The notes below the pieces were generated by a model that saw nothing but the letters and a program-made list of their open reading frames with translations, was not told the DNA's origin and made no database searches. The position numbers and the translations under genes were made by a program. Below are positions 1-64,000 of a DNA stretch of 64,000 bases, in pieces (position 1 is the first letter of the stretch; each line of letters begins with the position of its first letter). Location of the stretch: assembly GCA_030427925.1 (NCBI GenBank), contig JAUICJ010000010.1:1-64000 (forward strand). Direction: 5' to 3'. This DNA is from Bacteroidia bacterium (GTDB taxonomy: Bacteria > Bacteroidota > Bacteroidia > Flavobacteriales_D > Sanyastnellaceae).

Positions 1-266
1 GGGCGATTTTGCAAGTTCCGATGGATTACACAAATCCGAATACGGAGGAGGACCGAAGCATCACCGATCCGCGTGAGTTGGAGCGGCTGTACTGGCAGAG
101 CGACCACTTGCGGTTGTACGGTTACGAGGACTACCCGGCGCGTTTGAAGGAGGCGGGGTTCGAGGTGGAAGTTGCGGACATGATCGCGGAAGTGGGAGCG
201 GATCTGTCCGAGCGCTATTGCTTGGGCTCTGAGCGCAACGTTTACTTCGTGCGCAAGCCGCGCTGA
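1..266 (+). CDS. class I SAM-dependent methyltransferase, C-terminal fragment
   Basis: Only the last ~88 codons are present; the reading frame is open to the left window edge, so the gene starts outside. The visible part reads ..AILQVPMDY.., then a DPxELE..YWQSDHLRLYGY segment and ..RLKEAGFEVEV, which is how the end of a Bacteroidota type-11 class I methyltransferase looks (last strands of the Rossmann fold plus a small C-terminal cap). The SAM-binding motif I lies upstream and cannot be checked, and the substrate cannot be told. It converges on the TonB receptor gene with only 4 bases between stops. The fold is fairly sure; the function is not. Confidence 0.6.
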   Translation, partial: AILQVPMDYTNPNTEEDRSITDPRELERLYWQSDHLRLYGYEDYPARLKEAGFEVEVADMIAEVGADLSERYCLGSERNVYFVRKPR

Positions 267-270
267 TGCC

Positions 271-2241
271 TCAGAAATGCCATTCGACGCGCAGCTTCAC
301 GTTGCGTCCAGGTTCTGGCATTCCCAGGTTGTTCAGCTGGGAGAGGATAGTGCGGTAACGCGTGTTGAGCAGGTTGCTGCCCGTGAGGGAGGTTCGAACG
401 TGCTCATTCCACCACATGGATGCACCGGCATCCAAGAGCACCGCTTCCGTGGAGGCCCGAACGATGAATTGAGCGTCCCAACGTCGGCCCGATTCGGTGG
501 CGCTGTGCCAACGGTTTTCCAACCGCACGTTCGCTGGAGGAATGAGGGGCAACGCATTGCCTTCGGAATCGACCGCGTGGATGGCTGATGCGGCCCATTT
601 GGTCGTCCAATGCGGATTCAAATCGGCGATGCCACTGAATTCCACTCCAGAAATTTGCGCTTGCGTTTCGGCCGCGATGAAGACGGGCAGCCCATTCAGC
701 TGCTCGTTCGTCTCTGCGAGGTAAAGAAAGTTCGAAAACACCTGGTGGTACGCGGTCGCTTCGGCGGTCCATCCCTTGCGCAACGGACGCGCTGCTGTGA
801 ATTCAACTTGGTGGCTGGTTTCCACACCGAGGTCGTCGCGCCCCCATTCGACGCGGTTGACACTGTGGTGGATGCCTTGAGCGCCCAATTCGGCCAGCCC
901 AGGAGCGCGGTTCTTCCGCGCCAGGTTCAACGTCCACGTCCACGCATTGGGGGAGCGCCATTGGGCACCGATGCCCGCTGAAACCATGGGGAAGTTGCGG
1001 TAAGCGCCGGTCGCGAATTCGGTGTGGCGCACATCGGCGCGAGCGAGGCCACTGAGCCGCAGGTCATTGCGCTGCCAACCCGTTTGGACGAAGGCGCCGG
1101 CTTCGCGGACGGCCGCATCGGGGACGAACGGGGAGAGGGAGTCGGCGATGGGGCCGTTGGTGTTTGATTTTTGGCCCGATTGAACGCCCCAAGCGGCATC
1201 CCAGGCATCCCGAGTGCGCTCCACGCGCAGGTCCAACCGCGTCGTGCGCAGGCTGAGGTCCAACTCCGCAAGGGCATTCGGCGCATCGGCAGCACCCCAA
1301 CCGCCTTCGAACTCTTTGCGGTGATTCAATTGGTAGCTGAACGTGGGGTGCCAAATCCAACCGCGTTGCCCTTGCACGTGCAAACTGGAAGTAATGAGGT
1401 GATCGCCGGATTGATGCCAGCCACCAGAGGCGAGGAGTCCGGCCGTGTTGTAGGCAGAGGTGTAAGCTCCGTCCCAAGTTCCCCAATCGCGCAAGTATCC
1501 GTATCGGCCTTGGGCGTAGAACTGACGAAAGTCGGAATGTGCAATGCGGGAGCCGTCAGGCAGGGTGGCTTCACCATGTCGATTGACCCCACCACTGAAT
1601 GTGTGGTAAGCGCGCTCACTGCGCTTGCGGGTGACCAAGGAGGCCTGGAAACCTTCCGTGTTGGAGTGCCCCGTGAGGCGAAGGGCACTTTTGCGACCAA
1701 TTTCGGGATCCGGCCCGATGGGGATGAATTTCAAGATGCCGCCGAGCGCATCCGGAGCGTCCGCTAACGTCGAAGCGCCTCGTACGACTTCCACCCGCTC
1801 GATGCCCTCTTCGGGGAGGAAGATGCCATGGTGGTCGCCCCAAGCTTGGCTCTCGATGCGGGCGCCGTAGAACATCGTCGTGACGCGCAATCCGGACAGG
1901 CCTCGGACGATGGGACGGATCATTCCGCCCGTTGCGGTTTGGAGGGAAACACCGGGAAGGGCCCCGATGGCGAGCAAGCGCGAGGCTGCTGGAGCCGCAT
2001 CGAGGACGTCGACTTCGATGCGCTGAACTTGATTGAGGGGGGGCGGTGCCGCACCCGGAGCATGGGCTTCGACCGTGGCGATTTCGAGGGCGTGCACCGC
2101 TTGCGTCAAGTTGGAGGCGCTTTCCCAATCATCGGCAGCGCCGGGCAAACTATCGGTGAGGAGTTGACCCCAAACCGCATGGGTCGAGCAGCAACATGCC
2201 AGCCCCAACGCCACGGCCTGTAAACCTCTCCGAAGTTTCAT
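271..2241 (-). CDS. TonB-dependent outer-membrane receptor
   Basis: 656 aa. A signal peptide (residues 1-25, ending VWG|Q) is followed by a plug domain at about 70-185 with the motifs RPIVRGLSGLRV, a WGDHHG segment and IERVEVVRGAS, then a long beta-barrel ending in Phe, as outer-membrane proteins do. It should import a ligand too large for porins using TonB energy. The WG-DHG plug variant is common in Bacteroidota receptors of unknown ligand, some linked to metals; nothing here fixes the substrate. The plug reads ..TLADAPDALGG where the family usually has LLYGxDALGG, a small change in a normally conserved stretch. It is transcribed alone from a -7 box 4 bases before the ATG. No carboxypeptidase-like or signalling N-terminal domain is present. 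Confidence 0.85.
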   Translation of the reverse strand: MKLRRGLQAVALGLACCCSTHAVWGQLLTDSLPGAADDWESASNLTQAVHALEIATVEAHAPGAAPPPLNQVQRIEVDVLDAAPAASRLLAIGALPGVSLQTATGGMIRPIVRGLSGLRVTTMFYGARIESQAWGDHHGIFLPEEGIERVEVVRGASTLADAPDALGGILKFIPIGPDPEIGRKSALRLTGHSNTEGFQASLVTRKRSERAYHTFSGGVNRHGEATLPDGSRIAHSDFRQFYAQGRYGYLRDWGTWDGAYTSAYNTAGLLASGGWHQSGDHLITSSLHVQGQRGWIWHPTFSYQLNHRKEFEGGWGAADAPNALAELDLSLRTTRLDLRVERTRDAWDAAWGVQSGQKSNTNGPIADSLSPFVPDAAVREAGAFVQTGWQRNDLRLSGLARADVRHTEFATGAYRNFPMVSAGIGAQWRSPNAWTWTLNLARKNRAPGLAELGAQGIHHSVNRVEWGRDDLGVETSHQVEFTAARPLRKGWTAEATAYHQVFSNFLYLAETNEQLNGLPVFIAAETQAQISGVEFSGIADLNPHWTTKWAASAIHAVDSEGNALPLIPPANVRLENRWHSATESGRRWDAQFIVRASTEAVLLDAGASMWWNEHVRTSLTGSNLLNTRYRTILSQLNNLGMPEPGRNVKLRVEWHF

Positions 2242-2245
2242 GGCG

Positions 2246-2253
2246 CAAAAGTA
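2246..2253 (-). promoter_or_regulatory. Bacteroidota -7 promoter element (TACTTTTG)
   Basis: Read on the minus strand the sequence is TACTTTTG, a full match to TAnnTTTG, 4 bases before the ATG of the TonB receptor. At this spacing transcription would start at or beside the start codon. No clear -33 TTG was seen at the usual distance. Confidence 0.6.
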
Positions 2254-2328
2254 GGCCCATCGTTTCCCTGAAGTGTCCGATTTACGTCAGGTGCGACGAA
2301 TCATGACGTTCTTGTGACGGAAGCCCAT

Positions 2329-2952
2329 TCACCCCACGCGCAGGCGTTTGGCTTCAATGCCATAAACGCCATTCAGCGCTTCCCCGAGCGCTTCCGAACG
2401 CCCGAGCCGGATGGACGTGACCAAGCGACACGATTCCCGAAAATCCGTTTCGTCCGGGGAACAATCAAAGTCCTTGAGGATGCGCATGGCGTCGCTCATC
2501 CGATCGTATCCAAATCGCGCTTCCCAAACGGCAACAACGTGGCACTCCATCAGTTCACCCTGTTCCAATGCGTCCAGCGTTGCTTCCCGGTACGCCTCAA
2601 TCAACCCCCCCACGCCCAACTTGATGCCCCCGAAATACCGCACCACCACGGCCAAGCAATTCGTCACTTCCCGGCTCCGCAACGCCCCGAGGATCGGCGT
2701 GCCCGCCGAATGCGCGGGCTCCCCATCGTCCTGGGCCCGCCACTGCGCCCCATCTGGTCCCAACCGCCACGCGTAGCAGTGATGCCGAGCGGCGTGGTGC
2801 TGCTTGCGCAAAGCGGCCAAATGCTCGGCAATTTCGTCCTCAGTTCGAACCGGAAACACGTATCCGAAATGCTTCGACCCTTTCGCCTTGAACAGCCCTT
2901 CAGAGGGCCGGGCGGGCATCCAGTACGTGTCGTTGATTTCCGAATCCCCCAT
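2329..2952 (-). CDS. yigZ: YigZ/IMPACT family protein
   Basis: 207 aa, the normal length for the family. The N-terminal IMPACT domain (about 15-125) carries the diagnostic DDGEPAHSAGTPIL and VVVRYFGGIKLGVGGLIEAY stretches; the C-terminal UPF0029 domain (about 135-200) has the ferredoxin-like fold typical of bacterial members. The eukaryotic relative regulates the Gcn2 kinase; the bacterial role is not settled, though nucleic-acid or ribosome binding is suspected. It is the last gene of a tight minus-strand run porT-capD-hypothetical-yigZ; its ATG directly follows the upstream stop codon with no gap, so translation is probably coupled. Confidence 0.88.
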   Translation of the reverse strand: MGDSEINDTYWMPARPSEGLFKAKGSKHFGYVFPVRTEDEIAEHLAALRKQHHAARHHCYAWRLGPDGAQWRAQDDGEPAHSAGTPILGALRSREVTNCLAVVVRYFGGIKLGVGGLIEAYREATLDALEQGELMECHVVAVWEARFGYDRMSDAMRILKDFDCSPDETDFRESCRLVTSIRLGRSEALGEALNGVYGIEAKRLRVG

Positions 2953-3344
2953 TCACGAAAGCGGGTTCAGGGTGACGGAAAACACCGTGATGGCGTGCAG
3001 ATCCCGCCCGTGGAAAAACTTGTCCAGCGCTCCGAGGATGTTGGGCGCCGAGAAGTACGACGTGTGCAGCTCCGACTCGCCGAAAGCCCGCCATTGAATG
3101 GTGTAAGTCGGCTCTTGCGACCGGTGTTCGCGGATGTATTCCAGCAGGCTCTCCAGGGCTTGAATGGCATTCGCTCCGGAACTTTTGTGAAACAAAAACT
3201 GCTGGTTGTGCCGCGGGTTTTCCGTCATCAAGGCCAAATGCACCACCCCTCCCACCTCGTTATACTGGAACAGGGGAGGGAGGGCACCGAAATACGTGCG
3301 TACCTGATTTTCCAGCCGGTCCTGCTCGGTGACGAAATCGTTGC

Positions 3345-3348
<4 letters not shown>
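2953..3348 (-). CDS. conserved hypothetical protein (Bacteroidota type)
   Basis: 131 aa, soluble, no signal peptide or membrane segment. It begins with a short helix (EQDRLENQVRTYFGALPPLF), then has a beta-rich middle with VHLALMTENPRHNQQFLF and a C-terminal LDKFFHGRDLHAITVFSVTL stretch. The style is that of a small conserved Bacteroidota family without a known role; I cannot name a domain. Its ATG overlaps the stop of the dehydratase gene (ATGA) and its own stop touches yigZ, so it is co-expressed with both. Confidence 0.65.
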
Positions 3349-5231
<1,883 letters not shown>

Positions 5232-5234
5232 CGA

Positions 5235-5966
5235 TCAGCCTTCAAAACAGAGGGAGAGCACAAACGTCCGGGTCTTCAACTGCTCCAACGGACGGGCGTA
5301 GATGCTGTCGTCGTGGATGAGCACGTCGCGCGTTCCGAATTGGAATTTGCCCTCAATGGCGAACTTGAAGAAGGGCAAGAACAAATCCACCCCCGCACCC
5401 ACATCGAGCGTTCGGTTGCCCTTTTCCAATCGGAGAATGAAATCGTCCGTCAATTGCTGATTGACATCGGATTGAGATTGCATGTCCCGGGCGAAGGTGC
5501 CGCCGACCAGTCCGTAAGCCGCAAAATTTCCGATGCGGTCGGTGCGCAGTTTCAGCAGAAATGGAAATTCAAAGTAAACCGACTCCGTGCGCCGGACTTT
5601 TTCCACGACCTCGTTCTCGCGAAGCAGGCGGTATTCGATGCCGCGATCTTGGAAACTCAAACCCGGCGCGAAACGGAGGTGGACGTTGCCGTTCAGGTCC
5701 CACGACGCCAGCAGTTCGATGTTGAATCCGGATTGGGGCAAGTTGGATGCGCTCATCAGGCTGTCCGCGAACGTGCTGTCAGGCCGCAAGGTCATCCGAA
5801 AATCAGACGTGTTGCCACTGAGCATGATTCCGAAGTGATACGGCTTCGTGTCAAAGGACCCGAGGTTTTTTCGAGGGCCTTGTGCCCAAACGGAGGTGAC
5901 GAGGAACATCCCCAGCCACGTCAGCCATCGTGCTTTTCTCCCGAACGAATTCATGTGCTCAGTCAT
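5235..5966 (-). CDS. porT: PorT-family outer-membrane protein (type IX secretion/gliding)
   Basis: 243 aa from the chosen start. After a signal peptide (..WLTWLGMFLVTSVWA|Q) comes the family opening KPYHFGIMLSGNTSDFRM, followed by an outer-membrane beta-barrel (PF13568-like) with alternating hydrophobic strands to the C-terminus. PorT is needed for T9SS secretion and gliding in Bacteroidota; cargo proteins with T9SS tails are encoded elsewhere in this window. Further upstream in-frame starts exist, but a TAATTTTG promoter box at 5972-5979 lies inside that extension, so the ATG at 5966 (or the one at 5954) is the real start. It leads the operon porT-dehydratase-hypothetical-yigZ. Some other PorT-domain barrels are not T9SS parts, so the T9SS role is likely, not certain. 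Confidence 0.75.
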   Translation of the reverse strand: MTEHMNSFGRKARWLTWLGMFLVTSVWAQGPRKNLGSFDTKPYHFGIMLSGNTSDFRMTLRPDSTFADSLMSASNLPQSGFNIELLASWDLNGNVHLRFAPGLSFQDRGIEYRLLRENEVVEKVRRTESVYFEFPFLLKLRTDRIGNFAAYGLVGGTFARDMQSQSDVNQQLTDDFILRLEKGNRTLDVGAGVDLFLPFFKFAIEGKFQFGTRDVLIHDDSIYARPLEQLKTRTFVLSLCFEG

Positions 5967-5971
5967 GGGTG

Positions 5972-5979
5972 CAAAATTA
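5972..5979 (-). promoter_or_regulatory. Bacteroidota -7 promoter element (TAATTTTG)
   Basis: TAATTTTG on the minus strand fully matches TAnnTTTG and ends 5 bases before the porT ATG at 5966. It decides the porT start and implies a leaderless or nearly leaderless mRNA for the operon. Confidence 0.6.
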
Positions 5980-6010
5980 CGTAACGCACGCACGGCGGGA
6001 ATCGCGTGCG

Positions 6011-6559
6011 TCATTTCGACCAAACGGTGCGCCAGAGAACCGTCGCCACTGCGGATGCCATCACCGCTGCAATCACCAGCCCGAGCAGGGAAAGCCCCAG
6101 AAACAGCCGTTCATCGAAGATGGTGTCAATGGTCGCCAACTGCTGTTCAAGCGCGACTTCTCGGTCCCATTCGCCGCCGCCTTGGGCTTCCACAAAGGCC
6201 GCCCATTGGGCGTCGTCCTCCACCAGCGCGCGCGCTTCGGACTTCATCCGCTCCCGCCGCGCGTCCAACCCGTCCGCGGCAACCGTTCCGTACCAAACAA
6301 ACAACCCGGCTGCTGCCAGCGCAGCGAACCGCAACGGAGCCTTGCTCACTTCGCGAAACGCCGTCAAGAAATCCGGAAACTCCTCCCCGGAACGCAGCTT
6401 CACCCAGGCCCCGCCAAAGGCAAGCACCACGAGGATGAACAGGTTGAGCAGCGCGCCGACCTGCGCGCTGGTTTCCCATGGAACCGCACCCCAACCCACC
6501 AACTTCCATGCTCCCCAAACCAACAATCCGATCAGCGGAGCCCAACGCCACAAGATCAT
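6011..6559 (-). CDS. four-helix integral membrane protein (DUF4199-like)
   Basis: 182 aa with four predicted membrane helices at about 3-24, 31-53, 74-94 and 152-176, and a soluble, charged stretch of ~55 residues between helices 3 and 4. The layout ([11 protein letters not shown]... after helix 2, long loop, final helix) resembles the DUF4199 membrane proteins common in Bacteroidota, but no motif makes this sure. Its ATG overlaps the rho stop (ATGA), so it is made from the rho transcript. Role unknown. Confidence 0.55.
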
Positions 6560-8559
6560 CCGTTCATCGAGTTGAGGAAGTCCTCGTTCGTGCGCGTTTG
6601 TTCAATCCGTTCCTTCACAAACTCCATGGCTTCGATGGAATTCATGTCCGCGAGGTGCTTGCGCAGGATCCAAATCCGCTGCAGCGCATCGCGGTCCATG
6701 AGGAGGTCTTCTCGCCGCGTTCCGCTTGACAGGATGTCGATGGCGGGGTAGATGCGGCGGTTCGAAATGCGGCGGTCGAGCTGCAATTCCATGTTGCCCG
6801 TGCCCTTGAATTCCTCGAAGATGACGTCGTCCATTTTCGAACCGGTCTCGGTGAGCGCCGTTGCGATGATGCTGAGTGAACCGCCGTTTTCGATGTTCCG
6901 AGCGGCGCCGAAGAACCGCTTGGGCTTTTGCAGCGCATTCGCTTCAACACCGCCGGACAGGATCTTGCCGCTGCTCGGGCTGACCGTGTTGTAAGCGCGC
7001 GCGAGGCGCGTGATGGAGTCGAGGAGGATGCAGACGTCGTGCCCGCATTCGACCATGCGTTTGGCTTTTTCCAAGACCAAATCCGCAATCTTCACGTGGC
7101 GATCAGCCGGCTCATCAAACGTCGAAGCAATCACCTCGGCGTTCACGCTTCGCTTCATGTCCGTGACTTCCTCCGGGCGCTCATCGATGAGGAGGATGAT
7201 GAGGTAGACTTCGGGGTGGTTGATGGAAATGGCGTTCGCTACGTCTTTGAGCAAGGTGGTTTTACCGGTCTTCGGTTGCGAGACGATCATGCCGCGCTGT
7301 CCCTTTCCGATGGGAGCAAAGAGGTCCATGAGCCGCGTGCTGATGCCGCCGCCTCGGGTGCTCAATTTGAATCGCTCTTGCGGGAAAAGCGGTGTGAGGA
7401 ACTTGAAGGGAACGCGATCGCGCACCCATTCCACCGTGCGTCCATTGATGCTGACGACGTCGATGAGGGGGTAGAACTTTTCACCAATGCGGGGCGGGCG
7501 GATTTTCGCAATGACGGTGTCGCCGTTTTGCAGAGAAAACTGCTTGATTTGGCGGTTGCTCACGTAGATGTCGTCCGGCGAGTTCAGGTAGTTGTAGTCC
7601 GCAGAGCGCAAGAAGGCGTGGCCTTCGGTTTGAAGTTCCAACACGCCTTCGGCTTCGAGGATGCCGTCAAAGTTGAATCCGTGCTCGTCCGGTTCGCTGA
7701 TGAACTTGTCGCGCGGCTGGCGGCGGTTGTTGCGGTCGTTGCGTTCGCCTCGGTCGTTGCGTTCGCCTCGGTTGTTGCGGTCGTTGCGGTTGTTCCGGTT
7801 CGCACGTTCGTTTTGATCGCCTTGTTCCGTGCGGTTTCCGCGGTCGTTCTGCTCGTTGCGGTTGTTCCGGTTCGTACGTTCGTTTTGATCGCCTGGTTCC
7901 GTTCGGTTTCCGCGGTCGTTTTGCTCGTTGCGGTTGTTCCGGTTGGGGCGCTCGTTCTGATCGCCCTGGTCGGAGCGGTTTCCACGTTCGTTGCGGTTGT
8001 TCCGGTCGTTGCGGCCTTTCACCTCGTTGCCGCGGGGCGCTCGGTTATCGGTTCCTTTTTCGTCCGCCTCGACGGCTTCAGGAGCCTTTGCGGGTGCTTC
8101 CGCCGCGGTGTTGGAGGACTCGGCTTGTTCGGCGTTCCGCTGCCGACGTCCGCGCCGTTCGCGCAAGCGGTCGCCGGGTTTCGAAGGTTCCGCTGTGGCT
8201 TGATCCGCGGTGACACTGGCCTTTGGTGCTTCCGAGGGTACCGCTCCTGCAGGGGGAGCAGCGACAGCTGTGGGCGCTGCGTCCGCCTGGGGTGCCGCTT
8301 CGGCTTGCTTGGCTTTGCTCGGACGACCGGGGCGTCGGGCTGGCCGATCGGCTTTCGGTGCATCGGCAGCTTCTGGGGCAGCGGCTTGCGGCTTGGGCGC
8401 CGGCTTGGGCTGCGGAGTTGGACGCACCGCTTGCTCGTCGAGGATGGAGTAAACCAAATCCTGTTTCTTCAACTTGTCCAAGCGCTGCACGCCCAGTTTT
8501 TTCGCGATTTCACGCAATTCGGTAACCTTCTTACCGTTCAGTTCGATGATGTCGTACAT
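6556..8559 (-). CDS. rho: transcription termination factor Rho with long disordered Asn/Arg-rich insert
   Basis: 667 aa, far longer than the ~420 aa of E. coli Rho. Residues 1-45 form the Rho N-terminal helical domain ([12 protein letters not shown]...). Residues ~46-285 are a low-complexity region: first Pro/Ala/Lys-rich, then Asn/Arg/Asp/Gln-rich with a 24-residue tandem repeat. The cold-shock RNA-binding domain follows (about 290-370, [22 protein letters not shown]), then the RecA-type ATPase with Walker [10 protein letters not shown] and Walker [16 protein letters not shown]. Rho is a hexameric RNA translocase that ends transcription. A similar disordered insert in Bacteroides Rho is known to drive condensate formation. 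A TTG one codon upstream is less likely than the ATG at 8559. A four-helix membrane protein is translationally coupled downstream. Confidence 0.96.
7801..8010. repeat. 72-bp in-frame tandem repeat inside rho
   Basis: Two nearly identical 72-base units (7801-7872 and 7873-7944) are followed by a diverged third unit (7945 to about 8010). Each encodes a 24-residue unit of the type [20 protein letters not shown] + 4. Shorter Asn-Arg/Arg-Gly repeats extend down to about 7740. Because the period is a multiple of three, copy number could change without a frameshift. Confidence 0.85.
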
Positions 8560-8704
8560 CAAGGGGATTAATCAGAAATTCCAAAATAGAGTGGGAGCGT
8601 GGAATGATTCCGGTGCTCATGCGCTCAACTGGGACCAAACAGCAACCAAGGGCTCCCAAACGCTCCGCAATGATACGGAAACTTTTCCATCCTTCGAATG
8701 GCGT

Positions 8705-9196
8705 TCACCGGGGGCCCAATTCGACGAGTTCCATGTGTTGGATTTGGCCTCCCTCCACATCGAAGCGCAGGAGCGTGCGCACCTTGTGAAATCCGTGCAC
8801 GCCCGCTGCCCCCGGATTGATGTACAGCCCGCCCCACGACGCATCGCGTTGCACGCGCAAGAGGTGGCTGTGCCCGCAAATGAAGGCCTCGGGCCGTTCG
8901 CGCTGAAGGAGGTTGCGCACCCCGCTGGCGTAGCGATCGGGTCGCCCGCCGATGTGCCGCATCAGGAACTGCATGCCCCCGCATTCCCAGCGCCATTCCT
9001 CGGGAAATTCCGCGCGAATGCGGTGGTCGTCGATGTTGCCATACACCGCCCGCACCGGCGCCACTTGAGCCAAGGCGTCCGTCACGTCCAAGGAACCGAT
9101 GTCGCCCGCGTGCCAAATTTCATCCACCCCGCTGAGGTGATGGAGGATGCGGTCGTCGCAGTGGCTGTGGGTGTCGGAAAGCAGGCCGATGCGCAT
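8705..9196 (-). CDS. YfcE/MJ0936-type metallophosphoesterase
   Basis: 163 aa, typical family length. All metal-binding blocks of the calcineurin-like fold are present: LSDTHSH (residues 5-11), HAGDIG, YGNIDD and the C-terminal GHSH. Family members are Mn-dependent phosphodiesterases of unclear physiological substrate. The ATG at 9196 (MRIGLLSDTHS) is the natural family start; upstream in-frame extension would run into the divergent gene. It is divergent from the OmpA/PD40 gene with 51 bases between starts, and about 145 bases separate its stop from the rho start. Confidence 0.9.
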   Translation of the reverse strand: MRIGLLSDTHSHCDDRILHHLSGVDEIWHAGDIGSLDVTDALAQVAPVRAVYGNIDDHRIRAEFPEEWRWECGGMQFLMRHIGGRPDRYASGVRNLLQRERPEAFICGHSHLLRVQRDASWGGLYINPGAAGVHGFHKVRTLLRFDVEGGQIQHMELVELGPR

Positions 9197-9247
9197 GGCG
9201 TTGGATTGGGCATGCAAGTTGCGGCTTTTTTGGCCCAAATTGCAGCC

Positions 9248-11176
9248 ATGTTGAAGCCGCTGTTCACCGCGATCCTCGCCGCCGCTTTCGCGGCCCATTC
9301 ATTCGCCCAGCCCACCCTGTCCAGCGAGGACAAGCGCGCGGGCAAGGCTTACGAAGCAGGGCTCGAACATTACCTCCATGGCCGCATCGACGAGGCCTTG
9401 GAGTCGATTTCGGCCGCGCTGAAGCGGGATGAAGCGTTTTTCGAGGCGCACATGCTCAAAGGCCAAATCCTGGACGAAGCAGGCTACCCCGATGCCGCCG
9501 CCTCCGCTTACCTCGAAGGGTACGCCCTTCATCCTGAGCGCTTTCCGAAGGGGCGGCTCCGCCTGTGCCAGCTGCTTCACCGATCCGGCCGCTACGATGA
9601 AGGCCTTGACGCCCTCGCTGTCGCACAAGGACTTCCCAGTTGGGAACCCAATCCAGAGTGGGATGCCGTGACAGCCCACCTTCAGTTCGCTTCCCAAGCC
9701 ATCACCGCTCCCGTCGAACTCATTTCCCATCCGCTCGCAGGAGCCGTCAACACGCCAGCCCCAGAGTATTACCCGGCCATGACAGCGGATGGTCAAACCC
9801 TGTTGTTTACCCGCCAAATCGGAGGACGCAATGCCTTTGAGGGCCAAGAAGACTTCTTCACCGCCGTCCGAGTCGGCCCCGACGAATGGGGCAACGTCCA
9901 GCCCCTGCGCGGCATCAATACGCCGAACAACGAAGGCGCCCCCACGTTGCAAGGGGACGGAAAGAGGCTCGTGTTCACCGCTTGTTCTACCCTCGAAAAC
10001 GGCTACGGTCCGCGGACAGGAGCGGGCTCGTGCGACTTGTTTGAGGCGGAATGGAACGACCGCAGTGCGGCATTTGACCTGGGCCACAACCTTGGCGCCC
10101 CCAACACGCCCGCGTGGGAGAGCCAGCCCTCCCTTTCGGCCGACGGCACCACGTTGCTGTTCGTGCGCGCCAGCCGTGCAACGCGCGAGCGTCCCGCCCA
10201 GCAAGACATTTATGAGGCCCACCGGTTACCCGACGGTACGTGGTCGTCCGCCCGCCCCGTAGCCGGTCCGATCAACACGCCGGGCAGCGATGGCAACCCC
10301 GTTTTGCATCCGGATGGCAGCACGTTGTATTTCGTTTCGGACGGTCATCCGGGGCTGGGCGGCCTTGACCTGTTTCGCAGCGAGCGCCAGCCCGACGGCA
10401 GCTGGGGCGTCCCCGTGAACCTCGGATACCCCATCAACACGCACCACGACGAAAGCAGCGTCCTCGTGACTCCCGATGGGCGGTGGGCCTTGTTTGCTAC
10501 CGACCGCGATGAACCCGGCAACCTGGATTTGTGGGAACTGAAGCTTCCGGACGAATTGGTGGCGAAGGAGGTGCGGGTGCTGCGCGGACGGGTGTACGAC
10601 GTGAAGAGCGGCTTGGCCGTCGAGGCCACCGTCGATGTGGTTCAACCGGATGGTCGGGCCATTGCTCGGGTGCAGTCAGCTGCCGCTGGCGGCGGTTTTG
10701 AACTGCCCATGCCCGAAGGCGATGCCTTGCGGTTTCGGGTGGACCATCCGCAGTATGCCTTTTATTCTGAGCTCGTTTCTTGGGAGGAAGTGGATGCCGA
10801 TCGCGAGGTGGAAATCGGGTTGACGCGTTTTGAAGTGGGCACGGTGCTTACGCTCAAGGATGTCCGATTTGCCTCGGGATCTGCGGACTTGGAGGCCGTT
10901 TTCCAGCCCGAGTTGGAGCAATTGGCGGCCTTGTTGTTGGCCAACGAAGAGCGGGTCCAAATCATCGGACACACCGACAACCGCGGCAGTTCCTCCACCA
11001 ACCAAGCCCTCAGCGAAGCGCGGGCCGAAGCCGTGCGCGCTTACCTCGCAGAAAAAGGCGTTCCGACCGAGCGCATGCTGACGGAAGGCCGAGGCGACGG
11101 CGCTCCCATTGCCACCAACGAAACGGAGGCGGGCCGCGCGCTGAATCGCCGAACAGAGATCGTCGTCATCGAGTAA
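9248..11176 (+). CDS. OmpA-family envelope protein with TPR and PD40 repeats (PorE-like layout)
   Basis: 642 aa. Order of parts: signal peptide (LAAAFAAHSFA|Q, about 1-22); TPR-like helices (about 25-140); a six-bladed PD40/WD40-like propeller (about 160-440) with repeated PxxSxDGxTLLF and FVSDGHPGLGGLDLF motifs; a carboxypeptidase-regulatory-like domain (about 445-530, VLRGRVYDVKSGLAVEA); and an OmpA C-terminal peptidoglycan-binding domain (about 540-642) with IIGHTDNRGSS and a final NRRTEIVV. This layout matches PorE, which ties the T9SS to peptidoglycan, but no lipobox Cys is seen, whereas PorE is a lipoprotein. The frame is open far upstream, but the signal peptide fixes the ATG at 9248. 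It converges on the next gene with an 11-base overlap. Confidence 0.85.
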   Translation: MLKPLFTAILAAAFAAHSFAQPTLSSEDKRAGKAYEAGLEHYLHGRIDEALESISAALKRDEAFFEAHMLKGQILDEAGYPDAAASAYLEGYALHPERFPKGRLRLCQLLHRSGRYDEGLDALAVAQGLPSWEPNPEWDAVTAHLQFASQAITAPVELISHPLAGAVNTPAPEYYPAMTADGQTLLFTRQIGGRNAFEGQEDFFTAVRVGPDEWGNVQPLRGINTPNNEGAPTLQGDGKRLVFTACSTLENGYGPRTGAGSCDLFEAEWNDRSAAFDLGHNLGAPNTPAWESQPSLSADGTTLLFVRASRATRERPAQQDIYEAHRLPDGTWSSARPVAGPINTPGSDGNPVLHPDGSTLYFVSDGHPGLGGLDLFRSERQPDGSWGVPVNLGYPINTHHDESSVLVTPDGRWALFATDRDEPGNLDLWELKLPDELVAKEVRVLRGRVYDVKSGLAVEATVDVVQPDGRAIARVQSAAAGGGFELPMPEGDALRFRVDHPQYAFYSELVSWEEVDADREVEIGLTRFEVGTVLTLKDVRFASGSADLEAVFQPELEQLAALLLANEERVQIIGHTDNRGSSSTNQALSEARAEAVRAYLAEKGVPTERMLTEGRGDGAPIATNETEAGRALNRRTEIVVIE

Positions 11177-13124
11177 CCCCCGACCACCGCAGGCCCACCT
11201 CCCATTGCCGCGGAGCCACGGGGTTGTAGTACTTGCCGCCGAAGGCATTCACCTGGTACCAATCCGAATGCGCGCTGTTGGATGCATTCAGCACCCCAAC
11301 CCGAAACGTCCACGTCGCCACCCGATAGCGCACCGCCGCATCCAACCGGTGAAAGGCCGGCGACCAGTCGGTTCCTGCGTTGTTCAAAGGCGAGCGGTCG
11401 TTCCAACGCCACCGCGCTTCCACGAACCACCGATCCTTCTCGTACACGGAGCTCGCACCGGCCGCGTGCAACGGGGTTCCCGGCATCGTAAATGGAGCGG
11501 ACGAAGCCAAGGCAATCACCTCGAACCGATTCCAGGTCGTCCAGGCCCGCAATCGCCAATTCCCCGCCTTCCCGCTGCACACCGCTTCCATGCCGCGCAT
11601 GTTCAGGACGTCCGCATTGGCCATCACCGGAGCATCGTTGGCCCCGGGAGTGAGGGAGATGGCATCGTCGACGCGCTGATGAAACGCCGAAAATTGGGCC
11701 AAAAAAGGGCCGCGTTCCCATGCCATTCCCGCTTCGAGGGCTTGTCCCCATTCGGATTTCAAGTCGTAGGCTGCGAGTGAATTGGGATCCACCAGTTCGA
11801 ATGTGGTGGGGATGCTGACGCCCGTTCCCCATTCAGCGAAGCCCTGCAGGTGACGCCCCAACGGGACCGAAACGCCGGCTCGAGGCAAGAACCGAACTTC
11901 GCTGAATGCTTCATGGAACGGGAGGCTGTCCAGGACCGATCCTCGGGTCTGTCGGTGAACGCCGTTTGCAGCGGCGCCCGCGTGCCAGGAAAGGCCGCTT
12001 GAGCGGACTTGGCGCACCCCGGCCGTGCCCCAGCCCCGTCCCGTGGTGCTGGTGAGGTCGTAGCGCGTCACCGGGCCGTTCAATTCCAATTCCTGAAGCG
12101 CTGTTTGGTCGCCTTGACCGATGGCTTGCGCGTGCCACGACCACCGCGACTTGGGCGTTTCGATCAGGAGCCCCTGGCGCGCCCAACGCAAGGAAAACCC
12201 GCGCCCCTGTTCGTATTTGTCTCCGTTGAAGAAGGGAGTCGTTCCGTACGGGTTGTGCTTGTCGGTCATGGTGGCCAGGACCCAGAGCCCTTGGTCCGGC
12301 TGGTTGCTGCGGGTCGAGCTCCAGCCCAACGCGGCCCGGCGCCGGGCGACGTGGGCGTTGTATTCGGTGCCGGGGGCGGCGGTGGGGAAGGATGCGTTTT
12401 GGTCTGCGTCCAAGCTGCCGGGCAACTCCCACCACCCGTCGTACAACCCCAGCCAGATGTGCTGATCGCGCTGCGGCCCTTCCATCCGATGGTGAATGCT
12501 CGCTTGCCACTTGCCATTCGCCTCCTGGGCGCGATACCCGGGATGCTGACTGGCCAAAATCGATGCCGCCACCGCCCCGTGCGCCGCATGCGCCGCCACA
12601 AAATGCGCCCCACCTGAACCCGCCGCACCGGCTCCCAACGTGGCCGCTCGCAACACGCCCGACGTGGTCGCCTCCCGAGAATGTGCCCACAGCGCGCCCG
12701 CATATCCCCCACCCAACACCGCCCCGGTGGGGCCCGTCATGGCATCCAGCCCCGCGAGCAGTTCCGGATCCATCCACTCCATCGGCGTTTCCCCGTCGGC
12801 GGTCGTCAGCACAAAACCATCCAACAGCAAGAACACGTTGCGCACCCCAAACGGCGAGCGCAACGAACTCCCGCGCATCCGAATCCTCCTCGATCCACCC
12901 GCTCCCCGCGTCTCCATCTTCACCCCGGGAAGCTGGTTCAAGGCCGCTTCGAGGTCGATCGCATCCCGCACGTCCTCCGCTTCAATTCGGTGAACGGTAG
13001 CGAAGACCGGAACCGTCGACTGAACCGTGGCCACCGGGGAGGCCTCGACGCGAACGGTGTCCGTGGGGCCGGCTGCGAGCAAGGCTCCAGCCCAAAAGGT
13101 TGCTGCGAACAGCCCTGCGGTCAC
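11166..13124 (-). CDS. TonB-dependent receptor, PqqU/YncD-like plug, coupled to a PQQ-type dehydrogenase
   Basis: 652 aa starting at a GTG that overlaps the dehydrogenase stop (GTGA). A signal peptide (about 1-18) is followed by a plug domain (about 35-160) with GSRRIRMRGSSLRSPFGVRN, LLLDGF, an ADGETP turn and LDAMTGPTG, then a 22-strand-type barrel ending LRWSGVTR. The RGxxxRSxFGVR...DG...xxADGxT pattern resembles plugs of receptors such as YncD/PqqU, which imports the cofactor PQQ in E. coli. Coupling to a PQQ-type sugar dehydrogenase supports a cofactor-uptake role, but this is inference; many Bacteroidota receptors of unknown ligand share this plug. The final residue is not aromatic, which is less usual. 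Confidence 0.8.
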   Translation of the reverse strand: MTAGLFAATFWAGALLAAGPTDTVRVEASPVATVQSTVPVFATVHRIEAEDVRDAIDLEAALNQLPGVKMETRGAGGSRRIRMRGSSLRSPFGVRNVFLLLDGFVLTTADGETPMEWMDPELLAGLDAMTGPTGAVLGGGYAGALWAHSREATTSGVLRAATLGAGAAGSGGAHFVAAHAAHGAVAASILASQHPGYRAQEANGKWQASIHHRMEGPQRDQHIWLGLYDGWWELPGSLDADQNASFPTAAPGTEYNAHVARRRAALGWSSTRSNQPDQGLWVLATMTDKHNPYGTTPFFNGDKYEQGRGFSLRWARQGLLIETPKSRWSWHAQAIGQGDQTALQELELNGPVTRYDLTSTTGRGWGTAGVRQVRSSGLSWHAGAAANGVHRQTRGSVLDSLPFHEAFSEVRFLPRAGVSVPLGRHLQGFAEWGTGVSIPTTFELVDPNSLAAYDLKSEWGQALEAGMAWERGPFLAQFSAFHQRVDDAISLTPGANDAPVMANADVLNMRGMEAVCSGKAGNWRLRAWTTWNRFEVIALASSAPFTMPGTPLHAAGASSVYEKDRWFVEARWRWNDRSPLNNAGTDWSPAFHRLDAAVRYRVATWTFRVGVLNASNSAHSDWYQVNAFGGKYYNPVAPRQWEVGLRWSGVTR

Positions 13125-14512
13125 TGGACGGTGAAGGTCAAGGTTTGGGTCCTATTTCCATCCGTGATGCGGAGGAAGTAGGGCCCTGCGCTCCACGCGC
13201 TGGTGTTGATGGTCCACTCCGTTTTCTGGACGGTGCCTGCGGCTACGCGCTTGCCGGAAAAACTCACCACTTCCCAACGCGAAGTGCTGGAAGTGGAGGG
13301 GAATTGAACGGTGAGCATGCCGAAGTTGGGGTTGGGGAAAGCGGTCAATTGAGGCCCCTCGGGCACCCATTCCACGTTGGAGGCGAACGCCTCGTTCTTG
13401 AATTCCTTGATGATGTTGGGGCCGCTTCCGGGGTAGCTGACGCCATTGAAGGCCACGTAAACCGCACCGGTGTAAGGGTTGACGGCCACGTCGCGAACGC
13501 GCTGGTTGAACGATGAGAAGAACTGCTCTTCGGATTCGATGGATGTGCCATCGGCGTTGAGGTGGAGCACGCTCAAGCGCTCATAAGCGCCGCTCAGCCC
13601 TCCGAGTACGGCCATGAGCACGCTGTTCTGCCATTCCGGAATCGCCGGGTGGTCGTAGTACTCGATGCCATTGACGGCCACGCAGGGCGTCCATGCCATC
13701 AGCGGCTCGGTGACGTCGTTGGCCGCACAGAACGCTTGCTCCCCGAGGGTGTTGCAGAAGCCCTGCACGTCGGGCCAACCGTAGTTTCCGCCCGCGGTGA
13801 CGATGTTGAATTCATCGTCGCTGTTTTGGCCGTGTTCGGAGGCGTAAATCAGGCCGTTGGGGCCGAGCGCCAGTCCCTGCGTGTTGCGGTTCCCGTAGGT
13901 GTAGACGTAGCTGTCGGGGAAGGGGTTGTCAGCCGGGATGCTGCCGTCGAGGTTGAGGCGGAGGATCTTGCCTTGCAACGAGTTCAGATTGGGCGCGTTC
14001 GATGAGGTGCCCAAATCCCCAGCCGTCATCAAAAGCGTGTGGTCGGGCAGCACCAAGAGGCGGCTCCCGTTGTGGATGCCGCCTGCGCCGAGCGTCAGGA
14101 GCACCTCTTCGTTCACAAGGGCGCTGCCGTTCCAATCGAATGCGCTGAGGCGCTCTTCACCGTTCCACCCGCTTCCCGTGCAGTAAACGAGGTAGACCTT
14201 GGGGGTGTTCGCCCAATCGGGGTGCATCGCCATGCCGAGCAATCCCGGCTCGCCGTTGCCGTTGTTCATCACGTTCAGCGAGAGGACCGTGGTGTAACTG
14301 CCGTTGCTCGGGTCGATGCGCAACACTTCTCCGGGGCGGGTCGTGCACCACAGGTGGTCGTCCGGGCCCCAAAGGAGTTCCCACGGCAGGTTCACGCCCG
14401 TCACGAGGTCGGATTCGGTCAAGGTCGTGTTGCCGACGGTCCAGGTTTGGCCCCAAAGCGTGGTGGCGCTCAGCAAGGCGGCCGCGGAAAAAAGGTGGTA
14501 AAAACGCATCAT
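13121..14512 (-). CDS. secreted PQQ-type sugar dehydrogenase with T9SS tail
   Basis: 463 aa. After a signal peptide (..AAALLSATTLWG|Q) comes a six-bladed propeller of the soluble glucose/aldose dehydrogenase (HHIP-like) family. Visible landmarks are LPWELLWGPDDHLWCTTRPG, GEPGLLGMAMHPDW, GGIHNGSRLLVLPD, the YGNRNTQGLALGP turn and EHGQNSDDEFNIV...GGNYGWP, which are typical of PQQ- and Ca-binding sites. The last ~80 residues (TAFPNPNFGMLTVQF... GPYFLRI) are a T9SS sorting tail, so the enzyme should be exported to the surface or medium and oxidise sugars there. Upstream in-frame codons lie outside a plausible signal peptide; the tandem ATGs at 14512/14509 are chosen. It is first in a two-gene unit with the TonB receptor. 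Confidence 0.88.
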   Translation of the reverse strand: MMRFYHLFSAAALLSATTLWGQTWTVGNTTLTESDLVTGVNLPWELLWGPDDHLWCTTRPGEVLRIDPSNGSYTTVLSLNVMNNGNGEPGLLGMAMHPDWANTPKVYLVYCTGSGWNGEERLSAFDWNGSALVNEEVLLTLGAGGIHNGSRLLVLPDHTLLMTAGDLGTSSNAPNLNSLQGKILRLNLDGSIPADNPFPDSYVYTYGNRNTQGLALGPNGLIYASEHGQNSDDEFNIVTAGGNYGWPDVQGFCNTLGEQAFCAANDVTEPLMAWTPCVAVNGIEYYDHPAIPEWQNSVLMAVLGGLSGAYERLSVLHLNADGTSIESEEQFFSSFNQRVRDVAVNPYTGAVYVAFNGVSYPGSGPNIIKEFKNEAFASNVEWVPEGPQLTAFPNPNFGMLTVQFPSTSSTSRWEVVSFSGKRVAAGTVQKTEWTINTSAWSAGPYFLRITDGNRTQTLTFTVQ

Positions 14513-14568
14513 TTTTGGCTTCAAATCGTTACAGCAGTATGCCGAATTTAGCAACAAACTTCTACCGA

Positions 14569-15102
14569 ATGCACCGAGCTTTTTTCTTCCTGGTCGCGAC
14601 GACCGCTTTCAGCGCTTGGAATGCCGCGCTTCATGCCCAAACTCCGGATTGGATGTTCGCCCTCGAAGGCGCGTACATTGGGCGTTACGAGGTTCCCGAT
14701 CCCTCCGGACTCAAGGACGAGCTGACTTCGGATGCGCGGTTGGATGGCCGGCGCAATTTGAGCGAAAACGGGTTCGTGTTGCAGTGGATGATCGAAGGCG
14801 AATCGGGCGTCGTGGAAACGCTGTCCACGTGGCATTGGAAGGAAGGCCAAATGTGCGAAACGGAAATCGTAGACGGACGCCCCGCCGAAGTTTGTTGGCT
14901 CTTGCACGGCCAAACGAACCACGCCGTGGTGCTCCGCCGAGGCGGTGAATGGGAAGGTCAAGCCATGCTGTTCGAACGCACGGTGGAACGGCTCCCCGGC
15001 CAACTCCGCATCACCGACCAGCACAACAACGGCGATGGAACCTGGCGCTTCCACCACGGCTTCGTTTTCGAAGAAATGAAACCGGAAGCCTCCAAGCGTT
15101 AA
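14569..15102 (+). CDS. secreted protein of unknown function
   Basis: 177 aa. A clear signal peptide (MHRAFFFLVATTAFSAWNAALHA|Q) fixes the start at 14569. The mature part (about 24-177) is a single compact, probably beta-rich domain with two Cys that could pair (MCETE.. and EVCWLL) and motifs YIGRYEVPDPSG, NGFVLQWMIEGES and GDGTWRFHHGF. It has lipocalin-like flavour but I recognise no family. It is divergent from the PQQ dehydrogenase and its stop overlaps the stop of the amylase gene by 4 bases on the other strand. Confidence 0.6.
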   Translation: MHRAFFFLVATTAFSAWNAALHAQTPDWMFALEGAYIGRYEVPDPSGLKDELTSDARLDGRRNLSENGFVLQWMIEGESGVVETLSTWHWKEGQMCETEIVDGRPAEVCWLLHGQTNHAVVLRRGGEWEGQAMLFERTVERLPGQLRITDQHNNGDGTWRFHHGFVFEEMKPEASKR

Positions 15103-17414
15103 CGTCCGACCGCCACGGTGCTCCTTCCCGCAAGCACGCCCGCTTCCAGCTCACCTGCGAGGATGCGGCCGTGGGCATCGATGTGTTTGGGCTCCGGTCC
15201 CTTGTTGATCCACACCTCCGTGACTTCCCCGAGGTAGCGCCGTTCGATGCGGATCACATCCCGATCCACCACTTCGTATTCGGTGTCCCCGTACATCAGG
15301 CTCATGCGCTCGGACCGCAGGTGCGCCCACGTCGAAGCGTGATCCCAGGTTCGCTGTTCGTCTTCATTCGCGAGCTCGAAGCGCATCATCTTCCGGTTGT
15401 CGGGGTCGTTGCCTCCCACGTCGGCGTATTCGTCCCCGTAGTAAAAACACGGAACCCCCGGAATGCTGAACAGGTAGGCCGTGAGGAGCTGCATCTTGGC
15501 GTAGCCCGCCTTGCCGTTGTGCTCGATCGTGCGCGTCCATCCGGCCAGTTTTGCGTCTTCGTCGAGGGCGACGGAACCGTCGGCGAGTGACGTAAACCTC
15601 GGGCGGTCTTGGTTGCCCGTGATGTTGCCCATCAGGTGATGCGCGCCATACGTGTCGAGGCTTTGTTGCGCCACGGAGGCCAAGTCATCGAACGAGGCGG
15701 AGTCGTCCGCAAATGCCACCACCATCGCGTCGTAGTGGTTGAAATCGAATTGGGCATCGAGCATTCCGCTGGACAGGTAGGAATGAATGAGTTCTGGACT
15801 GCCGTAGGTCTCTCCGATTTGGAAGACATTGCGGTTGCCGCCGGTTTCGGCCTTGATTTTCGCCGTCAGGCTGCGCCAAAAAGCCTCCGGGATGTGCTTC
15901 GTCGCGTCGTGCCGGAACCCGTCGATTTCGGAATGCTGGATCCACCACACCGCGCTGTCCGTCATCGCATCCACCACTTCGGGACGGGAAAAGTCGAGCG
16001 TCGGCATGAACGTGTCGAACCACGTGGTCAAGCGCTGCTCGTCCCAAAGCTGCGTGTTTTCTCTCCCGTCCGGCAGGTACAGCGACGTGGCCCAATCCGG
16101 GTGCTGCTGGTAAACCGGGTGCTCTTGATGCACATGGTTCGCCACATAATCCACCAGCACGTTCAAGCCGTGGTCGTGGGCGGTTTCCACCACCGAATTG
16201 AATGCTTGCATGGTACCGAATCGGCGATCGGTTCCCGTTGAACGAACGGGCCAGTAACCGTGGTACCCGCTGAACGCGCTCGTTGTTTCCGTGGACGGGT
16301 CGGACCACCAACCGAAGGCGCTGTCCGGATTTGGTACAATGGGAGAAACCCAAACCGTGTTCACCCCCAGGTCCTCGAAATAGCCCCGTTCCACGGCTTG
16401 TTCAAGCCCTGCGAAATCGCCACCGTGGTGGTTCGCCCGCGGATGGATTCGGGGGTCGGCGACCGGTTCGTCGTTGGTCGGATCGCCGTTTGCGAACCGG
16501 TCGATCATGAGGAAGTACATCACCATCGCTTGGCGATCGTCGCGGGTGAGCCGCTTCGGGTCCTCGATGGGCACCCCCCATTCTAAGGGAATGAGGACCA
16601 TCGGGCTCACCCCGTGTTCGTCGGCAAGCCAAAGCCGCAAATGGGACCGCCTCAAGCCGTAGGCAGCAGCGGGCACCCGAACCTGTGCGCTTCCCGACGA
16701 ATCGAGGGTGGAGGAGGCGTACAGGTGGTTGTCCCACCAACCGAAGAGCCTAGCTCCCGGAGTGCCCTCGAGCAGCAAGTCGTTGACGTGTTCGCCCGGT
16801 TCGTGACGGACGGCGACCCACTCTGGAGCTGGTCCCGGTTCGGGGACCGAGAGGATGGAATTGAAAGCACCGAAGCCATTCGGGCGTTGGGGGACGCCGG
16901 GTTCCGCTTGCCATTCGCCGTGCATGCGCACTTGGTAGGGGTGTTCTCCGGGAGGCAAGTGGAACACCGCGCGGTTCCGGCCATCGGTTTGTGTCAAATC
17001 ATTTGGAGCCCAACCCGTGAAGCTGCCTTTGAGTTGCGCCACGCCGATGTCTTCGTAAAACGGCCCCAACTCGTAATCGATGCGCTGGAGGCGGGATCGG
17101 AGTACGGGCACGTCTCGCGCTGCTCCATTCACCCAGAGCTGCAGGAATCCAAGTGCCAGCTTGGGGGCTTGGGTGATGCAGATTTGGCCTTCCACCACGT
17201 CCAACTCCGATCCATCCTCCCAGGTGGCCCGCTCGAGCGACTCCGAGGCCAGCAGGAAATCGGAAACGGGAATCCACGTCGTGTCCGGGAGCAGACTCAC
17301 CGGATGCCAAGGCAGCGCATGGGGCGCGCGGTTCGTGGAATCAACCAGGGCATCGGGCGCTGAGCCGCAGCTCATCAGCACACCGAACATCAGCAAGGGA
17401 AACAAGTGGCGCAT
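15099..17414 (-). CDS. GH13 alpha-amylase/neopullulanase-like lipoprotein
   Basis: 771 aa. The start at 17414 gives a lipoprotein signal (MRHLFPLLMFGVLMSC), so the enzyme is membrane-anchored. The first ~310 residues form one or two beta-sandwich (E-set/CBM-like) domains. The GH13 barrel follows with all four conserved regions: DYVANHVHQ (I), GFRHDATKH with the nucleophile Asp (II), QIGETYG with the acid Glu (III) and GNQDRPRF (IV). Region IV reads NQD instead of the commoner NHD, as in some SusA-type neopullulanases. It should trim maltodextrins or pullulan in the periplasm or at the surface. It is the last gene of the susC-susD operon, 59 bases after the preceding stop, with a hairpin in between. 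Confidence 0.9.
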   Translation of the reverse strand: MRHLFPLLMFGVLMSCGSAPDALVDSTNRAPHALPWHPVSLLPDTTWIPVSDFLLASESLERATWEDGSELDVVEGQICITQAPKLALGFLQLWVNGAARDVPVLRSRLQRIDYELGPFYEDIGVAQLKGSFTGWAPNDLTQTDGRNRAVFHLPPGEHPYQVRMHGEWQAEPGVPQRPNGFGAFNSILSVPEPGPAPEWVAVRHEPGEHVNDLLLEGTPGARLFGWWDNHLYASSTLDSSGSAQVRVPAAAYGLRRSHLRLWLADEHGVSPMVLIPLEWGVPIEDPKRLTRDDRQAMVMYFLMIDRFANGDPTNDEPVADPRIHPRANHHGGDFAGLEQAVERGYFEDLGVNTVWVSPIVPNPDSAFGWWSDPSTETTSAFSGYHGYWPVRSTGTDRRFGTMQAFNSVVETAHDHGLNVLVDYVANHVHQEHPVYQQHPDWATSLYLPDGRENTQLWDEQRLTTWFDTFMPTLDFSRPEVVDAMTDSAVWWIQHSEIDGFRHDATKHIPEAFWRSLTAKIKAETGGNRNVFQIGETYGSPELIHSYLSSGMLDAQFDFNHYDAMVVAFADDSASFDDLASVAQQSLDTYGAHHLMGNITGNQDRPRFTSLADGSVALDEDAKLAGWTRTIEHNGKAGYAKMQLLTAYLFSIPGVPCFYYGDEYADVGGNDPDNRKMMRFELANEDEQRTWDHASTWAHLRSERMSLMYGDTEYEVVDRDVIRIERRYLGEVTEVWINKGPEPKHIDAHGRILAGELEAGVLAGRSTVAVGR

Positions 17415-17430
17415 GGGAAAAGGCAATGAA

Positions 17431-17454
17431 AACGGGCGACCGGAGCCGCCCGTT
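17431..17454 (-). terminator. intercistronic stem-loop before the amylase gene
   Basis: Perfect 8-bp inverted repeat AACGGGCG / CGCCCGTT with an 8-base loop, lying between the small secreted-protein gene and the amylase gene. On the minus strand the stem is followed by TTTTC, so it may act as a weak terminator or RNA-stabilising hairpin that lowers amylase expression relative to susCD. Confidence 0.45.
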
Positions 17455-17473
17455 CGAGGGAATTCAAGGGGGA

Positions 17474-18322
17474 TTACTCGCAATCGAGGAAGCTGATGAT
17501 TTCAAAAGGCGGCGGCCCTGGAGGGTAGTTGAAGCCGGGACGCACCACGTAGTACCACAATTCTTGAAGCTGTTCTCCTTCCGAGAGCACGTCGGCGAAC
17601 AAATCTTCCGGGATGAAGGTCATCCGGAACTTGCCTTCTCCGATGTCTTCCATTTGGAGTTCGGGCGTGTTCACCACGTCGGCCAGTGCCACGTATTCGT
17701 AGCTCGTGAACAAATCCACTTTGGCCAAGACGTACAAGTAGCATTCATCCGACCCCATGTTTTGCAAGCCCTCGTACGTTTCTTGCGCGTTGTCATACGT
17801 GATGCTCAAGAAGTCATCGTGTTCCCGCAGCTCCGGGAAGATGCACATCCGCGCGGAACAAAGTTGGGGAATGATGTCGACGTGCAGGTCTTCGCTCTTG
17901 GCTTCGAATTGAAAGCCGTCCATCGGTCCGCCGTTTTTGAGTTTGGCCAAACACGAAATGCCCAACGAAAACAGCTGCGGCCCGTCGACGCCGTAGTACT
18001 CAGTCGGGACGAACGTCATGGAATACAGCATGTTGCCCACCTTCGTGAGCGCTTGATGGTCCGCCGAGTTGTCCCAATCGCCGTTTCCTTGAGCGGGGCC
18101 CGCTGGCTGCCACGTCCAGAGGTAAACCGTGGTGTCGGGGAACGCTTCAAGGATGGCCTTCAGTCCGTTGTTTTGGATGCCGTCCTCCGATTTGCTCATG
18201 TCGATGTAGAGCGTCATTTCGGAATTGGCGTCGGTGGGAGAGGGCAGGACGTAGGCTTTTTGGGCCCCAACCGAACCCGCTACCGCGAGGAGTGCACAGG
18301 CACTGAAAAGTTGCTTCAACAT
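17474..18322 (-). CDS. secreted protein in SusE/F position, unknown family
   Basis: 282 aa with a signal peptide (MLKQLFSACALLAVAGSVGA|Q). The mature protein appears beta-rich, perhaps two similar halves: an opening AYVLPSPTDANSEMTLYIDMS, a VYLWTWQPAG stretch and a second part with CYLYVLAKVDLF and MTFIPEDLF. Six or so Cys residues could form disulphides; it ends with a free Cys-Glu. Its place directly after susD and a small lipoprotein, where starch-binding SusE/SusF-type proteins usually sit, and several exposed Trp/Tyr suggest glycan binding. This is inference from position; no named domain was recognised. The gene sits 7 bases after the preceding stop. Confidence 0.6.
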   Translation of the reverse strand: MLKQLFSACALLAVAGSVGAQKAYVLPSPTDANSEMTLYIDMSKSEDGIQNNGLKAILEAFPDTTVYLWTWQPAGPAQGNGDWDNSADHQALTKVGNMLYSMTFVPTEYYGVDGPQLFSLGISCLAKLKNGGPMDGFQFEAKSEDLHVDIIPQLCSARMCIFPELREHDDFLSITYDNAQETYEGLQNMGSDECYLYVLAKVDLFTSYEYVALADVVNTPELQMEDIGEGKFRMTFIPEDLFADVLSEGEQLQELWYYVVRPGFNYPPGPPPFEIISFLDCE

Positions 18323-18329
18323 CTTGAAA

Positions 18330-18815
18330 TCAATTCTGGCGGGTGAATGAGAACGTGTACACCACGGTCGTGGTTCCTGAGCAATCGCGTCGGTACTCGA
18401 TGTTCAACTCGTTGTCGAACGGACGGATCATGCCGCCGAGGTTGTACACCAGCGTGTCGGAAGAATAGAGCTCCAAATACGAAGGATAATCCGGGTCGTC
18501 AAACGACCACGTTCCCCCTTCACCGAAGTAGTTCTTGCCCAGTTCAAGGGCAACATCGTACGTACCATCAGCCGCGAAGTTCAGTTCAAGCGGCGTGGTC
18601 ACCCCGTCGATGTAGAAGTGGCTCAAATCGCGCACTTCCTTGACGGGGCTGTTCAGGTCTTGCTGGGTGAAAGCGGTCAACTGCCACGTGCCCGTCATCC
18701 CGGCCACCTTGTCGAAGGGTTCCCCCAACTCACCGGTGATTTCCGGCTTGCATCCCGCAAAGATGGCGAAAGCGGCGAGCGCAGCAAACGCCCCAAATTT
18801 CATTGATTGTTTCAT
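18330..18815 (-). CDS. small lipocalin-like lipoprotein (DUF5004-like)
   Basis: 161 aa from the ATG 10 bases after susD; the lipobox FAIFAGC marks an envelope lipoprotein. The mature opening KPEITGELGEPFDKVAGMTGTWQLTAF..D resembles DUF5004 proteins that accompany SusCD pairs in Bacteroidota, and the rest alternates beta-strands like a lipocalin half. It is probably an accessory surface or periplasmic protein of the glucan uptake complex. The family assignment rests on the opening motif only. A TTG three codons earlier is a less likely start. Confidence 0.65.
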   Translation of the reverse strand: MKQSMKFGAFAALAAFAIFAGCKPEITGELGEPFDKVAGMTGTWQLTAFTQQDLNSPVKEVRDLSHFYIDGVTTPLELNFAADGTYDVALELGKNYFGEGGTWSFDDPDYPSYLELYSSDTLVYNLGGMIRPFDNELNIEYRRDCSGTTTVVYTFSFTRQN

Positions 18816-18825
18816 GGCTTTCAAA

Positions 18826-20193
18826 TTAGAGGCATCCGCCTTCTTCGTTCAACACAAATCCCGCTGCGGTGGTCTCCGAATTGGAGAACTGCAAAAGCAT
18901 GCCGGGGCAATCCCAAGCAGCGCCTCGGATTTCAATGTCTTCGCCCATGACCCCTCGTCGAACGAGTTGGTCCGTCCATTGGCCTTCGCACACGGTTTCT
19001 TTCCGGAACTCGTCGCGCGCCGCATCGCGCACCTCCGTTGCGGTGGCGTCCGCCGATAACGGGTTGTTCCCCACCCCAAATGCCCGGTCGCGAATGGCAT
19101 TCACATCGGCAATCGCCGTGCTCAAGTCCGTGCCGAGCTCGGCCAACGCCTCAGCGCGCAGCAGGTGCAAGCCCGTCAAGTGCACCACGGGCACATTGAA
19201 GTACTCCTTGTCGTTGAACCGGTTGCACAGGTAGCGCGTGCCGGTGTTCGTGATCCACGTTGAGCGCGCATCGCCACCGCCCGACAGGCTCATGAAGAAA
19301 TTAAAATCTTCGCTGAAGCTCAATTGCGGCGACGGGTTGTTGTCGCTGCGGAGGTTGTCGCGGTACCACGTGCTGCGGTTGTCCTGAATCCGGCTGATGA
19401 TGCCAAACACCGTCTCCGGATTGACCACATCCGCCTCATACCGATCCAAATCCGCATCCAATGCAAATGCGCCCGAGTTGATGACTTGCGTGGCGTAATC
19501 AGCCGCCGCTTCAAAATTCAGCATGAGGAAGTTCACCTGGGCGAGGTAGCCCAGCGCCGAGTACTTGGTCGCGTAGACGCCATTCGACTCGGGGAGGTTC
19601 GCCGCAGCGAACTCGAGGTCCTCGAGGATGGCAGCGTACACATCGCCCACGGTGGCACGCGGCAGCGGCTCCTGCGAGGTCTCAAGGCGCAAGGGCACCC
19701 CGAGGTGGCTGTTGTCCGGGGTGTACCCGTATGGTTGCGCGAACAACTTCACTGCTCCCCAATGGCACACCGCCCGAACGAAGCGCGCTTCGGCCTCCAT
19801 GCGGTTCCGCTCAGCCTCGCTCAAATCGCTCACGAGGTCGAAGTTCTCGATCATCACGTTCGACCGGTATATGGCGAAGTAGAAATCGGTGTAGGCCCCG
19901 CCGTTGATGCCCGTGAAGAACGTCGTTTCGCGGTTGTACACCGCATCGAAATCGAGGCTGTTGTCGGGAGAGCCGAAGTTGTCACCGCGGAGTTCATTGA
20001 TGATTTGGATGCGCCCTCCATAGAGGTTGCCCAACACATCGTAAGAACTGACGAGCAAGCGTTGCAGGTCGTCCGCCGTATTGATGGCATCTTCTGCCAA
20101 AATCACATCGCCCGGCTCAAAGTCCAGCAGGCGGTCGCACGAAGCCAATCCCATCAGGAGCGCTCCAGCGAACAAAAGGTTTCGGAGTTTCAT
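18826..20193 (-). CDS. susD: SusD/RagB-family glycan-binding lipoprotein
   Basis: 455 aa. A lipoprotein signal (MKLRNLLFAGALLMGLASC) is followed by the SusD opening DRLLDFEPGDVI...AINTADDLQRLLVSSYDVLG, the TPR-like helical scaffold and the C-terminal half with LHLLRAEALAELG and DVNAIRDRAF, all standard for the family. SusD caps the SusC barrel and captures oligosaccharides at the cell surface. It lies 11 bases after susC, co-transcribed. The substrate is inferred as alpha-glucan from the neighbouring amylases and maltose phosphorylase. Confidence 0.93.
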   Translation of the reverse strand: MKLRNLLFAGALLMGLASCDRLLDFEPGDVILAEDAINTADDLQRLLVSSYDVLGNLYGGRIQIINELRGDNFGSPDNSLDFDAVYNRETTFFTGINGGAYTDFYFAIYRSNVMIENFDLVSDLSEAERNRMEAEARFVRAVCHWGAVKLFAQPYGYTPDNSHLGVPLRLETSQEPLPRATVGDVYAAILEDLEFAAANLPESNGVYATKYSALGYLAQVNFLMLNFEAAADYATQVINSGAFALDADLDRYEADVVNPETVFGIISRIQDNRSTWYRDNLRSDNNPSPQLSFSEDFNFFMSLSGGGDARSTWITNTGTRYLCNRFNDKEYFNVPVVHLTGLHLLRAEALAELGTDLSTAIADVNAIRDRAFGVGNNPLSADATATEVRDAARDEFRKETVCEGQWTDQLVRRGVMGEDIEIRGAAWDCPGMLLQFSNSETTAAGFVLNEEGGCL

Positions 20194-20204
20194 GGTGTAA
20201 GGGA

Positions 20205-23200
20205 TCAGAAGTTCGTGGTAAGGCTCAACGTGAAGGCGCGCTCTTGAGGCGGCGTCAAGTAGGTGACGTTCGGGCTCATGTTGCGGTCTTGCGCGTTCTC
20301 AAAATCCCGCACAACCTCGGGGTCGAGCCCCGGGAAGTTGGTGATGGTGAACAGGTTGGTCACGTTGAACGCGATGCGGAAGCTGTTGAAGTCCCGGCCC
20401 ACTGCGGAGAAGTTGGGGACGTTGTACCCGAGGGTCACGTTCCGCAAGCGCAAGTAGGACGCGTCGAAAACGAAGAGGCTCGTGTTCCACCACGGGAATC
20501 CAGCGGGCAAGCTGTACGTCGTTTCATCGAGCGTCAACCGCGGGTAGGTCGACTCGTCTCCGGGTTGGCGCCACCGATCGAGGATTTCCGTCCGCATGTT
20601 CCAGCCCGATACCACGCCGAGTTGCCGCTTCGCCGATGAGTCGAAAATCTTCGCCCCGACGCTGAACGTCGCCAGCGCACTCAAGTCCCAGTTCTTCCAG
20701 CGGAACGTGTTGTTCATGCCGCCGATGAGGTCGGGCAGTCCGTCGCCCACGTACTTCCGGATGTTGTTGTTGTAATCGTACGTTTCGTTTCCGTCCAAAT
20801 CCAAGTACACCGGCAACCCATTGTCCGGGTCGATGTGGCTGTGCTCCACGAGGTAGAACGAACCGACCGGCTTGCCCACGATGACGCGCGAGTCGTTGGT
20901 GCCCCCGCTCACTGCGTCCGGTGTGTAGTTCCCGATGTCCACCAGCTCGTTGTAGTTGCGAGCCAAATTCAAATCCGTCGTCCACTCGAATTCCCCCACG
21001 AGGTTCCGCGACTTGATCGAGAACTCCAGTCCGCGGTTCAAGATCGTGGCCACGTTGTCCCAGTAGTTCGTGAAACCGGTGCTCGCCGGCGTGCTCACGT
21101 TCATCAAGACGTCCTTCGACAGCTTGTGGTACGCCGCCAATTCCATCGTCACGCGGTCTTCCCACAGGCCCATTTCCACCGACGCGTCAAACGTCCGCGA
21201 CGTCTCCCACTTCAGCGACGGGTTCTCCGGTTGCAGCGGGAACAAGATCGAGTCAGCGGCGTACGTGATGCCGTTGTCCCGAGCTGAGTAGGTGCCAAAC
21301 CGCGCGTAGTCCGGCAACGCGGCGTTCCCCGTTTTGCCCCAGCTCGTCCGCAACTTCAAGAAGCTGAGCTTCTCCGCGTTGAACCAGTCCTCGTCCGAAA
21401 TCACCCAACCCGCTGAAAGCGAAGGGAAGAAGCCATAACGGTTGTCCCGACCGAAACGCGAGCTGCCGTCCACCCGCGCCGTTCCTTGGAAGAAGTAGCG
21501 GTCCTGCAGCGTGTAGTTGACCCGACCGAAGTACGAAAGGAAACTGTGCTGGCTCGGGTTGTTTTGCGTCCGGTTCACCTCCGTCGCATCCGTCAGCAAC
21601 GAATCCACCTCGAAAACCGGCCCCGTGACATCGGGATAGAACAGGCTGTAGCCGTAGTTGTCCGTGCGTTGGAATTCCGTTCCAAGGAGGAAGCTCAGGC
21701 TCTGCGTGTCATCGAGTTCCAAGTAGTAATCCGCCGTCGCGCTGGTGTTCCAATTGAGCACGTAGTTCGCGTAGCGGTTCGCACTGCCCAAATCCGTGGT
21801 GATCGACAAACCGCCCGGGTTGTACTGGTCGTCGCGCAAGTGCAGGTAATCGAAGCCGCCGCTGACCTTGATGTTCAGGTCTTCCATGGGGTTGACGATG
21901 ACTTGAACGTTGTTGATGGAACGGTTTTCCGTGCTCCGCCACCGCTTCAGTTCGCGCACAGCCGTGGGGTTCTTCGTTCCGCCCCATTCATCGAACCACA
22001 AAAAGTACTCTCCGGCTTGGTGCAGCGTGTCACCGCCCGCCGAGATTTCCGCTTCGTCGTAGTAGACCGGGTAATAGGGGAGGGCGTTCGACATGGCATC
22101 GCCCAACCCGCCAGACCACGCGGCATCGACGCGGTTGTTGCGGCCTTGGCTTAACGAAGCGCTCGCCATGACGGTCATCCACTCGGTGGGAGTGAAGTCG
22201 AAGTTCGCCCGTCCGCTGATGCGTTCGTAGCTGTTGCCGAGCAGGTAGCTCTCGTTGTTGTCGTAGCTGATGCCGCCGTAGAAGTTGTAGTCCTCGCCGC
22301 CTTTGCGTGCGCCGAAGCTGTACGCGTGTTTGACGCCTGTGCCAATGGTTTGGTCCACCCAATCCGTGTTGGTTCCCAGCGCATTGAGGTAGGCTTCCTT
22401 GCGCGTTTCAGCATCGTCGGCGGCACTCGTCAAGTTGGGGAGCCAAACGTAGCCGGTGCCCCCGTCGTTCTCCCACGCTTCTTGCCGCAGCGCCAGGTAC
22501 TGTTCGGTGCTCAGCATGTTGGGAAGGGTGGCTGGTGTGGCCAAACCTGCGCGCGAACTGAATTCAAAGCTGGTGCCTTTCCGGCCGCGCTTCGTCGTGA
22601 TCAAAATGACCCCATTCGCCCCGCGCGACCCGTAGATGCCGGTCGCGGCGGCGTCCTTGAGGATCTCGACGCTCTCGATGTCATTGGGGTTGATGGCGGC
22701 CAGCGGGTTGTTGTTCAACGCCCCCGAATTCCCGCGCAGGAAGTAGTCCTGCGTAATCGGAATGCCGTCGACCACGTAGAGCGGATCACCGGCCGCCGAG
22801 ACGGAAGCCACGCCGCGGACTCGGATGAGCGATGGGGCGCCGGCGATGCCGGAAGATTGCGAAACCTGCACCCCGGCCGCTTGGCCTTGCAAGGCGGCTT
22901 CGAAGGACGGGGTTTGGACCGCGGTGATTTGCTTCGAGTCCACCGAAGTGATGGAACCCGTCACTTCTTTCGCTCGCTGCACGCCATAGCCGATGACCAC
23001 GACGTCCTCGATCATCACCGCGTCCTCCTTGAGGCGCACATTCAGTTCGAGCGTTTGACCGGCGGCCAGTTCGATCTGGCGGGTTTCCTTGAGGTACCCG
23101 ATGAACGTGAAGTCCACGGTGTGGCTGCCGGGCGACAGGTTCAGGGTGTAGTTCCCGTCGAAATCGGTGAACACCCCTTTGGCGCCGCCGTCTGCCAGGA

Positions 23201-23318
23201 CCGAAGCCGACGGCAGGGATTGGTTGTTGGCATCGGTGACCTTGCCGGTGAGGGTTTGGCCCCAAGCCCACGAAACCATGGCACACCCCAGAAGGGTGAG
23301 GATGATTTGATTGCGCAT
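20205..23318 (-). CDS. susC: SusC/RagA-family TonB-linked outer-membrane transporter
   Basis: 1037 aa. After the signal peptide (..LLGCAMVSWAWG|Q) come a carboxypeptidase-like regulatory domain (about 20-105, LTGKVTDANNQSLPSASV), the SusC TonB-box region (DVVVIGYGVQRAKEVTGSI), the plug with PLYVVDGIP and VEILKDAAATGIYGSRGANGV, then a large barrel ending TLSLTTNF. It imports oligosaccharides with SusD, energised by TonB. A longer in-frame start would run through the promoter, and the signal peptide starts at 23318. It is first in the operon susC-susD-DUF5004-secreted protein-amylase, driven from a -7 box and inverted repeat directly upstream. Confidence 0.95.
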   Translation of the reverse strand: MRNQIILTLLGCAMVSWAWGQTLTGKVTDANNQSLPSASVLADGGAKGVFTDFDGNYTLNLSPGSHTVDFTFIGYLKETRQIELAAGQTLELNVRLKEDAVMIEDVVVIGYGVQRAKEVTGSITSVDSKQITAVQTPSFEAALQGQAAGVQVSQSSGIAGAPSLIRVRGVASVSAAGDPLYVVDGIPITQDYFLRGNSGALNNNPLAAINPNDIESVEILKDAAATGIYGSRGANGVILITTKRGRKGTSFEFSSRAGLATPATLPNMLSTEQYLALRQEAWENDGGTGYVWLPNLTSAADDAETRKEAYLNALGTNTDWVDQTIGTGVKHAYSFGARKGGEDYNFYGGISYDNNESYLLGNSYERISGRANFDFTPTEWMTVMASASLSQGRNNRVDAAWSGGLGDAMSNALPYYPVYYDEAEISAGGDTLHQAGEYFLWFDEWGGTKNPTAVRELKRWRSTENRSINNVQVIVNPMEDLNIKVSGGFDYLHLRDDQYNPGGLSITTDLGSANRYANYVLNWNTSATADYYLELDDTQSLSFLLGTEFQRTDNYGYSLFYPDVTGPVFEVDSLLTDATEVNRTQNNPSQHSFLSYFGRVNYTLQDRYFFQGTARVDGSSRFGRDNRYGFFPSLSAGWVISDEDWFNAEKLSFLKLRTSWGKTGNAALPDYARFGTYSARDNGITYAADSILFPLQPENPSLKWETSRTFDASVEMGLWEDRVTMELAAYHKLSKDVLMNVSTPASTGFTNYWDNVATILNRGLEFSIKSRNLVGEFEWTTDLNLARNYNELVDIGNYTPDAVSGGTNDSRVIVGKPVGSFYLVEHSHIDPDNGLPVYLDLDGNETYDYNNNIRKYVGDGLPDLIGGMNNTFRWKNWDLSALATFSVGAKIFDSSAKRQLGVVSGWNMRTEILDRWRQPGDESTYPRLTLDETTYSLPAGFPWWNTSLFVFDASYLRLRNVTLGYNVPNFSAVGRDFNSFRIAFNVTNLFTITNFPGLDPEVVRDFENAQDRNMSPNVTYLTPPQERAFTLSLTTNF

Positions 23319-23336
23319 GATGTTGGTTTGATGCCA

Positions 23337-23344
23337 CAAACTTA
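23337..23344 (-). promoter_or_regulatory. susC -7 promoter element (TAAGTTTG)
   Basis: TAAGTTTG on the minus strand is a full TAnnTTTG match, 18 bases before the susC ATG. It abuts the 31-base inverted repeat, so a protein bound there would cover the spacer or -33 region. It shows that susC has its own promoter separate from the upstream amylase gene. Confidence 0.65.
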
Positions 23345-23375
23345 GTGAGAAGGTGTCATTTCTACACCTTCTCAC
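23345..23375. promoter_or_regulatory. 31-base inverted repeat at the susC promoter (candidate operator)
   Basis: Perfect 12-bp arms GTGAGAAGGTGT and ACACCTTCTCAC around a 7-base centre. The core GTGT-7 bases-ACAC has the same half-site outer bases and spacing as the palindromes at 26246-26260 and 29260-29274. It lies 8 bases after the amylase stop and could also fold as an RNA hairpin, but no T-run follows on the minus strand, so an operator is the better reading. Confidence 0.55.
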
Positions 23376-23383
23376 GCCGGCAT

Positions 23384-26203
23384 TTATTCACCGGATATCA
23401 AAACCGGTTGGGAGAACCGGTTTTGGCCTTGCTCAATGACTAGGAAATGCAGGCCATTCGACCAATTTGCGCAGTCCAAACGACCGGTCATTTCACCCGC
23501 TCGGTAAGCCGTTCGATCTTCCTCCACCACCAAACGGCCCTGTGCATCGAGGACACGCATGCGGTACGGCCCTGCTTCCGGCAACGTCATGCGGTACGAG
23601 ACGACGTCGCGCGCAGGCTGCGGCCACGTGGTGAGTTCCGCCGCGGACGGGGCGAATTCTTCCACGTCAAGGAGCTGGACCGGGCATTCCACAGGCTCGT
23701 CCAAGTAAACGTGGTACTCCCCCGGAGCAAAGGGTTGCGTCGCGAAAATGTCGGTCACCTCGACGGCCTCTCCCGTGAAGTAGTCGTACCACGTTCCCGT
23801 GTGCGAGAATCCCGGAGCCATGTCGATGGCTTGGGTGTGGAAGTTGGCGGCCACCACGGCATCCATTTCCGGGTGATACAAAAGCAGGCGCTTGCCGTAT
23901 CCGCCCACATCCCAGGTGAAATCCGTCGTGCTGAACGTCGCGTAGTTCCGCTTGAGGTGCGCAAGCCCCGCGATGACCTGGTGGATGTTGTAGCGCTGCG
24001 GGTTCGCTCGGTAGTCCCAGCGGACGGGTTTGGCCTCCACGCGGCACGCTTCGTTGACGGTGACGCCGTCCGAGCACGTGTTGATGCTGTAGTCGTAGCC
24101 CAGCTCCGTGAATTGCCAGAGCATCTTCGGTCCCGGCAGCGGCACGTTGAAGCACTGGATGGCCTCCATGCGGCTCAAGGCCGTCTCGAGGTCCGTTGCA
24201 TCGTAGCTGCCGTTGGAAGCACCGAACTGCAAGTTCTTGTACATCAGGCGCTCCTCGTCATGGGATTCGGGGTAGGACACCGCGCCCATTTGGTTGAATC
24301 CGTGCGCTTGGTAATTCGCCCAGCTGAAGTCGGAGGGGTAGCCCATCGCCGCTTCTTGGTAGTCGTGCGTGGAGTTGGACCAAACCATGAACCCGTTGTT
24401 GGTCAATACCGTTTCCTCGTTCGTGTCACACCAATGCTCCAGGATCATGTACACGCCGTCGTCCACGCTCCACATGTGGTTGCCGTAATCTAGGAGCAAA
24501 TTGATGCGGGACTGGTCGTAGCTGCCATTGCCGTTGGGCGTTTGGGACATGCCTTGCGAAAAATCCAGGCGGTACCCATCCGCGTGGTACGCTTCCACCC
24601 AATGCTCCAAGAACCGCTTCGAGAATTCCTTCGTGGCCCCGCTCTCGTGGTTCCAGTCGAAGAACCAATTCAGCGCATGCGGTGCTTCCACGTTGAACCA
24701 CGGGTTGTTCGGTGCGGGCGCGCCGTTTTCCCAGTACATCTTCAAGAAAGGATTCGGCAAATCTGCGTGGTTCAAGACCACGTCGAGGATGACGGCGATG
24801 CCGCGGTTGTGGCATTCGTTCACCAACGTTTTGAAGGCCTCGGGCGTGCCGTACGCTTTGTCCAAGGCGAAGTAGAAGGTGGGGTTGTAGCCCCAGCTGT
24901 CGTTCCCGTTGAACTCGTTGACGGGCATGAATTCAATGGCGTTGATGCCCAAATCTTCGAGGTAGTCGAGCGTGTCCAAAATCGCCTGAAACGACCGCTC
25001 TTCCGTGAAATCCCGCACGAGGAGCTCGTAGATGAGCAGGCGCTCTTTCGCGGGGCGTTCGAATCCACTGTCGGTCCAGTTGAATTCCGCTTGCGCCGTC
25101 TGGAGCACCGACACCGGCTCATTCGAGGTCAACTGCGCAGGGAACGGAATGAGGTCGGGGTACGTGGTTTCGGGAATCCACGCATCGTTCCACGGGTCGA
25201 GGACCTTCTCGCTGTAGGCATCGGCGACGCGGATGTCGTCGGGCAGAATGTGGTATTGGAAACGGTATTCCTGGCCCGGAGTGAGGCCGTCGATTTCAAT
25301 CCAGTAGCGGGTCGCATCGGGGGTTCGGGTCATGAGGTAGTCCAAATCCAATTCCCAATCGTTGAAATCGCCCACCACGAAAACGAAGTCCTTGAACGGC
25401 GCGTACAGTTGCAAGCGGACCGACTCGTCGCTCAGGTACGTGATGCCATCCAAACTTCCCGAAGGAACGGGCGCGGTCGGCGGCGTTTCGGGCATGACGT
25501 GGACCACGGCTTCCGCACTCGTGGTGGCTCCCGCACCGGAGGTGGCCGTTAAGGAAAGGGGGTAGGACCCGCTCGCAACCGCTTCGAACGTGTGGCTGAT
25601 TTCCGTGCCTGTGGCCGTCGCCACTTCGACACCGCCGATCGTCAAGGAGAGGTCCGCGCTTTCGGAGGTCAGGCCTTGGATGTCAAGGGTTTCGCCGAGG
25701 TTGAGCAAGGCCGTGCCGTTTTCTGGCGTGAGGAAGGACGCCGAGAACGAGCCGTCGCTGATGCCGTAAAAAATGTCCGAGCCGTCCGCGTTTTTTCCTT
25801 CGAGGGAGCCGTTCGCATTCCGGAAGACCATGGCGATGGACTCGATTTGTTCGCCGGCGCTGAGGTAAAAAAACTGGCTCAGGGTTTGGCCTCCAAAATT
25901 GAAACTGTGGATGCCGTTGCCCTCCGGGTTCATCACGGCCGCGGGATCGGCCACCCCCCAACTCGTCTGCACGTGCTGCCAATCGCTCGGCCCGCTGCTC
26001 GCCGATGTGATCACGCCCGTGTGGATGTACACGGGGATGACTCCGATCAATCCGCCGGACCCCAGGTTGCTGTTGTAGTAGAGCGTCACTTGGTCGTCTT
26101 GCGTGGGGAACGCAGGTTCGGTCCAAACGATTTGGCCCAAGCCGACGAGGGCGGAGGCGACGAAGCCGAAGAACAATGCGGAGGTGCGAAGGTGATGCAA
26201 CAT
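23384..26203 (-). CDS. secreted multidomain GH13 alpha-amylase with T9SS tail
   Basis: 939 aa. After a signal peptide (..SALVGLG|Q) come a beta-sandwich domain (about 20-145), an Ig-like region (about 160-235), a CBM48/E-set-like domain (about 250-345, VRLQLYAPFKDFVFVVGDFNDW) and the GH13 catalytic barrel (about 380-770). Catalytic regions: DVVLNHADL (I), GYRLDFSQG (II, nucleophile Asp), YMILEHW (III, acid Glu) and ESHDEER (IV). A C-terminal sheet domain and a T9SS sorting tail (TTWPQPARDVVSYRM... NGLHFLVIEQG) follow, so the enzyme should be exported to degrade starch outside the cell. The ATG at 26203 is chosen because the longer frame starts at a TTG inside the promoter motif. Upstream lies a palindrome shared with the regulator promoter. 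Confidence 0.92.
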   Translation of the reverse strand: MLHHLRTSALFFGFVASALVGLGQIVWTEPAFPTQDDQVTLYYNSNLGSGGLIGVIPVYIHTGVITSASSGPSDWQHVQTSWGVADPAAVMNPEGNGIHSFNFGGQTLSQFFYLSAGEQIESIAMVFRNANGSLEGKNADGSDIFYGISDGSFSASFLTPENGTALLNLGETLDIQGLTSESADLSLTIGGVEVATATGTEISHTFEAVASGSYPLSLTATSGAGATTSAEAVVHVMPETPPTAPVPSGSLDGITYLSDESVRLQLYAPFKDFVFVVGDFNDWELDLDYLMTRTPDATRYWIEIDGLTPGQEYRFQYHILPDDIRVADAYSEKVLDPWNDAWIPETTYPDLIPFPAQLTSNEPVSVLQTAQAEFNWTDSGFERPAKERLLIYELLVRDFTEERSFQAILDTLDYLEDLGINAIEFMPVNEFNGNDSWGYNPTFYFALDKAYGTPEAFKTLVNECHNRGIAVILDVVLNHADLPNPFLKMYWENGAPAPNNPWFNVEAPHALNWFFDWNHESGATKEFSKRFLEHWVEAYHADGYRLDFSQGMSQTPNGNGSYDQSRINLLLDYGNHMWSVDDGVYMILEHWCDTNEETVLTNNGFMVWSNSTHDYQEAAMGYPSDFSWANYQAHGFNQMGAVSYPESHDEERLMYKNLQFGASNGSYDATDLETALSRMEAIQCFNVPLPGPKMLWQFTELGYDYSINTCSDGVTVNEACRVEAKPVRWDYRANPQRYNIHQVIAGLAHLKRNYATFSTTDFTWDVGGYGKRLLLYHPEMDAVVAANFHTQAIDMAPGFSHTGTWYDYFTGEAVEVTDIFATQPFAPGEYHVYLDEPVECPVQLLDVEEFAPSAAELTTWPQPARDVVSYRMTLPEAGPYRMRVLDAQGRLVVEEDRTAYRAGEMTGRLDCANWSNGLHFLVIEQGQNRFSQPVLISGE

Positions 26204-26224
26204 GGTGGTGCGATTTTCTTGGGG

Positions 26225-26231
26225 CAAGTTA
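26225..26231 (-). promoter_or_regulatory. -7-like element of the secreted amylase gene (TAACTTG)
   Basis: TAACTTG on the minus strand is a one-base-shorter variant of TAnnTTTG, 21 bases before the amylase ATG at 26203. The palindrome at 26246-26260 sits 14 bases further upstream, a suitable place for a regulator. Confidence 0.4.
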
Positions 26232-26245
26232 GCTCAATTAGGTTC

Positions 26246-26260
26246 GTGTATCAATTACAC
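26246..26260. promoter_or_regulatory. palindromic candidate operator upstream of the secreted amylase
   Basis: GTGTATCAATTACAC: outer half-sites GTGTA/TACAC around 5 bases. Together with the flanking TTAG it matches the site at 29260-29274 at 17 of 19 positions. It lies in the 65-base gap between the CotH-like gene and the amylase gene, just upstream of the amylase promoter. It probably binds the Nudix-type regulator encoded about 2.3 kb away; this is inference from the shared motif. Confidence 0.6.
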
Positions 26261-26268
26261 TTAGTGAT

Positions 26269-28521
26269 TCAGTGCATCAGGAGCGGCGCATGCATGTGGT
26301 GCCCTGAGCGATCGAGCCAGGCGGCGAAATAGGTTCCTGCGGGCAGCTCGTCGGGGACGGGCCAAATCCCGTTTTCGATGCGCCCGACCACCCGTCCCGC
26401 GAGGTCACGGATGGCTCCAGAACGGGCGTTCGGGAAGGTGACGACCGATCCGCGTGTGGCGGGATTTGGGTAGGGCGCGGCGGTGGGGTGTGGAGGCACT
26501 CCGAGGCCGTTCGCCGCTTCGTTGGGCGCGTCCGGGGTGGGCGGGGGGTCGGTCGTTGCAGCACAGGCCGTCCATGGGCCCGTGCCGTCGGGAACGCGGG
26601 CCCAGCTGACGTTGGGCGGCATCGCACTCCAGCTGGTGTGGTCGAGCACGCGCGGAGCGCCGTTTTCCATGGTCATGATGTACAGGTCGTCGCCCTCCGC
26701 GTCGAGCTTGAATGGAGCGTGGAGTGGACCCTGTTCGGGGTCGTCGTCGCACCAAATCAGGAGGTGGGATCCGGGGTCGAGCGTGACGTTGGGGAGGGGC
26801 CAGCGCTGCGGTTCTGTAAGGCGGTTCGTGAGGTAGTGGTTGCCGAGGTAGCGGGGCGCGTCCCCGACGACCGTCAATTCCACCCAGTCCCCGTAGCCGC
26901 CGAAGGCGTCGGCGAGGAACGAGTTGTTCAGGGGCATCACTTCGTTCAGGCGGATGCCGAGGTCTGCGGGAGCGGTCCAAACGGTTTGGGGCGTGCACGG
27001 CGAAACCCGGACCGCACCGTCGGTGAAGGCCGCTTGGACTTGGACGGCGGCCTGCACCGATCCGGCGACCGGGATGCTGGCTTGGTAAAGCCCGTCGGCG
27101 TCGGGGTCGGAGAGGGGATGGGTTTGGCCTGCCCCTCCGTCCTCACTCACCCAAGCCTCCACGGTCACGGCTTCCCCGCTCACCCGCGCTTCCACCTGCA
27201 ACACGCCATCGACCACCGGCCCCGTCGTCCAGCCCATCACCCACCCGGGATGCGGCGCCGGCGGATCCAACTGCAAGTCCGCCATGGCCGCTCGCCCCCC
27301 GACATACGGCGCGATGCCATACGGAATGTGCTGCCCATAATTCGCGCTCACCGAAGCCGCAAAGTCCTCGAAATCAAACCCGTAATCCAACGGGTAAAAC
27401 GCATCCTCCTGCGCCGCCTCAAGCGCTTCGGCCAACCACGCGGAAGAACGCGCCTCAAACGCCTCCACCGTGAACCCCGCCCCGAGCAAATCCCGCATGT
27501 GCCACGTGAACAAATCCCGGTACAACGGCACCCCCATCAACCGCGTGTACAGCGGCCGGTTCTCCGAAGTCCAGTTGTACGGATCCTGGCTGATCCACTC
27601 CCCAAACCACTGCACGCCCAACGTGTTGTCCACGTCATACGGCACGTAGGTCAGCCGACCATCCTCCATGCGGGCGTACAGGTAAAAGTTGTTCTGGTTC
27701 CCGATGTAATTGTCCCAATGCCCGACGAGGATCTCCGCTGCCGCGGCCCGCAAGTACGCGTCCACGTCGAACCGGTCCTCCACCGCACACGGCAATTCCG
27801 CATCCGAGGCGTTGTTCAGTGCGTCGATCAATCCCGCCAACGCGCTGTAGTCGTCGGCAGCTTCGTTCGTTTTCAATTCGTACACGCGGGTCGAGGACCA
27901 GCCGGGCGTGTATTGATAGTCCTCGCCGTCGGGCCCGTTGTACAGCAAGTTCGCGGGATACGTGCACTTCCACAGGTTCCCGTGCGCGTTCGGAATGCGC
28001 TGTTCCAGCCATTCGCCGTCGATGTGTTCGACGTTGGTGTACAAGCCGCGGTAGGTGCCGTTGATGTACAGTTTCACGTGGCTGGCGCGGCTGCTCGGCA
28101 CGCCGTGGTCGTTGAAAAAGGCGTGAACGTTGCGGGCCCGCATCATGCTGACGTCGTTGTGTTCGCCGTTGAGGTTCAATTTGTCCAAACCCTGCCACTG
28201 AGCCTCTTCGTCGAATCGGTCGAAACTGACCTTGAACGACTTTTTGCCCGCCGTCCGCGACGTGTTGCCGCGCAACCGAAATCCCACCTGTTCCACCGTG
28301 TCAACCAGCAGTTCCGAAACGTACACGAACGTGGCCGGGTGCTCGTAATTCGACCAAACGCTGTCCGGGTGAAACAACGCCTCCTCCGCCTCTTGGCTCA
28401 GCGTGATGCGCACCTCCGCAAGCTCGTCTTGGAAGGGAAGTACGGGCTCGGGCGTGGTCCATTGGCCGTTCACCCGAAGCGCCATTCCGAAAACGAGTCC
28501 AACCGCCAGCGCGCCCCTCAT
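26269..28521 (-). CDS. secreted CotH-kinase-like protein with lamin-tail domain and T9SS-like tail
   Basis: 750 aa with a signal peptide (MRGALAVGLVFGMALRVNG|Q). Residues ~35-400 form a CotH domain: GFRLRGNTSRTAGKKSFKVSF, LDKLNLNGEHNDVSMMR, HWDNYIGNQNNFYLY and the acidic PYDVDNTLG, which hold the Asp/Asn positions expected of the atypical kinase fold. A middle beta domain (about 430-520) precedes a lamin-tail domain (about 525-640, IRLNEVMPLNN.., GDWVELTVVGD) and a tail resembling a T9SS signal (APYPNPATRGSVVTF). CotH proteins phosphorylate protein Ser residues in Bacillus spore coats; the target here is unknown. Its ATG overlaps the Nudix regulator stop (ATGA), placing it in the starch locus. 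Confidence 0.82.
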   Translation of the reverse strand: MRGALAVGLVFGMALRVNGQWTTPEPVLPFQDELAEVRITLSQEAEEALFHPDSVWSNYEHPATFVYVSELLVDTVEQVGFRLRGNTSRTAGKKSFKVSFDRFDEEAQWQGLDKLNLNGEHNDVSMMRARNVHAFFNDHGVPSSRASHVKLYINGTYRGLYTNVEHIDGEWLEQRIPNAHGNLWKCTYPANLLYNGPDGEDYQYTPGWSSTRVYELKTNEAADDYSALAGLIDALNNASDAELPCAVEDRFDVDAYLRAAAAEILVGHWDNYIGNQNNFYLYARMEDGRLTYVPYDVDNTLGVQWFGEWISQDPYNWTSENRPLYTRLMGVPLYRDLFTWHMRDLLGAGFTVEAFEARSSAWLAEALEAAQEDAFYPLDYGFDFEDFAASVSANYGQHIPYGIAPYVGGRAAMADLQLDPPAPHPGWVMGWTTGPVVDGVLQVEARVSGEAVTVEAWVSEDGGAGQTHPLSDPDADGLYQASIPVAGSVQAAVQVQAAFTDGAVRVSPCTPQTVWTAPADLGIRLNEVMPLNNSFLADAFGGYGDWVELTVVGDAPRYLGNHYLTNRLTEPQRWPLPNVTLDPGSHLLIWCDDDPEQGPLHAPFKLDAEGDDLYIMTMENGAPRVLDHTSWSAMPPNVSWARVPDGTGPWTACAATTDPPPTPDAPNEAANGLGVPPHPTAAPYPNPATRGSVVTFPNARSGAIRDLAGRVVGRIENGIWPVPDELPAGTYFAAWLDRSGHHMHAPLLMH

Positions 28522-29228
28522 TCTTCAATGGAGTCTGGGGAGAACGAAAACAGCTGGGCGGGCTTGTGCAGCACCCCCGTTTGCTTTTCATCCAGCGGCA
28601 CCACGTGGCTCATACGCTTGACGTTTTTCCGGAAATTCCGCTTGTCGAATTTCTTGTCGAGCACGATCTCGTGAAGCGTTTGCAATTGGCTGAGCGTGAA
28701 CTTCTTCGGGAGCAATTCGAAGCTGATGTAATGGCTCTCGAGTTGCTCCCGTAACGTATCGATTGCGCAGGTCACGATCGCGTTGTGGTCGAAGGCCAAA
28801 TCCGAAATCTCCCCAACATCGACCCACTTCGTACTCCCCGCAAACGAAGCGGGCTCGGGCGTGAAATCATGCAAGCTGACCAGGCCGTAATAGGCCACTG
28901 TGAGCACGCGCGCCTCCGGTTGGTTCCGAAACGACTGCAGCCACGACTGGTCCTTCGGCTGGCGCACCCGATTCGGATCCCCGAACGCATGAAACTGCTT
29001 CATGTACACGCCCTCCAACCGCGTCAGTTCGTACAACACCCGCTGCGCCGCGTCGTCGAGGCTTTCGTCCTGCAAAATGAGGTCACCCGGCAAGGCGGTT
29101 TGGATGGAAGTCAAGGCATCGCCTTCCTTTGTCGGGTCGCGTTGTTCAATCAACAGGACCTTCAGTCCTTCATCGTCGTAGCCGAAAATCACGCAGTCGA
29201 CCGATACTTGGAGATTTGCAGGAGTCAT
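28518..29228 (-). CDS. Nudix-fold transcriptional regulator (NrtR/AraR-like) with degraded Nudix box
   Basis: 236 aa. Residues 1-150 form a Nudix fold (VSVDCVIFGYDDEGLKVLLIEQRDP...), and 155-236 a winged-helix C-terminus with the hallmark FTLSQLQTLHEIVL..KFDKRNFRKNV seen in NrtR/AraR-type regulators. The Nudix box reads RVLYEL where active enzymes have REUxEE, so two catalytic Glu are missing and the domain is probably a sugar or nucleotide sensor. No other regulator of the glucan genes is encoded here. The ATG at 29228 follows a perfect TACATTTG box; a palindrome at 29260-29274 lies between this gene and the divergent pfkA. The CotH-like gene is translationally coupled. The effector is unknown; a sugar or sugar phosphate is likely. 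Confidence 0.85.
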   Translation of the reverse strand: MTPANLQVSVDCVIFGYDDEGLKVLLIEQRDPTKEGDALTSIQTALPGDLILQDESLDDAAQRVLYELTRLEGVYMKQFHAFGDPNRVRQPKDQSWLQSFRNQPEARVLTVAYYGLVSLHDFTPEPASFAGSTKWVDVGEISDLAFDHNAIVTCAIDTLREQLESHYISFELLPKKFTLSQLQTLHEIVLDKKFDKRNFRKNVKRMSHVVPLDEKQTGVLHKPAQLFSFSPDSIEE

Positions 29229-29233
29229 CTTGC

Positions 29234-29241
29234 CAAATGTA
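29234..29241 (-). promoter_or_regulatory. -7 promoter element of the Nudix regulator (TACATTTG)
   Basis: TACATTTG on the minus strand is a full TAnnTTTG match ending 5 bases before the ATG at 29228, which settles the start and predicts a leaderless mRNA. The palindrome lies 18 bases upstream. Confidence 0.65.
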
Positions 29242-29259
29242 CGCAATTCTCGGTCGTGG

Positions 29260-29274
29260 GTGTATCGAATACAC
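29260..29274. promoter_or_regulatory. palindromic candidate operator between the Nudix regulator and pfkA
   Basis: GTGTATCGAATACAC is a perfect inverted repeat (6-bp arms, 3-base centre). It sits about 30 bases from the regulator's -7 box and about 40 from the pfkA -7 box, so it could serve both divergent promoters. Its near copy lies before the secreted amylase gene at 26246-26260. Confidence 0.65.
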
Positions 29275-29303
29275 TTAGGGGTGGAGGGGATGCTTTCCGT
29301 GCT

Positions 29304-29311
29304 TAACTTCG
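29304..29311 (+). promoter_or_regulatory. -7-like promoter element of the glycolysis/maltose operon (TAACTTCG)
   Basis: TAACTTCG matches the TAnnTTCG variant seen before several other genes in this window and lies 42 bases before the pfkA ATG. It is the likely promoter for pfkA-gap-kinase-pgmB-maltose phosphorylase. Confidence 0.5.
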
Positions 29312-29353
29312 CGCCGCATCCGGAAACGCCATCCGGGCCTTTTGTCAAAAATC

Positions 29354-30325
29354 ATGAAGAAAATCGCAGTGCTGACGTCGGGAGGCGATGCCCCCGGAAT
29401 GAACGCCGCAATCCGAGCGGTGGTGCGGACGGCCGTGTATCACGAAGCCGAGGTGGTCGGAGTTTTTCAGGGCTACCAAGGCTTGGTGGACGGGGACTTC
29501 AAGCGCCTGCATGTGCGGAGCGTGGCGAAGATCTTGGGGCGAGGAGGCACCATCCTGAAAAGTGCGCGTTGCGAAGCCTTCCGCACCGAGGCGGGCCGGG
29601 CTCAAGCCCACGCGAACTTGCTTCGGCACGAAGTGGACGGGTTGGTGGTAATCGGTGGCAACGGCACGTTGACGGGGGCTTTGCACTTCAACCGCGAAAC
29701 CGGTTTTCCGGTGGTGGGGCTTCCGGGCACGATTGACAACGATTTGGCCGGCACGGATTACACCATTGGATTCGACACCGCCACGAACACGGTCGTGGAA
29801 GCGGTCGATAAGATCCGGGACACCGCCGACAGCCACAACCGCCTGTTCTTCGTGGAAGTCATGGGCCGCGACAGCGGATTCATTGCGCTGCAAACGGGCA
29901 TTGCCACGGGAGCGGTGGCCGTCATGACCCCGGAAACCGGCATCACCATCGAGAACCTCGTGGAGATCCTCGACAAAGGCCAAGCCTCAAACAAAACCTC
30001 GAGCATCGTCATGGTGGCCGAGGGGCATCCCGAAGGGGGGGCATTCGAAATTGCAAAAAAGGTGCACGCGATTTCCAGCCATTACGAAATTCGCATCACC
30101 GTGCTGGGCCACTTGCAACGCGGGGGCGACCCCAGCTGTTTCGACCGCGTCCTCGCGTCGCGCTTGGGCGTGGCGGCTACCGAGGCGTTGCTCGACGGCA
30201 AAACCAACGTCATGGCGGGCTTCGTCAACGACGCGGTGGCCTTTGCGCCCTTCGAAACGGCGATCAACAACAAAACCCAGTCCCTCCAGGACGAAGTGCG
30301 CATCGCGCAAATCCTTTCTATCTGA
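29354..30325 (+). CDS. pfkA: 6-phosphofructokinase
   Basis: 323 aa, standard PfkA length. Landmarks: LTSGGDAPGMNAAIR (8-21) for nucleotide binding, GGNGT (101-105), the catalytic PGTIDND (124-130), the MGRDSG segment and HLQRGGDP near the C-terminus for fructose-6-phosphate. Gly104 points to ATP rather than pyrophosphate as donor. Position 103 is Asn where E. coli has Asp103, a Mg-ATP contact; this may be a lineage variant or may change kinetics. It commits hexose phosphate to glycolysis. It opens a plus-strand run with gap and three maltose-handling genes and is divergent from the Nudix regulator. The ATG at 29354 is preferred over a TTG four codons upstream. Confidence 0.93.
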   Translation: MKKIAVLTSGGDAPGMNAAIRAVVRTAVYHEAEVVGVFQGYQGLVDGDFKRLHVRSVAKILGRGGTILKSARCEAFRTEAGRAQAHANLLRHEVDGLVVIGGNGTLTGALHFNRETGFPVVGLPGTIDNDLAGTDYTIGFDTATNTVVEAVDKIRDTADSHNRLFFVEVMGRDSGFIALQTGIATGAVAVMTPETGITIENLVEILDKGQASNKTSSIVMVAEGHPEGGAFEIAKKVHAISSHYEIRITVLGHLQRGGDPSCFDRVLASRLGVAATEALLDGKTNVMAGFVNDAVAFAPFETAINNKTQSLQDEVRIAQILSI

Positions 30326-31336
<1,011 letters not shown>

Positions 31337-31365
31337 TTCCTCAACCTCAGAAAGCAGCGACAGTT

Positions 31366-32238
31366 TTGAAAATCCTCATTGCAGACAGCGGCTCGACCAA
31401 ATGCGATTGGTTGTGCATCGACGAAGCGGGCAACGTCATCACGGAGTTCCATACCATGGGCTTCAACCCGTATTTCCACAACGCCGATTTGGTGGAGGAA
31501 AAAATGCTCGCTGCTCCGAAGGCAGTGGAACTCGCGGGTGAAATCGATTTCGTCTATTTCTACGGTGCGGGCAGCAGCTCTGAGCTGCTGTGCAGCATCA
31601 TCCGGGAGGGGTTGGAGCGCGTGTTCAAACAAGCAAAGGTGCATGTGGGCCATGACCTCGAAGGGGCGGCGTTCAGCACCTATTCCGGTGAGCCAGCGAT
31701 CACGTGCATCATCGGAACCGGCTCGAATTCCTGCTACTTTGACGGAGAGACCGTGAGCGAAGAAGTGCCCGCACTTGCCTACATCCTCGGGGACGAAGCG
31801 AGCGGTTCATGGTTTGGTAAGCGGTTGATTGCGACGCATTTGTACAAGAAATTGGATCCGGTAATCGAGGAGGATTTCGTGAACACGTTCGGTTTCACGA
31901 AAGATGATTTGGTGAATCGGGTGTACAAGGAACCCAACGCCAACGTCTTCCTCGCAAGCTTCATGACCTTCCTCGGTCGTCATCAAGACAAAACCCAGGT
32001 CATCTCCTGGCTCGAGGAAGGTTTCCAAGCCTTCGTCGACGTGCACATCAAGTGCTTTGAGAACTACCGGGACGTGCAAGTCAATTTCGTCGGTTCGGTG
32101 GCCTATCATTTCCAAGACGTGCTCCGTCACGTTTGCGATCGGGAGGACATCCGGGTCGGTTCGATCACCAAGCGCCCCATTGATGGCCTCGCTCAGTACC
32201 ACCTTGAGCACATCATCCCCGGGGTACAACAAGCCTGA
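31366..32238 (+). CDS. BadF/BadG-type sugar kinase (N-acetylglucosamine-kinase-like)
   Basis: 290 aa, starting at a TTG: the residues after it (KILIADSGSTKCDW) are the normal family N-terminus and no ATG fits. The ASKHA fold is seen in phosphate-1 ADSGSTK, YFYGAGSS, the phosphate-2-like IIGTGSNSC, ILGDEASGSWFG and the adenosine-region VNFVGSVAYHF. Family members phosphorylate GlcNAc or glucosamine in some bacteria. Here it directly precedes beta-phosphoglucomutase and maltose phosphorylase, a pathway that releases free glucose, so a glucokinase role is the best guess. It could also be a wall-sugar kinase. Only 2 bases separate it from pgmB. Confidence 0.85.
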   Translation: MKILIADSGSTKCDWLCIDEAGNVITEFHTMGFNPYFHNADLVEEKMLAAPKAVELAGEIDFVYFYGAGSSSELLCSIIREGLERVFKQAKVHVGHDLEGAAFSTYSGEPAITCIIGTGSNSCYFDGETVSEEVPALAYILGDEASGSWFGKRLIATHLYKKLDPVIEEDFVNTFGFTKDDLVNRVYKEPNANVFLASFMTFLGRHQDKTQVISWLEEGFQAFVDVHIKCFENYRDVQVNFVGSVAYHFQDVLRHVCDREDIRVGSITKRPIDGLAQYHLEHIIPGVQQA

Positions 32239-32240
32239 CC

Positions 32241-32897
32241 ATGTCCACGTTGCGTGCATGCTTGTTTGACCTCGACGGGGTCATCGTCGACACCGCGAAG
32301 CACCATTTCGTTGCGTGGCGCCGGTTGGCGGAGGAGTTGAGCATTCCGTTTACTGAAGAGGACAACGAAGGGCTCAAAGGATTGTCTCGGGTGGACAGCT
32401 TGGAAGTCATTTTGGCCAAAGGCAACTTGGTGTTGGATGCCCAAACCAAGCTTCAGCTGATGGACAAGAAGAACGCCCATTACCTCGAACTCGTCTCGAC
32501 GATGAGCCCCGACGAGGTGTTGCCTGGCGTGTCGGCGTTCATCGCCGACGCGCAGGCCAACGGGGTGCACATCGGTCTGGGATCTTCGAGCAAGAACGCC
32601 CCCCAAATCCTGGAGCTCATCGGCCTGAAACCGGCCTTCGAGGCCATCATCCATGGGAACCAAATCACCCTCTCTAAGCCCGATCCCGAAGTCTTCCTGT
32701 TGGGCGCCCAAGCCTTGGGGCTCGACCCTTCGGAATGCCTCGTGTTCGAAGACGCGGTGGCGGGGGTGGAGGCAGCCCGAGCGGGCGGATTTCCGGTCAT
32801 TGGCATCGGAAGTCCTGACGTACTGGGAGCCGCTGATGCGGTCGTTCCCGGCTTCGAAGGCTTGGATTGGCAAGCCATCCCCGGCCTGCTCGCCTGA
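32241..32897 (+). CDS. pgmB: beta-phosphoglucomutase
   Basis: 218 aa HAD enzyme. Catalytic loop FDLDGVIVD (8-16) with nucleophile and general-acid Asp; GLKGLSRVDSLE with the phosphate-gripping Arg of the cap; GLGSSSKNA (motif II Ser), SKPDPEVF (Lys) and VFEDAVAGVEAA (acidic Mg site). These match beta-PGM rather than a general phosphatase. It turns the beta-glucose-1-phosphate made by maltose phosphorylase into glucose-6-phosphate. It lies between the kinase and the phosphorylase gene on the same strand, with short gaps (2 and 33 bases). Confidence 0.94.
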   Translation: MSTLRACLFDLDGVIVDTAKHHFVAWRRLAEELSIPFTEEDNEGLKGLSRVDSLEVILAKGNLVLDAQTKLQLMDKKNAHYLELVSTMSPDEVLPGVSAFIADAQANGVHIGLGSSSKNAPQILELIGLKPAFEAIIHGNQITLSKPDPEVFLLGAQALGLDPSECLVFEDAVAGVEAARAGGFPVIGIGSPDVLGAADAVVPGFEGLDWQAIPGLLA

Positions 32898-32930
32898 GCG
32901 CGTCGAGTTGAACCCTTGAACTGAAGCAGC

Positions 32931-35228
32931 ATGAAACCTTACCTTGACGTGCATCCGTGGTCGGTGGTGGAATCGGGGTGGAACCCCGAGGACGTTCGCC
33001 GCTCTGAATCCATATTTTCCATTGGAAATGGGCGCTTTGGCCAGCGCGCGAATTTCGAAGAACAGTACTCCGGCGACTCCTTGCGGGGGAGCTACGTTGC
33101 GGGCGTTTATTATCCAGACAAAACCCGAGTGGGTTGGTGGAAAAACGGCTACCCTGAATACTTCGCAAAGGTCCTGAACGCCACGAATTGGATTGCGATC
33201 GACGTGGAGGTGAACGGCGAGGCGGTGGATTTGGCGCGTGCGACTTCCATTGAGCATTTCCGCCGGGAATTGGACATGAAGGCCGGGCTGCTGATGCGGG
33301 AGGTCGAATTGACGCTCCCATCGGGTGCTCGCATTCGCATTGAATCGGAGCGGTTTTGCTCCATGGCCCGTCCAGAAGTCGCTGCGATTCGGTACCGAGT
33401 AACTGCGCTTACGGAGGGGCTCGAGGTGACCTTGAGTCCGGGGCTTGATGGGGACGTGTTCAACGAAGATTCCAACTGGGACGATGCGTTTTGGGAGGTG
33501 GATGCGGTGGAGGCCTCGGCTGCGGATGGAACGGCGTTGGTGGTGAACACCACGTTGAAGACGGCTTACACGGTGGGTACCGCCATGGTGGCGCACCATG
33601 GCACCGATGGTGAGGCCGGTGAGCATTCGGAATTGCGCCACTTCGGCAACCGCGTTGCCGTTTCGAGGACCGCTCGGTTGGCCACAGGGCAGTGCGCTTG
33701 GGTTGAGAAGTTCATCGGCTTGGAGTCCACACTTCACCACGAGCGCAGTGGAGTGGCCTTGGCGGCGGAAGCGGCTGCGGAAGCGGCTGCTGACGCGGGG
33801 TTTGATGCCTTGAAATCCGAGCACGCCGCGGCATGGGCGGCGATTTGGAGCACGGGCGACATTGAAATTGGCGGAGACGATGCGGCCCAACAGGGCATTC
33901 GATTCAACATCTTTCACCTGAACCAAACCTACCGCGGCGATGACGAACGCCTCAACATCGGCCCCAAAGGCTTCACGGGTGAAAAATATGGCGGTGCGTC
34001 TTACTGGGACACGGAAGCCTATTGCCTCCCGTTCTTCTTGGCAACGCACCCCGTAGAAGTGCCCAAGCAGTTGCTGGCCTACCGCTATGCGCACCTCGAT
34101 CGTGCCGTTGAAAACGCCGAAAAACTCGGATTCAAAGGCGGTGCAGCCTTGTATCCCATGGTCACGATGAACGGGGAGGAGTGCCACAACGAATGGGAAA
34201 TCACCTTTGAAGAAATTCACAGGAACGGGGCCATGTCGTTTGCCATCGCGAACTATGTGCGGTACACGGGAGACCGCAGCTACCTCGCCGACAAAGGTTT
34301 CCCGGTGCTCCTCGGAGTTGCCCGATTCTGGGCACAACGGGTCAATTGGAGCGAAGCGCGCAACGCGTGGGTCATGCTCGGTGTGACCGGTCCCAACGAA
34401 TACGAGAACAACGTCAACAACAACTGGTACACGAATTACCTCGCTGCCTGGTGCTTGCGCTACACCGCTGATGTCGCCGAGGAGTTGCAAGCCGAACAGC
34501 CTGAGGTGTGGGCTTCGTTCACTCGGCAGTATGGCATCGATGCTGAGCACGAGTTGAAGGATTGGCGTGCAAAGGCGGAGGGCATGCACTTGCCGAAGTT
34601 GGAGGGCACGCGGGTTTGGCTGCAGCAGGATGGTTTCATGGACAAGGAACAGCGGCTGGTCGATGAATTGGACCCGGCAGAGCGCCCCATCAACCAGCAT
34701 TGGTCGTGGGATCGCATCTTGCGTTCGGTTTACATCAAGCAAGCGGACGTGTTGCAGGGCTTGTACTTTTTCGAGGACGATTTCGATGCGGCCACGCACG
34801 CGGAGAACTTCGATTTCTACGAGCCCAGAACGGTTCACGAGTCGAGCTTGTCTCCTTGCGTGCATGTGGTTTTGGCATCCAAACTCGGTCGACCCGAAAA
34901 GGCGTACGAATTGTATTTGCGCACCGCCCGTTTGGATTTGGACGACTACAACGCGGAAGCCTACCAGGGATTGCACATCACGTCGATGGCGGGAACGTGG
35001 CTTTCGGTGGTGGAGGGCTTCGGGGGATTCCGGGTCCGAGAAGGGGTCCCGCAGTTCACTGGCCAATTGCCAGCAGGGTGGAGCCATTTCCGGTTCACCG
35101 TCCGGTTCCGCGATCGCTTGTTGGGCGTAACGGTAACGGGCAAGGGGACGGACGTGACCTTGCTCGAAGGCGCGACCTTGAACGTGAAAGTGGACGGCGA
35201 GGTGAAGTCGCTTCACCCCGCCGCCTGA
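32931..35228 (+). CDS. GH65 disaccharide phosphorylase, probably maltose phosphorylase
   Basis: 765 aa, typical for GH65. An N-terminal beta-sandwich (about 1-260) leads by a helical linker to an (alpha/alpha)6 barrel (about 320-690) and a small C-terminal beta domain. Visible motifs are GGASYWDTEAY, GEECHNEWEIT, the acid-catalyst region GVTGPNEYENNVNNNWYT (Glu near 488, matching the Lactobacillus enzyme's Glu487) and VHESSLSPCVH. It is cytoplasmic (no signal peptide) and phosphorolyses maltose to glucose and beta-glucose-1-phosphate. GH65 also holds trehalose, kojibiose and nigerose phosphorylases; maltose is chosen from the starch-degrading context and pgmB. Last gene of the plus-strand operon, 3 bases from the convergent lamin-tail gene. 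Confidence 0.92.
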   Translation: MKPYLDVHPWSVVESGWNPEDVRRSESIFSIGNGRFGQRANFEEQYSGDSLRGSYVAGVYYPDKTRVGWWKNGYPEYFAKVLNATNWIAIDVEVNGEAVDLARATSIEHFRRELDMKAGLLMREVELTLPSGARIRIESERFCSMARPEVAAIRYRVTALTEGLEVTLSPGLDGDVFNEDSNWDDAFWEVDAVEASAADGTALVVNTTLKTAYTVGTAMVAHHGTDGEAGEHSELRHFGNRVAVSRTARLATGQCAWVEKFIGLESTLHHERSGVALAAEAAAEAAADAGFDALKSEHAAAWAAIWSTGDIEIGGDDAAQQGIRFNIFHLNQTYRGDDERLNIGPKGFTGEKYGGASYWDTEAYCLPFFLATHPVEVPKQLLAYRYAHLDRAVENAEKLGFKGGAALYPMVTMNGEECHNEWEITFEEIHRNGAMSFAIANYVRYTGDRSYLADKGFPVLLGVARFWAQRVNWSEARNAWVMLGVTGPNEYENNVNNNWYTNYLAAWCLRYTADVAEELQAEQPEVWASFTRQYGIDAEHELKDWRAKAEGMHLPKLEGTRVWLQQDGFMDKEQRLVDELDPAERPINQHWSWDRILRSVYIKQADVLQGLYFFEDDFDAATHAENFDFYEPRTVHESSLSPCVHVVLASKLGRPEKAYELYLRTARLDLDDYNAEAYQGLHITSMAGTWLSVVEGFGGFRVREGVPQFTGQLPAGWSHFRFTVRFRDRLLGVTVTGKGTDVTLLEGATLNVKVDGEVKSLHPAA

Positions 35229-35230
35229 AT

Positions 35231-35947
35231 TCACTCCGGGTCGCTCAGTCCCCACATGCTGTTCGGTGCCCCCGGGGTGCCACCTTCGATGAAAGAAGCG
35301 GCCCAACTGGCGGGATTGTCGTTGTCCAGCCCGACGTCCATCCATTCGAGGCTGGGACCGCCCCCATCGGGTGCCGTCATCCAACCGTCGTTGTCTTCAT
35401 AGGTGACCGCATCGCTGAGCGAACCGTCTCCCCGCCGGATTTCTATGGTCTCCCCCGTGTTGTTCAGGCTTTCTCCTGAATTCCATCCCAAACACGGCGA
35501 TTCAATGGGCACGTGGACACAGAGCGAATCGGGGTTGCGCGCCAGAACCAAAAACCCATTCGGTGCGAGGGTCGCATCGGCGGGCAACGTGACGGTGACG
35601 GCACCTTCCGCCGTCCAGCCCCAAAGCTGTGCGTTGGTGGAGGAGGGGTTGTGAAGCTCGATGAATTCGAAGTCGGTATCGGAGCCCTGGCTCGTCGCGG
35701 GGTTGTAATGGATTTCCGAGATGTACACTGTGGCCGCTGGTTCCGTTGGGGCTGTGGAGTCCACGGGGCACGAGGAGCCGTACCAAGTGAGGATGCCGAA
35801 CAAGTCTTCTAAGCCGATCTGGCCGTTGCCATCGAGGTCTCCGGCGCAGGTGGTACACGGGGGCGCGATTTGGCCCAACAACGATTCGATGCCGAGACCC
35901 GACACCGCAAGCACCGCGAAAGCGATGCGCAAACTCAACTGTCTCAT
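35231..35947 (-). CDS. secreted lamin-tail-domain protein with dockerin-like EF-hand segment
   Basis: 238 aa. After a signal peptide (..AVSGLGIESLLG|Q) and a CTTC motif, residues ~38-60 read GDLDGNGQIGLEDLFGILTWYG, one EF-hand repeat like those in dockerin-type calcium sites. Residues ~70-235 form a lamin-tail domain (VYISEIHYNPATSQGSDTDFEFIEL, a GWTAEGAV strand and the terminal GTPGAPNS). Such proteins are exported in Bacteroidota; no enzyme activity is visible. A related lamin-tail domain occurs in the CotH-like protein at 26269-28521. It is transcribed alone, convergent with maltose phosphorylase. Partner unknown. Confidence 0.75.
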   Translation of the reverse strand: MRQLSLRIAFAVLAVSGLGIESLLGQIAPPCTTCAGDLDGNGQIGLEDLFGILTWYGSSCPVDSTAPTEPAATVYISEIHYNPATSQGSDTDFEFIELHNPSSTNAQLWGWTAEGAVTVTLPADATLAPNGFLVLARNPDSLCVHVPIESPCLGWNSGESLNNTGETIEIRRGDGSLSDAVTYEDNDGWMTAPDGGGPSLEWMDVGLDNDNPASWAASFIEGGTPGAPNSMWGLSDPE

Positions 35948-36043
35948 GACTGGGGTTTAAAGGATTTCAGGACGAATTAACGCCCCGGATTCCCACCCCA
36001 CCGCGCGCAATTCACGCGCGTCCGCGGATACTTTACGCCCGCG

Positions 36044-36820
36044 TCATTCCCACTCGATGACCACGGGGCAGTGGTCGCTGCCCGTCACATCGGTGCGGAT
36101 GTCCGTCGCCCGAACTCGGTCCATCCAGCGTTCACTCACCAACGTGTAATCCAATCGCCACCCCACATTCTTCTCCCGCGCCCCCCCGCGGTAGCTCCAC
36201 CAACTGTAGCGCACTTCGTCCGGGTGCTGCACGCGCCAGGCATCCCGAAGGTGCGCGTCGGCAAGCAGCCGGCTCATGCCGTCGATTTCATCCTGGGTGT
36301 AGCCCGGCGTTTTGTTGTAATTCGCGTCCGGGCGAGCCAAATCAATGGGCGCATGCGCCACGTTCAAGTCCCCGCAAACGATGACGGGTTTCACAGCGTC
36401 CAAGGCCTGGATGTACTGAGTAAACGCTACGTCCCATTCTTTCCGGAATGGCAGCCGCTTCAACCCGCTCGAACTGTTGGGCGTGTAGACCGTCACGACG
36501 TAAACGTCCTCCAATTCGGCACAAATCACGCGCCCTTCGTTGTCCAATGCAGGAACGCCGATTCCCCGCTGCACGCTCAGCGGTTCGGATTTGCACAACA
36601 CGGCCGTGCCTGAGTACCCCTTTTTTTCTGCCGAAGCCGCCACTTGATGATAGCCCGTCAGGGAGGAGATGCCGGCCAGGGCTTCTGCTACTTGGTCGTC
36701 CTGGGCCTTTGTTTCTTGGAGGCAGAGGATGTCGGGCGCGAGCTCTGCAATGCGCACGTCGAAATCTTTTTGGACGATGGCGCGCACGCCGTTGACGTTC
36801 CAGCTGACGAGTCGTTTCAT
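36044..36820 (-). CDS. xth: exodeoxyribonuclease III
   Basis: 258 aa from the ATG at 36820 (MKRLVSWNVNGVRA, the family start). AP-endonuclease motifs are complete: ILCLQETKAQ (metal Glu), YTPNSS, CGDLNVAH (catalytic Asp-Asn), WWSYRGGAREKNVGWRLDY and the terminal GSDHCPVV with Asp-His. It cuts DNA 5' to abasic sites and trims 3' ends in base excision repair. The start overlaps the stop of the arginyltransferase-like gene (ATGA). Functionally the two are unrelated, so the link is probably just compact packing. Confidence 0.95.
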   Translation of the reverse strand: MKRLVSWNVNGVRAIVQKDFDVRIAELAPDILCLQETKAQDDQVAEALAGISSLTGYHQVAASAEKKGYSGTAVLCKSEPLSVQRGIGVPALDNEGRVICAELEDVYVVTVYTPNSSSGLKRLPFRKEWDVAFTQYIQALDAVKPVIVCGDLNVAHAPIDLARPDANYNKTPGYTQDEIDGMSRLLADAHLRDAWRVQHPDEVRYSWWSYRGGAREKNVGWRLDYTLVSERWMDRVRATDIRTDVTGSDHCPVVIEWE

Positions 36821-37899
36821 GCGGTAGGATGAGGGGAGTAGAGGGCGCGGGTTTGGCCCCAATGCAAAATGAAATCAATGGCTTCTTCCACGGATTCTGG
36901 CCGCTCGCTTAGGGCCGAGAACTCCATGAGGTGAGTCAAATAGGCAGTCGGGTCATCGTACTCTTCGGCGTGATCCCGGTTGAGAAACTGGTGTTCGTTG
37001 GGGCAAGGGTGCATGTGGCCGAGGACCAATTCCAACTTCACCGGATCAAAGCCCATCACCAGCATGCCATCGGCATCGATGCCCAATTCGATGACCAAGG
37101 GCAACGGCAGAAATGCATGGGACCAGATTCCCAAGTACGCCATGCTGAAGAAGGGATAAAACCGCTTCGCATACGGGATTCCGGCTCCCTCAAGCGCTGC
37201 CACGGTCCGTTCCGTTCGCTCGGTCAGGGCCAACGCCGGGCTCGAATCCGCTCGGTAATTCGCGTACGCGCCCCATCGCCTGCTTGGCGTATAGTATTGC
37301 ATCGCACCGATTTCCGTTTTGTAATCGAAAAGCGAGGGGCGATCGAGGACGTAGCCAGGATAATACCACTTGTACCCTTGTTTTTGGCCAAATTCAATCT
37401 CCTTCAGCATCGTGTACCGCCCCAAGCTGTAAGCCGCATACCCTTCATCGTACAACGCGAGCAACGAGGCCATCGACTGCTCGCCCAAGTCGAAAAAACT
37501 CACCCCAATCAATTTCGGTCCATCGTAGACGCCGACCTCCATCGTGTTGAACACCGTCCGGTTGAACCCTGCGTGCAGGTACTCGCCCAACGTGTTGTGC
37601 ACGAATCCTTTGAATCGCTTTTTATGTTGTTGATAAAGCGCCTCCCTTCGGTAGTCCAACTGAGCTGCTTGGACGATGACATGGAAGTCGGATTCCACCT
37701 TCTTCCGGCACTTGCGCTGGCTCTTCCGCAGCTGAAAGTCGGACAGCTTCAATCGGATGTTCACCACGGACCACAAGGCGCGATCCATGATGAGCAGGTC
37801 CATTTTATACAACATCACCGAACCACGAAACCAGCCTGCCGCCAAATACTGGTCGTAACGAGCGCCTGAAAGTTTCCGGGGTAGGTGTGTTTGGATCAA
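36817..37899 (-). CDS. arginyl/leucyl-tRNA-protein transferase-like protein (ATE C-terminal domain)
   Basis: 360 aa, apparently starting at a TTG 11 bases after the SPFH stop; no earlier ATG fits. Residues ~1-85 align in order with the ATE N-terminal region, but the Cys-rich motif of that region is replaced by YLAAGWFRGSVMLYKMDLLI, and the IRLKLSDFQLRKSQRKCRKK stretch matches the following R-rich part. Residues ~95-230 carry the ATE C-terminal GNAT fold: EVGVYDGPKLIGVSFFDLG, YAAYSLGRYTMLKEIEFGQ and KWYYPGYV. These proteins transfer an amino acid from tRNA to N-terminal residues, making N-degrons read by ClpS; clpS lies about 3 kb away. Residues 240-360 are an extra C-terminal part. Transfer activity is inferred. 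Confidence 0.75.
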   Translation of the reverse strand: MIQTHLPRKLSGARYDQYLAAGWFRGSVMLYKMDLLIMDRALWSVVNIRLKLSDFQLRKSQRKCRKKVESDFHVIVQAAQLDYRREALYQQHKKRFKGFVHNTLGEYLHAGFNRTVFNTMEVGVYDGPKLIGVSFFDLGEQSMASLLALYDEGYAAYSLGRYTMLKEIEFGQKQGYKWYYPGYVLDRPSLFDYKTEIGAMQYYTPSRRWGAYANYRADSSPALALTERTERTVAALEGAGIPYAKRFYPFFSMAYLGIWSHAFLPLPLVIELGIDADGMLVMGFDPVKLELVLGHMHPCPNEHQFLNRDHAEEYDDPTAYLTHLMEFSALSERPESVEEAIDFILHWGQTRALYSPHPTA

Positions 37900-37910
37900 A
37901 CCGAAAGGGC

Positions 37911-38900
37911 TTATTTGCTGGAATCCAACAACTCCTTCAATCCCCCAACGCTGCTCATCAAGCCGGAAGCTTCGTACGGCATGAAGACCGTTTTCGAGCC
38001 CGCTCCACCATCGCGCAGGATTTGCTCAAGCGTTTCGATGTAGCGCACGGCAATGAGGTATTGGGTCGGATCGGCTTTCGTCTGCGAAACGGCATCCGCA
38101 ATGCGGCGAATGGCCTCGGCTTCTGCTTCTGCGATGGCCAAACGCGCTTCGGCGTCCCCCTGCGCGCGCAGCACCCGAGATTGGCGGTTTCCTTCCGCTT
38201 CGTTGATTTCCGCGTCGCGTTGCCCTTCCGCTTTCAGGATGGCGGCACGCTTGGCGCCCTCGGCCTCAATGATCTGAGCCCGACGGGTGCGCTCGGCACG
38301 CATTTGCTTCTCCATCGCCTCCTTGATGTCCGTCGGCGGGTTGATGTCCTGCAATTCGACGCGGTTCACCTTCACGCCCCACTTGTTCGTGGCTTCGTCG
38401 AGGATGGTCCGCAACTTCATGTTGATGGTGTCCCGCGAAGTGAGGCATTCGTCGAGTTCCAATTCGCCGATCACGTTCCGCAACGTGGTTTGCGTCAGCT
38501 TTTCAATGGCGTTGGGAAGGTTGTTGATTTCGTAGAGGGCCTTGATCGGGTCCACGATTTGAAAGTAAATCAACGCGTTGATTTCGGTCACCACATTGTC
38601 TTTCGTGATGACACCTTGCTTGGGAAAATCAAAGACGGTTTCCCGCATGTCCACCCGCTCCTTGTTGGTGTACTGGATGACCTGACGACCGGCATGCTCC
38701 CGCAATTGACGCCAAGCAATGGCCCGCGGTCGGTCCACGATGGGAATGATGATGTTGATGCCTGCGCTGAGGGTTTTGTGGTACTTGCCCAGGCGTTCAA
38801 TCACCATGGTTTCGCTCTGTTGTACGATGCGGACGCCCTTCACCACAATGCCGATGGCGATGAACAGAAGAAGGAGGGAGAGGATGGTGCCAGCGCTCAT
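37911..38900 (-). CDS. SPFH/stomatin-family membrane protein (QmcA-like)
   Basis: 329 aa. One N-terminal membrane helix (about 3-23) precedes the SPFH/band-7 domain (about 25-190) with VIERLGKYHKTLSAGINIIIP and the family stretch RNVIGELELDECLTSRD. A long Ala/Glu-rich coiled coil (about 195-280, AERTRRAQIIEAEGAKRAAI) drives oligomer formation, and the C-terminus is short. Such proteins form cage-like rings on the membrane and work with NfeD partners; the nfeD gene overlaps this one by ATGA, which confirms the pair. It is probably involved in membrane-domain organisation or protease control (FtsH-type). Confidence 0.93.
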   Translation of the reverse strand: MSAGTILSLLLLFIAIGIVVKGVRIVQQSETMVIERLGKYHKTLSAGINIIIPIVDRPRAIAWRQLREHAGRQVIQYTNKERVDMRETVFDFPKQGVITKDNVVTEINALIYFQIVDPIKALYEINNLPNAIEKLTQTTLRNVIGELELDECLTSRDTINMKLRTILDEATNKWGVKVNRVELQDINPPTDIKEAMEKQMRAERTRRAQIIEAEGAKRAAILKAEGQRDAEINEAEGNRQSRVLRAQGDAEARLAIAEAEAEAIRRIADAVSQTKADPTQYLIAVRYIETLEQILRDGGAGSKTVFMPYEASGLMSSVGGLKELLDSSK

Positions 38901-39358
38901 GAGGCTAAAGGTTTGGGGTTAACAATCAAGGTGTTGCTGTTGGTTCTTCGGATGTGGACCCGATCGCCCACTTGGGGGTAGGGCAGGGAAGCGGATTCGA
39001 TCTGGGCCAACCAATCGTCCCCATCCACCTTGCAACGCCCCATGGCGGATTGTGCGTCAAACGCCACCGTCACGACGGCCTCTCGGCCCACCAAAGCATC
39101 CACCCCCGTGGTGACTTCCGAACCGCGAAACCATTTGTTCAGCGCCAGGGGACGGAGGAACAAGAAGGCCAAAACACTGGCCACGGATGCGGCAATCAAT
39201 TGAATTTCAATGCCGGCTCCCAACCAAGCAGCCACAAGCCCTCCCAGCGCTCCCGTTCCCAAACACCCCAAAATCATTCCCGGGACGAACACCTCGGCCA
39301 GCCAAAGCAGCAAGGCGAACAAGGCCCAGATTTCAACGTGGTTCCAGTTTTCAAACAT
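38897..39358 (-). CDS. NfeD-family membrane protein
   Basis: 153 aa. Two to three membrane helices in residues ~8-75 (WALFALLLWLAEVFVPGMILG, an Ala/Gly-rich segment, LIAASVASVLAFLFL) precede a C-terminal OB-fold (about 88-150, LVGREAVVTVAFDAQ.. GRCKVDGDDWLA). This is the short NfeD form without a protease domain. It acts with the SPFH protein encoded by the next gene, whose ATG overlaps its stop. A -7-like TTAACTTGA lies directly upstream of its ATG, 46 bases from the coaE stop. Confidence 0.9.
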   Translation of the reverse strand: MFENWNHVEIWALFALLLWLAEVFVPGMILGCLGTGALGGLVAAWLGAGIEIQLIAASVASVLAFLFLRPLALNKWFRGSEVTTGVDALVGREAVVTVAFDAQSAMGRCKVDGDDWLAQIESASLPYPQVGDRVHIRRTNSNTLIVNPKPLAS

Positions 39359-39404
39359 GTTTTCAAGTTAATCCAATTGAAAGGAACATCCCCAATGGAA
39401 TTGT

Positions 39405-40049
39405 TCACAAAGTATCGACAGGCAGCCCCTCAAGGAAGGCCTCGATTTGGGGCAGCAGTTCGTCGCGCATTCCGTTGTGCAAGGTCCAATCCGCGCGCCC
39501 TCGGCGCTGGAGGTCAGTCCATTGTTGGTTCATCCGATGGCGAACGGCTTCTCGCGCAACGCCATCTCGGCGCACCACCCGCTCGATGCGTTCGGACTCG
39601 GGCGCTTCCACATTCAGCGTCACGGTGCAATCTCGGTCGGTGCCCGATTCGAATAAAATCGCAGCCTCCCGAACCACCCAAGTCGGCGGTGCCTCCCGTT
39701 GGGTTTGGGCCAAGCGCCACGTGGCGAAGGCCGCTGCGACCAGGGGATGAATCCGCTTCGAAAGGGCTGCGAGGGCGGCGGGGTTTTGGAAGACGATGTG
39801 GCCCAACGCCCCCCGGTCCACGTCCACATCGTGGCCCGCGTCATCCCGGATTAACAAGTCGGCACCCCAAGTGTCCGCCACCCAGCGGCGGAGGTCCGGG
39901 TGATTGCGGTAAACCGCCCGACCGGCGTCGTCCGCGCTCCATCCGGGGACACCGAATGCTGCCAGCACCCGGCGGACCGTGGACTTGCCCGAACCGATGC
40001 CGCCAGTCAACCCGATGATTCGGGGATGCGTTGTGGGAAACTCGCCCAT
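39405..40049 (-). CDS. coaE: dephospho-CoA kinase
   Basis: 214 aa from the ATG at 40049, just before IIGLTGGIGSGKST (P-loop). Further features: GWSADDAGRAVYR (substrate Asp region), LGHIVFQNPAALAALSKRIHP and VVREAAILFESG, all CoaE family signatures. It phosphorylates the 3'-hydroxyl of dephospho-CoA, the last step of CoA synthesis, in the cytoplasm. In-frame codons upstream are discarded because they run past the divergent rpe start. A GACCTTCG sequence, near the TAnnTTCG box, lies 4 bases upstream of the ATG. Confidence 0.94.
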   Translation of the reverse strand: MGEFPTTHPRIIGLTGGIGSGKSTVRRVLAAFGVPGWSADDAGRAVYRNHPDLRRWVADTWGADLLIRDDAGHDVDVDRGALGHIVFQNPAALAALSKRIHPLVAAAFATWRLAQTQREAPPTWVVREAAILFESGTDRDCTVTLNVEAPESERIERVVRRDGVAREAVRHRMNQQWTDLQRRGRADWTLHNGMRDELLPQIEAFLEGLPVDTL

Positions 40050-40092
40050 GGTGCGAAGGTCGTAAAAATCGGATTCGGCTTTCCTTTGCACC

Positions 40093-40740
40093 ATGAAACA
40101 CCTCCTTGCCCCTTCGCTGTTGGCTGCCGACTTCGCCAACCTCCAGCGGGACATCGAACTGGTCAATGCCTCGGACGCGGATTGGTTTCACCTGGATGTC
40201 ATGGATGGGGTATTCGTGCCCAACATCAGCTTCGGCATGCCCGTGATTGAGGCCATTGCCCGGCACGCAAAGAAGCCCCTTGACGTGCACCTGATGATCG
40301 TCGATCCGGATCGCTACATTCAGGTTTTCGCTGACCTCGGTTCCAACGTGCTCACCGTGCATGCCGAGGCGTGCACCCACTTGCACCGGACCTTGCAAGC
40401 CATTCGCGCCGCTGGGATGAAGGCGGGCGTGGCCTTGAATCCGCACACGCCCGTTTCCGTGCTATCGGAGGTGTTGCCGGAACTGGATTTGGTGTGCTTG
40501 ATGTCCGTGAATCCCGGATTTGGAGGCCAAAAATTCATCGAACGCACCTACGAGAAAACCCGACAAATGCGCGCGTTGCTGAACGAGGCAGGCTGCACTG
40601 CACACATTGAAATCGACGGGGGAGTGAACGCTGAAAACGCAGCTGCCCTCTATGCCGCAGGTGCGGATGTGCTCGTCGCGGGTTCTTCCACATTCCGCGC
40701 AGCAGATCCGCACGCCGCCATCCGGGCCATGAAGGGCTGA
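40093..40740 (+). CDS. rpe: ribulose-phosphate 3-epimerase
   Basis: 215 aa, standard length. TIM-barrel landmarks: LAPSLLAADFANL (4-16), WFHLDVMDGVFVPNISFG with metal His/Asp, DVHLMIVDP, MSVNPGFGGQKFI and EIDGGVNAENA with the second metal Asp. It interconverts ribulose-5-phosphate and xylulose-5-phosphate in the pentose phosphate pathway. It is divergent from coaE with 43 bases between starts; TTCCTTTG lies 4 bases before the ATG, one base off the -7 consensus. It converges on clpS with 2 bases between stops. Confidence 0.96.
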   Translation: MKHLLAPSLLAADFANLQRDIELVNASDADWFHLDVMDGVFVPNISFGMPVIEAIARHAKKPLDVHLMIVDPDRYIQVFADLGSNVLTVHAEACTHLHRTLQAIRAAGMKAGVALNPHTPVSVLSEVLPELDLVCLMSVNPGFGGQKFIERTYEKTRQMRALLNEAGCTAHIEIDGGVNAENAAALYAAGADVLVAGSSTFRAADPHAAIRAMKG

Positions 40741-40742
40741 TT

Positions 40743-41051
40743 CTACGGCTCGATTTCCGCGTTGAGCTGGGCTTCGAGCAACTTGGTGCAAATGGGTTCA
40801 AGGAGTTCGTAGGAGCCGGACTTCACTTGACACTTGCCTTTGAAGTGAACGATCACGGCGCACTGTTCGGCTTGCAGCGGGTCGTGGCCGCAGTGCTTCA
40901 CGAGCATGTCGATGACGTGGTCGAACGTGTTCTCGTCGTCGTTGTACAGCACAATGTGCCACTCTTCACCGATGTGGGTTTCGAGCGCGACGGCTTCCTC
41001 GGTTTCGGTTTCAACCGAGCAGCAGGGGAAGGACAAATGGGGTGCGTTCAT
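40743..41051 (-). CDS. clpS: ClpS adaptor of the N-degron pathway
   Basis: 102 aa. The core holds WHIVLYNDDENTFDHVIDMLVKHCGHDPLQAEQ, with the hydrophobic pocket Asn-Asp-Asp and a later His (VIVHFKGKCQV) that binds the destabilising N-terminal residue; the ~25 N-terminal residues are the flexible tail that enters ClpA/C. It delivers N-degron proteins to a Clp protease. An arginyl/leucyl-transferase-like gene nearby would make such substrates. A perfect TAAATTTG promoter box lies 16 bases upstream of the ATG, so it is transcribed alone. Confidence 0.92.
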   Translation of the reverse strand: MNAPHLSFPCCSVETETEEAVALETHIGEEWHIVLYNDDENTFDHVIDMLVKHCGHDPLQAEQCAVIVHFKGKCQVKSGSYELLEPICTKLLEAQLNAEIEP

Positions 41052-41067
41052 GGCAACAATGCTTACT

Positions 41068-41075
41068 CAAATTTA
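41068..41075 (-). promoter_or_regulatory. clpS -7 promoter element (TAAATTTG)
   Basis: TAAATTTG on the minus strand fully matches TAnnTTTG and lies 16 bases before the clpS ATG, inside the 37-base gap after the glycosyltransferase gene. Confidence 0.6.
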
Positions 41076-41088
41076 CACCAAAACCCCT

Positions 41089-41805
41089 TCACCGCCACCG
41101 CGCGGTGCGCTTGTAGGCCCATTTGGCCACCAACCACGGCGCTTGAATCACCGCGTCCAACGCCCCCAACACCGCACGCTTCATCCGCCATTCCTCCCCG
41201 TAAAGCGCCGCGTCAAATCGCCGAGAGATGCCTCCAGCAGCAACTTCCAACGCGTAGAATTCGTGGCATTCTGCGGTGATTCCGGCCTTCCAGAGTTTCA
41301 AATGAAGGGCGTAATCTGCCAAGACCTTCCACTGCACATCGAACGGCGCGCGATTCAGTGCATCCACGCGATAGCACACGCCTTGGTGATGGACCACGTG
41401 GCGCCAACGCAGGCCAGCATCCCAGCGCGCGGGATACGTTTCAGGAACCCCCGGCTCACGCGGCGCGGCAAGGCGCGTTCCGAACACCTGAAGCGGGGCG
41501 TGCCCGTTCTCCAAGGCCTGCTTCAATTTCGTCCCGTTGAGCAACACATCGCCCGCCCCAACGAACAGGATCCAGGTCGCCCGGGCGCGGCCTCGCCCGC
41601 GGTTCATCGCGTCATAGATGCCCCCGTCCGGTTCTGCCCAGCGATGCAATCCGGGGGCCTGACTCGATGCAGCCCCTGGTGTGGCGTCCTGCACAATGAG
41701 TTCAACCCATCCCGCTGCGCGCGCCGCTTCCCAAGACGCGAGCGTCCTTCCCAGTGCACCTTCGGCACCCAGTACCGGAATCACCACGCTCAGCAGGGGC
41801 GTCAT
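41089..41805 (-). CDS. family 2 glycosyltransferase
   Basis: 238 aa. The GT-A opening LLSVVIPVLGAEGALGRTLASW (about 4-25), an IVQDATPG region in place of the usual nucleotide-sugar Asp motif, PDGGIYDAMNRGRGRARATW (typical of GT2 enzymes using UDP- or TDP-sugars) and a GAGDVL turn are seen. No membrane helices. The ATG at 41805 overlaps the stop of the FtsE-like ATPase (ATGA), giving a better start than an upstream in-frame ATG. It should add a sugar to a surface glycan or lipid carrier; donor and acceptor are unknown. Clustering with an ATPase and peptidases gives no clear pathway. Confidence 0.85.
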   Translation of the reverse strand: MTPLLSVVIPVLGAEGALGRTLASWEAARAAGWVELIVQDATPGAASSQAPGLHRWAEPDGGIYDAMNRGRGRARATWILFVGAGDVLLNGTKLKQALENGHAPLQVFGTRLAAPREPGVPETYPARWDAGLRWRHVVHHQGVCYRVDALNRAPFDVQWKVLADYALHLKLWKAGITAECHEFYALEVAAGGISRRFDAALYGEEWRMKRAVLGALDAVIQAPWLVAKWAYKRTARWR

Positions 41806-42491
41806 CCCATCACCGCCTCGCGGAGTTCGCCCGCTTCGCAAACGAGCACCCGCCCTGCGTGACGCTGCACCGCTTCGTGGTCGTGGGTGGCCATGACCAC
41901 CGATCGGTTCGCTTGCGCCAATCCGTGCAACAGGTTCAAGATGCCCTCCGTCGTGTCGGGGTCCAAATTTCCAGTCGGTTCATCCGCCAAAATCAGGGGC
42001 GGATCGTTCAGCAAAGCACGCGCAATGGCCACCCGCTGTTGCTCACCGCCAGAAAGTTCGTGCGGCATTTTATAGCCTTTCTCGGCCAATCCCACGTCCT
42101 TCAAACACACCGCCATCCGCCGTTCTCTGGCCGCAGCATCCTTCCAACCCGTCGCTTTCAACACGAATTCCAAGTTCGCGTTCACCGTGCGATCGGGAAG
42201 GAGGGCGAAATCCTGGAAGACGATGCCGAGTTGCCGCCGAAGGGTGTGCACGTTCTTGGACGTGATTTGGGCCAAATCAAAGCCGCACACCTCTCCACGG
42301 CCCGCGTTCAGCGGCAATTCGCCGTACAGGGCCTTCAACAACGAGCTTTTTCCACTCCCGGTTTTGCCCAGCAGGTAAACAAATTCCCCCGGCTGAACCG
42401 CCAAATTCACGTCGCGCATCACCACGTGCTCTTCGCGCGCAAGGCGCACGCCATGCAGCGCGATGAGGGGCAGGCCATCCGCAGCTGGCAT
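41802..42491 (-). CDS. FtsE-like ABC transporter ATPase
   Basis: 229 aa. Walker [10 protein letters not shown] (about 42-50), Q-loop [14 protein letters not shown], signature [15 protein letters not shown], Walker [14 protein letters not shown] and the switch THDHEA are complete. Among ABC ATPases the [15 protein letters not shown] stretch after the Q-loop and the short length fit FtsE, which with FtsX controls peptidoglycan hydrolases at the septum. No ftsX-type permease is adjacent, as is common in Bacteroidota. The ATG region touches the stop of the M16 peptidase gene by one base and the gene is coupled to the glycosyltransferase. Confidence 0.87.
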
Positions 42492-44581
42492 CAGTCGATC
42501 TTGAAGGCGTTCGCGTCCAACTTCGGGTCGAGCTCAATGCGGCTGTATTGGATGGTCATCGACTGACCGCCCGCGATTTGCTCAGCGACCATCGGGAATT
42601 GCAGCCCCTTGACGGCCTGGTAGTCCGAATAGTTGATGGTGACCGGAACCGAGCCCATGGGACCTTCCCGCGTCGACCGCTCCGAAAGCAGCAGTCCCGT
42701 CATCAAATCGAAGCGCAGCTCCTTTTTGCCGCCAGCGCCTTCAACCGTCATCACGACCTCCGGCGACGCTTTCGTTCCGTCAATGCCTTCCAGCGTCGCG
42801 GTCATGCCCAGTTCAGGCAAGTGGAGCAAGTACGCCGCGTAGAGGTCTTGGCTCGCATCCGCCAGCTCCGCGTCGTTCATTGGAGCTTGTTGCCCTTGAG
42901 AACGGGTGATGCCGGAGTTGGGCGTGACGACCTCGGCCATCATTTCATTGCCTGCCATGGAGACGGCTTGGCGCGTTCCTTTGCCGAAGAGGGTTTCCCG
43001 CACGACTTCAAAGGACATGCCCGGCGCCGGCTCCATGCTTCCGGTCATCCGAATGCCCTTCAGTCCGTCGAGTTGCTCTGCGCCACCACGCGCAGCGTAG
43101 TACAGGTCGATGATGGTTTGCGCGGTCATGCCCTCTGGCGCAGCATCCAATGCTTTGGCTTCCGCCCCAAAAGCGTCGAAGTACGTGATCTCCCCATCGG
43201 AGTCGAAACGGGAGAGGGTAGAGGCCACTTCAGCGCGGTTGCCCACCACGGTGATGTACAGGTTGTTCGGCCGCAAATAGGTCAATGCCATCCGCTGCAC
43301 ATCCTCCACGGTGACCGCGTTGAGGCGTTCCAAATACGTGGCGTAATAATCCTCCGGCAGGTCGTACAGCGCCGTGTTCAGCGCAAAACGCGCGATGGTC
43401 TCGGGTTGTTCCAACGACCGCGCAAAGCTGCCCGTCATGTAATTCAAAGTCGTCTGCAAATCTTCAGCATCGACCAATTCCGTGGTCATGCGTTCAATTT
43501 CGTAGAGGAATTCGACTACGGCACTGTCCGTGACTTCGTTGCGGACGTTGGCGTATGCCGTGAAACGGCCTGCGACGGGGTCCGTGGACATCGCAGAACG
43601 CGCGCCGTAAGTAAAGGCCTTGTCTTCCCGCAGGTTCTGCATGAGGCGACCCGAGAAGGCGCCGCCGCCGAGGATGCTGTTCATCACAGAAACGGCGATG
43701 GCGTCCGGATGACCGGGCTTCAAGTCAACGACGTGCGTCAATTGCAGGACGCTTTGCACGGAACCTGGGAGGTCGGCGAAACACACTTGATTGCCTTCAG
43801 GACGAGCAGGAATGGGCTGGTACCGGTCTTCAATGGCGGCCGGTTCCCACGCTCCGAAGCGGGCCTCCACCTGTTCCCGTGCCGCTTCCGGCGTGATGTC
43901 GCCAACGACCACGAGGTACGCCACGTTCGGGCGGAAATACGTGGCGTGGTAGTTCACCAAATCCTCCCGCGCAATGGCTTCAATCGACGCCGGTGTTTCG
44001 ACTTCGCCGTACGGATGCTTGTCGCCGAACAGCACCTTCGCGCGCAGGTTCGAACTGATGCTGTTGGGGTCGGTCATGCCGGCTTGCAGGCCACTGAGCG
44101 CTTGCTTGCGCGCTTTTTCCAATTCCTCCTGAGGAAAAGCCGGATTCAGGATGACATCGGCAAAAACATCGAGCAGGGCATCCGTGTGCTTGGACAGCGA
44201 TGAAGCATAGGCGCCGTCGGCACTCGTTCCAATCCTCGCCCCGATGAAGTCGATGGACTCGTCGATTTCCGCTTTCGAGCGCGTTTCGGTGCCCGAAGCC
44301 ATGAGGGATCCCGCCAAGCCCACATAACCCGCTTTTCGGCCTTCAAAAACGGGGTCGATGTCGAGGGTCAAGTTCCAAGAAACGAGGGGGAGGCGGTGGT
44401 TTTCCACCACGATCAGCGTCAAGCCGTTGTCGAGCTTCGTCAGGTCGTACGTGCCCAATTCAATGAGCGGAGCGGGGCCGGGCTCAGGCGCTTTCGAACG
44501 GTCGATTTGGGCGACCAAACCCGCTGCAACGGCCAAAAAGCCCCCGAGGAGCGCAGTGCGCAAGGTGTTCAATCGGTTCAT
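42491..44581 (-). CDS. M16-family peptidase-like protein lacking the zinc site, with extra C-terminal domain
   Basis: 696 aa; a signal peptide lies at about 1-25 (..GGFLAVAAGLVA|Q). Two M16 half-domains follow (about 35-470), but the first lacks the HxxEH zinc motif: the matching stretch reads ..GYVGLAGSLMASGT. It therefore cannot be the catalytic half and should pair with the zinc-bearing M16 protein encoded just upstream. Residues ~500-696 add a beta-rich domain (MEPAPGMSFEVVRET, ELRFDLMTGLLLSER, FPMVAEQ.. MTIQYSRIEL) resembling LolA/outer-membrane-lipoprotein-sorting folds. Such secreted M16 pairs degrade or process peptides in the periplasm. The ATG overlaps the partner's stop (ATGA). Confidence 0.88.
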   Translation of the reverse strand: MNRLNTLRTALLGGFLAVAAGLVAQIDRSKAPEPGPAPLIELGTYDLTKLDNGLTLIVVENHRLPLVSWNLTLDIDPVFEGRKAGYVGLAGSLMASGTETRSKAEIDESIDFIGARIGTSADGAYASSLSKHTDALLDVFADVILNPAFPQEELEKARKQALSGLQAGMTDPNSISSNLRAKVLFGDKHPYGEVETPASIEAIAREDLVNYHATYFRPNVAYLVVVGDITPEAAREQVEARFGAWEPAAIEDRYQPIPARPEGNQVCFADLPGSVQSVLQLTHVVDLKPGHPDAIAVSVMNSILGGGAFSGRLMQNLREDKAFTYGARSAMSTDPVAGRFTAYANVRNEVTDSAVVEFLYEIERMTTELVDAEDLQTTLNYMTGSFARSLEQPETIARFALNTALYDLPEDYYATYLERLNAVTVEDVQRMALTYLRPNNLYITVVGNRAEVASTLSRFDSDGEITYFDAFGAEAKALDAAPEGMTAQTIIDLYYAARGGAEQLDGLKGIRMTGSMEPAPGMSFEVVRETLFGKGTRQAVSMAGNEMMAEVVTPNSGITRSQGQQAPMNDAELADASQDLYAAYLLHLPELGMTATLEGIDGTKASPEVVMTVEGAGGKKELRFDLMTGLLLSERSTREGPMGSVPVTINYSDYQAVKGLQFPMVAEQIAGGQSMTIQYSRIELDPKLDANAFKID

Positions 44582-45924
44582 TGATTCGAGGTTTCAGCGG
44601 TTGGGGCTTGCAGGAAGTAAAGGGTGACGCGTTGTTCGGGTGCGTAGTAGGTTTGGGCCGCCTTGCGAATGTCTTCAGGCGTCACAGCGAGGTAGCGCTC
44701 GATTTCCGTGTTGATGAGGTTCGCATCGCCGAAGTAGAGGTGGTAGTTCGCCAGCGATTCGGCGATGGACGCCATGCTGCGCTGCGAGCGGATGAGCTGG
44801 GCCTCCATTTGGTTTTTCAACTTCTGCAATTCCAAATCGGAAATCAGCTCAACCCGCATCCGTTCCACTTCTTCGTTCATCGCGGCTTCGACTGCTCCCG
44901 GATCCACGCCCATGCTCGCCATGGCGTAAGCAAATGTCAAGCCCGGATCTTCCAACCCAAAGTTGAACGCCCCGCAGAACAAGGCCAGTTGCTCCTCATC
45001 GACGACCCGCCGATTCAACCGGCTCGATTCCCCGCCGCTCAGCACTTGATTGAGCATCTCCACCGCGTAGTAATCGTCGGTGCCTTGCGCCGGAACCGGA
45101 TAGGCCTGAACAATCATCGGAAGGGCGTCCTTGCCGAAAATCGTGTCGCGCAACTCCTCGGTGCGAATGGGTTCTTCGATGGTCGGACGCGGGATTTCGC
45201 GCGTGCCTGCAGGAATGTCCTCGAAATACGCCTTGATGAGCTTCTTCGTGGCCTTGATGTCCAAATCCCCCGCAATCGACAAGACCGCGTTGTTCGGGAC
45301 ATAAAACGTTTTATAAAAGTCCATGAACTCCTCGTAGGATGCGGCGTTCAGGTGGTCGAGTGAGCCGATGGGCGTCCAGCGGTAGGGGTGTTCGGCATAC
45401 GCCCGATCGAAGGTCGTGGGCATCATTTGGCCGTAAGGCTGGTTGTCGTAACGCTGCCGCTTTTCCTCCTTGACGACTTCACGCTGCGTTTCGATGCCCG
45501 TTCCGTCGACCCGAGCATGCAGCATCCGCTCCGACTCCAACCACAACCCGAGTTCGAGTTGGTTCGATGGCAACAATTCGTAGTAGAACGTGCGGTCTTG
45601 CGTGGTGTTGGCGTTCAAGACGCCCCCTGCACCTTCTACGTAGCCATCGAATTCGCCCCGTGCGATGTGTTCGCTGCCTTCAAACAAGAGGTGCTCGAAA
45701 AAGTGGGCCATGCCCGTGCGTTCCGGGTTCTCGTTTTTTGAACCCACGTGGTACATGACCGTGACGGCGACGATGGGCGTGCTGTGGTCTTCGTGCAAGA
45801 TGACGTGCAGCCCGTTTTTGAGGTCAAATTCGGCGAAGTCGACTTGAGCCGTTGCCGAATGGACCGCAACAAGCCCGGCCAACGTGCTGGCAGACAGGAG
45901 GAAAAAGTTGCGCATGTTGTTCAT
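44578..45924 (-). CDS. M16-family zinc metallopeptidase (catalytic partner)
   Basis: 448 aa from the ATG at 45924, which opens a signal peptide (..LSASTLAGLVAVHSATA|Q). The zinc motif is HFFEH (..RTGMAHFFEHLLFEGSEHI..) with the downstream Glu in the expected helix, then the second half-domain with the YPVPAQGTDDY..LNQVLSGGESSRL region that shapes the peptide-binding chamber. It cleaves peptides in the periplasm, likely as a heterodimer with the zinc-less protein encoded next. A longer in-frame start would run into the divergent hutH gene. A TAACTTG box lies just upstream. Confidence 0.93.
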   Translation of the reverse strand: MNNMRNFFLLSASTLAGLVAVHSATAQVDFAEFDLKNGLHVILHEDHSTPIVAVTVMYHVGSKNENPERTGMAHFFEHLLFEGSEHIARGEFDGYVEGAGGVLNANTTQDRTFYYELLPSNQLELGLWLESERMLHARVDGTGIETQREVVKEEKRQRYDNQPYGQMMPTTFDRAYAEHPYRWTPIGSLDHLNAASYEEFMDFYKTFYVPNNAVLSIAGDLDIKATKKLIKAYFEDIPAGTREIPRPTIEEPIRTEELRDTIFGKDALPMIVQAYPVPAQGTDDYYAVEMLNQVLSGGESSRLNRRVVDEEQLALFCGAFNFGLEDPGLTFAYAMASMGVDPGAVEAAMNEEVERMRVELISDLELQKLKNQMEAQLIRSQRSMASIAESLANYHLYFGDANLINTEIERYLAVTPEDIRKAAQTYYAPEQRVTLYFLQAPTAETSNQ

Positions 45925-45997
45925 TCTAGGCGCGCAAGTTAAGTCAGATTTTGTGGGGAACGCGCAGCGGCATCCCGCGCTGTATCTTGCAGGCCAA

Positions 45998-47500
45998 ATG
46001 AAGCAAATCGATCGATCTTGGTGGGGCATTCACACCTTGGACCAACTGCTTTCCGAACCAGGGACGTGGGAGCTGTCCAACGAAGCCCGAAGCGCTGTGG
46101 AAGCGTGCCATGCGTTCTTGCTCAGCAAGGCGGCGGGCAGCGAACGAGCCATCTATGGAGTGAATACGGGGTTTGGGGATTTGGCCCACACGCGCGTTCC
46201 AGATGAGCAACTTGCGGAGCTTCAGCGCCGCATTTTGATTTCGCACGCGTGCGGCGTGGGTTCCGATGTTCCGGACGAGGTGGTCGTCCGGATGATGGTG
46301 TTGAAGGTGAAGGCGTTGGCGCAAGGGCACAGCGGGGTGGCGCCCGCAACGGTGGATCGGTTGCTCGATCTGTTGAATGCGGGCCTTTTGCCCGTGGTTC
46401 CGTCGCAGGGTTCGCTCGGTGCGAGCGGGGATTTGGCCCCTTTGGCGCATCTGGTGCTTCCGCTCATCGGCGAGGGCGAGGTGAAGGTGGATGGGGTGGC
46501 GGTGCCCGCAGCTGACGCATTGGCTGCGTACGGCTGGAAGCCGCTGGAGTTGGGGGCCAAAGAGGGGCTCGCCCTCATCAACGGCACCCAATTGATGCTG
46601 GCCTATGGCGCAGCGGCCTTGACGCGACTTGAACGGTTCGCCGAAGCCGCTGATGCGGTGGCGGCGTGGTCGTTGGAGGCTTGGCACGGCCGTTCGGACG
46701 CGTTCGCCGAGGCCGTTCACGCAGTGCGCCACCAAGCGGGTGCAATCGCCGTGGCCCAACGCATTCGGACCTGGCTCGAAGGCAGCGCCCAAATGGCCGA
46801 GCCGCGCACGCAAGTGCAAGATCCGTATTCGTTCCGTTGCGTGCCACAGGTGCACGGGGCCTCGGTCGACGCCGTCGCCGCAGCGCGCACCATCATCGAG
46901 CGCGAGTTGAATGCCGTGACCGACAACCCGCTCGTTTTTCCCGAGACGGGGGAGATCATCAGCGGAGGCAACTTTCACGGTCAGCCGCTTGCGTTGCAGT
47001 TCGAGGCCATGGGACTGGCAGCCCACGAATGGGCGAGCATCAGCGAGCGGCGCGTGTTCAAGTTGCTGAGTGGAAGGCAGGGACTGCCTCCGTTTTTGGC
47101 CTTGAATCCCGGCCTGAACAGCGGGTACATGATTCCGCAATACACCGCGGCCAGCCTCGTTTCGCAGAACAAGCAACTCACGACACCCGCTGCCGCCGAC
47201 ACCATCGACAGCAGCAACGGCCAAGAGGACCACGTGAGCATGGGCGCGAACGGGGCGTTGAAACTCTGGCGCATCCTCGACAACGCCGAACAGGTGCTTG
47301 CGGTGGAAGCGATGTGCGCGGCTCAAGCCTGCGATTTGCGGGGAACCGCTGGGATGGCGCCGCGGTTGGCGAACTTGCAGGCCCGTTTCCGCGAGTGCGT
47401 TCCGTTCCTTTCTGAAGATGCGTTCATGCAGCCGTTGATGCTGGAGGCGCGGTCGTGGCTGTTCGAAGGCGCCGGGGCAGAACTTGTGAAAATGCGCTAA
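45998..47500 (+). CDS. hutH: histidine ammonia-lyase
   Basis: 500 aa, normal size. The ATG at 45998 follows a promoter-like TATCTTG. Features: IYGVNTGFGDLAHTRV (active-site Tyr loop), GSLGASGDLAPLAHL with the Ala-Ser-Gly that forms the MIO cofactor, ALINGTQLMLAYGA, QDPYSFRCVPQVHG and ENxx-type NAVTDNPLVFPE. It deaminates histidine to urocanate, opening histidine degradation. No other hut gene is in the window. It is divergent from the M16 pair and followed after 39 bases by an ABC operon with its own promoter. Confidence 0.95.
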   Translation: MKQIDRSWWGIHTLDQLLSEPGTWELSNEARSAVEACHAFLLSKAAGSERAIYGVNTGFGDLAHTRVPDEQLAELQRRILISHACGVGSDVPDEVVVRMMVLKVKALAQGHSGVAPATVDRLLDLLNAGLLPVVPSQGSLGASGDLAPLAHLVLPLIGEGEVKVDGVAVPAADALAAYGWKPLELGAKEGLALINGTQLMLAYGAAALTRLERFAEAADAVAAWSLEAWHGRSDAFAEAVHAVRHQAGAIAVAQRIRTWLEGSAQMAEPRTQVQDPYSFRCVPQVHGASVDAVAAARTIIERELNAVTDNPLVFPETGEIISGGNFHGQPLALQFEAMGLAAHEWASISERRVFKLLSGRQGLPPFLALNPGLNSGYMIPQYTAASLVSQNKQLTTPAAADTIDSSNGQEDHVSMGANGALKLWRILDNAEQVLAVEAMCAAQACDLRGTAGMAPRLANLQARFRECVPFLSEDAFMQPLMLEARSWLFEGAGAELVKMR

Positions 47501-47527
47501 TGCGGAAGCCGACGCCGGTCAACCGCC

Positions 47528-47535
47528 TATCTTCG
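47528..47535 (+). promoter_or_regulatory. -7-like promoter element of the ABC operon (TATCTTCG)
   Basis: TATCTTCG (TAnnTTCG form) ends 4 bases before the GTG start of the ABC ATPase, implying a leaderless mRNA and supporting the GTG start. Confidence 0.5.
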
Positions 47536-47539
47536 CGCG

Positions 47540-48217
47540 GTGATTGAACTGCGCGGAATTGAAAAGTCTTATCGGTCCGGCGCCCAGTCCATGAAGGTGC
47601 TCAAGGGCGTCGACGCGCACATTGCGGACGGCGAGCTCGTGGCCATCATGGGTTCGTCGGGTTCAGGCAAGTCCACACTCCTGAACGTGTTGGGGCTGCT
47701 CGATGGCTTTGATGCGGGGCAATACACCTTGGGCGGAGTGGACATGAGCGGATTGAGCGAGCGACAAGCCGCTCGTTACCGCAGCCGCTACCTGGGGTTC
47801 GTGTTCCAGAGCTTCAATTTGATTTCGTTCAAAACGGCGTTAGATAACGTTGCGCTTCCCCTTTATTATCAAAAGGTTGCGCGCAAGGAACGGGAGCGCC
47901 GTGCACTTGAATACCTGCAGCAGGTGGGGCTCGCGGATTGGGCCGACCATTTGCCCAGCCAAATGAGCGGAGGGCAAAAGCAACGCGTCGCCATCGCCCG
48001 CGCCCTCATCACCGACCCCCAAGTCATCCTGGCCGATGAACCGACCGGTGCCTTGGATTCGGTGACGTCCGAAGAGGTGATGGCATTGCTTCAGCGCATC
48101 CACCGTCAGGGCAAAACCATCGTTATCGTCACCCACGAACAGGAAATTGCCGATGCGTGCGGCAGGACCATTCGGTTGCGGGACGGAAAGGTGGAAACAA
48201 CGGGTGCGCATGTTTGA
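47540..48217 (+). CDS. MacB/LolD-type ABC transporter ATPase
   Basis: 225 aa from a GTG start that is supported by the promoter spacing. Walker [10 protein letters not shown], the FQSFNLI Q-loop, [19 protein letters not shown] signature and [13 protein letters not shown] Walker B mark the LolD/MacB subgroup. It powers a mechanotransmission-type exporter with the two MacB-like permeases and the membrane-fusion protein encoded next. Its end overlaps the first permease by 8 bases. The substrate may be a lipoprotein, peptide or drug; it cannot be read from the sequence. Confidence 0.93.
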
Positions 48218-49436
48218 TCGGGACGCTTGGTTGGAGATTGCGCACACGGTGCTGTCGAATCCACTTCGAACGGGACTGACCGGCTTGTCGATTGCCCTGG
48301 GCATGTTCATTCTGGTGGTGATGCAGGGGCTGGGATTTGGGTTGCAGAATGGCGTGACCGCTCAATTCGATGACGACGCCATCAATTCGGTTTGGATCCG
48401 CGGAGGCCGGACGACGTTGCCGTATCGCGGCCGCCAACCGAACCGGCGCATCGCATTGGATGCTGACGATTATGCTGGCGCGCAGGCCTTGACGAATGAG
48501 CCGCTCCCTTCCAGCCGCCGCTTGCAAATGTGGGGCGTGAACATGGCGGGACCGCGGGAGGAAGGCGAGTTCATGCTCCGTGGGGTCGATCCGATTTATC
48601 AAGAGCTGGAGAAAACCCAACTCACGAGCGGCCGCTTCCTCTCGGAACGGGATTTGACCGACGAACGCAAGGTGGCGGTCATCGGAGCGAACGTGCTGCG
48701 GGAATTGTTCGGCGGTCGGGTGGACCTCGGCACCGAGTTGAGCATCTTCGGGTCGAACTACCGCATCATCGGGACGTTCGAAGATCCCGGAGGACGCTGG
48801 GAAAACAACGCCGTTTACATCCCGTTCACGACGATGCAGCGGCGATTGGGCTGGGGCGATGAAGTGGGCCAAATCGTGTTCAGCACCGGCGACCAAAGCC
48901 TCGACGAATCCCGCGACCTGACTGCGACCGTTTCGGGCTTCCTCAAGGATCGGCTCGCCATTCACCCCGAAGACGAGAGCGGGCTGAACGTCTCGAACAA
49001 CAACGAAGCGTACGGGCGATATGCCAGCATTTTCGACGGCATCCGGGTGTTCATTTGGGCCATCGGCCTGATGACGCTGCTGGCTGGAGCCGTCTCCGTT
49101 GCGAACATCATGGCCATTGTGGTCAAGGAGCGGACGAAGGAAATCGGGGTGCGAAAGGCCCTGGGCGCCACCAATGCGAGCATCATCGGGTTGATCGTTC
49201 AGGAGGCCTTGTCATTGATGCTCCTGTCGGGGCTTGCTGGATTGGCGGGCGGTGTGTGGTTGCTGGAGTGGGCCGCGCCTCAGGTGGACCACGAGTATTT
49301 CAAGGCGCCCCAGGTGAACTTGGCGGTGTCGTTGATGGCGCTGGGGTTGCTGTTGGTGGTGGGCGTGTTGAGTGGAATGGGACCGGCTTTGCGTGCTGTG
49401 CGCATCCGTCCGGTCGAAGCATTGCGAGCGGAATGA
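48210..49436 (+). CDS. MacB-type ABC permease 1
   Basis: 408 aa. Helix 1 (about 22-42, TGLTGLSIALGMFILVVMQG) is followed by a large periplasmic MacB-core domain (about 50-275) and three C-terminal helices (about 285-400) with VKERTKEIGVRKALGATNASI, the FtsX-domain coupling helix. The ATG at 48210 lies inside the ATPase end. It forms the membrane part of the exporter, probably as a heterodimer with the next gene product, which begins with the same DRDAWLE pattern. Confidence 0.9.
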   Translation: MFDRDAWLEIAHTVLSNPLRTGLTGLSIALGMFILVVMQGLGFGLQNGVTAQFDDDAINSVWIRGGRTTLPYRGRQPNRRIALDADDYAGAQALTNEPLPSSRRLQMWGVNMAGPREEGEFMLRGVDPIYQELEKTQLTSGRFLSERDLTDERKVAVIGANVLRELFGGRVDLGTELSIFGSNYRIIGTFEDPGGRWENNAVYIPFTTMQRRLGWGDEVGQIVFSTGDQSLDESRDLTATVSGFLKDRLAIHPEDESGLNVSNNNEAYGRYASIFDGIRVFIWAIGLMTLLAGAVSVANIMAIVVKERTKEIGVRKALGATNASIIGLIVQEALSLMLLSGLAGLAGGVWLLEWAAPQVDHEYFKAPQVNLAVSLMALGLLLVVGVLSGMGPALRAVRIRPVEALRAE

Positions 49437-50698
49437 GGTGGTGGGATCGCGACGCGTGGCTTGAGCTGATGGCGGTGTTCGTCCAAAACCCCTTCCGCAC
49501 CTTCCTCAGCGGGCTGGGGGTGGGGTGGGGCGTGTTCATGATCCTGATCACCGTCGGGGCATCGAACGGCTTGGAGGCTGGGGTGTCCAGTGATTTGGCC
49601 CGCTTCGTGCGCAACGGCATGTACCTCTGGACGCAATCCACGAGCATTCCCTACGAGGGCTACCGCCGCGGACGCTGGCTGGAAATGACGGTGGACGACG
49701 CCGATTACCTGCGCGCGAACAGCCAAACCATGAAGGTCGTCGCCCCGCGCAACCAACTCGGGGGCTGGCAAGGTGCGAACAACGTCAGCCGCGGCTTGCG
49801 CACCGGTGCGTTCAACGTCTACGGCGACGTGCCCGAGTTCATCGAGATGGAGCCGCTCATCATCCGGGAAGGCCGCTACTTGAATCAAGCCGATCTCGAT
49901 GAACTTCGGAAGGTGGCGGTCATCGGCGAGCGCGTGGCGGAACTCTTGTTCGCCCCAGGCGAGCGCATCATCGGCGAGCGGCTCGAAATTTCCGGCGTCT
50001 TCTTCACGGTGGTCGGCGTTTACGGCTCGCCGCTCACCGGAGACGACGCCGACGAGTCCGAGCAGAGCATTTTCATCCCGTTCACCACGTTCAATCGAGC
50101 GTTCCACATGGGTGACCAAATCGGTTGGCTCAGCCTGATGTTCGACGAATCCGTGCACGCCGATTCGGCTGCCGCAGAGGTGATGACCTTGCTGAAGCGG
50201 CGCTTGCACGTCCACCCCGATGATCAGCGGGCGTTCGGGTACTGGACGACCGCAGAGGACTTCGAGGAAATGGAGACGGTGTTTGGGGCGTTTCGCATCG
50301 TGTCGTTCGTGTTCGGGGGATTGGCGTTGTTTGCGGGGGCAATCGGCATTGTGAACATCATGCTCATCACAGTAAAGGAGCGCACCCAGGAGCTCGGCAT
50401 CCGCCGGGCTTTGGGGGCAACGCCCGCCACGGTGGTGCGCCAAATCATCGGAGAGACGTTGTTCCTGACGGCGCTATCAGGCCTCACGGGCATGTTGGCG
50501 GGCGTGGGAACGCTGGAGGGATTGAATCGTTTCCTTGCGGGAATGGGAGACTCGGGGAGCTTTCGCAACCCGGAGGTTTCCCTGAACGTGGTGCTCCTTT
50601 CGTTGGGGGTGTTGTTGGTGATGGGAGTTTTTGCAGGAATTTTACCAGCTTTGCGGGCCGTTGCCATTCGGCCTGTGGAGGCAATCAGATCGGAATGA
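49433..50698 (+). CDS. MacB-type ABC permease 2
   Basis: 421 aa, starting with ATGA overlap. It has the same layout as permease 1: N-terminal helix (about 20-42), periplasmic core, then three helices with ITVKERTQELGIRRALGATPATV. The shared opening and length point to gene duplication. Two permeases beside one ATPase suggest a heterodimeric MacB-like exporter. The stop overlaps the membrane-fusion gene (ATGA). Confidence 0.9.
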   Translation: MRWWDRDAWLELMAVFVQNPFRTFLSGLGVGWGVFMILITVGASNGLEAGVSSDLARFVRNGMYLWTQSTSIPYEGYRRGRWLEMTVDDADYLRANSQTMKVVAPRNQLGGWQGANNVSRGLRTGAFNVYGDVPEFIEMEPLIIREGRYLNQADLDELRKVAVIGERVAELLFAPGERIIGERLEISGVFFTVVGVYGSPLTGDDADESEQSIFIPFTTFNRAFHMGDQIGWLSLMFDESVHADSAAAEVMTLLKRRLHVHPDDQRAFGYWTTAEDFEEMETVFGAFRIVSFVFGGLALFAGAIGIVNIMLITVKERTQELGIRRALGATPATVVRQIIGETLFLTALSGLTGMLAGVGTLEGLNRFLAGMGDSGSFRNPEVSLNVVLLSLGVLLVMGVFAGILPALRAVAIRPVEAIRSE

Positions 50699-51813
50699 AA
50701 AAAGGAAGGATCATCGCATTGGTGGTGTTTGCGCTCGCGGTTTTGGCCGGCGGCATCTACACCTTGTTTTTCCTGAAGGCCAAAGAAGAAGCACCGAAAG
50801 CCACCTACGCCACAGCGTCTCCCGAGCGCGGTGACATCCGGCTGCTCACCATGGCCTCGGGAAGCATTCAACCCCGGCAGGAAATCCTCATCAAGCCGCA
50901 AATCTCAGGCATCGTTCGCTCCGTCCGGGTGGAGGCTGGTGACACGGTGCGCGCGGGGGATGTGCTGGCCGAGGTGATGGTCGTTCCGGACATGGGGGCG
51001 TTGTCGGCGGCCGAGGCGCGGCTGCAACGCGCCCGGATTGGGTTGGAAGACGCGACCATGAGTTACGAGCGCAACGCGTCACTGCTTGCCGATGGCGTTT
51101 TGTCCGAGGCGGCGTTCCAACCCTTTGCCACAGCGCGCCGCCAAGCGGAAGAAGAGGTCCTCGCCGCGGAGGATAACCTCCGGATCATTCAAGACGGCGT
51201 GGCTTCCCGTTCCGGCCGAACCTCGAACACGCTGATCACATCCACCATCTCCGGCATGGTGCTCGACGTGCCCGTGCGCAAAGGAAACAGCGTGATCGAA
51301 GCCAACAACTTCAACGAGGGAACGACCATTGCCAGCGTTGCCGACATGAGCGACCTCCTGTTCGTGGGCCAAATCGATGAAGGCGAAGTCGAAAAACTGA
51401 AACCGGGCATGGAACTCATCCTGACCATCGGTGCGTTGGAAGGGGAGGATTACCGAGCGGACTTGGAGTACATCAGTCCCAAAGGCATCAAAGAAGGCGG
51501 GGCAATCCAATTCGAAATCAAGGCTGCCGTTCGGTTGGAGCCTGGCGAATTTCTCCGCGCGGGGTACTCGGCCACCGCGGAGGTGGTGCTCGAAGAACGC
51601 ATTGATGTCCTGAAGATCAACGAGTCCCTCCTCCAATTTGACAACGGCAGTCCCTTCGTGGAAGTGGAAGTCGCTGCGGATCAGTACGAGCGAGTGGACG
51701 TGCAGTTGGGCCTTTCCGACGGATTGGAATCGGAAGTCCTGAGTGGCTTGAAAGGCGATGAGGCCATCAAAAAGTGGAACCAACCCCAATACGAAGGAAA
51801 TGGCGCTGATTGA
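50695..51813 (+). CDS. membrane-fusion protein (MacA/HlyD type)
   Basis: 372 aa. One N-terminal membrane anchor (about 5-27), then the lipoyl-like half motif (MASGSIQPRQEILIKPQISGIV), a coiled-coil hairpin (about 95-165, LSAAEARLQRARIGLEDATM), the second lipoyl half (TISGMVLDVPVRKG) and beta-barrel domains with SVADMSDLLFVGQIDEGEV. It bridges the MacB permeases to an outer-membrane channel. Genes for such a channel are not in this window, so a TolC protein must come from elsewhere. Confidence 0.9.
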   Translation: MKKGRIIALVVFALAVLAGGIYTLFFLKAKEEAPKATYATASPERGDIRLLTMASGSIQPRQEILIKPQISGIVRSVRVEAGDTVRAGDVLAEVMVVPDMGALSAAEARLQRARIGLEDATMSYERNASLLADGVLSEAAFQPFATARRQAEEEVLAAEDNLRIIQDGVASRSGRTSNTLITSTISGMVLDVPVRKGNSVIEANNFNEGTTIASVADMSDLLFVGQIDEGEVEKLKPGMELILTIGALEGEDYRADLEYISPKGIKEGGAIQFEIKAAVRLEPGEFLRAGYSATAEVVLEERIDVLKINESLLQFDNGSPFVEVEVAADQYERVDVQLGLSDGLESEVLSGLKGDEAIKKWNQPQYEGNGAD

Positions 51814-52555
51814 ATCCATGGAAAAGAGCGGAAACTGGTTGTTCCGTTGGCGGAGTTTCCTGCCGCTGGTTTTGTACGTGTTGGCCGTTCCGGTTGCCCT
51901 GTGGTTCCAAGACGGCGCGTCGCCTGATTTCCAGGCGACGGGTTGGTGGGCGGCGTGTTTGGGCGTGAGCTTTTTCGGGTTGCTCATCCGAGCCATCACG
52001 ATCGGCTACACCCCGCGGGGAACCTCGGGCCGAAACACGAGCGAAGGGCAGGTTGCGGAATCCTTGAACACCCGGGGAATCTACGGCATGGTTCGCCATC
52101 CCCTGTACCTCGGGAATTACTTCATGTGGATTGGCATCGTTCTTTTTGTTGGAAACCAATGGTTTACGTTCGTTGTTACCTTGCTTTTCTGGGTGTATTA
52201 CGAGCGCATCATGTTCGCCGAGGAGGCGTTCCTACGGAGGAAATTCGGGGAGGTTTACCTGAAGTGGTCGGAGTCGACTCCGGCCTTTTTGCCCAAATTC
52301 AGCGGTTGGGTATCCCCCGGCGTGCGCTTCTCGTTGAAGAACGTGTTGAAGCGGGAGTACAATGGGTTTTTCGCGGTGTTTGTGAGCTTTGCGCTCATCG
52401 ATGCGCTGCACGTTTACCGCATGGAGGGAACTGCAGGGTTATCCGACCATTGGACGATTTTAACGGCCGGTGCGGCTGGGGTGTTCCTCATCCTGCGCAC
52501 GTTGAAAAAGCGCACGCGGGTGCTCGATGTGGAAGGGCGAGAATACGTGGCCTGA
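51800..52555 (+). CDS. isoprenylcysteine methyltransferase-like membrane protein
   Basis: 251 aa from the ATG at 51800, overlapping the fusion-protein stop by 14 bases; a second ATG at 51818 is also possible. About five membrane helices surround the ICMT/PEMT-type motif NTRGIYGMVRHPLYLGNYFMWIG with the RHPxYxG core, and YYERIMFAEEAFL..FGEVYLKW near the SAM site. It methylates a small or lipidic acceptor; bacterial members are poorly defined. A link to the ABC exporter is suggested only by the tight packing. Confidence 0.82.
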   Translation: MALIESMEKSGNWLFRWRSFLPLVLYVLAVPVALWFQDGASPDFQATGWWAACLGVSFFGLLIRAITIGYTPRGTSGRNTSEGQVAESLNTRGIYGMVRHPLYLGNYFMWIGIVLFVGNQWFTFVVTLLFWVYYERIMFAEEAFLRRKFGEVYLKWSESTPAFLPKFSGWVSPGVRFSLKNVLKREYNGFFAVFVSFALIDALHVYRMEGTAGLSDHWTILTAGAAGVFLILRTLKKRTRVLDVEGREYVA

Positions 52556-52557
52556 AT

Positions 52558-55613
<3,056 letters not shown>

Positions 55614-55638
55614 TCACAAACGCACGGCACTCGACTAA

Positions 55639-55646
55639 CGAAAATA
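55639..55646 (-). promoter_or_regulatory. gyrB -7-like promoter element (TATTTTCG)
   Basis: TATTTTCG on the minus strand matches TAnnTTCG, 52 bases before the gyrB ATG, in the 141-base gap after the outer-membrane barrel gene. This gap also holds one perfect DnaA box (TTATCCACA at 55697-55705). Confidence 0.5.
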
Positions 55647-55696
55647 CGCGGAAAGCCGCAACGATTGGGGGATTTGGGGCGAAATCAGGGGGGTAT

Positions 55697-55705
55697 TTAT
55701 CCACA
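55697..55705 (+). other. single DnaA box upstream of gyrB
   Basis: TTATCCACA is a perfect DnaA-box 9-mer between the barrel gene and gyrB. No cluster of boxes or AT-rich unwinding stretch is nearby, so an origin is not supported; it may regulate gyrB or be chance. Confidence 0.3.
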
Positions 55706-55727
55706 GAAACCCCCACCTTTCCACACC

Positions 55728-57452
55728 TTAGAACGCATAGGTGGCTCCGAATCGAGCTAGGAAGCCTTGAACCGGGTAGTTGTTCCACATTTGGTAACGA
55801 CTTCCTACCAAGTTGGAGCACGTGATCCAGGCGCTCATGCGCTTGTTGTACAGGTACTCCAACTTGAGGTTGGCGTCCACAAACGCAGGCAACTCCCGCT
55901 GGGCCCCCAATCCTGCTGCGCCCAAGTCGACGCCCGCACCCGTTGCATCCTCCGATAGGGAAGCCGCACTGCGCGCTCCGACGACTTCCACGTTGGCATC
56001 CACCGTGAATTTGTCATGCCAGTTGTAATGGAGCCCGGCGCGCCACACCATGTTGGGCAAATTCCAAGCAGCGATTTGGCCGCGCGTTGCATAGGTCTTC
56101 AAATCCACCCCGCCGAACACCGTGAATGCATCGGAAATCATCAGCCGAGCATCGCCTCCGAGCGTAGAAACAGTCAGCGTATCGTAAAGGGCTGCAAATT
56201 GCGAACCGCCGATTGCATTCGAATCGTTTACAAAGTAGAGGTATTGCTCAAAGTGCTCCACCGAGAACCGCGCATGGTAATGGAAATGTGAGGTGACGTG
56301 CCCGCGCAAGCCTGCCCGGAAATCGAAGCGGCGATAGGTGTTTTGAAGGTCCAATTCGGGGTTGGCATACGGGTTGTCTGCGAGCACCGTGGCCAACCGG
56401 TTGTTTTCAACGTTTCCACCAATGCGGGCGTACGGCACCATGATTCCTTTCAAAACTTGCAAAGACGCCTCCGCTGTGGGGAACACTTGAAATGGACGGT
56501 TACCGCGGGCATCCACGACGATCGCCGCTCCTAAAGAAGTCCGAAGCGCCCCTGAAGTTTTCACCACTTCCGGGTTCACGTTGAACACCACCTGATCGGT
56601 GGAAGAAGTGGAGTCGATGCGGCGTCGGTTGAATGCACCATCCCAATTCAGCCGCATCTCGAGTCCATCGCGGTAGGTGGAGGCCAAACCCGAAGTCAAT
56701 CCCGTATGCTCAGTCACTCCCGATTGCGCCCACAAGTGGCGGTAAGCCAAATCCGCTTCGATTGCCCAATCTCCGCTGTCCTTCCGAGTGGATTCCGAAT
56801 GAACGGAAGCCCCCCAACGCCCGAAGCGCTCCCGCAATCGGTCATCCGCCATCACGGGCACTTCGGTCAACGAGTCCAACCCCAAATAGCTGATGCCTTG
56901 CTGCCCGACAAATCCCCGAAACGTCAACGTCTCTCGTTTCCAAAAGCGCTTTGCCCATGCATTCAACTCGCTGTTGCTGAAACGCTCTGGAATCGAGTCG
57001 CGTACGTCGAAACCGCCGTTGGACGACCGGTGCGTCCCGTGGAGGCCCCAGTTCGATTTCCGGTTCCTCAAATCCGTGAACGACAGCTCTGCCACGGGGC
57101 TGACGTACATGCCAAACCCCAAGCGCGCGTACCCTCGGTACAGCAGCGGGAGGGGAGGGGTCACGTCCACCCGCTTCGCCTCGACGTATTCAAACGTGGG
57201 CTCAACCACCATGCGCTTCGGCAAAAGTTCGTAGTTGAACACGGGTTTGTCCACGCCCAATTCGCGCAACGTAGGCCAAGCCAACAACTTGTGCGCATCC
57301 TGCAACAGCATTTCGCGGTTGCCGATGAAGGTCACGTCGAGGTTCAAGGTGTCACCTTGATTTTGGGCTTGGAGCGTGGACGTCCACCCCCCAGCCACCA
57401 AGTGGCTCACAAGTGCAAGCTTTCGCATCGTTCGGTTCATTCCGGTGTTCAT
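55728..57452 (-). CDS. TonB-receptor-like outer-membrane beta-barrel without plug
   Basis: 574 aa from the ATG at 57452 (several nearby ATGs are possible). A signal peptide ends about residue 30 (..TSTLQA|Q). No plug or TonB box is seen; after a short N-terminal part (PVFNYELLPKRMVVEPTFEYVEAKRV), the rest is a chain of amphipathic strands typical of Bacteroidota TonB-receptor-like barrels, ending GATYAF with a terminal Phe. Together with the TPR protein gene whose stop lies 5 bases upstream, it probably forms an envelope complex; the function is unknown. Confidence 0.75.
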   Translation of the reverse strand: MNTGMNRTMRKLALVSHLVAGGWTSTLQAQNQGDTLNLDVTFIGNREMLLQDAHKLLAWPTLRELGVDKPVFNYELLPKRMVVEPTFEYVEAKRVDVTPPLPLLYRGYARLGFGMYVSPVAELSFTDLRNRKSNWGLHGTHRSSNGGFDVRDSIPERFSNSELNAWAKRFWKRETLTFRGFVGQQGISYLGLDSLTEVPVMADDRLRERFGRWGASVHSESTRKDSGDWAIEADLAYRHLWAQSGVTEHTGLTSGLASTYRDGLEMRLNWDGAFNRRRIDSTSSTDQVVFNVNPEVVKTSGALRTSLGAAIVVDARGNRPFQVFPTAEASLQVLKGIMVPYARIGGNVENNRLATVLADNPYANPELDLQNTYRRFDFRAGLRGHVTSHFHYHARFSVEHFEQYLYFVNDSNAIGGSQFAALYDTLTVSTLGGDARLMISDAFTVFGGVDLKTYATRGQIAAWNLPNMVWRAGLHYNWHDKFTVDANVEVVGARSAASLSEDATGAGVDLGAAGLGAQRELPAFVDANLKLEYLYNKRMSAWITCSNLVGSRYQMWNNYPVQGFLARFGATYAF

Positions 57453-57457
57453 CGCAA

Positions 57458-60400
57458 TCAAGGTGTAGGGGTGTTCAGGGAATCCACGGGCAGCTCGGTT
57501 TCCGCCTCCTGCGCTTCTGCGGCATCGATTTCGGCCAACAGTTCCTTCGCCGCTTCAACCACCCAATCCACCTTAACGTAGTCCAAGATTTGCTGGGCCG
57601 TGGCGCGTGCTTGGAAGGTGTCGTTCATGCCCAAATAAACCTTACCGAGCAGAATGAAGCCTTTGTACTTCCATTCTTCATAAGCGGAGAAGCCGTCAAT
57701 GAGTTCGAAAATCTCGAGCTCTGCGGCGTCGAACGCCGCTTCGTCAAAGGCGATTTTTGCGAGGAGGTATTTGCATTCAGCACCGCGCGCTCCGCCGAAT
57801 TCCGCAACCTGCTCCAAATCCGGCCGCGCAGCGGTCCATTCGCCAGCGTCCACGTGCAATTTTCCGCGCCAGTAGTGCGCCGTGCGCCGAATGTCGTCCG
57901 GAGTGCCGGGATCCGCGATGACCTGATCGGCGTATGCCAACGCCTCCGCCTGCTCGCCGAGCAAGTAGTGGCATCGCATCAGACCGATGCGCGCCTCCAA
58001 GAGGTTTTCTTGCAACACGCTGACGGCTTCCAACGTCCGGTAGTAGCCTTGGGCCCCGACCAAATCCTGCGCCTTCCATGCGATGCTTGCCGCAGCGAGG
58101 GCACTGAGTTCTGTGAAATCATTCGTCGGGGTGCTCAAGACGGCGTCAAAGGCTGACCGCGCCTCTTCGGTTTGGTTCAAGTCCAACGCGCATTGCCCCC
58201 TGAAATACTGAGCTTCCGTGACGTGCCGGCCAGTGGGATACTGGCGCACGTATTCGGTCAAACGCACCACGGCCTTTCCACAATCCTTTTCGAGCGCCAA
58301 TCCCACAGCGGCATCGTACAAACGGTCCTCAATTTCCGCACCATCCAATCCCACGCCCGAAGGCAGTTCGTCCAACAATCCGTTTTCGATGAGCAACGGT
58401 TCCAGCACGTTGAACGCATCCCCAGCAATCGGGTCGTTTCCGTAGTCGTTTCGGATTTGGTCCCACAATTTGAGCACATCTTCATCCCGTCCTTGCTTCA
58501 CCCCGATCAGGCACAAGTCCACGAGGGCGTATTTCGTCTTCGGCGATTGCGGGTGGTTGTTCAAAAGCGTTTCGAGCTGTTCTCGCGCCAGTTGCAGTTC
58601 GTTCAATTCAATGAGTGCACGCCCTGCTTCGTAGCGTGCTTCTGGAATGTAGCTCGAATTGGGCTCGTTCAGCATGAGGTCATTCAATGCGGCGACTTGG
58701 GCTTCCAGGTTGTCCATGTAGCCGAGGCAAAGCGCTTGTTGAAAACGCGCATAGTCCGAGCCTTCACCAGCCCGTTCAATCACCTGCTTGTACGCATCCG
58801 CGGCCTGGTCAAAGGATTTATTTGCATAGAAGCAATCTGCGGTTCTGAGGGTGGCGTCCAAGGTTCGTTTGGCATCGGTTCCATCGTCCACTTTGAGGTA
58901 GGAACGGAAGGCACTCAAGGCGTCGACGTACAGCTTGCGCTTGAACAAGGCGTAACCCCGCGCATATTCCGCATCGTCGTAATACGGGCTTTGAAAGGCC
59001 CCCGGGGAGGAATGGAAAGCGCTGTAGTGGCTGGTGGCCTCCGCGTAACGCTTGAGAAAATACCGCAATTCCCCTTGCCAAAAATGCGACTCCGCAGCGA
59101 GCTGTGCGTCCACAGGGTACGTGCGCACGTCTTCGAAATACCGATCCGCTTGTTCGTACTTGTTCGCTCGAAACAATTCCACGCCACGGTTGTAGGCCAA
59201 CAGCTGGTAAGCGCGCTTCACACGAGCGTTCTTTTCATCGATGCGATTCAGCGCTTGCAGTGCCCGGGTGTAATCCTTTGAGGTCATGTACACTTCGAGC
59301 AGGAAGGCATAGGCTTCGTCGCGTCGGCTCGAGTTGGGGAACTCGTCGAGGTACCGCTCAAACGCCGTGATGGCATCGTCCAACGGGTTGTAGGAGAGTT
59401 CGAAGGCCAGTTTCGCATGGCTGAAGAGGGCGTCTTCTTTGATTTGCGCATCGAAGTCGAGGAGCGATGCCTCCCGGAATGCGGTCCTCGCTTTGTCCTT
59501 CTCGCCCAATTCGAGGTAGGCGTTGGCCATGTGGTAGAGCGCGTTTTGGGCCAATTCATCCTCCTCGCGCGTCACGAGGGCGAAGGCATTCAAGGCGTCG
59601 CGCCAGTCGCCACTTTGCATGCGAACGAAGCCCATTTGGTAAGCCAAATCCCGAGTCCGCTCTGCCCCCCGCGTCTCTTTCCAAGCCATCTCCAAATGCG
59701 GCAAGGCCTCCGCAAACCGTTGCTTCCGATAATACGCATCGCCCAACAAACGCGCCACCTCCGGCTTGCGGTTCGCCTTCAACGGAGAATCCTCCGCAAA
59801 CAACTTGGGCGCGTAAGCGATGAGTTCCTCGTATTGCTCGGTTTCGTGGAGCAATTGGGCGATGTAAATGGGGACCAAATCTGCGAAGTCCGGCTTCGTT
59901 TGCAGGGCTTGGAAGCCCTCGAGGGCGACTTGCGGTTGATCCCGCAGGTACGCAATGTGCGAGAAGTAATAACGGGCCGCATCCTGGAATGGACCGGTCG
60001 ACTCGGCGACCTCAAACAAATCCACGCGGGCAGCGTCGTATTGTTCGCGCTCGAATTGGGCGTGCCCGCGCTTGAACTTCAGTTCCAGCAATTCAGCGGG
60101 ATTCAGTTTGCGCTCTTCCACCGACTCGAACGCCTCGAGGGCCTCTTTCCAATCCCTCCTCGCGTAGTACAGATCAGCGAGTTCCCATCGCGCGGTTTGG
60201 GCAAACGGACTGTCCGGGAATTCCTCTACGAACGACGCAATCAGGTGGTCGGCGTTCGGGTGGTACAGGTAAACGGCGCACAATGCCCGCTTGAACGCGG
60301 CCTCAATGTGCGCGTCGCTCCGCAATTCCCCCTGATCCATTTCATCCAAAAACGCCTCAAATCCTTGAAGAGCAAGGGCGTACTTCTCTTTGTTGAAGGC

Positions 60401-60544
60401 GTCTTGTGCCGACTCCCAAGCGACCCGTTGTGGGGATTCTCCCAAAGCGAATTGGGCAGAAACGTGCAGGGAGCAGCTGCACAAGGCCAGCAAAGCGCCT
60501 CCGAGAAGGGGCGATTTCAGTCGGGTAAGGGCGAAAATGCGCAT
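57458..60544 (-). CDS. long TPR-repeat exported protein
   Basis: 1028 aa with a signal peptide (..LLALCSCSLHVSA|Q) and about 20 tetratricopeptide-type helix pairs from residue 35 to ~1010, e.g. AFNKEKYALALQGFEAFLDE, AYFELG.. and YYRKQRFAEALPHLEMAW. The repeats form a superhelix for protein binding in the periplasm or envelope. It is the first gene of a pair with the outer-membrane barrel; a TAATTTCG promoter box ends 4 bases before its ATG. In Bacteroidota such TPR/barrel pairs are frequent but unstudied. Confidence 0.88.
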   Translation of the reverse strand: MRIFALTRLKSPLLGGALLALCSCSLHVSAQFALGESPQRVAWESAQDAFNKEKYALALQGFEAFLDEMDQGELRSDAHIEAAFKRALCAVYLYHPNADHLIASFVEEFPDSPFAQTARWELADLYYARRDWKEALEAFESVEERKLNPAELLELKFKRGHAQFEREQYDAARVDLFEVAESTGPFQDAARYYFSHIAYLRDQPQVALEGFQALQTKPDFADLVPIYIAQLLHETEQYEELIAYAPKLFAEDSPLKANRKPEVARLLGDAYYRKQRFAEALPHLEMAWKETRGAERTRDLAYQMGFVRMQSGDWRDALNAFALVTREEDELAQNALYHMANAYLELGEKDKARTAFREASLLDFDAQIKEDALFSHAKLAFELSYNPLDDAITAFERYLDEFPNSSRRDEAYAFLLEVYMTSKDYTRALQALNRIDEKNARVKRAYQLLAYNRGVELFRANKYEQADRYFEDVRTYPVDAQLAAESHFWQGELRYFLKRYAEATSHYSAFHSSPGAFQSPYYDDAEYARGYALFKRKLYVDALSAFRSYLKVDDGTDAKRTLDATLRTADCFYANKSFDQAADAYKQVIERAGEGSDYARFQQALCLGYMDNLEAQVAALNDLMLNEPNSSYIPEARYEAGRALIELNELQLAREQLETLLNNHPQSPKTKYALVDLCLIGVKQGRDEDVLKLWDQIRNDYGNDPIAGDAFNVLEPLLIENGLLDELPSGVGLDGAEIEDRLYDAAVGLALEKDCGKAVVRLTEYVRQYPTGRHVTEAQYFRGQCALDLNQTEEARSAFDAVLSTPTNDFTELSALAAASIAWKAQDLVGAQGYYRTLEAVSVLQENLLEARIGLMRCHYLLGEQAEALAYADQVIADPGTPDDIRRTAHYWRGKLHVDAGEWTAARPDLEQVAEFGGARGAECKYLLAKIAFDEAAFDAAELEIFELIDGFSAYEEWKYKGFILLGKVYLGMNDTFQARATAQQILDYVKVDWVVEAAKELLAEIDAAEAQEAETELPVDSLNTPTP

Positions 60545-60548
60545 GGAA

Positions 60549-60556
60549 CGAAATTA
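60549..60556 (-). promoter_or_regulatory. -7-like promoter element of the TPR-protein gene (TAATTTCG)
   Basis: TAATTTCG on the minus strand matches TAnnTTCG and ends 4 bases before the ATG at 60544, the same spacing as several other genes in the window. Confidence 0.5.
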
Positions 60557-60660
60557 GCGTGGTGGCGCGCGCAGCGCAGGCCAAATGAACGAAGTTCTCA
60601 ACGCCCTCATGTGCCTATTTCATGCCCGTTGCCCGTCAATTAACAGACGATGTGAAAGGC

Positions 60661-60689
60661 AAAAAAAAAGCGGCCTTGGCCGCTTTTTT
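60661..60689 (-). terminator. intrinsic terminator after the DUF4920 gene
   Basis: The stem AAGCGGCC/GGCCGCTT with a 2-base loop is flanked by a 9-base A-run and a T-run. On the minus strand it ends in a T-run of about nine, 18 bases after the DUF4920 stop. Because it is symmetrical it could also stop plus-strand transcription. It is the clearest intrinsic terminator in the window. Confidence 0.85.
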
Positions 60690-60706
60690 CTGAGAAAGAA
60701 TACAAT

Positions 60707-61276
60707 TCAGTGAACGTGTCCTTCGTGATCGTGTTCGTGATCATGTTGGTGATCATGGTCTTCTTCCGCTTCAATGTGCCCCAGGATCTTCACCCCAGCC
60801 GCGGAAAACGCCAACTCATACTTCACCTCCGTGACCGCATCAATTTCTTCTTGACTGCGGTTCGCATCTTCGAGCAGGTGCTTCTGCAAATCCACTGAAA
60901 CCGTGTCGTTGTAGGCGGTTCCCGAAATGATTGCGCGTTTGCCTTCCATGCCCTTCTTCGGCACGAAAAACGCATGGTCCTTCATGTACACCATGACCGG
61001 TTCTCCTTCCGGACCGCTCACGGACATCCAGCACCCCATCTTGGTGCAGGTTTCCACGATTTCCACTTCGAACTGCCCCTCCGCCTCGCCATGGGCAGCG
61101 AGCAATGCAGGCACTTCCGAAACGGCCTGAGGCGCATCAATTTCAAAGGCCTCACCGTAGCTCGTCCATTCGTCACTCGGGGTTGATGGTGCTGGCTGGG
61201 TTTCCGGCGCGGTTCCGCATCCGACCCAAAGGCCCACCGCAAGCATTGCTGGGGCCATGAATTTCAAGTTGTTCAT
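60707..61276 (-). CDS. DUF4920 lipoprotein with His/Asp-rich tail
   Basis: 189 aa. The start at 61276 gives a lipoprotein signal with lipobox VGLWVGC. Residues ~35-165 form a DUF4920 domain (EGQFEVEIVETCTKMGCWMSV, VYMKDHAFFVPKKGMEGKRA), with the CTKMGCW pair that may bind metal. The last ~18 residues alternate His, Asp and Glu (DHDHQHDHEHDHEGHVH), a metal-binding tail. A periplasmic or surface role in metal handling is plausible. It has its own TATTTTCG box 4 bases upstream and a strong terminator downstream. Confidence 0.85.
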   Translation of the reverse strand: MNNLKFMAPAMLAVGLWVGCGTAPETQPAPSTPSDEWTSYGEAFEIDAPQAVSEVPALLAAHGEAEGQFEVEIVETCTKMGCWMSVSGPEGEPVMVYMKDHAFFVPKKGMEGKRAIISGTAYNDTVSVDLQKHLLEDANRSQEEIDAVTEVKYELAFSAAGVKILGHIEAEEDHDHQHDHEHDHEGHVH

Positions 61277-61280
61277 GGCG

Positions 61281-61288
61281 CGAAAATA
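61281..61288 (-). promoter_or_regulatory. -7-like promoter element of the DUF4920 gene (TATTTTCG)
   Basis: TATTTTCG on the minus strand matches TAnnTTCG and ends 4 bases before the ATG at 61276, supporting this start over an upstream in-frame one. Confidence 0.5.
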
Positions 61289-61320
61289 AACACGAATGCC
61301 ATCTTTTAACGACACGCCCA

Positions 61321-63363
61321 TCAGTTCTCGATGACGAATTCTGTCCTGCGATTTGCAGCCCGCCCTGCTTCGGTATCGTTCGAGGCGCGGGGTCGATTGG
61401 GACCGAATCCCTTCGAGCTCAAGCGATTTTCATCAACCCCGGCTTCCACCAAGAACGCTTTCACAGCGGCTGCCCGTTCCTCGGAGAGCCGCATGTTCAT
61501 TTCCAATGTCCCCGCGTTGTCGGTGTGACCGTGGATGGCCACTTCAATTCTCGGATGGCGATTCAAGTAGTCTGCAAACGCCAGAAGAATGGGGTAGGAA
61601 CGCTCAGAAATGTCAGCACTGCTGGTCGCGTAGTTGAGGTCCCTCATTTCATAAGCCGTCCGTTCCTCTGCGGACTGGGCTTTCAGTTGAAGGGACGGCG
61701 CACTAGCAGATTCTGGGAGTTCAATGGAATCGGGAGGCGAGATGAGCAACGCATCGAAGGCGGTTTCAGGACCCTCCACAAAAACCACGAGTTCCTCCGC
61801 CTTGGAAGCCTCCATGGCACGCGCAAAGGTTCCGTCATCCCGATTGACCTCCAGGTAAGTCCGTTCCATGGATTCGGGGTCGAGCAGGCCCACTTGAATG
61901 GTCGAGTCGGGCAACCCGGCAGGTGTCAACACGGACCCCCTGACGATGGTCACTTCCGTGGCACGGTGTGGCGGAGGCAAGCGAAGGCCCAGAATGTCCA
62001 GTCCTCGCGTCCCCGTTCGCCGACTCCCGAGGTAGGCCTGAAAGCCATCCGCAGCGACCACCAATCCGTGCTCGTCACCGGTTGTGTTGATGGGGGCCCC
62101 TACGTTGACCGGTTCTCCCCACGATCCGTCTTCGCCTCGCCTGCTGTACCAAATGTCGTACCCACCTCCCCCGGGTTGGCGATCGCTGGAGAAGTAGAGC
62201 GTCTTCCCGTCGGGGTGAAGAAACGGGCTCTTTTCGTTGAATGCAGTGTTCAGTCCCGCAATCGGTTCAGCAGGCAGCCAATCCCCATCCACCGAGCGCT
62301 GAGCTCGCATCAAGTCCATGGTTGGGTTGCCGTTTTCGTCCGGAATCGAGGTCGCCTTTACCGCAGCAAAAAACAACTCCGTTCCATCGGCCGAGAACGC
62401 GGGTTGGGCCTCCCAGCCGTCTGGAGAATTGATGTGGTCTGGCAAGGCAATCAACGGACCCCAGCGGTAATCAAATCCCCCCGAGGGACGGGCGCCGAGC
62501 ACTTCGTACTTGACCACGAACAAGTCGATGTTTTCCGGATTCTCCGGGACGGGGTTGGACGCGGCAATGAACAATTCCCGGTTATCCACCGAAATGGAAG
62601 CCCCTCCGTAGTGCGCGCCATCATTGAACGGCCGCTCCAAATCTTCCGGCGCTTCGAACGCTACTTCGCCCGCGCCGCGATGTGCCCATTGGAACCGCTC
62701 CACGAGGCGAGACACCACATCGCCTTTGGGCTTGACCCGTTCAGCATGCGTCAAAAACAGCAACGATCCGTCCGGAGAAAGCGCGGGCAAGTATTCGTCA
62801 GCATCCGTATTGACGGTGGCCACAGGAACCAATTGCACTTCGCGCTCATGGGCGTAAAACGCCAGTTCAAATTCCAGCCCCACCAACACCTCGCGCACTT
62901 CTTCTGCCTGGCGGTCATAACGCTTGCCCAGCGGACGGTCATCCGGGAATGCCAAAAACCGCCCAAACCGCTCCACCGCTACCGACCGATCCCCCCGGGC
63001 ATAAGCCAAAGCACCGAGTTCGTACCAAGGCTCCGCATGGTATTCGGGGCATTCTCCCACCAAATCCAGCAGCACGTTTTCGGCCTCATCTCCACGTGTA
63101 CCCGTTCGTTGAAATTGATGAAACAACAAATGCCCCAGCTCCTGAGCGCATTGGTGACAGGCCGGGTCCATTTCCAGGGCTTCTCGGAGGATCTCCGTTC
63201 GCTTTTCCAAGCTGTATTTGCTGGAGTTTTCGGCTTTCTCGAGCGCTTTTTCCGATTTGGGATCTTCAAAGGGCAAGCACGAATCAAGTTGGCTCCAACT
63301 CCATGTGGACAAGCTCCCGAATACGCCGATGAGGAACCACCGTTTCAAACAGAGAAATGCCAT
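61321..63363 (-). CDS. OmpA-family envelope protein with TPR and PD40 propeller (PorE-like layout)
   Basis: 680 aa with a signal peptide (about 1-24, SLSTWSWS|Q). TPR-like helices (about 30-150) precede a PD40/WD40-like propeller (about 170-460; repeated PAFSADGTELFFAA, FLHPDGKTLYFSSDRQPGGGGYDIW), a short beta domain (about 470-560) and an OmpA C-terminal peptidoglycan-binding domain (about 570-680, VAIHGHTDNAGTLEMN, final NRRTEFVIEN). It has the same layout as the protein at 9248-11176, and the same lack of a lipobox. It likely links an outer-membrane complex, perhaps T9SS, to peptidoglycan. Its start is 6 bases after the upstream symporter stop. Confidence 0.88.
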   Translation of the reverse strand: MAFLCLKRWFLIGVFGSLSTWSWSQLDSCLPFEDPKSEKALEKAENSSKYSLEKRTEILREALEMDPACHQCAQELGHLLFHQFQRTGTRGDEAENVLLDLVGECPEYHAEPWYELGALAYARGDRSVAVERFGRFLAFPDDRPLGKRYDRQAEEVREVLVGLEFELAFYAHEREVQLVPVATVNTDADEYLPALSPDGSLLFLTHAERVKPKGDVVSRLVERFQWAHRGAGEVAFEAPEDLERPFNDGAHYGGASISVDNRELFIAASNPVPENPENIDLFVVKYEVLGARPSGGFDYRWGPLIALPDHINSPDGWEAQPAFSADGTELFFAAVKATSIPDENGNPTMDLMRAQRSVDGDWLPAEPIAGLNTAFNEKSPFLHPDGKTLYFSSDRQPGGGGYDIWYSRRGEDGSWGEPVNVGAPINTTGDEHGLVVAADGFQAYLGSRRTGTRGLDILGLRLPPPHRATEVTIVRGSVLTPAGLPDSTIQVGLLDPESMERTYLEVNRDDGTFARAMEASKAEELVVFVEGPETAFDALLISPPDSIELPESASAPSLQLKAQSAEERTAYEMRDLNYATSSADISERSYPILLAFADYLNRHPRIEVAIHGHTDNAGTLEMNMRLSEERAAAVKAFLVEAGVDENRLSSKGFGPNRPRASNDTEAGRAANRRTEFVIEN

Positions 63364-63369
63364 CGTGAA

Positions 63370-64000
63370 TCAAGCGGCTTGTTCTTCACCTTCCGTGTGC
63401 GCAATGATGGTCGAAACGGCACCATCTCCCGTTACATTGACCACGGTTCTGCACATGTCCAAGATGCGATCGACCGGGAAAATGAGTGCAATCCACGCGG
63501 GGTTGAGCCCGACGCTCTCGAGCACGATGATCATCAACACGAGCCCAGCACTCGGAACGGCAGCCGCCCCGATGGAAGCCAACGTGGCCGTCAGCACGAT
63601 CACGGCTTGTTGGGCCAACGACAAGTCAACGAGGTGGAATTGCGCCAATGCCACAACGGCGACAGCTTGGTAAAGGCTGGTGCCATCCATGTTCACGGTG
63701 GCGCCAATGGGCAGCACGAAACTCGAAGTTCGCGTGCTCACGCCGAGGTTTTTGTGAACGCAATCCATGGTGACGGGAAGCGTCGCCACGGAGCTCGAGG
63801 TGGAAAACGCCGTGATCTGTGCATCGCGCATGCCCTTCAAAAAATCCCGGAAAGAGACCCGCTTCACGATGAGGGAAACGAGCGTAGGGTAGACCACAAA
63901 GGCCATGATGGCCAAACCGATCACCACCACGAGGCTGTACCGAAGGAGGAAACTCAGCAGTTGTTGGAAGAGGTCGGGGTCGGTGCCTGCGGCTTTTACG
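63370..64000 (-). CDS. dicarboxylate/amino acid:cation symporter (DAACS), C-terminal part
   Basis: The gene runs off the right window edge; ~210 C-terminal residues are visible. Signatures: the serine-rich hairpin FSTSSSVATLPVTM, the NMDGT motif in GATVNMDGTSLY, hairpin 2 with AAVPSAGLVLM and the terminal DMCRTVVNVTGDGA, all of the glutamate/aspartate transporter fold. It imports acidic amino acids or C4-dicarboxylates with Na or protons. The apparent start inside the window is internal. It may share a transcript with the OmpA gene. Confidence 0.93.
   Translation of the reverse strand, partial: VKAAGTDPDLFQQLLSFLLRYSLVVVIGLAIMAFVVYPTLVSLIVKRVSFRDFLKGMRDAQITAFSTSSSVATLPVTMDCVHKNLGVSTRTSSFVLPIGATVNMDGTSLYQAVAVVALAQFHLVDLSLAQQAVIVLTATLASIGAAAVPSAGLVLMIIVLESVGLNPAWIALIFPVDRILDMCRTVVNVTGDGAVSTIIAHTEGEEQAA

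Follow-up and report, generated by a model that had tools for sequence, protein, structure and literature searches.

In a Bacteroidia bacterium (Sanyastnellaceae; assembly GCA_030427925.1, contig JAUICJ010000010.1, genome 99.5% complete), a sugar dehydrogenase with a predicted export tail and a TonB-dependent receptor related to the PQQ receptor PqqU are encoded by overlapping genes. Most relatives of this bacterium have the two genes linked as well, and the arrangement suggests that the cell may scavenge PQQ to run the enzyme. The DNA analysed, called the window below, comprises positions 1-64,000 of the contig (64,000 nucleotides).

An overlapping gene pair for a dehydrogenase and a receptor

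The following features were assigned in the window:

13121..14512, minus strand: 463-aa sugar dehydrogenase, a propeller protein of the GSDH family (PF07995), assigned from domain and residues
13121..13124, minus strand: GTGA overlap of the dehydrogenase TGA stop and the receptor GTG start, read from the junction sequence
11166..13124, minus strand: 652-aa TonB-dependent receptor, placed in a non-canonical sister clade within the PqqU superfamily, assigned from domains and tree
15099..17483, minus strand: alpha-amylase-family protein (PF00128) near the pair, context and not part of the core

The dehydrogenase gene comes first on the minus strand and is followed by the receptor gene, at the coordinates given in an earlier note on this DNA. 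The coding strand at the junction reads CCAGTGACCGC, in which the GTG (13124-13122) and the TGA (13123-13121) share four bases, so that the overlap of start and stop described in that note is borne out. From this overlap we infer translational coupling, and the two genes would form a translationally coupled operon. SusD/SusC-like genes and the amylase gene lie in the vicinity of the pair. In a related genus that lacks the receptor, an amylase gene is located directly 5' of the GSDH gene in 2 of 3 loci read.

The dehydrogenase has a conserved PQQ pocket and a T9SS tail

The dehydrogenase matches PF07995 with 235.9 bits (cut-off 25, E 9.5e-70). With TIGR03606, the model for glucose/sorbosone family PQQ-dependent dehydrogenases, it scores 215.6 bits, under the cut-off of 434.55, and the same model was matched at E<=0.001 by all 26 GSDH orthologues. 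For these and the following counts 27 rows were collected and 26 used, L067 (unlike GSDH, 28% identity) being excluded; one GSDH profile search was built on an alignment that included one receptor row (L050). Residues 392-463 at the C-terminus match a T9SS type A sorting domain (PF18962, E 1.8e-9; TIGR04183, 41 bits, over the cut-off of 23), and such a tail was matched (E<=0.001) in 24 of the 26 orthologues. The N-terminus, judged by eye, is a signal sequence, and no lipobox Cys was seen by eye in this region, the protein having the T9SS tail instead. The PF07995 match and the tail uphold the earlier prediction of an export-tagged PQQ-type dehydrogenase.

Seven residues (H147, R209, N210, H227, G228, R338 and R340) are invariant in the 26 orthologues, including the window protein, and occupy positions of the PQQ pocket, which points to a PQQ-dependent enzyme. 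Five of them, H147, R209, N210, R338 and R340, are the equivalents of catalytic His144, Arg228/Asn229 and Arg406/Arg408; Arg406 presumably has a role in the quinoprotein site of GSDH enzymes. No conserved lysine equivalent to Lys377 was found in the aligned loop of the 26 orthologues; R312, close to this loop, is invariant in all 26 and may serve as a stand-in. According to a report on a fungal AA12 structure, an equivalent of Lys377 is absent there as well (PMC6881789).

The receptor falls into a probable sister clade of PqqU

The receptor is composed of Plug and TonB_dep_Rec domains. Its closest solved structures are YncD (6v81, E 5.2e-11) and PqqU (9c4o, E 6.9e-11), followed by heme receptors with E 2.5e-3 and weaker. 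The best NCBIfam model is NF041535, the PqqU equivalog (E 2.9e-14), for which the receptor scores 52.3 bits, far under the cut-off of 1200. Searches with E. coli PqqU and with the receptor profile had 115 Bacteroidota genomes in common among the matches listed, and in 110 of them the same gene was the best match of both, with at most three candidates scored per genome and with two of the concordant cases representing fragments of one gene; the discordant genomes were G130, G265, G348, G373 and G393.

In a tree with 17 other TonB receptors, obtained by a quick search with SH-aLRT values only and containing several long branches, the receptor sided with PqqU as its sister clade (SH-aLRT 99). In this wider tree FecA falls among the other receptors, and identity as a FecA-type ferric citrate receptor was rejected. 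The receptor also stood apart from FhuA, FepA, CirA and BtuB, and the grouping with siderophore or vitamin receptors that would have spoken against its proposed role was not observed. A small tree with E. coli outgroups only was an unrooted three-way split with three groups meeting at one point. A split of PqqU plus subgroup iii versus the clade of the window receptor plus the E. coli receptors, examined from both sides, was rejected by the AU test (p 0.008). As the unrooted small tree already separates PqqU from a group of both receptor clades and the E. coli siderophore and vitamin receptors (91/97), the sisterhood with PqqU rests on the wider tree.

The published signature of PqqU consists of Y/F/W99, R304 and R365 (PMC12124388). 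Position 99 is aromatic in the window receptor (F92) and is F in 20, Y in 2 and T in 1 of 23 receptors from the home family. At position 304, around which the barrel alignment is uncertain, the window receptor has T, and R was found in 2 or 0 of the 23 receptors depending on the alignment; position 365 is a gap or a residue other than R in all 23. Among Bacteroidota PqqU matches, R304 and R365 are each kept in 24 of the 28 readable rows (30 rows, with L083 and L089 excluded). A charge swap of R304/R365 impairs E. coli PqqU, and the lack of both arginines in the window receptor therefore argues against PQQ as its ligand. Four basic barrel residues, R261, R263, K289 and K303, are invariant in home-family receptors and could substitute for the missing arginines. 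K289 and N291 align with Q308 and Q310 of the PQQ site of PqqU in one alignment, whereas other alignments disagree. The earlier designation as a PqqU-like receptor thus holds for the kinship seen in structures, NCBIfam models and tree, but not for identity with PqqU by the published signature. These comparisons place the receptor in the PqqU superfamily but probably in a sister clade, and because this clade is without two of the three signature residues, the receptor cannot be classed as PqqU.

The missing R304 and R365 would also fit a receptor that imports not PQQ but a compound which the enzyme consumes or releases (a sugar, a lactone, an aldonate or its chelate with iron), as would the fact that R261, R263, K289, K303 and E305, invariant in the home family, are less strictly kept by clade members outside it, and the amylase and SusD/SusC-like genes close by. 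We consider such an import unlikely, as the receptor is kin to PqqU rather than to FecA or other receptors, as GSDH genes pair with signature-bearing PqqU too (see below), and as sugar receptors of Bacteroidota are usually of the SusC type and accompanied by SusD.

Conservation of the pair in the home family

The receptor is present in 80 of 101 home-family genomes searched, and in 67 of these 80 a GSDH gene is located directly upstream on the same strand, indicating that the pairing is more than chance. Tight pairing is retained in 16 of the 21 genera of the family, and at 17 of 18 other home-family loci the distance between the GSDH stop and a candidate receptor start, with ATG, GTG and TTG all counted, is -4 to +12 nt. 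These counts support the coupling of dehydrogenase and receptor proposed earlier. In genus g10, 11 of 13 genomes carry GSDH but not this receptor. Its replacement by a canonical PqqU was rejected, as none of 11 tested g10 genomes had a PqqU match at E<=1e-8. Genus g8 (2/2 genomes) resembles g10, save for one weak PqqU match that groups with other receptors, and from both genera it is evident that GSDH can do without the receptor. In several g9 genomes and in G021, receptor and GSDH are encoded at separate places.

GSDH genes adjoin other receptors of the PqqU superfamily

In two other Bacteroidota, GSDH genes were found beside signature-bearing PqqU, in one case as a GSDH-cytochrome c fusion just upstream (L183) and in the other as a divergent gene (L184), which favours PQQ as the common currency. 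At L179-L182 a GSDH gene adjoins a third receptor subgroup (iii) together with a small gene, which at L180 encodes a cytochrome c. GSDH adjacency thus recurs with three subgroups of the superfamily; L179-L184 were picked for this adjacency and are examples, not a rate, and L180-L182 come from one genus. Receptors of the window's clade outside the home family had a GSDH-fold gene within 6 kb (blastp) in 2 of 18 loci (L159-L176). Among 34 loci not picked for adjacency, 4 had such a neighbour (L167, L168, L178 and L187; PF07995 45-86 bits), and at L177, one of the 34, GSDH is known 18 kb away with none within 6 kb. Receptor rows were obtained from 39 of 40 loci, L193 being the exception.

Strong-receptor genomes were defined by an E<=1e-50 match to the window-clade profile, a threshold below which some true PqqU genomes with a fragmented match fall. 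GSDH was present in 110 of 122 such genomes and in 77 of 174 others, among the matches listed, as raw counts that ignore kinship and genome size. The remaining 12 strong-receptor genomes were without GSDH at E<=1e-30, again among the matches listed.

Search for pqq biosynthesis genes

The genome of the source bacterium was searched with models for pqqB (34.4 bits, cut-off 245), pqqE (57.8 bits, cut-off 381) and pqqC (no match), and this is a weak test, as no control genome exceeded any of the cut-offs. Neither these genes nor a pqq operon were found genome-wide, in agreement with the earlier note, which had seen none in the window, and pqq genes are likely absent from this genome.

Proposed uptake of PQQ for an exported dehydrogenase

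Gene order, overlap, conservation, domains, PQQ-pocket residues and kinship with PqqU form the basis on which we propose, with moderate confidence, that the receptor takes up PQQ to load the exported dehydrogenase. From them we infer PQQ as the receptor ligand, loading in the periplasm, a surface location and the substrate of the enzyme. The receptor would bind scarce environmental PQQ, which might come from neighbours as the earlier note proposed, and, energised by TonB, bring it into the periplasm, where the co-made GSDH-family propeller would take up PQQ and Ca2+ and then fold. T9SS would then carry the folded dehydrogenase to the cell surface. There it might oxidise aldoses, for example those freed by the products of the neighbouring amylase and Sus-type genes, and pass the electrons to an acceptor. 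Against this, an enzyme at the surface might simply acquire PQQ from its surroundings, with no need of an importer. The low NF041535 score, GSDH without the receptor in g10 and g8, the scarcity of GSDH neighbours around receptors of this clade outside the home family and the 12 listed strong-receptor genomes without GSDH also weigh against it.

Alternatively, the T9SS-exported propeller might cap the receptor, capture PQQ and hand it over, and perhaps act as an enzyme as well. Such a lid would account for a surface protein paired with an importer, and the tight, conserved gene coupling and the widespread T9SS tail are consistent with it. Bacteroidota offer precedents in BtuG on BtuB and XusB on XusA, which are reported to combine very tight binding with hand-over (PMC10404256, PMC13142918). 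However, known lids are lipoproteins and no lipobox was seen by eye in the window protein, catalytic His147 is kept in all 26 orthologues as expected for an enzyme, and where a GSDH adjoins PqqU or subgroup iii in other genomes, a cytochrome c is fused to it (L183) or encoded next to it (L180), as expected for electron-transfer enzymes. We regard a lid as quite unlikely. Distinctly improbable is the broader idea that a T9SS-displayed quinoprotein, at once sugar oxidase and surface PQQ trap of a new, signature-less PqqU clade, has spread through a Bacteroidota family as a lid that scavenges a cofactor and is not a lipoprotein. Finally, g10 with GSDH and no receptor, the separate locations in g9 genomes and G021, and the 12 listed strong-receptor genomes without GSDH would fit co-transcription without a common ligand, with a receptor for another scarce compound (heme, a siderophore or another quinone) and pairing as shared regulation, but close pairing in most home-family genera and the recurrence of GSDH beside three PqqU-superfamily subgroups make this very improbable.

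If uptake of PQQ for the exported dehydrogenase is correct, PQQ cross-feeding would have a wider reach in Bacteroidota, and the question arises whether T9SS exports the enzyme already loaded with PQQ or whether the cofactor is captured outside. In a census of PqqU, receptors were filtered by the three-residue signature, quinoproteins were sought by means of PF01011, PF13360, PF13570 and a dehydrogenase profile published before, PF07995 not being named in the main text, and PQQ use by encoders without a recognised quinoprotein was left open (PMC12124388). The window pair suggests that candidate PQQ receptors of an entire sister clade were lost to the signature filter and that GSDH-family enzymes, which adjoin signature-bearing PqqU as well, are an overlooked partner. 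In titles and abstract beginnings of the open-licence literature, no description of a GSDH-TonB receptor operon was found.

Comparison with known systems

Acinetobacter GdhB and the aldose sugar dehydrogenase YliI belong to the same fold family (GSDH, PF07995) as the window dehydrogenase and share with it the catalytic His, the Arg-Asn pair and the two C-terminal Arg of the pocket; the His-Gly at the Ca loop is as in YliI. In contrast to both, the window protein is without Lys377, carries a T9SS export tail, scores under the TIGR03606 cut-off and is co-encoded with a TonB receptor. In BtuG-BtuB and XusB-XusA, described as surface beta-propellers capping a TonB receptor in Bacteroidota (PMC10404256, PMC13142918), a propeller gene also lies beside the receptor gene. 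However, BtuG and XusB are seven-bladed lipoproteins, whereas the window propeller, a GSDH-family protein, ends in a T9SS tail and has kept its catalytic site. PqqU (YncD), the TonB-dependent PQQ importer of E. coli, is the best solved match of the window receptor, and the two share a plug with an aromatic residue at position 99 and, against 17 other TonB receptors, their side of the tree. The window receptor differs in the absence of R304 and R365, in its separate, well-supported sister clade, in its NF041535 score far under the cut-off and in being co-encoded with its own export-tagged GSDH.

Conserved pairing of a GSDH-family dehydrogenase gene and a TonB-dependent receptor gene

Both genes of the pair lie exactly at the coordinates that the earlier note had assigned to them, and the GTG start of the receptor gene does overlap the stop codon of the dehydrogenase gene (GTGA). 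The pair and its surroundings comprise:

13121-14512 (-): dehydrogenase; GSDH-family (PF07995) domain and T9SS type A tail in domain searches
11166-13124 (-): TonB-dependent receptor; Plug and TonB_dep_Rec domains
15099-23375 (-): row of alpha-amylase-family, SusD-like and SusC-like genes and weak DUF4961 and DUF5004 matches; apparently a locus for the uptake of starch or another glycan
8474-11176 (+): convergent to the pair; WD40-like PD40 repeats, OmpA domain, weak TPR matches; PorE-type T9SS and CHU_0125 proteins are distant relatives with scores below cut-off
6556-8562 (-): product that we take to resemble transcription terminator Rho, with a long Arg/Asn-rich repetitive stretch near its N-terminus

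A second GSDH-family protein (507 aa, PF07995 94 bits) is encoded elsewhere in the same genome (contig C32, locus L003, 1246-2769 (+)).

Among 101 genomes of the home family, the receptor (E<=1e-20) was present in 80 and GSDH in 96, and in 67 of the 80 receptor-bearing genomes GSDH lies directly upstream of the receptor on the same strand; in the loci read, the pair was seen in 16 of 21 genera. Three of the 13 unpaired receptor genomes (G018, G025, G079) have the receptor less than 500 bases from the contig's upstream edge, and in some of the remainder, for example G008, G049 (genus g9) and G021, the two genes are truly separate. A candidate receptor start lies -4 to +12 nt from the GSDH stop in 17 of 18 loci with both genes read, counted without a shuffled control, the sole outlier being at +37 nt. 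No other result of the analysis is as strong as this conserved close pairing. Genus g10 has GSDH in 11 of 13 genomes and the receptor in none, and a search with E. coli PqqU gave matches in 0 of 11 g10 genomes; both genomes of genus g8 also possess GSDH without the receptor. These two genera weigh against PQQ as ligand of the receptor.

The dehydrogenase as a putative quinoprotein

Among solved structures, the dehydrogenase is closest to quinoprotein glucose dehydrogenase B and to further glucose/sorbosone dehydrogenases. In an alignment of 26 GSDH orthologues, which omits an unlike GSDH (L067), equivalents of Acinetobacter His144, Arg228/Asn229 and Arg406/Arg408 were invariant, as was the His-Gly that E. 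coli YliI also has at its Ca loop; Arg406 and Gln246 are further sites of the Acinetobacter enzyme. An equivalent of Lys377 was not kept in the orthologues compared, and an invariant R312 lies nearby. His144, Arg228, Asn229 and Gly247/Pro248 are described in PMC6881810, and Arg408 and Lys377 in PMC6881789. The window dehydrogenase scores 215.6 bits, below the TIGR03606 cut-off of 434.55, and the T9SS tail was matched in 24 of the 26 orthologues. Judged from its sequence, the dehydrogenase is plausibly a quinoprotein. In two g10 loci an alpha-amylase gene immediately precedes GSDH, and a third has one close by; alpha-amylase, SusD-like and SusC-like genes also neighbor the pair in the window. 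The substrate could therefore plausibly be sugars derived from starch.

Probable place of the receptor in the PqqU superfamily

The earlier note had called the receptor PqqU-like, which probably holds for superfamily kinship but not for PqqU itself. Its closest solved structures are YncD (E 5.2e-11) and PqqU (6.9e-11), followed by a heme receptor (2.5e-3). In a wider tree that includes E. coli FecA, FhuA, FepA, CirA and BtuB and 12 other receptors from these genomes, PqqU and the window's clade are sister clades on one side (SH-aLRT 99) and a third subgroup (iii) adjoins the window's clade; with only E. coli outgroups an unrooted three-way split was obtained. According to PMC12124388, PqqU is recognised by the signature Y/F/W99, R304 and R365. 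All three residues occur in 24 of 28 readable Bacteroidota matches to E. coli PqqU, and of 23 home-family receptors, 22 have an aromatic residue at 99, no more than 2 have R304 and none has R365. From the missing arginines and the trees, the receptor is best placed in the PqqU superfamily, outside PqqU. The receptors of L094, L096, L100 and L102 form a distinct subgroup within the PqqU side that lacks the signature (position 99 is S or T, 304 is K and 365 is I; plug GSRSN[S/T]GIR) and possibly have another ligand.

The two missing arginines count against PQQ as ligand of the window's receptor. Residues R261, R263, K289, K303 and E305 of the barrel are invariant in the home family and less kept by the same clade elsewhere; they may replace the contacts of the missing arginines or may point to a ligand other than PQQ. 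K289 and N291 align with PQQ-site Q308 and Q310 in one alignment and elsewhere in two others, and alanine at 308 or 310 of E. coli PqqU did not slow growth (PMC12124388), so that this match is a hint at most.

GSDH and the receptor superfamily across Bacteroidota

Of 296 Bacteroidota genomes sampled, 122 have a strong receptor (E<=1e-50 to the profile of the window's clade), and 110 of these also carry GSDH (E<=1e-30), 12 being without it; of the other 174, 77 carry GSDH (Fisher 4e-17, uncorrected for kinship or genome size). The best match to E. coli PqqU and to the window-clade profile was the same gene in 110 of 115 genomes among those listed for both, and therefore the receptor subgroups rarely co-occur.

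Listed GSDH genes within 510 bases of a receptor (6 among 130 receptor places taken from those listed)
G169 (L183): GSDH-cytochrome c fusion just upstream; receptor has F99, R304, R365
G330 (L184): GSDH divergent from the receptor; full signature
G202 (L179): small gene related to that of L180
G317, G167, G241 (L180-L182, one genus): GSDH and subgroup iii receptor convergent, small gene between

In L180 the small gene encodes a cytochrome c, and related genes occur in L179, L181 and L182; the L180-L182 arrangement suggests a dedicated electron acceptor. A weaker GSDH-fold gene lies within 6 kb of the receptor in 4 of 34 loci not picked for GSDH adjacency. That GSDH neighbors recur beside all three receptor subgroups, true PqqU included, is the main argument for PQQ as the putative ligand of the window's receptor as well.

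A possible route for PQQ

As the earlier note had reported for the window, no pqq genes were found: models for pqqB and pqqE gave only sub-cut-off matches in the same genome and that for pqqC no match in the 101 home-family genomes, no control genome scoring above cut-off in these searches. PQQ biosynthesis is missing from all 206 Bacteroidota PqqU encoders, as reported in PMC12124388. In the simplest account, PQQ would be imported via the receptor and loaded into the dehydrogenase in the periplasm, and the loaded enzyme would then be exported via the T9SS. This account has to make clear what use an importer is to an enzyme that is itself exported; folding of T9SS cargo in the periplasm before export would do that. 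Alternatively, the exported GSDH propeller might act as a surface lid that captures PQQ and passes it to the receptor, by analogy with BtuG/BtuB and XusB/XusA, where a surface propeller traps a scarce ligand and, even when binding it very tightly, passes it on to a TonB receptor (PMC10404256 and PMC13142918).

A description of the GSDH-receptor combination was not found in the open-licence literature searched. The pair consists of known parts in a conserved combination and is read here as a possible novel form of PQQ scavenging in which PQQ is the putative ligand.
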